Positions 1 through 45,042 of a stretch of 45,042 nucleotides of DNA are shown one piece after another. The position numbers and the translations under genes were made by a program. The DNA is from Pseudovibrio sp. Ad37. GTDB lineage: Bacteria > Pseudomonadota > Alphaproteobacteria > Rhizobiales > Stappiaceae. Every line of letters starts with the position of its first letter. The stretch's first letter is position 1. The DNA is taken from positions 1 to 45,042 of the forward strand of contig NZ_LMCF01000190.1 of assembly GCF_001623075.1 (NCBI RefSeq), read 5' to 3'. Below the pieces are notes generated by a model, which saw nothing but the letters and a program-made list of their open reading frames with translations, did no database searches and was not told the origin of the DNA.

Positions 1-1
1 G

Positions 2-214
2 GCCCTGTCTTTGCACCTGTTGCAGGCCTCGCTGGTTTACGTCAACACCCGCATGGTGCAATCGGTGCTTTCAGATCCTGTTTGGGCTGGCCGACTTGCC
101 GCAGAAGATTACCGAGGTCTGACACCGCTGATATACAGTCACATCAATCCTTATGGCCGATTTGAGCTTGATCTGGAACAGCGCATAGACTTTGAAAGTA
201 AGCTGGCTGCATGA
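2..214 (+). CDS. tnpA: Tn3-family transposase, C-terminal end (partial)
   Basis: This is the last 70 codons of a DDE transposase of the Tn3 family; the gene enters from outside the window, so only the C-terminus is visible. The frame runs open from base 2 and contains [13 protein letters not shown] and [19 protein letters not shown], the conserved tail of Tn3-family TnpA. TnpA performs replicative transposition and makes the cointegrate that the resolvase just downstream resolves. The gene lies on the same strand as tnpR and is separated from it by a res-like stretch, a common Tn3-family order. Family assignment is by recognition of the tail; whether the rest of the gene is intact cannot be seen. 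Confidence 0.85.
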
Positions 215-254
215 CTAGGTGATATTTTGAGTGTACCCATAAAGACGGCACCGG

Positions 255-344
255 TGAACACTTATTGCATTCAGATCCTTGTTCATTTTGGGTTTGATCT
301 GTGTTATTGAACAAAAATGGCAAGTAACACACCCAAAATGAACA
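255..344. other. res-like site upstream of resolvase gene
   Basis: Between tnpA and tnpR the hexamer TGTTCA, or its complement TGAACA, occurs at 255-260, 280-285 and 339-344, and a near palindrome TGTTattgAACA sits at 302-313. A 14-bp perfect inverted repeat joins 280-293 to 331-344. Tn3-family res sites consist of inverted 9- to 12-bp resolvase half-sites placed here, and resolvase binding there also represses tnpR. The last half-site lies inside the first codons of tnpR if the start at 317 is used. The role is inferred from position and repeats. Confidence 0.55.
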
Positions 345-892
345 GATCTACGTCCCGCATTGGATATGCGCGCACCTCTACCACTGATCAGAATCTGGAA
401 GCGCAAATTCTCGCGCTGGAAGCAGCAGGGTGTCATCTGATCCGCACCGAGCAACGAAGCGGCGGTTCTCTCAAGGATCGTGTTGAGTTGCAAACAATCT
501 TGGACTTCATTCATCCCGGCGAAACTCTGGTGGTTACACGTATTGACCGACTTGCCAGGTCTATGCATGACCTACAGATCATCGTGCAGTGGCTGCGAGA
601 CAAGGGGGCTAATCTTTATGCAACCGAGCAGCCCGTGGATACCTCAACGGCTGCTGGCAAAGCCTTTTTCGATATGCTGGGTGTCTTTGCAGAGTTTGAG
701 ACCAATCTGCGGCGAGAGCGTCAAGCAGAGGGGATTGCGGCAGCAAAGACAAGGGGTGTTTATAAAGGCCGTCCGCCACAGATCGATAAAAAGAAAATTG
801 AAATGCGGCTTGCTGCTGGCCAGAGTCCAACCGAAATTGCCCGAGAGCTCGGCGTCTCTCGAGGAACAGTTTACAAGGTAAAGAACCGATGA
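317..892 (+). CDS. tnpR: Tn3-type resolvase (serine recombinase)
   Basis: A serine recombinase of 191 residues, the usual size for a Tn3-family resolvase, which would resolve transposition cointegrates at res. The N-terminal catalytic domain has IGYARTSTTDQ, with the nucleophile Ser21 if translation starts at 317, then VVTRIDRLARSM and AFFDMLGVFAEFET, followed by the extended E helix and RRERQAEGIAAAK. The C-terminus carries a helix-turn-helix of the Hin/resolvase type (SPTEIARELGVSRGTVYKV). An alternative start at Met9 (341) would remove the part that overlaps the res-like repeat. It follows the tnpA end and overlaps the next gene by four bases (ATGA), which suggests translational coupling. 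Confidence 0.93.
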   Translation: MASNTPKMNRSTSRIGYARTSTTDQNLEAQILALEAAGCHLIRTEQRSGGSLKDRVELQTILDFIHPGETLVVTRIDRLARSMHDLQIIVQWLRDKGANLYATEQPVDTSTAAGKAFFDMLGVFAEFETNLRRERQAEGIAAAKTRGVYKGRPPQIDKKKIEMRLAAGQSPTEIARELGVSRGTVYKVKNR

Positions 893-1320
893 CCAGCCAA
901 CGTGAAAAACACGTGCGCATCACACCCCGCCTGAGCGAAACCCTTGAGCAGGAAATGCTGAAAGCCTGTCGTAAAATTGCTGAAACTCATGGGCTGGAAG
1001 TTGAGCAAGGTGGGAAGCGTCTCAAGTCCAGAGGCGATGCTTTTGAAATGGCGCTGCGGGTAAAGGTTCCGGTAGCAGAGGGCCAGGATGAGGATTTAGA
1101 CAAAGAACTCTTTGAACTTCTGTGTTCAAGATATGGTTTGAAGAAAGAAAACTACGACCAAATATTTAGCGATGGCGAAGAACACTTCCGCATTACTGGC
1201 CTTGATACAAGACGACCCAAATACCCAATCACAGCAGCACGGATCTCTGATGGGAGGTCGTTCAAGTTCTCGCCCGAGCAGGTCCGCGTGCTGCTTCAGT
1301 CAACTACCAAAGTTCCCTGA
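889..1320 (+). CDS. Small protein coupled to resolvase, function unknown
   Basis: A 143-residue protein that I do not recognise. Its start codon overlaps the stop of tnpR (ATGA), so the two are almost certainly translated together and it may be a passenger or accessory gene of the Tn3 element. The sequence is charged and mostly helical; it has no signal peptide or membrane segment, and no metal-binding motif. The N-terminal part (residues 1-60) is rich in Lys, Arg and Glu. The C-terminal part has GRSFKFSPEQVRVLLQ, a possible short helix. An accessory regulator or nucleic-acid-binding function is only a guess from the neighbourhood. Confidence 0.6.
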   Translation: MTSQREKHVRITPRLSETLEQEMLKACRKIAETHGLEVEQGGKRLKSRGDAFEMALRVKVPVAEGQDEDLDKELFELLCSRYGLKKENYDQIFSDGEEHFRITGLDTRRPKYPITAARISDGRSFKFSPEQVRVLLQSTTKVP

Positions 1321-1357
1321 TTGTTCTTCAAGATGGCCAAATACGCAGCTATGTGCC

Positions 1358-1615
1358 CATAGGGCCAACTACGCGGAGCGCAGGCGTTACGGCGAGCGGG
1401 TCTCTACCGGTTTTGTCGAAAGCACGGTGAATGCGGTTGTCGGCAAGCGCTTTGGCAAACGTCAGCAAATGCGCTGGTCCAAATCTGGCGCGCATCTCCT
1501 GCTGCAGACCCGTACGCGGGCGCTGGACGGAACGCTCAGGCAGAAGTTCGAACTGTGGTATCCCGGCATAAAAGCTGAGGCGCAAGGCCCGGCAGTCGAC
1601 AAACTCGCGGCCTGA
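1358..1615 (+). pseudogene. ISKra4-like transposase, C-terminal fragment
   Basis: A frame ending in TGA at 1613-1615 encodes about 83 residues resembling the end of ISKra4-family transposases: RVSTGFVESTVNAVVGKR, then QQMRWSKSGAHLLLQTRTRA and LRQKFELWYPG. The open frame extends upstream to 1172, but that part overlaps the preceding gene in another frame and shows no transposase-like sequence, so homology seems to begin near 1358. The front of the gene is missing and the fragment cannot be active. The element was probably cut when the neighbouring Tn3 segment arrived. Family assignment is by recall of the C-terminal motif. Confidence 0.6.
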
Positions 1616-1623
1616 GTGCCCCA

Positions 1624-1701
1624 CACTTTTGAATACTCTCCCTTATGCAACTTACTCAAAATAAGTTGGCAATCCCCTCCGCGCCACAACATTCAAAAGT
1701 G
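1624..1701. repeat. 11-bp inverted repeat behind the transposase fragment
   Basis: CACTTTTGAAT at 1624-1634 is the exact reverse complement of ATTCAAAAGTG at 1691-1701. The 56 bases between the arms contain no gene. It may be a terminal repeat of the ISKra4-like remnant or of a lost element; there is no T-tract to support a terminator. Confidence 0.4.
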
Positions 1702-1772
1702 AACAAGGCAACTGGTATTGTGCTGTTGCTATGCCGAAGTATCAGGAACCAGAACCAACGGAATAACGCGCG

Positions 1773-2207
1773 TCACCACATATGTGCGCCGGTCTTATAA
1801 TCATGTCGGTCATGTGGGTGCGCGTAATACGTTGGGATGTAGGGCAATTGCTCATCCGCATCTAGTGCGTCAAATGCTATCTGCAGAGTAGCATAATCAA
1901 AAAACACAAACGCTCTAGGATTGTAGGGGCTAACCCCTTCCAAAATTGCTCGGCCAAACTTTTCATGATCTTTGTGGAATATACAATAATCGTCATTGTA
2001 ACCTATCAACACTTCTTGATCTGCAAGCGCCGACGCAAGAGGAACCACTCCATTCCAGTCGCCTAAACGATATCGCTTGTATAGCATTGATACCCAATAC
2101 AAATGGAATGCGCAGGGCTGCCCATCCATAATGCTTGCCAATATGGAATTTGTTGCGGTTGGAAAGGTATACTCTTTCCAATCATCATCCGTAACTTCGC
2201 GCATCAA
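1773..2207 (-). CDS. Putative immunity protein for the EndoU toxin
   Basis: A 144-residue soluble protein encoded 10 bases downstream of the EndoU toxin gene, the standard place for the cognate immunity gene of a polymorphic toxin. I chose the ATG at 2207 (MREVTDDDWKEY) because an AGAGG lies about eight bases upstream and directly follows the toxin stop codon; the longer frame to 2258 would overlap the toxin. The protein is acidic and rich in aromatic residues (many Tyr, Trp, Phe and Asp), as many immunity proteins are, with no signal peptide. I do not recognise a named immunity family. The gene appears intact although its toxin has lost its N-terminus, so it could still protect against related toxins. 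Confidence 0.6.
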   Translation of the reverse strand: MMREVTDDDWKEYTFPTATNSILASIMDGQPCAFHLYWVSMLYKRYRLGDWNGVVPLASALADQEVLIGYNDDYCIFHKDHEKFGRAILEGVSPYNPRAFVFFDYATLQIAFDALDADEQLPYIPTYYAHPHDRHDYKTGAHMW

Positions 2208-2217
2208 GATGGCCTCT

Positions 2218-3361
2218 TTACTCAAATATTGGATAGAATGTGACGATCCTGTCGCCACTTCTAACGTATTCTACAGTTACGCCGCTTGGAGTCACAACCC
2301 TTGGATTGCCACCGGGTCCGGTGGAGGTCGCTCCAGTCCGAAGACCCTGCGAGAACTCCGTTACAATTCGCTGATCACTCCAGCCATCTGGGAAGAGCGT
2401 TGTAACCCCACCATTATTAGACTTTGGTTGCCCATGAATTTCGACTTGTGCGCGACGAACCCCACCATGACCAACCTCAACTTGCCCGACCGTTTGCACA
2501 CTACCGGAATTGGTTGAATGGCCTCCCGTCGGACCATTTGGCCCAACATCGCCCTTCAGCACATGATCCACACGACTGTCATCTATACGGATATCTACTT
2601 GTCTCCCGTTCGGAAGAGTTGTCGACCCGTTTACACAATTATTGTGCATCCAAACCGGTGCGGCATTTTCATTAGCGGCAACGAAATAGGTGTGAAAATC
2701 AGAAACCGTGAGGTTGTAGGCGGTGAGCGGTTTGGCCTCGATCTCGACACCAACCACTTCGGCCCATGTGCCGTCGTCATTCAGCAGCCGATCACCAGCT
2801 TGCAATTCTGCCGCATCAACCCAATGGCCATTTTTCAGCGGGCCAATGTAGGTATGACCCTCGGAGCTGCTCGCCACCTTGCGTTCTGTCTGCACAAAAT
2901 ACGGATGAATGCGGTTTGAGACGATGGTTTGCTCAGCGCCAGTATCCACATCACGGATACTAACAGAAACAGTCTCGTCATATGGGTTAGAATATTGCGC
3001 CTGAACCGGCTTCATGCTCATCGCGCCGGTCATCGGATCACGCGAGGCAACGGACATTTCAGTCGTCACATCACGGATTGGCAGCAGACCCTCATCCGTC
3101 GCGACCAGCGTATCGCCATGGAATGAGCACCATCCCCTATTTGAGGCCGTTTCTTCATATTTCTCCCGAGTTCTCTCTTTCTTCCGGTCTTCGAAAGGCT
3201 TAGTGATCTTCTTGAGTTTCTTAGCAATTTTCAAGCCTGTGAGGGCTGCACCTGCACCTGCACTACCCACTTTCACAACCAGATCAATTGCGAAGCTTGA
3301 GTAAATTCGCCCAGCTTCCTCGTAGTCTCCGTCATTAAGTGCTTTTAAGTAACCATAAGCT
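2218..3361 (-). pseudogene. Polymorphic toxin C-terminus: Hint plus EndoU RNase, 5' end lost
   Basis: This is the C-terminal part of a secreted polymorphic toxin. After about 80 residues of helical sequence comes a pretoxin Hint (intein-like) domain beginning CSFHGDTLVATDEGLLPI and ending VWMHNNC, which would cleave off the toxin tip. The last 120 residues look like a bacterial EndoU endoribonuclease: VDHVLKGD, GGHS, VEIHG, TTLFPDGWSDQRIV and a final IVTFYPI. The N-terminal delivery region is missing because an IS6-family element begins at 3362; the frame runs on to a start at 3393, but those residues are read from the insertion sequence. No secretion-system partner is visible. The toxin tip could still be made from the internal frame, but export is unlikely. 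Confidence 0.75.
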
Positions 3362-4192
3362 GGTTTTGTCGCAAACTTGTGGCCTGCTTGCAATACACCT
3401 TGGGTGCAGGCGCAACTATCCTGCGAGCGCCATGAACTGACGGTAGGCTGGAACGACCTGCTGATCCAGTTGGCCTTTCCTGATCAGATGAGCGGTCTCG
3501 ATACCAGCAACTGTCGCTTGAGCTGAATGAAAGGCCTTGAAGCCCATCATTGGTTTGGTCAGCCTCTTGATGAAGCGGTGATCTTGCTCAATGATATTAT
3601 TCAGGTATTTAACCTGCAAGATATCAATGAAAGACCACCAATAGCCAGCAAGAAGCAAATAGAGGTTGATGTTAATTAGCCCAGCCCGGTTGGCTCCGCT
3701 TTTGTCCATCACCACTTTCTCCGGCAATAAATTGCTGCCAATGGCGTTCTCAAAAAACGTAGTCGCTGCTGCTTCATCGCGGGTTTTTGAGAGCATAAAG
3801 TCAACGGTATCACCATGTTTATCAATGGCACGGTACAGGTAAACCCATTCACCTTTGACCTTCAGGTAGGTTTCATCCATGCGCCATGAGGTTCCAACTT
3901 TTCGCTTTTTCTTCCTGGCTTCGTCTGCAATCAGCGGTGAATATTTTACAACCCAGCGATTGAGAGTAGCGTGGTCAGCTTCTACGCCGCGCTCTTGCAT
4001 GATTTCCTCCAGTTCGCGGTAGGAAACCGAATAGCGGACGTAGAAAAAAACAGCATACAAGATCGCATCTTTTGGGTATTGGACGCCTTTAAAACTGATC
4101 AATGCAACAAGCCTCAAGCCATGAATTCAGAGCAAGCTGATTGTACCCGAAAATACGGGAGCAGAAAACCGATTAAACTTTGCGACAGAACC
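3362..4192 (-). mobile_element. IS6-family insertion sequence, about 831 bp
   Basis: The element is bounded by GGTTTTGTCGCAAACTT at 3362-3378 and the reverse complement of GGTTCTGTCGCAAAGTT at 4176-4192. These inverted ends differ at two of 17 positions and match the GGTTCTGTTGCAAA type of IS6-family ends. The size is close to the usual 800-880 bp and the single transposase gene fills it. The eight bases outside each end (CATAAGCT and GCGGAATG) do not match, so there is no target duplication. This suggests a recombination or deletion between copies rather than a simple insertion. Confidence 0.8.
3416..4117 (-). CDS. IS6-family DDE transposase
   Basis: A 233-residue transposase of the IS6/IS26 family, full length for the group. 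The catalytic triad is visible: Asp81 in WRMDETYLKVKG, Asp138 in VVMDKSGANRAGL and Glu177 in NIIEQDHRFIKRL, followed by the family's PMMGFK segment. The N-terminal part has YSVSYRELEEIMQERGV and DHATLNRWV, which match the family's DNA-binding region. The frame begins at a TTG (4117); a start inside ISFKGVQYPKDAIL is equally possible. The gene looks intact and the element may be active. IS6 elements move by replicative cointegration and often delete or fuse flanking DNA, which fits the beheaded toxin gene beside it. Confidence 0.92.
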   Translation of the reverse strand: MRLVALISFKGVQYPKDAILYAVFFYVRYSVSYRELEEIMQERGVEADHATLNRWVVKYSPLIADEARKKKRKVGTSWRMDETYLKVKGEWVYLYRAIDKHGDTVDFMLSKTRDEAAATTFFENAIGSNLLPEKVVMDKSGANRAGLININLYLLLAGYWWSFIDILQVKYLNNIIEQDHRFIKRLTKPMMGFKAFHSAQATVAGIETAHLIRKGQLDQQVVPAYRQFMALAG

Positions 4193-4337
4193 GCGGAATG
4201 TTTGTCTATCCAGGACTTAGCCAGTCCAAGCTCTTCATCCCAATTGCACCTGGTGATATCCAGGTAACTGTATACTACAGCGATTCAAATTGCGTTACGG
4301 AAGCACCTTAACCCCCAAAATCACTGGAGATAATTTA

Positions 4338-4565
4338 ATGGCAAAGCGCCGCAAAAGAGCTGGTGAAAGTATCCGTGAGCTTTCCTTCGCAGTTCCAAGG
4401 CTGACAATCAAAGAAGTCGATGAGGAAGTCAGCAAGGCTGCAGGCGGAGTACCTGTTCGCTTACTTGAAGCCAAAACAAACGTAAATGGATATGTAACGG
4501 ATATCAAAATTGCAGATTCCGAACACTTGGTTGATTTCCCTATTCTGATCAAGGCCTGCAGCTAG
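4338..4565 (+). CDS. Small basic-start protein, function unknown
   Basis: A 75-residue frame beginning MAKRRKRAGESIREL, preceded by GGAG eight bases upstream of the ATG at 4338; a longer frame from 4290 lacks such a site. The first ten residues are strongly basic. The rest alternates short helices and strands (LTIKEVDEEVSKAAGG, VNGYVTDIKIADSE). I do not recognise a family. It stands alone between an IS6 element and an IS110 relic, so it may be a leftover of a larger system or a passenger gene. The ribosome binding site is the main support. Confidence 0.4.
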   Translation: MAKRRKRAGESIRELSFAVPRLTIKEVDEEVSKAAGGVPVRLLEAKTNVNGYVTDIKIADSEHLVDFPILIKACS

Positions 4566-4949
4566 ATCGTCGGTTTGGAATATAAATCAAACCCTTTCCC
4601 TGCGATGGAAATTATGATCCCCTCTTGTTCGTGAGGAGATCATGGTAAAAGAGATTGGGTTGGATTTATGTGATTAACAAATCTTTGATGTCCATGATGG
4701 CTTGTTGACTGTTTTTAAGAATACGCGCAATAGCCAATATTAATCGTTCTGCAGCAAGCAGTTTCCGTGCTTTTTCTTTTTTGTACCGCTTACAATATCG
4801 GGGTATGTCCCAGAACCTTGCCTTGAGTCTTGGTACACTGAAGTCCAGATCGTGTGCATTCAACCAGAAGGTCTCACTCAAACTTGGTCACCAGATCGTT
4901 CATCCCATGGTGAGTTTCTCCGCAGAGCTGGTCAGATTCCCCCTCTCAG
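4566..4949. other. Gap without a convincing gene; one hairpin
   Basis: An imperfect 11-bp hairpin (one mismatch, eight-base loop) has arms at 4614-4624 and 4633-4643, about 50 bases behind the preceding small gene. It lacks a T-tract, so its use as a terminator is doubtful. A 71-codon frame on the minus strand (4666-4881) has no recognisable motif and no clear ribosome binding site. The rest appears to be decayed sequence before the IS110 relic. Confidence 0.35.
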
Positions 4950-5317
4950 GCAAGGCAGTTGGCTGCCAACTGCTGATGAGTATCCCCGGCATCGGATCTA
5001 TCATCTCCACCGCGCTGGTGGCCGCCATCGGCAACGGATCTGCTTTTGAACGCGGACGAGACCTTGGCGCTTGGTTGGGCCTAGTCCCCCGGCAGTACAG
5101 TACAGTACAGGAGACAAACCCATCCTAGGCAAAATATCGAAAGCCGGAAATCGCTATTTACGCATGCTGTTGGTGCAGGCGGCACACTTTTTTTTTGATG
5201 CGACCGAAACTTTGGCTGAATCTAAGCTTCGGAGACTGGCTGGAGCGGGCATCCAAGCGAATGCATAAGAATAAACTGTCCGTCGCCTTGGCCAATAAGC
5301 CGACAAGGATCGCCTAA
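4950..5317 (+). pseudogene. IS110-family transposase, C-terminal relic with two frameshifts
   Basis: Three consecutive frames together give the C-terminal (transposase_20) half of an IS110-family recombinase. Frame 1 has LMSIPGIGSIISTALVAAIG and RDLGAWLGLVPRQYST. Frame 2 has GDKPILGKISKAGNRYLRML and VQAAH. Frame 3 has GDWLERASKRMHKNKLSVAL, then ANKPTRIA and a TAA at 5315-5317. The first shift comes from an extra CAGTA in a tandem run at 5093-5110, the second from an added base in a nine-T run near 5188-5196. The N-terminal RuvC-like catalytic half is absent. The relic is certainly inactive. Confidence 0.8.
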
Positions 5318-6059
5318 AGCGTATTGTATAATTGCAGGGAGCTTGACAGCCATAAAAACTGACATGGAGGCGACCTAACCAGAACCTCCTTAAAAGTTCG
5401 CGACAGAGCATAAGCATAGAACGGAAGAAAGAACGCACCAAAAGTCAAAGGGCCAAAATGGCTTTAAGTAACCTGTCTGGTAATTAGACTGTCAGTACGT
5501 GTGTATTACCATCAAGGCCACGGCCCGCGCGCCGATAAACAGGTCGGATACATAGTAGCGACTTCAAGATTCAAAGTAAAAAATCTCTTGCGAAATGCAG
5601 GCGGTCCATACATATGGCCCAAGCCAGAACAGCTAAGACTTGATGTCGAGTTAGATTATTGCACCGCAGCGAATGGCAGCTTTGGTCAGCACTGCTGCCG
5701 CTGGCGTCGTGCTTAAGTGTGATCCGCACACTTGGCAGACTCATCGTCCCCGAAAGCTCCTTCAGCAGTGCCTTTCTCCTTTTTGCCCTGTCGTCCTGCG
5801 ATGTGTAGGGTCTTCGTCCGTCAGGGCCAGAGCGCTGCGGCAAGGTGTAAGCTCCCTGCCACTCATGACATTCCTGCCTTGCGCCCTACCCACCAGTTCT
5901 GCTTGGTTGCAACAAATGTTGTTGCCGATATATTTAGGCGGAGTTCCGACATTTATCAGACCTGATGGTGAACGCTTTTAAGGCTTAAGATAAAAATACT
6001 TAACTGGTAGGGGCCAGAGACCCTATCCTTCAAACGAATGAAGTCGTGTTGCGTGGTAC
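5318..6059. other. 742-bp stretch with no supported gene
   Basis: This holds no frame with a recognisable protein. The part up to about 5620 probably continues the downstream non-coding portion of the IS110-type relic. A perfect 7-bp hairpin (GCAACAA-ATG-TTGTTGC) lies at 5909-5925. On the minus strand, downstream of the dioxygenase stop, a weak TAGGG/CCCTA stem near 6010-6035 precedes an AT-rich run and might help end the 10.6-6.1 kb operon. None of the minus-strand frames here (for example 5571-5843) looks like a protein family I know. Confidence 0.4.
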
Positions 6060-6971
6060 TCAGTCTGCCAACTCCATTTCCTTCATGATTAGGTGAGGTT
6101 TTGCGGCGGCTGGTTGAGTGCCCAAAACAGTTACGCGTTCGCCAAAGCGGGAGTATGGGTAATAGTCCCAGACTGCGCGATGCTGCGTGCAACGATTGTC
6201 CCAAAACACCAATGTCCCCGGCTCCCAACGTATACGGCAATTCAATGCCTGTTCGCGTTCAACGAGTTGAAAGAGCATCTTTAAAATGGCATCACTCTCG
6301 TCCTCGGATAAACTCGGAATATGCGTTGTAAAACCCGAGTTCACAAAAAGCATTGGCTTGCCTGTCTCAGGGTGTTTCGCAACTATTGGGTGCTCAGTTT
6401 TAGGTAGCCCTTCTGGCGGCGTGAAGCCCTTCCACGGCACGGCTCCGTCGTGAACTGCAGTCAGCCCAAGTAAGAACTCTTTCATCTCAGGCGACAACAT
6501 CTCATAGGCCAGATGCATGTTCGCGAACACGGTATCCCCACCGCATCTAAGCTCAGGTGTCTCATGCATGTACAACATCGAGCTATGCGAAGGGGCAGGA
6601 TCAGCTGTACCATCTGTATGCCAAACCTCTCCTGCAACAAAGCGAGATTTCTTACCGGCACGGATTAAGACAATCTCTGGATCATCACCATCAATGTCAC
6701 TCAACGGAAGAGCACGCAGTGTACCAAACTGCCGGGCAAACTCCTTTTGTTGATCTTTGGTGAGTTTTTGGTTGCGGAACACCAGAACATGATTCTCAAG
6801 AAACGCACGGTGAATCTCTGCAAACTGCTCTTTGTTTACGCCATCAGATAGATTTACTCCGCAGACCTCAGCGCCAATGACCGGTGTAAGACGGTCCAGC
6901 TGAATACGCCTGTAGGTTTCTCGAGGTGCTGCGGCAATACTTTCAATAGCTGTCAGAGCATGTTCATGCAT
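6060..6971 (-). CDS. TauD/TfdA-family Fe(II)/2-oxoglutarate dioxygenase
   Basis: A 303-residue member of the taurine-dioxygenase fold family, which uses Fe(II), oxygen and 2-oxoglutarate to hydroxylate a carbon. The iron ligands are His118 and Asp120 in WHTDGTADPAPS and a distal His264 in CTQHRAVWDYYP; an Arg in RFGERVTV probably binds 2-oxoglutarate. I chose the ATG at 6971 because AGGAGAG lies about seven bases upstream; a longer frame to 7019 overlaps the preceding gene. It is the last gene of a five-gene minus-strand operon. In NRPS clusters such enzymes often hydroxylate an amino acid, free or carrier-bound; which one here is unknown. A simple sulfonate-use role is less likely given the neighbours. 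Confidence 0.88.
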   Translation of the reverse strand: MHEHALTAIESIAAAPRETYRRIQLDRLTPVIGAEVCGVNLSDGVNKEQFAEIHRAFLENHVLVFRNQKLTKDQQKEFARQFGTLRALPLSDIDGDDPEIVLIRAGKKSRFVAGEVWHTDGTADPAPSHSSMLYMHETPELRCGGDTVFANMHLAYEMLSPEMKEFLLGLTAVHDGAVPWKGFTPPEGLPKTEHPIVAKHPETGKPMLFVNSGFTTHIPSLSEDESDAILKMLFQLVEREQALNCRIRWEPGTLVFWDNRCTQHRAVWDYYPYSRFGERVTVLGTQPAAAKPHLIMKEMELAD

Positions 6972-6994
6972 GAAGTTCTCTCCTTGGAAAATAG

Positions 6995-7636
6995 TTAAAC
7001 AATAACAGTTCGAAGGCATCTAACGAGGTGCTGTCGAGCCTCACAGTAACGCCTCTCCAACTCACCAAATGCATGAGCACACGCAAAGGCATAGGCCGAA
7101 GCTTTAAACAGGCTGAGTAAAGCAGTCGTGTTTGCATCTTGCAGCGAGCCATCAGTAAACAGTTTGGCGTTTATGTTGGAATGAACTTGCGCGTTTGCTC
7201 GCGCAAACGCCTTGGTATTGGCTTCGCTGTTTAAAGTGCCATAATAATCAGCATAAGCTTCCGCAGAGCCAAACTCGCTCTCGATCATATCTTTGTTGCC
7301 CGCGGCAAACTCAAGGGCACTGGAGTGTGAAACGCGGTAGGTTTTCTCCGCGACAAACGCAAGGCGAAACAGGACTAAATAGGCGCCTTCTAACGCATCG
7401 AGCCAATGCTCTAAAACCGGCATATCCCTAATCGCGGCTTTGCAATGCAGCTCTTTGAGGCATTCCAGCTCACACGTATTTTCCCCACGCATCTGTGCTG
7501 CTTCAATTCCAAGCACCAGTACTGTTCGCCCCATGTACGCATGGAGCTTCTGAACCGTACCATCGGTCAACAAAGACATGGTACAGCTCGTCAGATCAGC
7601 CTCAATGTGTTCTTGCTTCAAATCACGCACCAACAT
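6995..7636 (-). CDS. Unrecognised helical cytosolic protein of the ppp operon
   Basis: A 213-residue protein starting MLVRDLKQEHIEADL at 7636, with AGAGGG about ten bases upstream; the frame remains open to 7666. It overlaps the end of the SGNH hydrolase gene by 14 bases and ends 23 bases before the dioxygenase start, so it sits firmly inside the operon. Sequence features: almost entirely helical, many Ala and Leu, several Cys and His (CELECLKELHCKAA, FACAHAFGELERRYCEARQH), no signal peptide and no long membrane segment. I do not recognise a family. A helical oxygenase-like or regulatory fold is conceivable, but no catalytic motif is evident. Context implies a role in tailoring or handling the ppp product. 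Confidence 0.7.
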   Translation of the reverse strand: MLVRDLKQEHIEADLTSCTMSLLTDGTVQKLHAYMGRTVLVLGIEAAQMRGENTCELECLKELHCKAAIRDMPVLEHWLDALEGAYLVLFRLAFVAEKTYRVSHSSALEFAAGNKDMIESEFGSAEAYADYYGTLNSEANTKAFARANAQVHSNINAKLFTDGSLQDANTTALLSLFKASAYAFACAHAFGELERRYCEARQHLVRCLRTVIV

Positions 7637-8336
7637 GGGCTGATACCCTCTGACTGACAAACGCATTCAAAATAGCCTGCCCAAATGCAGTATTCCCGTG
7701 AATCGGGTCATTTTCCTGCGAGAAGTCTTCGCGCTGTAGTTTATCAAAACCCGTAGTACCATCACGAACGTCCAGAACCGGAAGACCCAAGCGTTCTGCT
7801 TCTGCAAACAACACGTTTTGCGCTGCTTGGAAAACACTTGGCTCTGAAGTCTCAGGCACCTTCTGGGGAGGAAGAACGGCAAACACCTCAACTCCCATTT
7901 TGAGAATGGTGCAGTAAAAATCCAAAGCGCCCTGTGCCATTGCACAGATAAGGTCATGAAACAGAAGGCCTTCCAGAAAGGCTGATGGCAGCGTTCCGTC
8001 GCCCTCCCTGTATATCTCCCAGTTTTCGGAGGTTGCGTAAAAATGCAGCGCAAAGCCGAAAGTGCAGAGCAGTGGAATTTTCACATCTTGCAGCGAGTTA
8101 GCTGTGAGTTCCTCCAGAAAAGACCGATACATTTCATTGGCATAGCCACTTCGGAAAACCGGATCTTCGTTATTCCAGTCAACAAAAGGAGCTGTGAACT
8201 CGCGCCCTGCCCCCATCGGACCACCAACGAACGGAATCCCAACTTCTTTGGCCGCACGCCCAATTGCGCCAGCGTGGGAGTCTCCTAACAACAAGAACTG
8301 AATGTCATTTGTAATAGTCGAGTAGTTCTTCTTCAC
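7623..8336 (-). CDS. SGNH-like hydrolase/acyltransferase
   Basis: A 237-residue protein of the SGNH (GDSL) hydrolase fold. The block I motif is LLLGDSHAGAIG with the nucleophilic Ser in GDSHA, and the C-terminal block V motif is DPIHGNTAFGQAI, supplying Asp and His. No signal peptide is apparent, so it should act in the cytosol. The start is a GTG at 8336 with GAGGA about eight bases upstream; the gene overlaps the preceding GSCFA gene by 32 bases, which points to translational coupling. SGNH enzymes hydrolyse or transfer acyl esters. In this operon it might add or remove an acyl group from the peptide, but the substrate is not visible in the sequence. Confidence 0.8.
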   Translation of the reverse strand: MKKNYSTITNDIQFLLLGDSHAGAIGRAAKEVGIPFVGGPMGAGREFTAPFVDWNNEDPVFRSGYANEMYRSFLEELTANSLQDVKIPLLCTFGFALHFYATSENWEIYREGDGTLPSAFLEGLLFHDLICAMAQGALDFYCTILKMGVEVFAVLPPQKVPETSEPSVFQAAQNVLFAEAERLGLPVLDVRDGTTGFDKLQREDFSQENDPIHGNTAFGQAILNAFVSQRVSAHVGA

Positions 8337-9351
8337 AGATGATATCCTCAGTTGGCAGGAGTGATTGCGTGCTGACTTCTGATTGGTCCTGATGCGTCTG
8401 AAGAGCAGACGAAATGCCCTTAAAGAAATGACCCATTACAAATCGAACGCCAGTTGGTGTAATCGTGCGCTTGTTGGGGTTGTAGAACACTCCGTTCATT
8501 GGAGGGGAAGCAACCAGTTCGTAGGATGGAAAATACTCGACGTTCTCATTAGTGGCTTCCAACTGCCCTGCCACAGCTCTCAGAACAGACTTGGTATAGG
8601 TGGAAGCTGTTAGCACATGATGCGTCGTGAATGTCGCTGTGACCGGAACCGGTGAAACGGTAAACACCAGACGCAGGTTGGGATTGTGTCTTCCTATAAG
8701 ATCGATACATTTTTGAAAATCAGAGAGTATTTCTGCAAAGGCAAAATTATGTGCTTTATGCAATCTATCATCAAACCGGCCTTTCACTGTGCCAGGGCAC
8801 ATAGGATAGACAACATCTGTTGCGGTATTGAGCCATGCCTCTGTCAAACCCATAGTGAACACGAACAGATCAGCAGAGCTTATCGCTTTGCGAATAGCCA
8901 CAAGGGTGTCTTCACGTGATGCCCACATGGCTTGAGGGCTTTCAAAGCCATCTGGGGAAATATTGGGCCGGAATGGATCGAAGTACCGCTCTCCATTATT
9001 CCAAGTCTCTTTAGACTGGGGGACTTCATCAAAAGCCCATTGGAGCCATTGCAACAACAAACGTGCGGTATAGATGTTTCCTGTTCTGAATGAGAAAACG
9101 CCATAGTTGTGATCAAGGGCTTCCCGAGCGCTTAAACCGTCAGGTGCGGGTTCAGCATTGTGCCAGTTCATCCCTCGTCGCTGCAGTTCTTTGCCCATGT
9201 TCTGAGAGAAACAAGACCCGGCAGTTATTATGGCCGCATCTTTCTGTATCTTAAACTTCGGTGTCCAGACCTGCGAGATCGAGAAATAGTCTCGCTCTGC
9301 GACCGATGGGCGCCAGAATTTGTTGGAAGCCAGCGAACTGTACGGGTTCAT
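8305..9351 (-). CDS. GSCFA-family protein
   Basis: A 348-residue protein with the hallmark AGSCFSQNMGKEL of the GSCFA family, followed by NYGVFSFRTGNIYTARLLLQ, FDPFRP, FVFTMGLTEAW and VFTVSPVPVTAT. GSCFA proteins are related to the SGNH/GDSL hydrolases, with the Ser of GSCFS as likely nucleophile, and few have a proven function. There is no signal peptide. The ATG at 9351 has GAGGAG about ten bases upstream. It lies 35 bases after the MFS gene and overlaps the SGNH gene, so two esterase-like proteins are co-translated. An acyltransferase or esterase pair acting on the NRPS product is a fair inference, unproven. Confidence 0.88.
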   Translation of the reverse strand: MNPYSSLASNKFWRPSVAERDYFSISQVWTPKFKIQKDAAIITAGSCFSQNMGKELQRRGMNWHNAEPAPDGLSAREALDHNYGVFSFRTGNIYTARLLLQWLQWAFDEVPQSKETWNNGERYFDPFRPNISPDGFESPQAMWASREDTLVAIRKAISSADLFVFTMGLTEAWLNTATDVVYPMCPGTVKGRFDDRLHKAHNFAFAEILSDFQKCIDLIGRHNPNLRLVFTVSPVPVTATFTTHHVLTASTYTKSVLRAVAGQLEATNENVEYFPSYELVASPPMNGVFYNPNKRTITPTGVRFVMGHFFKGISSALQTHQDQSEVSTQSLLPTEDIICEEELLDYYK

Positions 9352-9386
9352 TTCACACCACTCCTCACATGAGATGGGTCAGCGGT

Positions 9387-10631
9387 TCAGCTGGCCTGCT
9401 CCGCAATTTTTTCTCTTTGTCTGGTTGCACTGAGCAGCCGGAAACCCAAGTAAGCAACCGGTACGCACATTATCGCGGATGTGAGGAACAATGGCCCTCC
9501 ACCGATGTGTTCAATCACCATTGCTGCAGCAAATGGCACCGCAGCAGCGCCCGCATTGGAAAGCATATAAAGGCCCATATAGCTGTTCCTAAGACGCACA
9601 GGAGCGGTGCGATCCACCACTGTGGCAAACAAAGGCATGGCGATAATTTCCGCCAATGTCGCAAGTGCTATCGCAACAAGCCACAACTCCCTAATTTCAG
9701 AGCGATTGGAAGCGATCACCAGCAGACCAAGCATCAGGAAAAAGAAAGCAGCCAGAATGGCCTTGTGTTCTTCAAGCTCAACCAGCCACTTCATCAAGAA
9801 CAGATGGACGATCAAAACGACGCTCGTGTTGGTAACGTTGATCGAGGCAATAATCCCATTGATGTCAGGCGTTTCGAGAGACATCAGGAAAAATGTTAGG
9901 GGCTCATCTATTTGTGCGTACAAGATGACCAGGAAGAAATTTGAGATAAACAATGTCAGAAAAAGCCGATCCACTACTGCTGTTTTTAACAGTGTCGAAA
10001 TCGGCATTTCCTCCCTGTCTGTGACAACAATGCTTGGCGCGACACTTTTCATTATGCAGAGCGCGAGAACAGCGTACGCAACCGCACCTGCCAGAAAAGC
10101 GAAGTTTGAGTTTTGGTTTGCAAACCATAGCCCGCACAAAGGCCCTAACGCACCTGCGATATTGACCAGATAGTAGCGTATGTGAAACAGCAGTGGTCGG
10201 TCTTCATCCTTCGCTGCGCAGTCCCCCAATGCAGATCGTAAAAGTGGCTCGAGTGCACCATTGGCAACGGACATGCCCACGATGACCGCAAAATAGATCT
10301 GTTCATCCCTTCCAAACGTCAGAACGCAATAGAGCCCTAAGATGCTCAAAGCACTGATCAGCATGATCGCGCGACGATTCAACTTGTCCGCTATAATCCC
10401 ACTTACAGGCGAAGCAATAAGCGCAGCAAACGCCGACAGCGAAAAAACTACCCCAAGTTCGGCAATAGAGGTTCCGAAGTTTCGTGCCATGAGTACCGCG
10501 AAGAAAGGCCAGATCATGAACGATGCAAAGCGTGCGCAAAAGGTGCCAACCAGAATAGTTTTTGCTGGTCTCGGAAGTACCCAGAACTGACGCAGAAATG
10601 ATTGCCGGTGACTTGGTACGGGCATGAACAT
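9387..10631 (-). CDS. MFS transporter, probable exporter of the peptide
   Basis: A 414-residue major facilitator with about 12 hydrophobic segments in two halves. Between segments 2 and 3 it carries the MFS signature region, GIIADKLNRRAIMLISA. A charged central loop (VTDREEMPISTLLK) separates the halves and a short cytoplasmic tail follows. It belongs to the inner membrane and would use the proton gradient. Two in-frame starts are possible, at 10631 and 10625, both behind an AGG. It is the first gene of the minus-strand operon and is transcribed divergently from the NRPS genes, a usual place for a dedicated exporter. Substrate assignment is inferred from this position. Confidence 0.85.
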   Translation of the reverse strand: MFMPVPSHRQSFLRQFWVLPRPAKTILVGTFCARFASFMIWPFFAVLMARNFGTSIAELGVVFSLSAFAALIASPVSGIIADKLNRRAIMLISALSILGLYCVLTFGRDEQIYFAVIVGMSVANGALEPLLRSALGDCAAKDEDRPLLFHIRYYLVNIAGALGPLCGLWFANQNSNFAFLAGAVAYAVLALCIMKSVAPSIVVTDREEMPISTLLKTAVVDRLFLTLFISNFFLVILYAQIDEPLTFFLMSLETPDINGIIASINVTNTSVVLIVHLFLMKWLVELEEHKAILAAFFFLMLGLLVIASNRSEIRELWLVAIALATLAEIIAMPLFATVVDRTAPVRLRNSYMGLYMLSNAGAAAVPFAAAMVIEHIGGGPLFLTSAIMCVPVAYLGFRLLSATRQREKIAEQAS

Positions 10632-10893
10632 AAAACCTGCTCGTTAATGAAGACGTTCGGCGCGGAAATTGCGCAGCGATTTAGTTGTAATAGAAAACTT
10701 CACAATCATTGCTCGACCAGCCCCCCTAGCTTGTCGATCATATCAATAAAGAGATGGTTTCCCTCAAATATGAGTGGTTCATTTGTTTCCCCAGCACGCT
10801 AACAAGATGCCTTCAGATTCGAATTATAACTTGACTTTGTGATATATTAGAAAGAAAGTTTGAGCAATTAAAAATTTAATACCCGAGGACTTA
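10632..10893. promoter_or_regulatory. Divergent intergenic region between exporter operon and NRPS genes
   Basis: This must hold the promoters of both the minus-strand operon and the NRPS genes. The half next to the NRPS side is very AT-rich (10820-10885). A TTGACT occurs at 10831-10836 and a TATATT at 10843-10848, but their spacing does not make a standard sigma-70 promoter. No clear regulator binding palindrome was found. Promoter positions are therefore not assigned. Confidence 0.4.
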
Positions 10894-10950
10894 ATGAATA
10901 CAATTCATCTTTACTTCCCTGAATCCGATCTAAACGGACGCATGGACTGA
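10894..10950 (+). CDS. 18-codon upstream ORF, candidate leader peptide
   Basis: ATG at 10894, 18 codons and TGA at 10948-10950, encoding MNTIHLYFPESDLNGRMD. A strong Shine-Dalgarno (GAGG at 10884-10887, CCCGAGGAC context) lies at good distance from the ATG, clearly better than anything in front of the pppA start at 11019. Its stop codon lies within the left arm of a 9-bp hairpin. This arrangement resembles a translated leader whose ribosome could affect the hairpin and so the expression of the 32-kb NRPS operon. The peptide has no run of one amino acid, so a classical amino-acid attenuator is not obvious. It could also be a chance ORF. Confidence 0.45.
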   Translation: MNTIHLYFPESDLNGRMD

Positions 10951-10974
10951 GAGTAAGTGCAAATAACTCTCAGT
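10946..10974 (+). promoter_or_regulatory. Hairpin in the pppA leader
   Basis: ACTGAGAGT (10946-10954) pairs perfectly with ACTCTCAGT (10966-10974) around an 11-base loop. It is followed by TAATATAAATTTTTATT, which contains a short T-run but not directly at the stem. It could be a weak terminator or attenuator, or an mRNA-stabilising stem. It overlaps the stop codon of the 18-codon ORF and ends 44 bases before the annotated pppA start. Confidence 0.5.
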
Positions 10975-11018
10975 AATATAAATTTTTATTCAATCGCACA
11001 ATCAATGATCGTTGTTTC

Positions 11019-14000
11019 ATGGAAGAAACCAATCCTCGCAACCAGGTTACGATGAACCCAGGTGACCTAGGCAATGTCGTGTCGCACATAGAACAAGTTG
11101 CGACGAAAAATGCTTCAAATCCAGCCTTAGTGGGGGATGGAAAGACTATCAGTTACCGCGAAATGCTTACCGCAACAGATCAACTTGCAAGCGTTCTGCA
11201 ATCAAACGCGGTTGGGCCCGAAGTTACTGTTGCAGTGTGTATGCCTCGCACTCCAGAAGCCATAATAGCGTTGCTTGCCATTCATAAAGCTGGAGGAGTT
11301 TATGTCCCGTTGGACAATAATCTCCCACGCAAACGGCTTGAGTTCATGCTTAAGGACAGCAAGGCCAGTGTCGTTGTGTGCACTGACGAAACAGCTTCTC
11401 TTGTGCAGGAGTTGTCTGCCGAGATACCGAACTCATTGCAGATCGTTAATTATTCTAAACTGGATCTAACTCCCTTCACTAGCAGCACAAACCAATCGGT
11501 TAAACCAGATCAGCTTGCTTACATCATCTACACCTCAGGCTCTACGGGACAGCCCAAGGGTGTCATGGTTGAACATCGTGGTCTGCTAAATCTAGTCTCT
11601 GAACAAGCACGCTGTTTTGGTCTGGATGAGACTTCTCGCGTCCTTCAGTTCGCATCTTTAGGTTTTGATGCGTCAATATCCGAAATTCTGGTGAGTTTGT
11701 GTTGCGGAGCTCAGCTTCATTTTGCACCCGACGGCACGCTGTTAGCCGGAGATGCATTGAAGCACATTGTTAAAGATAGAAGTATTTCTCATCTAACAGT
11801 GCCTCCTTCTCTTGCCAGTCGCATGGACCCGTTGGATTATTCGAGCCTAAAGACAGTGGTGGTCGCGGGTGAGGCAATGCCGTGGTCACTCGTGGAACGC
11901 TGGTCCGGGCACGTTAACCTGATAAATGCATACGGTCCGACTGAAAACACTGTATGCGCAACACTTTACAAGAGCAGCGGTGAGACTGGTAGTTCGGATA
12001 CAGTTCCGATAGGCAAGCCGATCTCAAACGTTGATGTCCATCTTCTCGATGATGATCTGAAACAAGTGAAAGATGGTGGGGTCGGCACCCTGTGGCTGGG
12101 TGGTATCGGGTTAGCCCGTGGATACAAGAACCAGCCAGATCTTACTGCGAAAGTATTCCGTTCCGTCCCCGGCATTGCAACTGGTCGGCTCTATAACACA
12201 GGAGACCGCGCGCGACGACTTGCAGATGGAACGCTGGAGTTCCTCGGTCGTCTGGATGAGCAGGTCAAGGTGCGTGGCTATCGTGTTGAATTGCAGGAAA
12301 TTGAGAAGTGTTTTTCTAAGCTTGAATGCATAGAGCACGCTCATGTTACCGCGACAACAGCCTACTCGAAGGACCCGGAAATCCTCGCTTATTTCACTTC
12401 GCGAGATGGTGCTTTTGTCCCTGGGGTAGAAGAGTTTAAAACGAACCTCTCCGCCTTCTTGCCAAACTATATGGTACCGAGCGCGTTTATTCACCTCGAT
12501 GAGTTCCCTCTAAATGTAAATGGCAAGATAGATCGAAAAGCACTCCCAGCTCCTGACAGATATGCCCGCGGCGCGCAGTCAAATGAGCTTCCAAGCACAG
12601 AAACGCAGCAGATTCTGACTCGCTTTTGGAAAGATCTGCTCCACGTCGAAACGGTCTTTTGTAATGACACACTTCAAACTCTGGGAGGCTCTTCCCTTGA
12701 TGCTGTTCAGTTTCTTACGCGGTGCCGTGAACGGTTTGGTCCAGTCCTCTCACTAGAAGATGTATTTACCGGAAAGAAACTCAGCGAACTCGCGGCAAAA
12801 ATCCAAACTTCAGAAGAACCAGACAGATCCGAGAGGTCTTTGACTGATTATGATCTGGAAAGAACCACCTTCCCCGTTTCTCATCAACAAAACGGAGTGT
12901 GGTTACTGGAAAAACTAACGCCGGGCTCTCTTGCATACAACGCTCAATGCCTGATCCGGATGCAGGGCAAAGTAGATGCATCCGCATTGCAGTCAGCATT
13001 GGACCTGATTGTCGAGCGTCATGAGATTTTTCGCACCACGTTTCACGAAGATGCTTCTGGTACGACCTATCAGAAAGTTCATCAACCTGTGCCTGCCCGA
13101 TTGGATCTGGTGGACCTGAACACCTCAATGGATAGCCCAGAGCTCTGGAAGGTTGTCGATCGCGAGGTCTCAAAACCCTTTGACACCAGCTGCTTGCCAT
13201 TGGCTCGCTGGGTATTGTTCAAGCTTGATGATGACTCCTCCGCACTCTTGCACATTGAACATCACCTTGTTCATGACGGTTGGAGCGCGAATATCTTTCT
13301 TTCAGAGTTCCTAGAGGCTTATGAGGCTTTCGCAGATAGAGCACTGCCCAATCTCGCTCCTGTCCCTGCCCAGTACCGGCATTACGTGGGATGGCAGCAG
13401 AGTGAAGATGCAGAAAAAACCTATGAAAAACAGCTGGCCTATTGGGAAGAGCAACTCTCAGGCGCCAACTTTACTCTCGCTCTCCCAACAGATGCCTCGC
13501 GCCCAGAAACCATGTCGTTCAAAGGCAAACAGTCCCGTTTGGAACTAACAGGGACGCTGCTTCAAAAACTGGAAGCTTACTGTAAGGCCAGTGGTCACAC
13601 AGATTATACTGTGCTTCTCGGTGTCTTCCATCTTCTACTCTCCCGCTACACAGGTCAAAAAGATCTACTCACAGGCAGCGCCGTCGCAAACCGGAAAACC
13701 AGCTTTTCAGAACATATGCTGGGCATGTTTGTGAACAGTGTCGTTATTCGCTCCGATCTGTCTAACAACCCAAGTTTTTCCGAGTATCTGAACCGACTGC
13801 GAAGCACACTCTCCAATGCTTATGACAATGAAGAAGTGCCGTTTGAACGAGTTGTCCGAGCGCTGCAGCCTGAACGGGACCTTTCCAGAAACCCCATCTT
13901 CCAAGTTGGTTTTAGCTACCACAACTCAAAGGTACCAGAGCTCGCACGAAATGATCTGAACGTATCGCTGTACGAAGCCTACAGCAACAACTCTGTCAAA

Positions 14001-17000
14001 TTTGATATTGAGGTGGTTATTCTACCTCGTTCCTCTGACAGCTCTGATATCCCGGCGCTGACTCTTTTGTGGAACTATGCAACTGACCTCTTTCAGCCTC
14101 AAACCATAGAACGCATGCAGGAAAATTTCTTCGCATTGCTGGAGCAGTGTTTATCTGAGCCGAGCCTGTCAGTTGCCAGTTTCAGCGCAGTTTGCGAAGA
14201 AGAACGAAAGCATCTGCTCTCGCTCAGCGCGCCTACCCAACCGACCAAGACCAGTGCGCCAAGCGCGGTCGTCCATAGACTGGAACAGCTCGCAAAATCC
14301 CAGCCTCAGCACACCGCCATCCTTCAGGACGAAACATCCCTTTCCTACGGTGAATTAGAAAAGCAAGCCTCATGTTTGGCCATGAAGCTACGTGTTCATG
14401 GTGTAGGTAAAGAGAAGCTGGTCGGCGTTTGTATGGAACGAAACACCGATTTGATCGTGGCACTGCTGGCAATCTGGAAAGCTGGTGGAGCATATCTTCC
14501 AATCGATCCCGCACTGCCAGAAGCGCGAATGGCCTTTATTCTTCAGGACAGTGCGCCAGATTTGATCTTATGCTGCCGTGCAACGCACCAATCTCTTGCA
14601 AGTTTGCCAGACAATCAAAATCTCTATGCTTTTGAAGATCTTGCAGAAACCACAGACCATTCAGTGCCGATGGGTCCTACGCTGGAGCCTGTCTGCGCTG
14701 AGGATCTTGCCTATGTCATCTACACTTCAGGATCTACCGGGCAACCCAAAGGCGTTCAAATTGAACATCGGCACATTGCCCGATTGATTGACACCTGCCA
14801 GCCACTGTTCAACTTCACATCTTCTGATGTCTGGTCCTTCTTCCATTCCTACGCATTTGACTTTTCGATTTGGGAGATATGGGGAGCTCTTTCTACGGGC
14901 GGCTCTGCTGCAATTGTGCCAGAGGATGTGCGCCGTGATCCCGCTCAGTTCTACGCTTCGTGCTGCAAACAAGGGGTAACAATTCTCAGTCAAACACCCT
15001 CTGCCTTTCGTGCTTTCATGGCGGCACAGGCCGAAGCTGTTACGCCTCATGCATTGCGCTCAGTGGTGTTTGGTGGTGAAGCCCTTGCAACGCCGATGCT
15101 CAAGAACTGGTTTGACAATCCTGTTAATGCGGGCTGTCAGATGGTGAACATGTACGGGATCACAGAAACCACCGTACATGTTTCCTACAAAGAGCTCACA
15201 GCTGAGAACATTCATCACTATTCAGAAGGCAGTCCCATTGGTCGCCAGTTGGATGACCTGAGCCTTCATGTATTGGATGATAACCTCATGCCTGTGCCCT
15301 TCGGTGCAGCCGGAGAGTTATATGTCGGTGGAGCTGGCGTTGCACGAGGTTACCTTAACCGTCCTGCCTTAAACGCGGAGCGGTTCATTGAGAACCCGTT
15401 TCTACCCGGTGATCGCCTGTATAGAACAGGGGATCTGGCTAGGTATGCAACTGACGGCACCTTGTTGTATCTGGGCCGCAACGACAGTCAGGTGAAAGTA
15501 CGCGGATACCGCATCGAACTGGGCGAAGTCGAAGCCGCTCTCGCCACCCACGATGAGCTTCAGCACGTTGTTGTCACCTGCAGAAATGTGGCCACAAGCG
15601 ATGCCCTGTTGGTCGCCTACTATGTGCCCGTGGCACAAAGAACAGGCTTGGATTCCAGCGCGCTACATTCTTTTGCAGCTAATCTTCTGCCAAACTACAT
15701 GGTGCCCTCAGTATTCGTAGAGTTAGAGGCGCTACCGCTGACCCAAAACGGTAAACTGGACCACATAGCGCTTGAAAGATACAACGTTACACAGACCAAA
15801 AGCAAAACCTTCGTAAGTCCAGAGGGGGACCGCGAAACGCTATTAGCTCAGGTTTGGGCGGATATCTTAAAGGTCAAACAGGTTGGCCGCTTTGACAACT
15901 TTTTTGAACTGGGTGGTCACTCACTCTTAGCTGCAAGAGTGCAGGCCTCCATGCATGCCAAAGGCTTCCATCTGGCAGCGGTGGATTTGCTACGCAGGCC
16001 AGTGCTCAAGGATCTTGCGCAACACATTCAATCCAGCGTTCAACAGAGCGCAACTGCTGGAAAAACCGGCACCAACCAAAGCCCAATGTCTATCTCCGGC
16101 CTTTCGCAAATGCAGATCGAGCATGTTGCAGGCTCGGTGCCCGGTGGCATCCAAAATGTAAAAGACATTTACCCTCTGACACCATTACAGGAAGGCATTT
16201 ACTTCCATCATCGGCTTTCAGAACAAGGGGACCCTTATCTGCTCTGGAGCCTGATGGCATTTGAGACCGCTGAAGCATTGCAGAGCTATCTTGCGGCCCT
16301 ACAGAAGGTTATGGATCGCCACGACATTTTGCGCACAGTGTTTGTGTCCGAAGGGCTGGAACAGCCACTTCAGGTTGTTCTGAAAAATGTTAAGCTGAAA
16401 ACCTGTGAGTTGGATACTGATAGCCTCAAAGGTACTGGAGATGTCGTTGCAAAGCTTCAGGCCTTATTTGATCCCCGAATAACAAAAGTTGATCTTCGCG
16501 AACCTTCTCTTCTTCGCGTTCATTATTGCTATGATGCTGACAACAAACGCTGGTTGGCTCTTAAACTGTTCCACCACATTATCGACGACAACACATCACT
16601 CAAGCAGCTGAACGCTGAGGTCAAAGCATTCATGATGGAGCAAGGTGAGGCGTTGCCTGCTCCTGTTCAGTTTGGAAAATATGTTGCGTTCCAACAGGAG
16701 CAGACCCGCAAGGAGGACACACGCAACTTCTTTCATGACCTGTTCAGTGGATTTGAAAGCGCCACAGCGCCCTTTGGCCTTACAGGTGAGCATGTTCATG
16801 GCGCAGATCTGGATACTGATAGCACCAGTACCGACAGCGCGCTCACTGCGGACATCAGAGAACTTGCCAGCCGATTAGGGGTGAGTACAGCTTCAGTATT
16901 TCACTTCGTCTGGGCTCTGGTCATGGCAAGGTGTTCTGGTCAGGAAGATATTTGCTTTGCCACAGTTCTCCTTGGACGATTGCAAGGGCTTGAAAATGCT

Positions 17001-19319
17001 GAGCGGATACTGGGTCCCTTCATCAACACCCTCCCCTTGCGCATCCAGCTTGGTGACAGGGATTGGGTGAGCGCCCTTCGTGCTGTTCACCAGATACTTA
17101 TCGATCTGATGCACCATGAGTTCTCCTCGCTAACCGATGCGATTGAAGCCAGTGGGGTGGACCGTACTACACCACTCATCACTTCGCTGATTAACTTTCG
17201 CCATGCCGAGCTTCTGTCGGATGGGTCTCAAGGTACCTCTCACCGCGACTTACCAGGCGCCACGTACCTCACCGGCCATTATGGCACCAGTTACCCGTTT
17301 AACCTGACAATTGATGACTTCGGGGGAACATTCAAAGTCCAGACACAGGCCCCACATGGCTGCAATGCATCTGCGCTTTTAAGGATGACACTGGAGGGGC
17401 TGCAACACCTCACAAAAATCTATCCAGAAGCTAAAACGACACCAACACATCAACTTGTTGGTTTGGATCGGGATCTGGAGACCAAGCTCCTTGAATTTGC
17501 AGCAGGGGCAGAGTTTTTAGAGAGCTCAAACACCCTCCATGGCGGCTTTGAAGCCGCTGCTGTAGCGCACGGTGGTCAGGTTGCCTTGATCAGTGAAGAA
17601 CTCCAACTCACTTATGCTCAGGTGAACAGCCGTGCCAACAAGCTTGCCAGATACCTGGTTTCCAAAGGCGTTGGATATCAAGACCGTGTTGCGGTGTGCA
17701 TGCTAAAAACCGCTGATGCCGTCATCGCGCTCCTCGCCATCCTGAAAACCGGCGCAGCCTATGTCCCAATTGATGCAACCTATCCCTCCGAGCGGATCAC
17801 TTACCTGATTGAAGACAGCGCTCCGGCTCTGGTTCTGTGTGATGATCTAACCCTGCCTCAAATGGCAGAGATGGGTGTTTCTGAGAAGCTGATCAATCTT
17901 GATCAGCCTGACCCATGCTGGCAGGCGCTTGGCGAAGACAACTTAAATGCATCGGTTTCCCGCGAAGACACAGCTTATGTGATCTACACCTCTGGCACCA
18001 CGGGCAAACCTAAGGGCGTGATGGTACCGCACAAAGGTCCGGCTAATCTCGTTGCATGGTTCCAACAGCAAGGACAAATCACGCAGCAAGACAGAGTTCT
18101 CCTGTCCACCTCTCTTACCTTTGACATCTCAGTGGTTGAGATATTCGCCAGCCTTACCTGTGGTGCAAGCCTAATTGTGGCAGACCGCTCCCGCTTACTG
18201 GAAGGTTCGTATCTGGTTGAACTCATAGGTGAGTATCAGGTCACAGTCTGTCAGTTTGTCCCTTCTTTGTTGGGCTTCTTCCTGTCTTGTGAAGGGGCTG
18301 ACACTTGCTCGAGCTTGCGTTCGGTGCTGTGCGGTGGTGAGGCCTTTTCTTCCTATCTGGCAAAGCGCTGTTTCGAAGTACTGGGGCCCGTACGCCTGCA
18401 GAACCTTTATGGACCTACTGAGGCAAGCATATATTGCACGGCGCAAGAGGTTGAACATCACGCAGATTATCCGCCAGTTGTTCCGATAGGTCGCCCCATC
18501 GCGGGCATGACTATGCATGTTCTAGATCAGCATCTGGCACTTGCTGCTCCCGGTGTGGCGGGGGATCTTTATGTTGCTGGGCCAGGTGTTGCCACCGGAT
18601 ACCTGAACCGCCCTGAACTCACAGCAGAACGTTTTATTGATAGCCCGTTCAAAGCTGGAGAGCGCCTTTATAAGACTGGTGATGTTGGGCGCTATCTGAA
18701 AGATGGCACCATCGAGTATTTGGGGCGAGATGACTTCCAGATCAAAGTGCGTGGCTATCGGATTGAGCCCGGCGAGATCGTGCAGGCCTTGTGTCAGAGT
18801 GAAGGCGTGTCCAATGCTGTAGTCGTGACCCATCAGGATGAGGCCAAAGACACGCAGTTGGTAGCTTATGTATGCCCTGATAAAGGCGCTGGCTCGCTAA
18901 ATCCCGCTGCATTGCGTACCATCCTCGCCAGTCAATTACCCGAGTACATGGTGCCGGGGCTCTATGTGCAGCTGGATACCTTACCTTTGACGTCTAACGG
19001 CAAAATAGACCGTAGCCAGCTTCCTGAGCCCGATAGCGGCAGTGTTCAGCCGATCACCAGTTACGTGCCCCCTGAAACCCCGATGGAAGAGGAGCTTGCG
19101 CGTATCTGGGCCGAGGTGCTGCAGCTGGAGCGTGTCGGCATACGCGACAATTTCTTCGACATTGGCGGACATTCTCTTCGCGCCACACGCATTATTGCCC
19201 AAATGCATGATGTGTTGGGAATGGAAGTGCCGCTGCGCATCTTTTTCGAACGCCCCACCATTGAGCAGACACTCGATTACATTTTTGAAGAGCTGGAAGC
19301 AGCCGAAGAATATTCCTGA
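11019..19319 (+). CDS. pppA: NRPS PppA: A(Tyr)-T-C(ureido)-A(Thr)-T-C-A(Gly)-T
   Basis: A 2766-residue NRPS that starts the chain. Domains in rough residue order: A1 20-525, T1 with Ser559 in LGGSS, C1 620-1050, A2 1080-1580, T2 Ser1635, C2 1715-2140, A3 2175-2670, T3 Ser2719. Specificity codes read by eye are DASTVAAVCK (Tyr), DFWSVGMVHK (Thr) and DIVQLGLIYK (near the Gly code DILQLGLIWK). C1 has EHHLVHDG at 747-754, a signature I recall for ureido-forming C domains. C2 starts YPLTPLQEGIYFHH and has HHIIDDN (1852-1858), a divergent type that may dehydrate Thr. There is no TE, so the chain passes to PppB. ATG 11019 has no clear ribosome site; ATG 11052 follows AGG and may be the real start. 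The symbol comes from recall of the pseudovibriamide cluster. Confidence 0.9.
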   Translation: MEETNPRNQVTMNPGDLGNVVSHIEQVATKNASNPALVGDGKTISYREMLTATDQLASVLQSNAVGPEVTVAVCMPRTPEAIIALLAIHKAGGVYVPLDNNLPRKRLEFMLKDSKASVVVCTDETASLVQELSAEIPNSLQIVNYSKLDLTPFTSSTNQSVKPDQLAYIIYTSGSTGQPKGVMVEHRGLLNLVSEQARCFGLDETSRVLQFASLGFDASISEILVSLCCGAQLHFAPDGTLLAGDALKHIVKDRSISHLTVPPSLASRMDPLDYSSLKTVVVAGEAMPWSLVERWSGHVNLINAYGPTENTVCATLYKSSGETGSSDTVPIGKPISNVDVHLLDDDLKQVKDGGVGTLWLGGIGLARGYKNQPDLTAKVFRSVPGIATGRLYNTGDRARRLADGTLEFLGRLDEQVKVRGYRVELQEIEKCFSKLECIEHAHVTATTAYSKDPEILAYFTSRDGAFVPGVEEFKTNLSAFLPNYMVPSAFIHLDEFPLNVNGKIDRKALPAPDRYARGAQSNELPSTETQQILTRFWKDLLHVETVFCNDTLQTLGGSSLDAVQFLTRCRERFGPVLSLEDVFTGKKLSELAAKIQTSEEPDRSERSLTDYDLERTTFPVSHQQNGVWLLEKLTPGSLAYNAQCLIRMQGKVDASALQSALDLIVERHEIFRTTFHEDASGTTYQKVHQPVPARLDLVDLNTSMDSPELWKVVDREVSKPFDTSCLPLARWVLFKLDDDSSALLHIEHHLVHDGWSANIFLSEFLEAYEAFADRALPNLAPVPAQYRHYVGWQQSEDAEKTYEKQLAYWEEQLSGANFTLALPTDASRPETMSFKGKQSRLELTGTLLQKLEAYCKASGHTDYTVLLGVFHLLLSRYTGQKDLLTGSAVANRKTSFSEHMLGMFVNSVVIRSDLSNNPSFSEYLNRLRSTLSNAYDNEEVPFERVVRALQPERDLSRNPIFQVGFSYHNSKVPELARNDLNVSLYEAYSNNSVKFDIEVVILPRSSDSSDIPALTLLWNYATDLFQPQTIERMQENFFALLEQCLSEPSLSVASFSAVCEEERKHLLSLSAPTQPTKTSAPSAVVHRLEQLAKSQPQHTAILQDETSLSYGELEKQASCLAMKLRVHGVGKEKLVGVCMERNTDLIVALLAIWKAGGAYLPIDPALPEARMAFILQDSAPDLILCCRATHQSLASLPDNQNLYAFEDLAETTDHSVPMGPTLEPVCAEDLAYVIYTSGSTGQPKGVQIEHRHIARLIDTCQPLFNFTSSDVWSFFHSYAFDFSIWEIWGALSTGGSAAIVPEDVRRDPAQFYASCCKQGVTILSQTPSAFRAFMAAQAEAVTPHALRSVVFGGEALATPMLKNWFDNPVNAGCQMVNMYGITETTVHVSYKELTAENIHHYSEGSPIGRQLDDLSLHVLDDNLMPVPFGAAGELYVGGAGVARGYLNRPALNAERFIENPFLPGDRLYRTGDLARYATDGTLLYLGRNDSQVKVRGYRIELGEVEAALATHDELQHVVVTCRNVATSDALLVAYYVPVAQRTGLDSSALHSFAANLLPNYMVPSVFVELEALPLTQNGKLDHIALERYNVTQTKSKTFVSPEGDRETLLAQVWADILKVKQVGRFDNFFELGGHSLLAARVQASMHAKGFHLAAVDLLRRPVLKDLAQHIQSSVQQSATAGKTGTNQSPMSISGLSQMQIEHVAGSVPGGIQNVKDIYPLTPLQEGIYFHHRLSEQGDPYLLWSLMAFETAEALQSYLAALQKVMDRHDILRTVFVSEGLEQPLQVVLKNVKLKTCELDTDSLKGTGDVVAKLQALFDPRITKVDLREPSLLRVHYCYDADNKRWLALKLFHHIIDDNTSLKQLNAEVKAFMMEQGEALPAPVQFGKYVAFQQEQTRKEDTRNFFHDLFSGFESATAPFGLTGEHVHGADLDTDSTSTDSALTADIRELASRLGVSTASVFHFVWALVMARCSGQEDICFATVLLGRLQGLENAERILGPFINTLPLRIQLGDRDWVSALRAVHQILIDLMHHEFSSLTDAIEASGVDRTTPLITSLINFRHAELLSDGSQGTSHRDLPGATYLTGHYGTSYPFNLTIDDFGGTFKVQTQAPHGCNASALLRMTLEGLQHLTKIYPEAKTTPTHQLVGLDRDLETKLLEFAAGAEFLESSNTLHGGFEAAAVAHGGQVALISEELQLTYAQVNSRANKLARYLVSKGVGYQDRVAVCMLKTADAVIALLAILKTGAAYVPIDATYPSERITYLIEDSAPALVLCDDLTLPQMAEMGVSEKLINLDQPDPCWQALGEDNLNASVSREDTAYVIYTSGTTGKPKGVMVPHKGPANLVAWFQQQGQITQQDRVLLSTSLTFDISVVEIFASLTCGASLIVADRSRLLEGSYLVELIGEYQVTVCQFVPSLLGFFLSCEGADTCSSLRSVLCGGEAFSSYLAKRCFEVLGPVRLQNLYGPTEASIYCTAQEVEHHADYPPVVPIGRPIAGMTMHVLDQHLALAAPGVAGDLYVAGPGVATGYLNRPELTAERFIDSPFKAGERLYKTGDVGRYLKDGTIEYLGRDDFQIKVRGYRIEPGEIVQALCQSEGVSNAVVVTHQDEAKDTQLVAYVCPDKGAGSLNPAALRTILASQLPEYMVPGLYVQLDTLPLTSNGKIDRSQLPEPDSGSVQPITSYVPPETPMEEELARIWAEVLQLERVGIRDNFFDIGGHSLRATRIIAQMHDVLGMEVPLRIFFERPTIEQTLDYIFEELEAAEEYS

Positions 19320-19345
19320 CGCAGAAGCAGATTGTCAGCGTCATT

Positions 19346-19351
19346 GGGAGG
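19346..19351 (+). promoter_or_regulatory. Ribosome binding site that fixes the pppB start
   Basis: GGGAGG four bases before the ATG at 19356. The open frame extends to a TTG at 19332, but this site lies inside that extension, so 19356 is the better start. Confidence 0.7.
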
Positions 19352-19355
19352 ACTC

Positions 19356-22300
19356 ATGCAGGACGAATTAAACAAGCGCACACGTCGCTCTCTTACACCA
19401 GAGCAGCTTTTGAAGATGCGTCAACGCAGCGCGCTCAAGGCAGCCCCGCGTGATCAAGCCCCCCTGCCTCTGTCTTTTGCGCAAGAGAGGCTCTGGTTCC
19501 TCTCTCGCATGGAAGGCATCAATTCAGCCTATCATTTGACCCTTGGCTTGCGCCTTCGTGGCGAGTTAAACGTGACATACCTGCAAAGCGCGCTAGACCA
19601 GCTGATAGACCGTCATGAAGGCCTGCGTACAGTCATTACAGGTGATAACGGGGAGCTGTCTCAAAGCTTCTCACCCCGTACCTGTGGCTTTCCCCTGCGC
19701 CTACTCGAAATTGAGGTTGATAGCGAGCCAGAAACAGAGATTTGCCGTTTGGCAGAAGAAGAGAGCACTCGGCCGTTCGATCTGCTGCACGGACCGTTGG
19801 CTCGCTGTTGTCTTATCCGGATCAGCGAGACGCATCACGTGTTGCTGCTGGCATTGCATCACATCATTTCCGATGGGTGGTCCAACGGCCTCCTCCTCAA
19901 AGAGTTGGGTGAAAACTACTCTCATCTGGTAGAAGCAGGAACACCAATCGAGCGGGAAACACCCGATCTTGCATACGCCGATTATGCCGTATGGCAGAAA
20001 CAGCGGGAGCAGCTCAAAAAATTTGATGAGCAGAAGACTTATTGGAAAGAAACGCTTGCCGGTGCCCCCGAGCGTTTGCTGTTGCCAACGGACCGGCGGC
20101 GACCTGCTCAGCAAAATTTTGCGGGTGAACTTCTGCCGTTGGAGTTAGGCCCTGAGTTGAGTGAAAAGGTGCGCCAATTGGCGCGCAGCTCGGGCTCCAC
20201 CCCTTATTTGTTACTCATGAGCGCCTATGCAATCGTGCTTTCCCGTTTGTCTGGACAAGAGGATCTTGTCATTGGCACGCCATCTGCCAACCGTGTCCGC
20301 AAAGAGCTGGAAGAGATGGTGGGCCTGTTCGTGAACACACAGGCTTTGCGCTTTGATTTGAGCGAAAATCCCACTGTAAGCCAGCTGCTCACCCAGATGC
20401 GAGGCATTTTCCTCGACAGTCAGGATAATCAGTCTCTCCCTTTCGAGCAGGTGGTGGAAGCGCTCAGTCCTCAACGGTCCTTATCCTACACACCACTTTT
20501 CCAGGTCATGTTCGCATGGCAAAACACAGAGGGTGGAACAGCCCATTTCGCTGGTTTAGAATTGGACACTGTACAGCTGCCTCGCACCGCCTCCCAGTTC
20601 GATATTACACTTGAGCTGGTGGACAATGGCTCAAACATCTCCGGCGGCCTGGAATACGCGACAGCTCTGTTTGACCGCCAAACCATAGTTCGGCTTGCAG
20701 GTTATGTGTTACAGGCAGTGAAAGCCATTTGCGCAGACCCGGAACAGGCAGTCGCCGAACTGCCCCTTATGGATGCAGCCACACATACAGCAACATTAGA
20801 AGCTTCCCGTCTTGCATCCAAAGAAGTACCAGCAGAAAGCGCCATCCATCTGCCGTTTGAAGAGGCCGCTGCGGCCCACGGCGATCGGGTTGCATTGATC
20901 AGCAATGAGATCGAACTCACTTATGCTCAACTGAACAGTCAGGCCAACAAGCTCGCCAGATACCTGCGCTCTAACGGCGTTGCAAATCAGGACCGGATTG
21001 CGGTGTGCATGCGCAAATCCGCAGACGCAGTTATCGCCTTGCTTGCTGTCCTGAAAACCGGCGCTGCCTACATTCCAATTGATGCGAACTATCCCCCTGA
21101 GCGGACCAACACGCTTTTACAAGATTGCCAGCCCAAAACCATTCTGGCCGATATGCGTGGTCAGGAGCAGTTGGATCAACTCACCAAGCTGTCTGCCCAG
21201 ACTATTAATATTGAGAGGAGAAGAGATGAATGGGCTTCTCAGGATGAACGCGATTTAGATGTTCAAGTCGCGCCTGACCAACTGGCCTATATCATCTACA
21301 CGTCCGGATCGACAGGACAACCCAAAGGCGTCATGGTCGATCATCGTGCGATCTGGACTGTCAGGGACGCATGGAGCAACCTTTACGACTTCAAAGAACC
21401 ACCATGTGTTTTGCAGATGGCGAGTCTTTCGTTTGATGTTTTCACCGCAGACATTGTCCGCGCCCTCACTTTTGGAGGCAAGCTTGTCCTTGTGGATCAA
21501 GACGAGCTGGTAGACAGTACCGCCCTTCTCGCAAAAATTGAGCAGCATCAGATAACATTCGGTGATTTTGTTCCAGCAGTTTTGGACAATCTCACAGCCC
21601 ACTTGCATACAATCAGAAAACACTCAACCAGCCTCAAAACTGTCGTGTGCGGTTCTGATCGTTGGTCCTCCAAAGGTGCTTGCGAAGCACGAAAGGTCTT
21701 CGGGCCTACAGCGCACATCATTCATGCTTACGGCTTAACCGAAACCGCCATTGATTGCCTCGCACTCAGCTTATCCGAGGAGATTTCTCCGAACACTACA
21801 CTGAGCCTCGGCACTGCACTCAAGAATTATCAGGTCTTGCTTTTGGACACTTCCAGCCAACCTGTCCCCGAAGGGGTTGTTGGCGAAATCTGTATTGCCG
21901 GGTCTGGTTTGGCGCGCGGCTATTGGAACGCACCTGAACTCACGAAGCAAAAGTTTACCGATGTATCAATTGGTGATGGCCTGAGGATCTTCAAGACAGG
22001 AGATTTAGGCCGTCAGCTACGTGATGGGACAATCGAGTTTTTAGGGCGGAATGACCGGCAGGCAAAACTCCGCGGTTTTCGCGTCGAGCTTGGTGAGGTT
22101 GAAGCTGCTCTTGAAGCTGATGAACGCGTCACATCAGCCACTTGTGTTGTAAGACCTCACACCAGCGGCGAACAGCTTCTCGCCTATGTCGTCCTTGCGG
22201 ATAATGAGGGAACTGAAGTTCCTCAGGCACTGAAAGCGTTTCTAAGCCATAAACTCCCACACTTCATGGTGCCTGCCGGGATCACCGTCATCGACAAGAT

Positions 22301-25300
22301 ACCACTCACTCCCAATGGCAAAGTCGATCTGAAAGCCCTCCCGGACTTTGATCTGTCAACGCTCTCACAAACAAAGTTTGAGCCTCCACGAGCAGGCAGA
22401 GAAACGGAACTAAGCCAGATCTGGTGCGATGTACTCGGTGTCGCCAGTATTGGGCGCAACGATAACTTTTTTGCTCTGGGCGGCCATTCTCTGCTTGCAG
22501 TACGGTTAGCTCAACGTATCCGTGAAGCAACTGCCGTCGAAGTCCCGGCAACAATTGTTTTCACTGCCCCAACGCTGGCCTCTCTCGCCGAGGCAATAGA
22601 CAGCCAGACACGCACCGCAAAAAGACAGATTGAGCCCGCAGATAGAACACAGAACCTGCCGCTTTCCTCTTCTCAACAACGCTTATGGTATCTGGCAGAA
22701 ATGGAGGGCCAGAGCGAAGCCTACCATATGCCATTGGTTCTGGAACTGAAGGGTAAGTTGGACGCCCCAGCGCTGTCTCAAGCAGTTGAGAAAATCGTTG
22801 CACGGCACGAGGCTTTGCGGACGTGTTTCAGCCAGAAGAACGGGACCGCCTATCAGGACATTCAGCTAGTAAATGTTTGGCGGATGGGGGCGATTACGCA
22901 AGTGCCTGCGAATGAGACCTTACAGGATCATGTCGCCCGTTTGATCTCTGTACCCTTTGACTTGGAGGCGGGTCCGCTGTTTCGTGCGGATCTTTTGCAC
23001 TGTGACGAGAACCATCATGTGCTGGTGATTGTTATGCACCACAGCATTTCAGATGCCTGGTCCATGGGTATCTTCAGCAGGGAACTGAGTGTGCTTTATT
23101 CTGCTCTGTCCCAACATCAGGATACCAAGCTCCCCGATTTGAAAATCCAATATGCAGACTTCGCGCAGTGGCAGAGCAATGAGTTGAAGAATGGCTCATG
23201 GGAACAGCAAAAGCACTATTGGAAGTCCAGGCTCAAAGATACACCTGTGCTGCTGGAGCTGCCAACCGATCATCCAAGACCAAAGCGTCAATCCTTCAAA
23301 GGCACCGCAGTCCCGTTGAGTCTGGAGTCATCCTTAACTCAGAAGATGAAGGAGCTTGCTGCATCCAATCGGATCACGTTGTTTACCAGTCTTCTTGGGA
23401 TGTGGGCGCTGACACTGGCCAAGCTTTCAGGACAAAAAGATGTCGTTGTTGGCAGTCCGGTCGCCAACAGAGATCATTCACAACTCGACAACATGATTGG
23501 TTTTTTCGCCAACACACTGGCCTTGCGGGTGGAAGCGAATGAAAGCCTTACCTTGAAAGAGTACCTGTCGCAGGTGCAGACCACTGTTTTAGAAGCGCAG
23601 CAAAATCAGGACCTTCCCTTCGAACAGGTGATTGAGCATATCAACCCGCCGCGAAGCCTTGCGCATTCCCCCTTGTTTCAGGTGATGTTTGCCTGGGAGG
23701 GAGAGAACAATGACCGGTTCGAGCTTCCCGGCCTTTCTGTTGATGTACTCCCTCACCACCATGGCGGTGCCAAGTTTGATCTGCTGTTGTCGCTTCAGGA
23801 AAGAGACGGCCAGCTGAAAGGCGCGATCGAGTTTGCAAGCGACCTGTTTGAGGCAAAGACCGTCACTCGCATCGCAAAGTACTTTGAGCATGTTCTCACT
23901 CAAATGGTTGCAGACGTGGGTACGGAGGTCCGTTCAATAAGTCTGTTGAGCGAAGAGGAGCGAACGCTGGCGCTGGATGCATGGCAACAGCCTTCTGTGC
24001 CTTACTCTGAGTTTGAATGCATCAGCAGACGCATTGAAGAACACGCCGCTTGCACACCAACAGCCACAGCGCTGATCTTCGGCCAGACAAAACTCAGCTA
24101 CGACGAATTAAACACACACGCTAATCGGTTTGCCAATGCACTTGTGCAGGAAGGCATTCGCTCACAAGCAAACATCGCACTATGTGTAGACCGATCACCG
24201 GAAATGATCATAGCACTGCTGGGTATCTTAAAGGCAGGTGCTACCGTTGTGCCGCTGGATCCAGCTTACCCTGAGGCCCGCCATCAGGCCATCTTGCAGG
24301 ATGTTAAGCCTGATCTCGTCATAACTACAGATGCGTTAAAGCCCAAACTGCCAGTCGAATTTGCGAGTGCAACAGTCACTCTTGCAGAGCTTGCACAAAA
24401 GAGCCAACATATTTCGGCGGAGAATACGGGGCTTACCCCTGCCCCTCTTGACCCGGCCTATGTCCTTTACACCTCCGGGTCTACAGGCAAACCAAAAGGC
24501 GTGGTCCAGACCCACCGCACCCTGCGCAATCTGGTCAACTGGCAACTTAAACAGGTTCCGTCAGAAAGAGCCCCGTCGCGCATTCTCCAATTTGCCTCCC
24601 TCAACTTTGATGTGGCCTTTCAGGAGATTTTCTGCACGTTGTGTCAGGGCGCAAGCCTTGCGCTGCTGAGTGATGACCAGCGCAAAGACATCGGCAACCT
24701 TGCAGGCTTCATCAAGTCCAACGGCATTGAGCGCGCCCACTTGCCCTTTGCGGTACTGCAACAGATGGCAGGTCTTTTTGAGGCTAAACAGCTGCCGGAT
24801 GGCCCTGCTTGTGAAGTGATCACCGCTGGCGAGGCACTGCTGGTCAATGACAGCCTGCGGCAACTCCTTAAAGCACTGGGAGGGCGCTATTTTTACAACC
24901 AATACGGCCCCACTGAAACCCATGTGGTGACCCAGCACGTTCTGGATTGTGCGCGCATGGAGGATTGGCCAGCCTCCCCGCCCATCGGCAAGCCCATGGA
25001 GAACACCAGTGTGTTTCTTCTGGATGAGAGCATGCGACCTGTGCCTCCCGGAACGATTGGAGAGCTGTATGTGTGCGGAGACAATCTGGCTTTGGGTTAC
25101 TTTGGTCAGGAAGAACTAACCGCAGAACGATTTGTTACGCACTCGTTCGCCTCTCAAGGCGCGCAACGCTTTTATCGTACCGGTGATTTGGCGGCCTACC
25201 TGCCAGATGGCAGCCTTGCCTTCCATGGCCGTGCAGATGATCAGGTGAAATTCCGTGGGTTCCGGATTGAGCCGATGGAGATCACGAACTGCATCTTACA

Positions 25301-28300
25301 GATGGATGGCATTCTGGAAGTCGCCGTGATTTTGGACAAGCAAGCAGACCCCGAGCATGCCCGGCTCGTCTGTTACTTCGTCGGCACAAGACCCGCTGGC
25401 ACATTGCGGGCAGAGCTGAAAGCTCACTTGCCGGACTACATGATCCCAACGGACTGGATGCCTCTGGAAGAGTTGCCCATCACCCGGAACGGCAAGCTGG
25501 ATCGAAGAGCTTTACCATCTCCTGTCCGCACAGGGAGTACAGACTATGAAGCACCACTGCCGGGGCTTGAAGCAGATATTGCTCAGATTTGGCAGGTGGT
25601 GCTCAAGGTGGAACAGGTTGGCCGCACCGACAACTTCTTTGACCTTGGCGGGCATTCTTTGCTGGCGACCCGCCTGATCCATGCAATAAACAAAGAACTG
25701 TCACTCGGCCTGTCCCTCAGTGATCTTATTGAAAACCCGACACTTGTTGATCTGGCTGCCTCGGCCAGTACCAACACCGGCAAGGCAGAACACTCAGCGC
25801 TACAAATCCATGCAGATGAAGCAAACCGGTATGAACCATTTCCACTCACGGACATCCAGCAGGCTTACTGGGTTGGCAGGGATGACAGTTTAGGGCTGGG
25901 CGGCGTCAGCGCTCATGCTTATGAGGAAATTGAGATCCCTCACCTTGATCTTGAGAGATTCAACGCTGCTTTGAACAGGCTGATCCTTCGGCACGATATG
26001 CTGCGAGCTGTTTTTGCCAGCGATGGAACCCAGCGCATATTGGAGGATGTTCCTGAATACATCATTCAAACTGACGATGCCCGTGGTCGCAGTGAACGTG
26101 TCGTGGAGCGCATCATCTCAAGAAACCGGGAGGCCATGTCGCATCAGGTTCTGGATGCGGGAACATGGCCGCTTTTCGAGTTCCGGGCCGTACAGCTTGA
26201 GAATGAGATAACTCGGCTACACATTTCCATGGATGCGTTAATCGTGGATGCAGCCAGCAGCCAGATTTTCTCACGCGAACTGGCTACCTTCTATGAGGAC
26301 CCGCAGGCAGAACTTCCGAGGATTGAAATCACGTTCCGCGACTATGTGGTGCAGGAACTGGCGATGCGGGATGACTCCCGCTATGCGATTTCTCTGAAGT
26401 ACTGGCAAGACCGCTTGTCGGCTCTCGCTGCAGCACCGGAACTGCCGCTTGCAAAACAGCCAGAGAGCATCAGCAATCCCCGGTTCACACGCAGACAACT
26501 TGTTTTGGAAGAGGCCAAATGGTCAACGATCAAAGCAAAGGCACGAAAGTATGGTGTCACCCCCTCCGGCTGTCTGCTGACAGCCTTTGCGCGGGTGCTG
26601 GCCAAATGGAGCCAGTCGTCCCGGTTCACACTCAGCTTACCTGTGTTCAATCGCCAACCGCTCCACCCCCATATCAACCGTCTCATCGGCGACTTCACGT
26701 CTATTGTTTTGCTGGAAGTTGGCTCGGACCCGGCAAAGAGCTTTTCTGACAATGCAAAGGCAGTCCAGCGCCAACTCTGGAAGGATATGGATCATAGCGA
26801 AGTCAGTGGTGTGCGGGTTCTGCGGGAACTCACGCGCCTGCGTGGTGAGCAGCAAACGGGAATGCCCATCGTCTTCAACAGCACCCTAGTGGAGATGATC
26901 CCGGATCAGGAGGAAATTACGCTTTCCTCCGCATTGGACGCTCAAAATGTACATACCATCACCCAAACACCACAGGTGTGGCTGGATCACACCATCATGG
27001 AGATTGATGGTGAGCTACATTTCAACTGGGACAGCATAGACGAGCTGTTTCCAGAGGGCATGATGCAGGACATGTTTGATGCCTATTGTGCTCTGCTTGA
27101 AGTGTTGGTCACCTCTGATCACTGGCAACAGCATGTCCCCCAGCACTTTCCTGTCTGGAACGCTAAGGGCGCACTGTCACAACATTGGCCATTGATACAT
27201 GAGCTGTTTGAAGAACAAGCGCTCAAAACACCAACTGCTCCTGCCGTGATCTGCGGTGATCTGGTTTTGTCCTACAGCAAAGTCCGCCAGCGTGCCCGTA
27301 ATCTTGCCACTCTCCTTCAACAGAAGGGCCTGGCCAAAGGTGATCTGGTTGCCATTCAGATGCGGACCGGTTGGGAACAGAGTGTGGCTGTCCTCGCCAT
27401 TCTATATGCAGGGGGCGCATATCTTCCAATCGACCCGGATCTGCCGGCCAATCGCATTGAAGGAATTTTGCAACGGACCGAGTGCAGGCTCGTATGCGTC
27501 AAGACAAGCCAGAGTGACACACACAAGGGGCTTCCTGCGCTTGCTCAAACGGTTGATGTGGGCGGGGAACTGGATGCCTTAAGCGATGAGAAGCTGCAGG
27601 TTGTTGATACGCAACCAGATGACCTTGCCTACGTGATCTTCACTTCAGGTTCCACCGGGGAACCCAAGGGAGTCATGATCGATCATCGCGGAGCAGTTAA
27701 TACGCTCCTCGACATCAACCGCCGCCTAAACGTGCAGCCAGAAGATCGTGTGTTTGCCATTTCTGCATTGGGCTTTGATCTCTCAGTCTATGATATTTTT
27801 GGATTATTGGCTGCGGGTGGCTCTGTTGTCCTGCCCAATGAGGCTGAGGCAAAAGACCCTGCCCATTGGCTGGAGTGCCTCATTCGTCACAAGGTCACGA
27901 TCTGGAATTCTGCACCAGCTTTGCTTGGTGTACTGACAGATTATGCTCAAAGTGATCGCAAAAGTCTCGGCTCGCATTTGCGTGAAGTGATGTTGTCTGG
28001 AGACTGGATTCCACTTTCACTGCCTGAGCGGGTGCGTGCACTCGCACCGAACGCGCATGTCTTGTCTCTGGGTGGAGCAACTGAAGCCTCCATTTGGTCC
28101 ATCTGCTTCCCTATCCAGGATATCGCGCCGCATTGGAAGAGCATCCCCTACGGCAAAGCGCTCGACAACCAGCAATTTTATGTTCTGAATGACGCGCTGG
28201 CCCCTCGGCCCTGCTGGGTTACTGGTGAGCTGTACATCGGTGGCATTGGACTTGCGAAAGGTTATTGGCGGGACGAAGAACAAACCAACCATCGTTTCAT

Positions 28301-29756
28301 CACCCACCCCAAAACCGGCGAACGCTTGTACCGTACCGGCGATTTGGGGCGCTATATGCCAGATGGAAACATAGAGTTTCTTGGGCGCGTGGATACTCAG
28401 GTCAAGGTGCAAGGTTTCCGCATCGAGCTGGGTGAGATCGAAACTATGCTCAATGCCCATAAAGACGTAAAAGCCTCAGTCTTTAAGATGTTTGGCGAGG
28501 CACAAGGCGATAAGCAACTCGTTGGCTATGTGGTTCCGGAAGAGCGCGGTGTCGAGATTGACGCTCTTCTGGATCATCTACGCGCCCACCTGCCCCATTA
28601 CATGGTTCCCTCTGCTCTCCTTGAGATTGAGCGCCTCCCGATTTCTGCAAACGGCAAAATTGATCGGAAGCAACTGCCGGAACCACGCAGTGAGATACAA
28701 GCTGAGCTAAGCTTCGAACCGCAAGGGGAACAGGAAGAGAAAATCCACGAGATTATCTCTCAGATCTTGAAACTGGATCACGTCACACCCGAGGATAATT
28801 TACTGCAGCTGGGAGCGACCTCTATCGATATCACGCGCATTTCAAACGCGTTGTCGAGCACGCTCTCGTTCCGCCCGCCACTTGCAAAGTTCATGGGCAG
28901 CCCAAGCCTTGCAACGCTCCTTGCCATGTATCGGGAGCAGTTTGGTCAGGTGGCGGAAGAAACGCAACCTGCTGCAACAAATTCCGCAATTGCCACTCTT
29001 GAGGACCCGCTGCAACGACAGTCTTTCAAAGACCGTAATGTTGGGTTGCGCAAATTTGATCAGCAACATGGCGTGCATCAATTGGAAAACTCCGGCTCTC
29101 CTGAGTTCGACGAATTTGACGCCTACCGGTCGGTGCGCCAGTTCATTTTGGATCCTGTCCCCAAAACCCGATTAGAGGCCCTCCTCTCTGCATTACGGCG
29201 TAATCAGAACCAAGAGGCACCAAAGCATTTGTTTGCAAGCGCCGGGGGGCTCTATCCGATGCAAACCTACCTTTACATCAAACCCGGTCGTGTGTTGGGC
29301 CTGGAAGGTGGGGCCTATTATTACGATCCTGAAAAACACGCTCTGATTTCGACAGCAGATGGCAAGGCACTGACCCCGGATGCCTATGATTATTTCGTGA
29401 ACCGGCCAGTTTTTGAAGAGGCTGCCTTCGCGCTTTTCTTCATCGCTGAGCGGCAGGCAATCGAGCCCCTTTATGGCGAAATGAGCGAGCAATTCTGGTT
29501 GATCGAAACAGGTGCAATGGCACAGCTGTTGACCATGCGTGCCCATGAAGCAGGGTTAGGCCTGTGCGGCATCGGCTCCATAGATGAGACGGTTTTGACG
29601 GAGCTGTTCCGGTTGGGGCCTACTCATAAGCTCATCTATTCCATGATCGGCGGCACACCCACCACTGAGCAAAACCGGCAACACACCATAGAGACCTTCG
29701 GGACTGCGCTTGCCTCCTCAATGGATGAAGATGAAATGGAGGAGTTTGAAATATGA
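19356..29756 (+). CDS. pppB: NRPS PppB: C-A(Arg)-T-C-A(Pro-like)-T-Cy-A(Cys)-T-Ox
   Basis: A 3466-residue NRPS adding residues four to six. Domains: C1 38-470 (HHIISDG 168-174), A1 498-990, T1 Ser1045, C2 1100-1530 (HHSISDA 1228-1234), A2 1555-2050, T2 Ser2101, Cy 2162-2590, A3 2615-3100, T3 Ser3156 in LGATS, Ox 3215-3450. Codes: DVADVGAIDK (Arg), DVQHIAQVVK (nearest Pro), DLYNMSLIWK (Cys). The third condensation-type domain is a cyclisation domain: it has DALIVDAAS (DxxxxDxxS, 2293-2301) in place of HHxxxDG. The C-terminal domain is a McbC/nitroreductase-like flavin oxidase (YRSVRQF, ASAGGLYPMQTYLY, ETGAMAQLLTMRAHEAGLG), so thiazoline should be oxidised to thiazole. The acidic tail DEDEMEEFEI may dock onto PppC. 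It lies 36 nt after pppA and overlaps pppC by four bases. Confidence 0.92.
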   Translation: MQDELNKRTRRSLTPEQLLKMRQRSALKAAPRDQAPLPLSFAQERLWFLSRMEGINSAYHLTLGLRLRGELNVTYLQSALDQLIDRHEGLRTVITGDNGELSQSFSPRTCGFPLRLLEIEVDSEPETEICRLAEEESTRPFDLLHGPLARCCLIRISETHHVLLLALHHIISDGWSNGLLLKELGENYSHLVEAGTPIERETPDLAYADYAVWQKQREQLKKFDEQKTYWKETLAGAPERLLLPTDRRRPAQQNFAGELLPLELGPELSEKVRQLARSSGSTPYLLLMSAYAIVLSRLSGQEDLVIGTPSANRVRKELEEMVGLFVNTQALRFDLSENPTVSQLLTQMRGIFLDSQDNQSLPFEQVVEALSPQRSLSYTPLFQVMFAWQNTEGGTAHFAGLELDTVQLPRTASQFDITLELVDNGSNISGGLEYATALFDRQTIVRLAGYVLQAVKAICADPEQAVAELPLMDAATHTATLEASRLASKEVPAESAIHLPFEEAAAAHGDRVALISNEIELTYAQLNSQANKLARYLRSNGVANQDRIAVCMRKSADAVIALLAVLKTGAAYIPIDANYPPERTNTLLQDCQPKTILADMRGQEQLDQLTKLSAQTINIERRRDEWASQDERDLDVQVAPDQLAYIIYTSGSTGQPKGVMVDHRAIWTVRDAWSNLYDFKEPPCVLQMASLSFDVFTADIVRALTFGGKLVLVDQDELVDSTALLAKIEQHQITFGDFVPAVLDNLTAHLHTIRKHSTSLKTVVCGSDRWSSKGACEARKVFGPTAHIIHAYGLTETAIDCLALSLSEEISPNTTLSLGTALKNYQVLLLDTSSQPVPEGVVGEICIAGSGLARGYWNAPELTKQKFTDVSIGDGLRIFKTGDLGRQLRDGTIEFLGRNDRQAKLRGFRVELGEVEAALEADERVTSATCVVRPHTSGEQLLAYVVLADNEGTEVPQALKAFLSHKLPHFMVPAGITVIDKIPLTPNGKVDLKALPDFDLSTLSQTKFEPPRAGRETELSQIWCDVLGVASIGRNDNFFALGGHSLLAVRLAQRIREATAVEVPATIVFTAPTLASLAEAIDSQTRTAKRQIEPADRTQNLPLSSSQQRLWYLAEMEGQSEAYHMPLVLELKGKLDAPALSQAVEKIVARHEALRTCFSQKNGTAYQDIQLVNVWRMGAITQVPANETLQDHVARLISVPFDLEAGPLFRADLLHCDENHHVLVIVMHHSISDAWSMGIFSRELSVLYSALSQHQDTKLPDLKIQYADFAQWQSNELKNGSWEQQKHYWKSRLKDTPVLLELPTDHPRPKRQSFKGTAVPLSLESSLTQKMKELAASNRITLFTSLLGMWALTLAKLSGQKDVVVGSPVANRDHSQLDNMIGFFANTLALRVEANESLTLKEYLSQVQTTVLEAQQNQDLPFEQVIEHINPPRSLAHSPLFQVMFAWEGENNDRFELPGLSVDVLPHHHGGAKFDLLLSLQERDGQLKGAIEFASDLFEAKTVTRIAKYFEHVLTQMVADVGTEVRSISLLSEEERTLALDAWQQPSVPYSEFECISRRIEEHAACTPTATALIFGQTKLSYDELNTHANRFANALVQEGIRSQANIALCVDRSPEMIIALLGILKAGATVVPLDPAYPEARHQAILQDVKPDLVITTDALKPKLPVEFASATVTLAELAQKSQHISAENTGLTPAPLDPAYVLYTSGSTGKPKGVVQTHRTLRNLVNWQLKQVPSERAPSRILQFASLNFDVAFQEIFCTLCQGASLALLSDDQRKDIGNLAGFIKSNGIERAHLPFAVLQQMAGLFEAKQLPDGPACEVITAGEALLVNDSLRQLLKALGGRYFYNQYGPTETHVVTQHVLDCARMEDWPASPPIGKPMENTSVFLLDESMRPVPPGTIGELYVCGDNLALGYFGQEELTAERFVTHSFASQGAQRFYRTGDLAAYLPDGSLAFHGRADDQVKFRGFRIEPMEITNCILQMDGILEVAVILDKQADPEHARLVCYFVGTRPAGTLRAELKAHLPDYMIPTDWMPLEELPITRNGKLDRRALPSPVRTGSTDYEAPLPGLEADIAQIWQVVLKVEQVGRTDNFFDLGGHSLLATRLIHAINKELSLGLSLSDLIENPTLVDLAASASTNTGKAEHSALQIHADEANRYEPFPLTDIQQAYWVGRDDSLGLGGVSAHAYEEIEIPHLDLERFNAALNRLILRHDMLRAVFASDGTQRILEDVPEYIIQTDDARGRSERVVERIISRNREAMSHQVLDAGTWPLFEFRAVQLENEITRLHISMDALIVDAASSQIFSRELATFYEDPQAELPRIEITFRDYVVQELAMRDDSRYAISLKYWQDRLSALAAAPELPLAKQPESISNPRFTRRQLVLEEAKWSTIKAKARKYGVTPSGCLLTAFARVLAKWSQSSRFTLSLPVFNRQPLHPHINRLIGDFTSIVLLEVGSDPAKSFSDNAKAVQRQLWKDMDHSEVSGVRVLRELTRLRGEQQTGMPIVFNSTLVEMIPDQEEITLSSALDAQNVHTITQTPQVWLDHTIMEIDGELHFNWDSIDELFPEGMMQDMFDAYCALLEVLVTSDHWQQHVPQHFPVWNAKGALSQHWPLIHELFEEQALKTPTAPAVICGDLVLSYSKVRQRARNLATLLQQKGLAKGDLVAIQMRTGWEQSVAVLAILYAGGAYLPIDPDLPANRIEGILQRTECRLVCVKTSQSDTHKGLPALAQTVDVGGELDALSDEKLQVVDTQPDDLAYVIFTSGSTGEPKGVMIDHRGAVNTLLDINRRLNVQPEDRVFAISALGFDLSVYDIFGLLAAGGSVVLPNEAEAKDPAHWLECLIRHKVTIWNSAPALLGVLTDYAQSDRKSLGSHLREVMLSGDWIPLSLPERVRALAPNAHVLSLGGATEASIWSICFPIQDIAPHWKSIPYGKALDNQQFYVLNDALAPRPCWVTGELYIGGIGLAKGYWRDEEQTNHRFITHPKTGERLYRTGDLGRYMPDGNIEFLGRVDTQVKVQGFRIELGEIETMLNAHKDVKASVFKMFGEAQGDKQLVGYVVPEERGVEIDALLDHLRAHLPHYMVPSALLEIERLPISANGKIDRKQLPEPRSEIQAELSFEPQGEQEEKIHEIISQILKLDHVTPEDNLLQLGATSIDITRISNALSSTLSFRPPLAKFMGSPSLATLLAMYREQFGQVAEETQPAATNSAIATLEDPLQRQSFKDRNVGLRKFDQQHGVHQLENSGSPEFDEFDAYRSVRQFILDPVPKTRLEALLSALRRNQNQEAPKHLFASAGGLYPMQTYLYIKPGRVLGLEGGAYYYDPEKHALISTADGKALTPDAYDYFVNRPVFEEAAFALFFIAERQAIEPLYGEMSEQFWLIETGAMAQLLTMRAHEAGLGLCGIGSIDETVLTELFRLGPTHKLIYSMIGGTPTTEQNRQHTIETFGTALASSMDEDEMEEFEI

Positions 29757-32700
29757 AAGCTCAACAACTGCTTGATTATTTTGCCCAGCACAATGTGAGC
29801 CTCCAGACTGATGGAGATATGCTTCGTTTCAAAGCGCCAAAGGGGTTTCTGGGAGCTGATCTTGCCGCCGCTCTGAAAGCAGAAAAGTCAGAGCTGATTC
29901 ATCTGCTGCAACAACATGCAGCAGAAAGGCAGGTTGAAGGAGTACCTCTTTCACCATCACAGCGCCATTTGTGGATCTTGCATCAATTGGAGCCAGAGAG
30001 TCCGTTCTACAATAACCCCGTAGCGCTCAAAGTTTCCGGTATGCTCGAGCTGGAAACTCTGCACCGCGCCGTAAATGCTGTTGTTGCGCGTCACGACATG
30101 CTCCGAGCGAGGTTCAGCACAAGCAACGGGACGCCTACACAAACTTTTCCAGAACCTGCTGACCTGCCCATTGACCTCTTGAACCTTTGCCATCTGAATG
30201 ACGAAAAACAGGCGGAGGCGCTCAATGAACGTGTCCAGCATGAGGCAAGCCAACCGTTTGATTTGGAGCGCGGCCCGCTCGTGCGCTCAAGTTACATAAA
30301 ACTTGCAGATGATGAACATGTATGGCTCTTCAACCTGCACCACATTGCCGCTGACGGCTGGTCCATCGGTTTGTTTTTCAACGAAGTTACCGCTCATTAC
30401 AACGCTTATCATAAGGGCACCTCGCCCGACCTTCCCCCTCTGTCCATGCAGTACGCCGATTATGTGACTCATCATAAAAACGAGTGCAATTCGTCCAGAG
30501 AGCAGCAACAGATCCAGTATTGGACTGACAAACTTGAGGACCTGCCAGACTTACTTGAGCTACCCACGGATTTCCCTCGGCCGGCAGAACAGACACATAA
30601 CGGTTCTCACTTTGAATTCACGCTTGATGACAACTTGAGTGAACGCTTGCGACTTTTCTGCCAAAGACGCTCAATCACGCCATTTGCGCTCTATCTGGCC
30701 GGATTTGCCGCCCTCTTATGGCGCTACAGCAAACAGGAAGGCATCTGCATTGGCACCTCTTTTGCCAACCGCCATCTGGCAGAGCTGGAGCCTCTGATCG
30801 GGCACTTCATCAACACGCTCGCACTCAAAACGCATATCACGGCCACAAGCACCTTTGCTGAGCTGGTAACTCAGTCACAAACGGTCATTTTGGAAGCGCT
30901 GGACAACCAGGATTTGCCTTTTGAGAAAGTGGTCGAAGCTGTAAATCCGGAACGTTCACCAGCCCACTCGCCGCTGTTTCAGGTCATGCTGATTTATCAG
31001 AACCTGCCCGGTGGATCGGCTCAAATGGATGGTGTTGAAATCGAAACACTGGCAACAGACAGCCAGACTGCAAAGTTCGATATCACGCTGGAAGTATTTG
31101 AACGAGGCCGCACGTTTAGCCTAGGCTTTGAGTACAACAAAGATCTGTTTACGCAATCCCGCATCGCGCGAATGGCCAGTCACCTCACCTACTTCCTCTC
31201 AAACGCTGTCAAAGCGCCGGAAGAGCATCTCGGTGTGATTGATTACATCACGCCCGAAGAAAGAGGTCTGTTAACACAAGTATGGCCTCACGGAGCGCAG
31301 CATGCGTTAAGTTCCACATGCATTCACAAAGCATTTGAGGCTCAATGCGAGCATTCACCCAAAGCACCTGCACTCGTGTACGGCGAAGACGTGTGGAGCT
31401 ACGCCAGTCTCAACACCAAAGCAAATCAACTTGCCCGCTACCTGAAGGAACTTGGTGTTATTGAGGGAAGTCCAGTGGGCCTGCTCTTTGAGCGGTCCAG
31501 CGAGTTGGTGATAGCCATGCTTGCCGTGCTCAAGGCGGGTGGTCACTTCATTCCTTTGGAGCCCGGACTGCCAATCAAGCGTCTTGAGTTTATGGTGCAA
31601 GACAGCCAGCCCGATCTGATCCTCACCCATCCAGAGGCCTCGGAAGCGGCTACCAAACTCAAGAGCAGTTGTGAAGTTGAAGTGCTGTCGCTGAATACAG
31701 AGCAACGAGCTAAAATTATTCAATCCTGTGGCACTGATAATTTGCCAGCTAACGGTATAAGCGCCGAGGGTCTTGCCTATATCATCTACACGTCAGGAAC
31801 CACCGGCGTTCCCAAAGGCACCAAGCTGACCCACAAGGGCTTGGTGAACCTCGTGGAGTGGACCAAGCGCACATTTCCAGGCAAGCCCGGTGATGCTCTG
31901 TTGCAGAAGACGCCGATGGGATTTGATGCCGCGATCTGGGAGTTCTTCTGGCCGTTATGCTCAGGTGCATCGTTGGTGCTGGCTTCGCCTCATGCTCACA
32001 CCTCTCCTGCAGAGCTGGCAAAGAGCTATGCATCTCATGGTATCACCACCATCCAGTTCGTCCCCGCGATGTTAGATCTGTTTCTTGATGAACCGGAGGC
32101 TGCCCAATGCGGCCAACTGCGCAATGTGTTTTGTGGTGGTGGTGAGTTGAGCGGTGAACTTATGCGCAAGTTCTCCAGCAAGCTGCCGTGGGCAACACTG
32201 CACAATGTTTACGGTCCGACTGAATGCACCGTAGACAGCACCTGGCATAGTGTGAAGCCGGAAGATCTGGACAAACCTTCAGCCCCCATCGGCAAGCCCA
32301 TATCGAACGTAAGGACTTACCTGCTTGATGAGAGCATGTCGATTGTCCCGGTTGGACTGGTTGGTGAGCTTTACATCGGTGGTGCCGGCCTCTCCTCTGG
32401 CTATCTTAACGCCCCGCAGCAACAAGCATCAGCGTTCATTACCAGCCCATTCAACTCAAGTGAACAGCTCTACCGTACCGGCGATCTTGCCTATTATGAT
32501 GAACAAGGTCAGCTGGTTTTTGCAGGCCGCAAAGACAACCAGATCAAGCTGAATGGCTTTCGCATCGAGCTGTCAGAGATTGAAGCTGTCCTCCGACAAT
32601 ATCCTGTATGCCGCAGCTGTGCCGCGCTCGTGGCTCAGCAAGAGGGTGGTACTGCTCAACTGGCACTTTGCTACACCACATCAGACGGTTCTCTCCTCGT

Positions 32701-33874
32701 AGAAAGCGACCTTCGTCGTCATCTGGCAGAAGCGCTGCCGGACTACATGCTTCCTCATATTCTGCTGCATTTGGAAACTCTCCCTCTCACCAATAACGGC
32801 AAGATTGATTATTCCAGCCTCAAGGCATCTGTGCTGGCCCATGAGGCCGTGTTTAAGGTCAATCAGGAAAGCCCTCGCGATCATATAGAGCTCCAGATCT
32901 ATAACATCTGGAAGGAAGTGCTCCTCCATCCATCCATTGGGATCAGCGACAGTTTCTTCCATGTCGGCGGTTCTTCCATCGCAGCGATCAAAGTGGCCCA
33001 TCAGGTTGGTGAGGCGTTCAAAATTCAAGTCCCGCCCAAAACGTTCATTTTAAATCCGACAGTAGAGGCGCTTGCCAGTTGGATACGAAACGGAGCTGCA
33101 GAAGAGAACTCCCGCGACAACCTCATTACGTTCCGCGAAAGCCAAAACGGCGAGCATGTCGTGTGCGTTCATCCTGCTGGTGGGACAGCCTTTTGTTATT
33201 TATCTCTGGCAAAGATCCTGGCTGATGACATTGGCGTTTATGGCCTGCAATCGCCCGGCCTCAACGCGGGAGAGGAAACTCTCCCCTCCATAATGGCCAT
33301 GGCCAACGCCTATCTGGAACGTATCGAACACATCGCGCATGAAAAGATTGTCCTCACCGGCCTGTCGTTTGGGGGCTACGTTGCCTATGAGATGGCCCGG
33401 CTTTTGAAAGCCCGTGGTAACCACAATGTCAGCGTCATTCTTCTGGACACTCAGGGGTTTGAGGAGCATGAGCGTCAGAGCCTTGCACCGGTTGATCTTG
33501 CAGAGTTTCGAGACAAACTGGTGAAGTTCAACGGGATGTATCCGGGCATCGATGACGAGCAAATCAAGCGCTACCATCAGGTTTACAATCACAATCGGGC
33601 CTGTGTGCCGGATTATGACTGCCAGCCATTGGACGCGCGAGTTGTGTTCATTCAGGCGCTTGGCTCGCTCAACAAAGGCTTCCTGCATCAACTCCGTCAG
33701 TTTTGGATTGAAAGAGCCTCAGGTGGCTTCATGACGAGGCTGGTTCGGGGGGACCACTGGGAACTGCTGGAATCAGAAGAAATACAGCGTGTCAAAAAAG
33801 CTATTTCCTATGAGTTTCAATTATTTGAGCGGCAAACCACCTCTCCTGCTGTTCCTATGCAGATAGACGCTTAG
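29753..33874 (+). CDS. pppC: NRPS PppC: docking-C-A(Gln)-T-TE
   Basis: A 1373-residue terminal module. Residues 1-50 (MKAQQLLDYFAQHNVSL, then GADLAAALKAEKSELIHLL) resemble a TubC_N-type docking domain. C 62-490 has HHIAADG at 196-202, A 520-1010 has the code DAWQFGVVDK (close to Gln DAWQFGLIDK), T carries Ser1075 in VGGSS, and the type I thioesterase at 1125-1360 has Ser1205 in GLSFGG, Asp1232 in LLDTQGF and His1335 in RGDHWELL. It adds Gln as residue seven and releases the chain, most simply by hydrolysis to a linear acid. The start overlaps the pppB stop (ATGA), indicating translational coupling. Confidence 0.92.
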   Translation: MKAQQLLDYFAQHNVSLQTDGDMLRFKAPKGFLGADLAAALKAEKSELIHLLQQHAAERQVEGVPLSPSQRHLWILHQLEPESPFYNNPVALKVSGMLELETLHRAVNAVVARHDMLRARFSTSNGTPTQTFPEPADLPIDLLNLCHLNDEKQAEALNERVQHEASQPFDLERGPLVRSSYIKLADDEHVWLFNLHHIAADGWSIGLFFNEVTAHYNAYHKGTSPDLPPLSMQYADYVTHHKNECNSSREQQQIQYWTDKLEDLPDLLELPTDFPRPAEQTHNGSHFEFTLDDNLSERLRLFCQRRSITPFALYLAGFAALLWRYSKQEGICIGTSFANRHLAELEPLIGHFINTLALKTHITATSTFAELVTQSQTVILEALDNQDLPFEKVVEAVNPERSPAHSPLFQVMLIYQNLPGGSAQMDGVEIETLATDSQTAKFDITLEVFERGRTFSLGFEYNKDLFTQSRIARMASHLTYFLSNAVKAPEEHLGVIDYITPEERGLLTQVWPHGAQHALSSTCIHKAFEAQCEHSPKAPALVYGEDVWSYASLNTKANQLARYLKELGVIEGSPVGLLFERSSELVIAMLAVLKAGGHFIPLEPGLPIKRLEFMVQDSQPDLILTHPEASEAATKLKSSCEVEVLSLNTEQRAKIIQSCGTDNLPANGISAEGLAYIIYTSGTTGVPKGTKLTHKGLVNLVEWTKRTFPGKPGDALLQKTPMGFDAAIWEFFWPLCSGASLVLASPHAHTSPAELAKSYASHGITTIQFVPAMLDLFLDEPEAAQCGQLRNVFCGGGELSGELMRKFSSKLPWATLHNVYGPTECTVDSTWHSVKPEDLDKPSAPIGKPISNVRTYLLDESMSIVPVGLVGELYIGGAGLSSGYLNAPQQQASAFITSPFNSSEQLYRTGDLAYYDEQGQLVFAGRKDNQIKLNGFRIELSEIEAVLRQYPVCRSCAALVAQQEGGTAQLALCYTTSDGSLLVESDLRRHLAEALPDYMLPHILLHLETLPLTNNGKIDYSSLKASVLAHEAVFKVNQESPRDHIELQIYNIWKEVLLHPSIGISDSFFHVGGSSIAAIKVAHQVGEAFKIQVPPKTFILNPTVEALASWIRNGAAEENSRDNLITFRESQNGEHVVCVHPAGGTAFCYLSLAKILADDIGVYGLQSPGLNAGEETLPSIMAMANAYLERIEHIAHEKIVLTGLSFGGYVAYEMARLLKARGNHNVSVILLDTQGFEEHERQSLAPVDLAEFRDKLVKFNGMYPGIDDEQIKRYHQVYNHNRACVPDYDCQPLDARVVFIQALGSLNKGFLHQLRQFWIERASGGFMTRLVRGDHWELLESEEIQRVKKAISYEFQLFERQTTSPAVPMQIDA

Positions 33875-33882
33875 AGGCTTAC

Positions 33883-36800
33883 ATGACTATCAACACTTCT
33901 CATGAATATTTAGCCTCGAGCTCTTATGATTTAGAAATTGGAGATCAGGGGCCCGTCCAATCTTCGTTACTAGACAGTATCAGCTTTTATGCGGACCATT
34001 TTCCTGAACTGGCCGCGGTGCAGGATCATGATCGTATCCTCAGCTACCAAGAGCTCAACGTCCGCTCCTCACAAGTATCCTCAGCATTGAGAGGCCACGG
34101 CGTAAAAAACGGCGATGTGGTTGCCGTCTGTTTGCCTCGCTCTCAAGAGCTCATAGTTGTCATGCTCGCGATACTGAAAGCGGGAGCAACGGTTGTCCCA
34201 TTAGATGCCGCCAGCCCGCCAGACCGGCAAACAGCAATCTTAACTGATAGCCAAACACGTTTTCTCATCGTGCCAGAGGCGAGTGCATCCACACCATTTT
34301 CCCGACAAGCGCATCAGATCCTTCCTGCTGACCAGTTGCTCATACAAAGCCTGCATGAGAATAGCGGCGATCTTCCGCGTCATCCTTTGGCGAAAAATGC
34401 GTTTTTGTTTTACACATCAGGAACAACGGGTACGCCCAAAGGCGTTCAAGTGCCTCTCTCGGCAATCGAGAGGCTTGCCCATCAACCCCGCTTTGTCCCA
34501 ATGCATATCGGAGATCGCTACGCGCACATTTCCAACCCTGCGTTTGATGCACTCAGCTTCGATGTTTGGGTACCGCTTTTAACTGGTGGATGTAGTGTCG
34601 TTTTCTCCAGTGACGAACTCTCCGATTTTGCAGGCTTTGCTCGGCAGCTGGAGCAGCAGTCGATCTCAACCATGTTCATGACAGTCTCTCTGTTCAATGC
34701 GATGGTCGATCACGGGACTGCCTGCTTTGGATCGCTTGGGCATCTGCTCATTGGCGGCGAACAGCTAAACCCCAAAACTGTCGAGAAATGGTATGCTGCA
34801 AACCCTGAAAGCGCCTGTCAGATCTACAATATCTATGGCCCGACAGAGTGCGCAACCTTTGCCTTGTGCTTTGCAATTCCTCGGGACTTTGATGCAGGCA
34901 TCATTCCCATTGGCAGTCCCATTGCCAGTACCGACTGCCAGCTAAGGTCATCAAACGGCGAGATCACCAATATCGGTGAAACTGGGGAACTCTACCTTGG
35001 CGGTGCAGGCGTTGCTCATGGTTATCTGAATAGAACAGAGGAAACACAGCGCAGGTTTGTAGAGCTTCCAAACTCTGGAAAATGGTATAACACTGGCGAT
35101 CTGGTCCGCTTCAATCCGCAAGGTCTGGTCGAGTATGTGGGCCGCGTTGACAGGCAGATCAAAGTACGCGGATTTCGCGTAGAACCTGAAGAAATCGAAC
35201 AACGCATCCAGCAGTATTCGAAAATACAGCAGGCTTGTGTTTTAGCAGCTCAGGAACAAGGCAAACCGCTTGAGTTGCACGCCTACTTAGCGAGTGAAGA
35301 GCAGCTTGATTATGAAGAACTTGATGCCCACTTTTCTGCTTACCTGCCAGATTATATGCGTCCTCATAAGGTCTTTTGTCTTGGCTCGTTACCTTTGAAT
35401 GCAAACGGGAAGATCGATCGAAAAGCCCTTCAAGAAATGCAGATTGCTCCATTCCGGCGAGCTTCCTCCTCTCAAGCTTCGGAGAGTGCCGTTCTGAGCA
35501 GCATTCTGCAAACTGCAGAGATGGTTTTGAGTGTGGCGCAGTTAAGCCGTGAAGAGACACTGCTTACCGCAGGTGGCGATTCACTCAAAGCAATCAGCTT
35601 ATCTAACCAACTCAACACAGTATTTGGCTGCCGCGTTGCGCCGTCACAGCTTCTAAACCTGACATTTACTGAACTCTCTGAGATTGTTGGCAAACACAAT
35701 GAGCAAGCCAACAGTTTACCGCATGCATCTGCTCCATCAGGTTTGGCAAAAGAGCAGGCAACCTCGGAGCAAATGCGGTTATGGCTACAGCAACAAAAGA
35801 ACCCTGCTGACATATCCTACAATACACCGTTCATTTTTCGGTTTTCAGGTCATCTGAGTGCCGAAAATTTGGGTCACGCAACATATGAGTTGGTCAAAAA
35901 ACACCCGGCACTGCGCACCAGCTTCCATCTCATCGATGATGGGGTGCAGCAGCGGGTCGCTGAAAGCAATCCAGAGGCGTTTCACTTCCACGGAACCTTG
36001 GAAGAAGAAGCAATTTCGCAACTCCAAACCAAACTCCTCACTCAACCATTTGTTCTTGAGCACCCAAGCCTGTTTCAACTTCATCTGGTCCACGAACCAA
36101 ATGGCAGCAGCGTCCTTCTGTTTCATGCACACCATATCATTCTGGACGGCTGGTCACTCAACATCTTGTTTGAAGATCTTTCCCGTTCATTTCAGGCAGA
36201 AACAGACGAGACAGGACAGGACCAAAAGCCAATTGGGCTGACACCATTAGATTTTGCAAAATGGCAGTCGCACCTATGGGAAACTAAACATTACAACAAG
36301 CAAAAGGATGCTCTCTTCAAGCTATACGACGCGCCGGAGATGGAGGAATGCTGGAAGCCCGTGCTGAAACACGGTCAAGGGATGCAAGGTGTTTCAGCGG
36401 GGCGAACACGTTTGACACGTCTTGACGCAGCCACCAGAGCAAATTTGCTAACCATTGCAAAGCGTCTTTCACTAACACCCCATCAGGTCTTTCACGCGCT
36501 GTTTGCCCATGCACTTTATGTGCACACGGGGAGAACGAGTTTCACAGTTGCAAGCCCTGTAGCGAACCGGCTAACAACAGAGTTTGAAGCAACAGTTGGA
36601 ATGTTCGCCAACACAGCGTTGGTTCCGGTTAATATCGACCCAACTGCCTCCATTCAACAAAATACAAGCACCCTCACTCAGGCTTCAAAACAAGTCCTTG
36701 CCTGTCAGGATGTTGCCTTCGAACATGTGGTTGATCATCTCCAGAAAAGGAAGCGTATTTCGGGCATTCCGTTTGAGTTTATGTTTGCGACCGAAAACAC

Positions 36801-39800
36801 CCGTTACGAAATGCTAAAGCTCAATGGAGAATGCGCGCAGCTATCTTACCCTGAAGATGTCGCCCCCAAATGCCCGCTCTACCTGTCTGTTCTTGATGAA
36901 GCTGAAACCTACCAGTTCTACTGGGAGTATGATCTCAGTTATTTCGACAATGATGCTATCACCCTGCTGGAGCAAACCATGTTCGCTGGTTTGGATCATA
37001 TGGAAACTGAAGAGGTTGCAGCGAACGTCTTCCAACTCAACACACAACAACGCATTTCGCATGTAACTGGTACAAGCCAGTCACTGCCATACACAACGGT
37101 CGCAAGCTGGTTTCAGAAACAAGTCTCACTATCACCACATGCACCTGCCCTCGCATGGCGCGGCAACACTCTCACCTATCATGAGTTGGACGAGTTATCC
37201 GATGCTTTGGCTGTTTATATGCAGTCCACTATTTTCGGGTCAACAGAACCTGTCGGACCTGCGCACGTCGCACTCTATATGGATGCTTCCCCAGACTACA
37301 TAGTCTCGCTTCTGGCAGTTACAAAACTGGGTGTAACAGCACTTCCGTTGGACCTGAGCTATCCTCAAAAGCTGCTGGAGGATGTGATTTCGCAAGCCCA
37401 ACCAGTTGGGATCCTCCATGCAGCGCAGGCATCCTTACCTTCTGCACTTAAACGCAAGGACTTACACGCGCTCTCAGTCGATTTGCAAGAGCTCAGAAAC
37501 TTGCGAGATCATCAGCATCCTCTGAAATTTTCAGATCGTGAAAGGCCCTTATATACCCTGTTCACCTCCGGTTCCACTGGCCACCCCAAAGGGGTTGATG
37601 TCTACAACCAGACACTTTGCAATTTGTTGCACTGGCAACAGCAACAGGGAGGATTGCCCGCTGGAGAACGCACCATGCAGTTCTCCAAGTTAGCCTTCGA
37701 TGTCTCGTTTCAGGAGATCTTTTCAACGCTCTGTTCGGGCGGGTGCTTCCATGTCATTGATCCTCTTTGGCGACAGGACATGCAGGGCTTATTGAACTAT
37801 GTGCGTGACAATAATCTGCAACGCATCTTTATGCCTTTTGTGGCGCTGGAATTGTTTTGCGAAGCTGCTCAAACATTCAACATTTTCCCCGGTGCCCTGA
37901 AGAATGTGATCACGGCCGGCGAGCAGTTGTATTGCACCAAAGCCCTCCGTGCGTTTTTCACGCAGTTACGCCAAGCCTCCTTGCACAATCACTATGGCCC
38001 AACAGAAACGCATGTGGTTTGCGCCCACTCTTTGCACGGATCAGCAGCACACTGGCCGACCCGCCCACCGATTGGCGCACCTGTACACAATACCGATATT
38101 CTCATCGTGGATGACAGCTTCCATCCGGTTTCATCCGGTGAACGCGGCCAACTTCTCATAGGCGGCAATCTGGTTCACCGTTGTTATTTGGACAATGCAG
38201 AGCTGAACGCAGAACGCTTTGTCATACTCCAGCCAGATAGTGGCACTGGCGGTTCAAAACTCTATTACAAAACCGGCGACATGGGCTTTTTGGATGAACT
38301 TGGACAGGTAAACTATGAGGGACGTCACGACCAGCAGGTGAAGATCTCAGGTCACCGCGTTGAACTCGGCCAGTTGGAAGCCTCTTTGATAAATCACGGT
38401 GCCATCGAACAGGCGTCTGTTGACTTTGATGACCAGCATAAAAAACTCCATGCCTATGTCAGCCTGCGAGAAGACACCATCAACGCAGATGAGCTTGATC
38501 ACTATCTTTCAACACAGCTTCCTGACTACATCCGGGTTGACGAATTCAGACAGGTCGACGAATGGCCCCGCGCTCCAAGTGGAAAGATAAATCAAAGAGC
38601 ATTGGCCGGCTGCAATTGGCGCAAGATTGAACGTAAAAAACGCAAAAAAAACGCAAATAACGCAATTCAACGCACAAATGAACTCATTGCAGCTTTTGAA
38701 CATGTCACTGGTGCATCCATCACTGCGGACCAAACATTTTTCGAGGCCGGATGCTCTTCCCTGCAATTGATGCGCTATCAAATGCATCTCAATAAAGCGC
38801 TGGAAGAAAAAGTCAGTATCGCAGATTTGTTTCGTTATGTGACACCTTCAGGTCTGGCAGAACATCTTGAAGGAAAAGCGGAATTAGAACCTCGGACTAG
38901 CAAATCATCGACAGCTAAAAATGCAGATAAAGTAGCTATAATCGGTATGGCACTACGTGTCCCAGGCGCAAACGACCTGGCCGAGTTCTGGTCCATGGTC
39001 CTTGAAAACCGAAGCGGAATTGAACATTTCACTCCAGAGAACCCTGATTTCGTTGGTGCGCGAAGTCAGATGAGCGAAATGATGTCGTTCGATCCTGAGT
39101 ACTTCGGTATCAGCCCACGGGAAGCAGCGCTCATGGATCCGCAGCAGCGGCATTTCCTGATGAGCTGTGTACATGCTCTTGAAAATGCTGGCATTCCTCC
39201 ACTGAACACCAATCAAAACATCGGTGTTATCGCAAGCTGTGGTGAGACAACCTACTATCACGCAGCCCTTCGCTCCAAACCTCCAACCGCCCTTCCCGAC
39301 AAGTTCCAAATGGCCTTACAGCATGAGAAAGACTTCCTCGCCACCAAGGTTGCCTTTCAGCTGGACCTCAAAGGCCCTGCCATTACACTACAAGCCGCCT
39401 GTGGAAGCTCGCTGATTGGCATTCATACAGCCGCAGGCATGCTCCGAAATGGTGAGTGTGATGTCATGCTAGCAGGAGGTGTGCTTGTAGATCCCGATAT
39501 GTCAGAGGGCTATAAGTATCAGTCTCAACACATCTTTTCCAAGGATGGCAACTGCTCACCGTTCAGCAAAGACGCCAGCGGCACCATCGGCGCCAGTGGT
39601 GTTGGGGTGGTGGTGTTGAAGTCATTGGATCGCGCCCGAGCGGACGGTGATCGCATTTATGCTGTTATCGAAGGATCAGCCATCAATAACGATGGTCGGT
39701 CCAAAATGAGTTATACTTCACCTTCAGTTTCCGGACAGGAAAGCGTCATTCGTCAAGCCCTTACGAATGCAGGAGTAAGGGGTGATCAAGTCGGATATGT

Positions 39801-42800
39801 GGAAGCGCACGGAACAGGGACACAACTGGGTGATCCTATTGAAGTACAAGCCCTTTCATCTGCATACGGTAATCTCCCCAAAGCATCCTGTGCACTCTCG
39901 TCTGTCAAAAGCCAGATCGGCCACTTAGGTGCCGGGGCTGGCGTCCTTGGGCTAATTCGCGCAGCACTGTCGATCTATCACGGCTATGTACCCTCTAACC
40001 TTGGATTTGAGCAGCCCAATCAAGAACTTGGCTTGGATCAAAAGGGGTTCTATATCTCGGCCAACAGCAAAAAATGGGAAGATACACGTCCACGTTATGC
40101 AGGCGTCAGCAGTTTCGGAATTGGCGGCACAAACGCTCATGTTGTAATCGGAGAAACCTCGGAAGACGAGCATCAACGATACGCGACTACAAAATGCCTT
40201 GTTCTATCAGCACATACCAAGACTGCACTTTTTTCTTTGGCAGAAAAGATCAAGAATTATCTTGAACATAACCCAACTTCATTTCAGCTGGTCCTCTCAC
40301 ATCTGCAATCAAGCAGGCGAGCACACCCATGGCGTTTTGCTATCGATTGTGATGATGCCGCAGAAGCTATCAAATCTCTCGGTTCATTCGCCCCGCATTA
40401 CTGTGATGAGAATAAAGGAGCTTGCAATCCCGCTAGCCTAACCGCTGCTGATTGGCTGGAAGGCAAAGAGATTGAGACACAAAGTGCAGGTACTCCGCCG
40501 CCTTGGGATTTGCCGGGTTATTGCTTCAATCTTCAACAATACAACGTGTTAGAGCTTCCTGCTACCAAAAGTAAGGCAAGTGAGAACCTTCCAAAACGCC
40601 TGCTAGAGGAACAATGGCTAAGCCAGATGGTTTGGCAGCCGGTCTGCCGCGTTGGAAGTTGTCAAACAGCGCAGAGATCAAAAACAGCGGTTGTCCTATA
40701 TGATCCGAACAACGTCTCCGATGATTTTGCCGCACTTGATGCCGTCTACCATCGTGTTGTGCCTGTTTGTTATGACGGACGCATTTCTGGTGCTCATTCA
40801 GACAAGTTGTCGGTAGATCCGTTTTCTACGGACTCCGTTGAAGACCTTCTGAGCCACCTGTCATTTATGAACCTTGGAGAGTTGGACTGGCTTCATGCAC
40901 TTCCATTGTCTTGCAAAGGCGAGCAAAATGAGTTGGATAGCCTTCAGGAAGCAAAAAAGGTTTGTCTGGATAGCCTGACTTATGTGCTTCAGGCTCACTC
41001 TAAATATGGGCTTGAGATATCCAGAATATGCCTGCTCTCTTACGAGGCTGCACCGGTGAATGGTACAGTCGCTCAGCCGCTACACGGGCTACTCGCTGGT
41101 CCGCTTTCTGTGATCCCTCAGGAGTTTGGCATCCAGACACTCTGGCTGGATTTAGAAGACACAAAACAAGGTTTTATTTGGTCCGAGGTTGCGTTTGCAC
41201 TCTCACTCGAAGATATGAAGGCACAACGCCTTGCCTTGCGTAATGGATTTGTTTGGGAATGCAGGATCTTACCTCTTTCTCAAAATCGCCCAACTACCGA
41301 ACCGATTGAACTCGATGCGTCAGCTCTCTTCGTGGTGACGGGTGGCAGCGGAGCGATTGGAACTCAAGTTTGCAATAGCCTGCTGGCTGATCCTCTTGCT
41401 CAAATCGCAATTATCTCCCGCAATCCGCGCATTCCAGAAGAACTTCTGCAGTTTGATACAAGAATTCACCTGATACAGGCTGACATAGGAAAGCCAGCCA
41501 CGTGGAGTGTCACATTTGAGAGTGTCGCCAGATTAGGCATGCCTGTTGTAGGCGTTGTCCATGCCTCTGGAGTTGGAGAAGGTAATCTGATTTCTTTCCG
41601 TGACCCGATAGAAGTCTACAACAAGATGCTAGCAAAGTATGAGGGAAGCATTTTTGTTGAGCGTTTCATTGAAGTATTCAAGCCAACGAGGGCTATCTAC
41701 TGCTCGTCAATGTCAGCTGTTTTAGGGGGAGCTGGCCAACTGGACTACGCTTCCTCCAACGCCTTAATGGATAGCTTTGCACATTACAGCAATCCTCTGG
41801 CACCTGACACAATCAGAACCACCATCAACTGGGATATCTGGAGCGAAAGTGGGATGGCGACCCACTCCAATACACAGGATGAACTGCATCAAAAACACCT
41901 GACGCTTGGCCTATCCAACAAAGAAGGCCTGCGCACATTCTCTCGAGCATTTCATACAACTGTACCACAAGTGCTGGTTAGCACTTGTGGTGTTGAAAAG
42001 GCTCGATACTTCTATCGATCACTGGTCAGGAACGAGATCAAATCTGATGCGCGAACGAGCAAGACACACAAACTAAAACTCATTCGCGATCAGATAGAAA
42101 CCCTTCTTCTGCAACAGCTTGGACTTGATCAGCTTGCCCCTGATGAATGCCTCTATGACTTAGGTATGGATTCACTTACTCTTCTGGACGTCGTTAGCCT
42201 CTTAGAAAACTATGACATTCAGGTGTTACTCTCCCAAATCCCAAAGAACACTTCCTTAGACCTGATTATGAATCTGGTTGAACAACAGCACAAGGCAAAC
42301 CCCTCTTCTCCAAACAGCACTTGGGCAGATGCAGTTGCCCCGCACCAATGGCATTCTGGTGAGGGTGATGAAGTTGTTGTTCTCATACATCCAATCGGAG
42401 GTGATGTTGAAGCATACCGAGAACTGGCAGGAAAACTCCCGGACAACATTGGGATCACCGTGATTGCCGATCCTGCCCTCACAAATCCCGATCTACCAAA
42501 AATCAGTTTAAAAGAAAGAGCTGCGGTTTACGCTGAAGCCATAGCGGAAAGGTTTGCAAATAAGCGGATTCATTTAGTCGGCTGGTCATTCGGCTCATGG
42601 GTTGCTCAAGAAATGGCACTCTGCTTCTCGAAGCAACAAAGAGCTCCCGGCAACTTAACGCTCATTGATCCGCCTACACCAAACTCTGGCGAAAACCTGA
42701 AGCAAATGAGTGAGCAAGAAGTCGAAATCATCTTCTTAAAGGAGCTGAAGGCGAAATGGCCAGATAAAAGAACCCTTGTTGAGAACAGTCATGAACGACA

Positions 42801-43098
42801 GGCCTATCAAGAAGCACTTGTTCGCTGTACGAAAGCCAATCTGGAAGCGATGGCACACCATACAATGAGTCCGACGCCTTTTTGGCAGGCGAGTGTATTC
42901 TTGGCATCTGAAACTGCCAAAGGGTTGCGTGGAACCCAAAATACAACATCAAACTCCCGTGAGATCTGGCTTAAATTACTACCAGATTTACACAACTGGC
43001 AGATTATTGAAGCAGATCACTATTCAATACTCATGGGAGAAACGTTAGATCACGTATTGGCTGCCGCTGGTTTGGTCAAAACACTCGAGTTGGTGTGA
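33883..43098 (+). CDS. pppD: NRPS-PKS PppD: A(Ile)-T-C-A(Pro)-T-KS-KR-ACP-TE, no AT
   Basis: A 3071-residue hybrid. Domains: A1 28-515 (code DAFFLGITFK, Ile-like), T1 Ser567 in GGDS, C 627-1050 (HHIILDG 750-756), A2 1080-1565 (code DVQFIAHVVK, Pro), T2 Ser1626 in GCSS, KS 1680-2095 (Cys1840, His1976 in VEAHGTGT, His2014 in SQIGHLG), a roughly 150-residue linker, KR 2245-2680 (GGSGAIG 2486-2492; Ser2609, Tyr2622), ACP Ser2764 in LGMDSL, TE 2830-3060 (Ser2902 in GWSFG, His3046). No acyltransferase is present; only KS-flanking and post-AT-like linker remnants occur. One malonyl extension and ketoreduction would give an Ile-Pro-beta-hydroxy acyl unit. The protein begins with an A domain, so it starts its own chain. 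AGAGG lies six bases before the ATG, eight bases after pppC. Confidence 0.92.
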   Translation: MTINTSHEYLASSSYDLEIGDQGPVQSSLLDSISFYADHFPELAAVQDHDRILSYQELNVRSSQVSSALRGHGVKNGDVVAVCLPRSQELIVVMLAILKAGATVVPLDAASPPDRQTAILTDSQTRFLIVPEASASTPFSRQAHQILPADQLLIQSLHENSGDLPRHPLAKNAFLFYTSGTTGTPKGVQVPLSAIERLAHQPRFVPMHIGDRYAHISNPAFDALSFDVWVPLLTGGCSVVFSSDELSDFAGFARQLEQQSISTMFMTVSLFNAMVDHGTACFGSLGHLLIGGEQLNPKTVEKWYAANPESACQIYNIYGPTECATFALCFAIPRDFDAGIIPIGSPIASTDCQLRSSNGEITNIGETGELYLGGAGVAHGYLNRTEETQRRFVELPNSGKWYNTGDLVRFNPQGLVEYVGRVDRQIKVRGFRVEPEEIEQRIQQYSKIQQACVLAAQEQGKPLELHAYLASEEQLDYEELDAHFSAYLPDYMRPHKVFCLGSLPLNANGKIDRKALQEMQIAPFRRASSSQASESAVLSSILQTAEMVLSVAQLSREETLLTAGGDSLKAISLSNQLNTVFGCRVAPSQLLNLTFTELSEIVGKHNEQANSLPHASAPSGLAKEQATSEQMRLWLQQQKNPADISYNTPFIFRFSGHLSAENLGHATYELVKKHPALRTSFHLIDDGVQQRVAESNPEAFHFHGTLEEEAISQLQTKLLTQPFVLEHPSLFQLHLVHEPNGSSVLLFHAHHIILDGWSLNILFEDLSRSFQAETDETGQDQKPIGLTPLDFAKWQSHLWETKHYNKQKDALFKLYDAPEMEECWKPVLKHGQGMQGVSAGRTRLTRLDAATRANLLTIAKRLSLTPHQVFHALFAHALYVHTGRTSFTVASPVANRLTTEFEATVGMFANTALVPVNIDPTASIQQNTSTLTQASKQVLACQDVAFEHVVDHLQKRKRISGIPFEFMFATENTRYEMLKLNGECAQLSYPEDVAPKCPLYLSVLDEAETYQFYWEYDLSYFDNDAITLLEQTMFAGLDHMETEEVAANVFQLNTQQRISHVTGTSQSLPYTTVASWFQKQVSLSPHAPALAWRGNTLTYHELDELSDALAVYMQSTIFGSTEPVGPAHVALYMDASPDYIVSLLAVTKLGVTALPLDLSYPQKLLEDVISQAQPVGILHAAQASLPSALKRKDLHALSVDLQELRNLRDHQHPLKFSDRERPLYTLFTSGSTGHPKGVDVYNQTLCNLLHWQQQQGGLPAGERTMQFSKLAFDVSFQEIFSTLCSGGCFHVIDPLWRQDMQGLLNYVRDNNLQRIFMPFVALELFCEAAQTFNIFPGALKNVITAGEQLYCTKALRAFFTQLRQASLHNHYGPTETHVVCAHSLHGSAAHWPTRPPIGAPVHNTDILIVDDSFHPVSSGERGQLLIGGNLVHRCYLDNAELNAERFVILQPDSGTGGSKLYYKTGDMGFLDELGQVNYEGRHDQQVKISGHRVELGQLEASLINHGAIEQASVDFDDQHKKLHAYVSLREDTINADELDHYLSTQLPDYIRVDEFRQVDEWPRAPSGKINQRALAGCNWRKIERKKRKKNANNAIQRTNELIAAFEHVTGASITADQTFFEAGCSSLQLMRYQMHLNKALEEKVSIADLFRYVTPSGLAEHLEGKAELEPRTSKSSTAKNADKVAIIGMALRVPGANDLAEFWSMVLENRSGIEHFTPENPDFVGARSQMSEMMSFDPEYFGISPREAALMDPQQRHFLMSCVHALENAGIPPLNTNQNIGVIASCGETTYYHAALRSKPPTALPDKFQMALQHEKDFLATKVAFQLDLKGPAITLQAACGSSLIGIHTAAGMLRNGECDVMLAGGVLVDPDMSEGYKYQSQHIFSKDGNCSPFSKDASGTIGASGVGVVVLKSLDRARADGDRIYAVIEGSAINNDGRSKMSYTSPSVSGQESVIRQALTNAGVRGDQVGYVEAHGTGTQLGDPIEVQALSSAYGNLPKASCALSSVKSQIGHLGAGAGVLGLIRAALSIYHGYVPSNLGFEQPNQELGLDQKGFYISANSKKWEDTRPRYAGVSSFGIGGTNAHVVIGETSEDEHQRYATTKCLVLSAHTKTALFSLAEKIKNYLEHNPTSFQLVLSHLQSSRRAHPWRFAIDCDDAAEAIKSLGSFAPHYCDENKGACNPASLTAADWLEGKEIETQSAGTPPPWDLPGYCFNLQQYNVLELPATKSKASENLPKRLLEEQWLSQMVWQPVCRVGSCQTAQRSKTAVVLYDPNNVSDDFAALDAVYHRVVPVCYDGRISGAHSDKLSVDPFSTDSVEDLLSHLSFMNLGELDWLHALPLSCKGEQNELDSLQEAKKVCLDSLTYVLQAHSKYGLEISRICLLSYEAAPVNGTVAQPLHGLLAGPLSVIPQEFGIQTLWLDLEDTKQGFIWSEVAFALSLEDMKAQRLALRNGFVWECRILPLSQNRPTTEPIELDASALFVVTGGSGAIGTQVCNSLLADPLAQIAIISRNPRIPEELLQFDTRIHLIQADIGKPATWSVTFESVARLGMPVVGVVHASGVGEGNLISFRDPIEVYNKMLAKYEGSIFVERFIEVFKPTRAIYCSSMSAVLGGAGQLDYASSNALMDSFAHYSNPLAPDTIRTTINWDIWSESGMATHSNTQDELHQKHLTLGLSNKEGLRTFSRAFHTTVPQVLVSTCGVEKARYFYRSLVRNEIKSDARTSKTHKLKLIRDQIETLLLQQLGLDQLAPDECLYDLGMDSLTLLDVVSLLENYDIQVLLSQIPKNTSLDLIMNLVEQQHKANPSSPNSTWADAVAPHQWHSGEGDEVVVLIHPIGGDVEAYRELAGKLPDNIGITVIADPALTNPDLPKISLKERAAVYAEAIAERFANKRIHLVGWSFGSWVAQEMALCFSKQQRAPGNLTLIDPPTPNSGENLKQMSEQEVEIIFLKELKAKWPDKRTLVENSHERQAYQEALVRCTKANLEAMAHHTMSPTPFWQASVFLASETAKGLRGTQNTTSNSREIWLKLLPDLHNWQIIEADHYSILMGETLDHVLAAAGLVKTLELV

Positions 43099-43812
43099 TT
43101 GGAAGGGGGAGTGGATGTCTAACCTGCTGATACCAGGGTCCACAGCAAGACTACAGCTATAACCCTCCCATCCAACCTCAATATCCATCAGTTTCAAAGG
43201 AAGAGGTTCTGAAGTGATCCAGGGGTGCTGTTGTTCTAATTTCACGTCAAGTGAGCTGAGGTCATCACGCAGCCCCTCACCTGTTGCCTTTAAGATGGCT
43301 TCTTTCCGGGTCCAACAGCGATAAAACATGGCTGCGCGTTCCTCTGGACTCCTCGATTCAATGTGTAAACGTTCCATCGGATGACAAACAACCGGCATCA
43401 AATCAGTCATTTGGCTGCCTCGCCGCATGAGTTCAATATCGACACCCAAGGGTGCATTACGAGCCAAAGCAACTGCAACTACCCCCCCTGAATGACTAAC
43501 ATTAAATGTCGGGTATCCTGAAAGGTATGGCTTACCACCATCTTGCAGCAGAAAGGGTATTGGCGGTTGATCCACTCCCAGAATGGTTCTAACGACCCAA
43601 CGACCCATGGCAAACGCGCGCCGATCTCTCATGAACCTGAAACAGGCACCTCTTGTTTTCTCTTCAGCGGTTAACGCTTGGTCCATTGGAAATGGATACT
43701 CCAATGGCAACAAAACAAGCATCACTTTGTTGGCCCCACAGCAACGTTGCCATTGCTCTTTCACAGCCCAAAACCAATGCTGAGCATCAAAGACGGAAAA
43801 TGAAACAGGCAT
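43045..43812 (-). CDS. Sfp-type 4'-phosphopantetheinyl transferase
   Basis: A 255-residue PPTase that would convert the apo T and ACP domains of PppA-D to holo form using coenzyme A. Motifs: FNVSHSGGVVAVALA, LGVDIEL (Mg-binding Asp and Glu) and FYRCWTRKEAILKATGEGL, all in the expected order for the Sfp/EntD/AcpT superfamily. An N-terminal RFMRDRRAFAMGR fits the Sfp-like substrate-binding region. It lies tail to tail with pppD and the two coding ends overlap by 54 bases. It is six bases from the TEII gene upstream on the same strand, forming a two-gene unit. Presence of its own PPTase makes the cluster self-sufficient for carrier activation, useful for a transferable cluster. Confidence 0.93.
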   Translation of the reverse strand: MPVSFSVFDAQHWFWAVKEQWQRCCGANKVMLVLLPLEYPFPMDQALTAEEKTRGACFRFMRDRRAFAMGRWVVRTILGVDQPPIPFLLQDGGKPYLSGYPTFNVSHSGGVVAVALARNAPLGVDIELMRRGSQMTDLMPVVCHPMERLHIESRSPEERAAMFYRCWTRKEAILKATGEGLRDDLSSLDVKLEQQHPWITSEPLPLKLMDIEVGWEGYSCSLAVDPGISRLDIHSPFQSHQLECFDQTSGSQYVI

Positions 43813-43818
43813 GAAATC

Positions 43819-44604
43819 TTAAGCGAGCTCTATGGATGAAGGCTGGTACAACTGACAAACAACGTTTGCAGCATGGTCTTTTATCTGATTAAGGACATTA
43901 GCTGGAGAATGCTCGATGAAGAAATGCCCACCTTCGACTTCATCAATGGCAACAGTTTCAGAGCTCAACTTCGTCCATCCCTTCACTTTATGCGCTTCCA
44001 CAATCTGATCTTGAGTTCCTGCGTAGACAAAGACTGGTGACGCGATTTGCCAAGGAACTCGCGGCCTGTAAGTCTCACAGAGTTCAAAGTCACCTATAAT
44101 CGCAGGTAAAAGCAAGTCTACAAGATCGTCATGTTGCGCAATCTGAGCAAACTCGGGATTAAACGAGATGAGCTCATCAACCATCTCCTTGCGAGTACAC
44201 CCATCAAGAAACGGTAGGGTTCTTGGAGCAAAAGGAGACGCCGAAGCCAACACAAAAAGGGCCGTTGGCTTCAGCTGGCTTTGCTTAAAAAGATGGAGCG
44301 CCAACTCGTAAGCAATCCACCCCCCCATACTTGAACCCAATATTGCAAAAGGCGCATCGCCGAACTGCTCAATCTCTAGCGCTAGCTGCGATACAACCCT
44401 TTCCATCGCATTGATTGCTGGTTCTTTTAACCGGGTTCCTCGCCCTGGAAATTTAGCAGGCATCACATTTACCTGATCACCTAGCGGTACTTTCCATCGG
44501 TTATACAAGCTCGTATCACCTCCCGCCTGAGGCAAACAGATTAAGTTCAGCTTGTATTTATTTGCTGTTGTATCAAACCATTGAGATAGTGTCTGATAAT
44601 TCAT
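43819..44604 (-). CDS. Type II thioesterase
   Basis: A 261-residue alpha/beta hydrolase of the external (type II) thioesterase family found with NRPS and PKS systems. The N-terminal LICLPQAGGDTSLYNRW and FPGRGTR are family hallmarks. The nucleophile Ser92 lies in GSSMGG, and the catalytic His is in EGGHFFIEHSP. It is soluble. It would remove acetyl or wrong aminoacyl groups from stalled carrier domains, including those made by promiscuous PPTase priming. The start at 44604 has GAAGA about nine bases upstream. It is the first gene of a two-gene unit with the PPTase. Confidence 0.92.
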   Translation of the reverse strand: MNYQTLSQWFDTTANKYKLNLICLPQAGGDTSLYNRWKVPLGDQVNVMPAKFPGRGTRLKEPAINAMERVVSQLALEIEQFGDAPFAILGSSMGGWIAYELALHLFKQSQLKPTALFVLASASPFAPRTLPFLDGCTRKEMVDELISFNPEFAQIAQHDDLVDLLLPAIIGDFELCETYRPRVPWQIASPVFVYAGTQDQIVEAHKVKGWTKLSSETVAIDEVEGGHFFIEHSPANVLNQIKDHAANVVCQLYQPSSIELA

Positions 44605-44835
44605 ATAAAAATCTTCAATATAAACAAACCTAATGGTGCAAATAAAACACAGTTTTGATGTAGGGCTGAGTAGATAAATTTATGAGTTTATCTGCAAGTT
44701 GGATTTTTGCTACGGAATATATTCAGCAATGCTATGAAGTGTGTGCGATACGAACGTAGGCAAGTTTGAATATGCATAAGGCTTAGAGCTGGCTCGGGAA
44801 ATTTGGACAGGTTGTGAAAGTGGATTTAGCTCAGG
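44605..44835. other. Upstream region of the thioesterase gene
   Basis: AT-rich sequence between the TEII start and the IS3-family end, expected to contain the promoter of the TEII-PPTase unit. No clear promoter boxes, repeats or genes were identified. Confidence 0.35.
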
Positions 44836-45042
44836 TGATCAGCCCCACTTGAGTGGTCCGGTTTGAAAGTTAGTGCATGACTGGCCTTTGGTCTACTGGA
44901 ATGATTACTTCAGGATCCGGTGGGCGGAAGTTCAGCGCACTATGGGGGCGTTTGGTATTGTAGTGTATCCTCCACCTTTCGATGATTATTTGGGCTTCAC
45001 GCAACGAGTAAAAGGTCTCACCATTCAACAACTCTTCTCGAA
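44836..45042 (-). mobile_element. IS3-family insertion sequence, one end (runs out of window)
   Basis: The sequence from TGATCAGCCCCACTTGAGTG onward resembles the terminal repeat of an IS3-family element, and an IS3-type OrfB C-terminus lies just inside it. The other end is outside the window. It marks the right-hand border of the biosynthetic cluster. Confidence 0.65.
44870..45042 (-). CDS. IS3-family transposase OrfB, C-terminal end (partial)
   Basis: On the minus strand a frame enters from the window edge and stops at a TAA (44870-44872), encoding REELLNGETFYSLREAQIII, then RWRIHYNTKRPHSALNFRPP and a short tail. The HYNTKRPHSALNFRPP segment is the conserved end of the rve integrase core of IS3-family OrfB. 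Whether the rest of the gene is intact cannot be seen. Confidence 0.85.
   Translation of the reverse strand, partial: REELLNGETFYSLREAQIIIERWRIHYNTKRPHSALNFRPPDPEVIIPVDQRPVMH

Follow-up and report, generated by a model that had tools for sequence, protein, structure and literature searches.

An EHHxxHDG-marked lineage of NRPS condensation domains and its probable ureido-forming member in Pseudovibrio PppA

The first condensation domain (C1) of the nonribosomal peptide synthetase (NRPS) PppA belongs to a distinct lineage of C domains marked by the motif EHHxxHDG and very probably makes a ureido bond by the mechanism set out below. The motif, the lineage and the domain architecture around C1 are directly observed. 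In ureido synthetases, the first aminoacyl thioester gains a carbon from bicarbonate, and this carbon bridges it to the amine of the following residue, with reversal of the chain; EHHxxHDG is presumably tied to this chemistry, a connection drawn both in the initial annotation and here. To this we add a phylogeny computed with the motif masked, a wider signature of group-specific residues, and compact and free-standing members of the lineage.

The ppp assembly line and its surroundings

The window, that is, the whole stretch of 45,042 nucleotides analysed here, corresponds to positions 1-45042 of contig C190; the genome measures 5.9 Mb. PppA-PppD (Table 1) are the products of four large forward-strand genes that together span 11019-43098; these names come from the initial annotation and agree with those of the pseudovibriamide cluster. 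The second C-family domain of PppA (16161-17348) reads FHHIIDDN at the core and scores low. Although the polyketide module of PppD has KS and KR domains, a Pfam scan of 33883-43098 found no acyltransferase domain.

Table 1. Features of the ppp assembly line and adjoining genes in the window
Feature	Position	Strand	Evidence or remark
PppA, 2766 aa; A-T-C start; three A, two C-family and three T domains	11019..19319	+	
Initiating A1-T1 unit of PppA, without upstream C domain	11019..12860	+	Pfam, motif anchoring
C1, condensation domain, proposed ureido-link maker	12861..14219	+	Pfam PF00668, 344.9 bits
EHHLVHDG active-site motif of C1	13257..13280	+	residues 747-754
PppB; three C-family, three A and three T domains, nitroreductase-type oxidase	19332..29756	+	
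PppC; docking domain, C, A, T, thioesterase	29753..33874	+	
PppD (NRPS-PKS); A, then C, A, KS, KR, thioesterase; three T domains in total	33883..43098	+	
4'-phosphopantetheinyl transferase	43045..43812	-	Pfam ACPS
Thioesterase-domain protein, probably type II	43819..44604	-	Pfam Thioesterase

Adjoining pppA is a divergent set of genes on the reverse strand (6060-10631) coding for an MFS transporter, a GSCFA protein, a TauD-type dioxygenase and two proteins without a Pfam match. TauD was considered as a conserved partner of the motif and rejected, since the TauD-like protein of the window shares only 30 to 34% identity with the TauD proteins that adjoin the motif genes of Streptomyces; a comparison of seven flanking proteins of the window with DUF6875 gave no match. 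The left end of the contig (317-4117) carries a resolvase, an IS240-type transposase and a pretoxin-HINT/EndoU nuclease gene, which suggests a mobile or plasmid setting.

The motif of C1 and the lineage it marks

The initial annotation had assigned EHHLVHDG to the first C domain of PppA and had considered it peculiar to that domain within the window. Both points stand: C1 carries it, and EHHxxHDG, taken here as the core motif of ureido-forming C domains, is missing from the six further C-family domains of the window. The predicted structure of C1 (mean pLDDT 87.3) is a C-domain fold, with Txo2 and LgrA as its best matches among solved structures, and the HHxxxDG core common to ordinary LCL domains is intact. 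These features would also suit an LCL domain of the ordinary kind, forming a plain amide, in which EHHxxHDG is a neutral variant of the lineage, a reading that we consider quite unlikely for the reasons that follow.

In a tree of 94 C-family rows, all 12 EHHxxHDG rows lie on one side of a single branch (SH-aLRT 100). As a guard against circularity, the motif and four residues on each side of it were masked, and 18 divergent rows were left out. In the resulting 76-row tree the 12 rows still form one group (UFBoot/SH-aLRT 100/99), as do 13 of 13 once the domain from genome G551 is added (100/100) and 15 of 15 with two free-standing Streptomyces proteins (100/99). The group takes in domains from Pseudovibrio, from further Pseudomonadota (G389, G448, G551 and Rhizobium lusitanum), from Gloeothece (Cyanobacteriota) and from Streptomyces. 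The C domains of PppB and PppC fall outside the group, so that C1 is set apart from these partners in the assembly line; the trees do not include the second C-family domain of PppA, which the search recovered too partially. When the alignment and phylogeny proposed in the initial annotation are carried through, then, C1 sits with the EHHxxHDG domains and does not cluster with ordinary LCL domains. The tree is unrooted and its deep branches are weak, with the group branching among other C domains, a placement compatible with the LCL reading; branching within the group is also mostly weakly supported.

Against a neutral variant speaks the behaviour of the two distinguishing residues, the Glu and the His of the motif, which across distant taxa occur both together or not at all (17 domains with both, 0 with a single one and 97 with neither; the sample was motif-enriched). 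Further against it are the support for the group with the motif masked and residues elsewhere in the domain that are specific to it. Trp731 is present in 12/12 motif rows and 0/82 other domains, Leu726 in 11/12 and 0/82, His968 in 12/12 and 4/82, Asn990 in 11/12 and about 4/82, and Ser992 in 11/12 and 8/82; a short insert around Val1000/Pro1003 of the motif rows faces a gap in each of the 82 other domains of the same alignment. Overall similarity is a poorer guide. In a full-domain tblastn search of plasmids, two Gloeothece motif carriers rank highest by bits (338 and 337) among the 40 matches listed of 910, and the Streptomyces motif carriers (H29 and H45, 289 and 281 bits) fall below ordinary cyanobacterial C domains from Leptolyngbya and Nostoc (H23 and H21, 296 and 293 bits). 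Similarity alone thus fails to separate the group, and the tree does so.

The initiating position and the proposed ureido step

PppA opens with A1-T1, with no C domain ahead of it, so that C1 directly follows an initiating A-T unit, as the initial annotation had it, and the A-T-C order at the start of the line places it to act on the initiating aminoacyl unit. The same arrangement recurs: of 11 loci inspected, nine (the window, G004, two from Gloeothece, three from Streptomyces, G389 and G448) have the motif domain after an A domain that opens the protein. This recurrence could mean that the motif is a mark of first condensations in A-T-initiated lines, where the donor is one unacylated aminoacyl thioester, and not of ureido chemistry as such. 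We hold this to be very improbable. PppD offers a control within the window: it too starts with an initiating A unit followed by C, yet that C domain reads AHHIILDG and lacks the motif. Conversely, the remaining two loci, from Rhizobium lusitanum and Streptomyces nigrescens, have the motif domain with no A domain upstream in the same frame, and the two free-standing Streptomyces C proteins likewise bear the motif without an A-led start. In G551 the domain upstream of the motif domain is a T domain; the pattern used did not match an A signature there.

Returning to ureido formation by C1, the specificity of A1 bears on its first substrate. By motif anchoring, the pocket residues of A1 are DASTVAAVC, which we take to be a Tyr code (with the code numbering likewise assumed), and the match makes Tyr-CO-residue two the likely link, as the initial annotation had predicted. 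Among its many matches, A1 hits 4d4g (ApnA A1; E 2.4e-93), presumably the initiating A domain of the synthetase of anabaenopeptin, a ureido peptide. In the mechanism that we propose, A1 would load Tyr onto T1, and C1 would add one carbon from bicarbonate or CO2 at the Tyr amine. The carbon would probably enter by N-carboxylation, followed by closure on the thioester to give an N-carboxyanhydride-like intermediate, which the amine of the T2-bound residue would then open. The outcome would be Tyr-NH-CO-NH-residue two, in which Tyr is reversed with its carboxylate free, and the rest of PppA through PppC would extend the chain onward. For PppA C1, Tyr, bicarbonate, the anhydride step and a role of Glu747 and His752 are inferred, in part from ureido synthetases in general. 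The parts played by these two residues are guesses, because no motif-bearing solved structure turned up: among the group profile's 71 matches to solved structures, the five alignments inspected contain no EHHxxHDG chain, and one of these five, 8z0q ('Special condensation domain'), lacks both the HH and the motif.

Motif carriers in and beyond Pseudovibrio

Considering its own genome and 15 congeners, C1 is present in six (its own, G002, G004, G005, G006 and G009), and all six keep EHHLVHDG, down to 72% identity in G004; C1 is 99% identical in Pseudovibrio sp. Alg231-02, 95% in P. axinellae DSM 24994 and 81% in P. denitrificans JCM 12308. In the records of the last (L010) and of G005, the pppA frame is broken inside C1, 5' of the motif. 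The product of PppABCD is presumably pseudovibriamide, and the window cluster agrees with the pseudovibriamide synthetase in genus, gene order and domain make-up; we found no feature that sets the window copy apart from it. The ureido link of the pseudovibriamides and the statement on EHHxxHDG have reportedly been published.

The view of the motif as a marine trait, also advanced in the initial annotation, did not survive: it is present on Gloeothece plasmids, one of them from rice-field fresh water, and on Streptomyces plasmids. The Gloeothece NRPSs, which are candidate ureido synthetases, resemble the anabaenopeptin type (AptA/ApnA) in their first protein, which reads A-T-C*-A-T (C* being the motif-bearing domain) with a last C-family domain, taken for an epimerase; they differ in the third NRPS gene, which has a C-family domain at its end. 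Their C* reads VEHHMVHDGW and is about 37% identical to PppA C1. A ureido link between two amino acids is made in the systems of syringolin (SylC), chitinimide and the bulbiferamides.

A DNA pattern for EHHxxHDGW matched 2/398, 2/120 and 2/369 genomes, with G389 counted in all three sets and the genome of the window in the set of 398. The pattern read backwards, as a control, gave one match in the 398 genomes (G328), and pattern matches therefore need a check at the domain level, which was made. All three genomes found by the pattern alone (G389, G448 and G551) carry C domains of the group with a T domain upstream. Their synthetases are compact, encoded by single genes of about 1870 to 1950 aa (L045, 4404-10016, in G389; L052/L053 in G448; L072, from 6561, in G551), with C* between two carrier domains, and are possibly makers of ureido dipeptides. 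A Pfam scan of the G389 protein found no thioesterase.

On the Streptomyces plasmids NZ_CP108735.1 and NZ_CP107797.1, the C domain with EHHLIHDG is a free-standing protein (L073, 3608-5029, 473 residues; L074, 3662-5032, 456 residues). Encoded beside it are an AMP-binding protein and a separate carrier protein, along with a small NRPS and another C protein, and PKS-like genes are present too. An M1 metallopeptidase also lies near the free-standing protein in NBC_00557, and self-protection against a peptidase inhibitor is a possible role for it. At three other Streptomyces plasmid loci (L042, L061 and L066) the C* synthetase is led by an A domain, and the similar surroundings include TauD-type dioxygenases and a DUF6875 protein; two of the three also adjoin a gene annotated lysA.

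We lean slightly towards regarding all these carriers as a single ancient ureido lineage that spans Pseudomonadota, Cyanobacteriota and Actinomycetota. It would have the wider signature of Trp731, His968, the Asn990/Ser992 stretch and the short insert, and would include unexplored forms, namely the two-module A-T-C*-A-T synthetases and the free-standing C* proteins with discrete carrier proteins. Chain-reversing ureido bonds occur in protease-inhibiting and signalling peptides, and a reliable marker for the C domains that make them would allow this bond to be predicted from sequence. The extra signature residues, together with the compact and free-standing members, may provide simpler enzymes for studying the bicarbonate step, which to our knowledge is still poorly understood.
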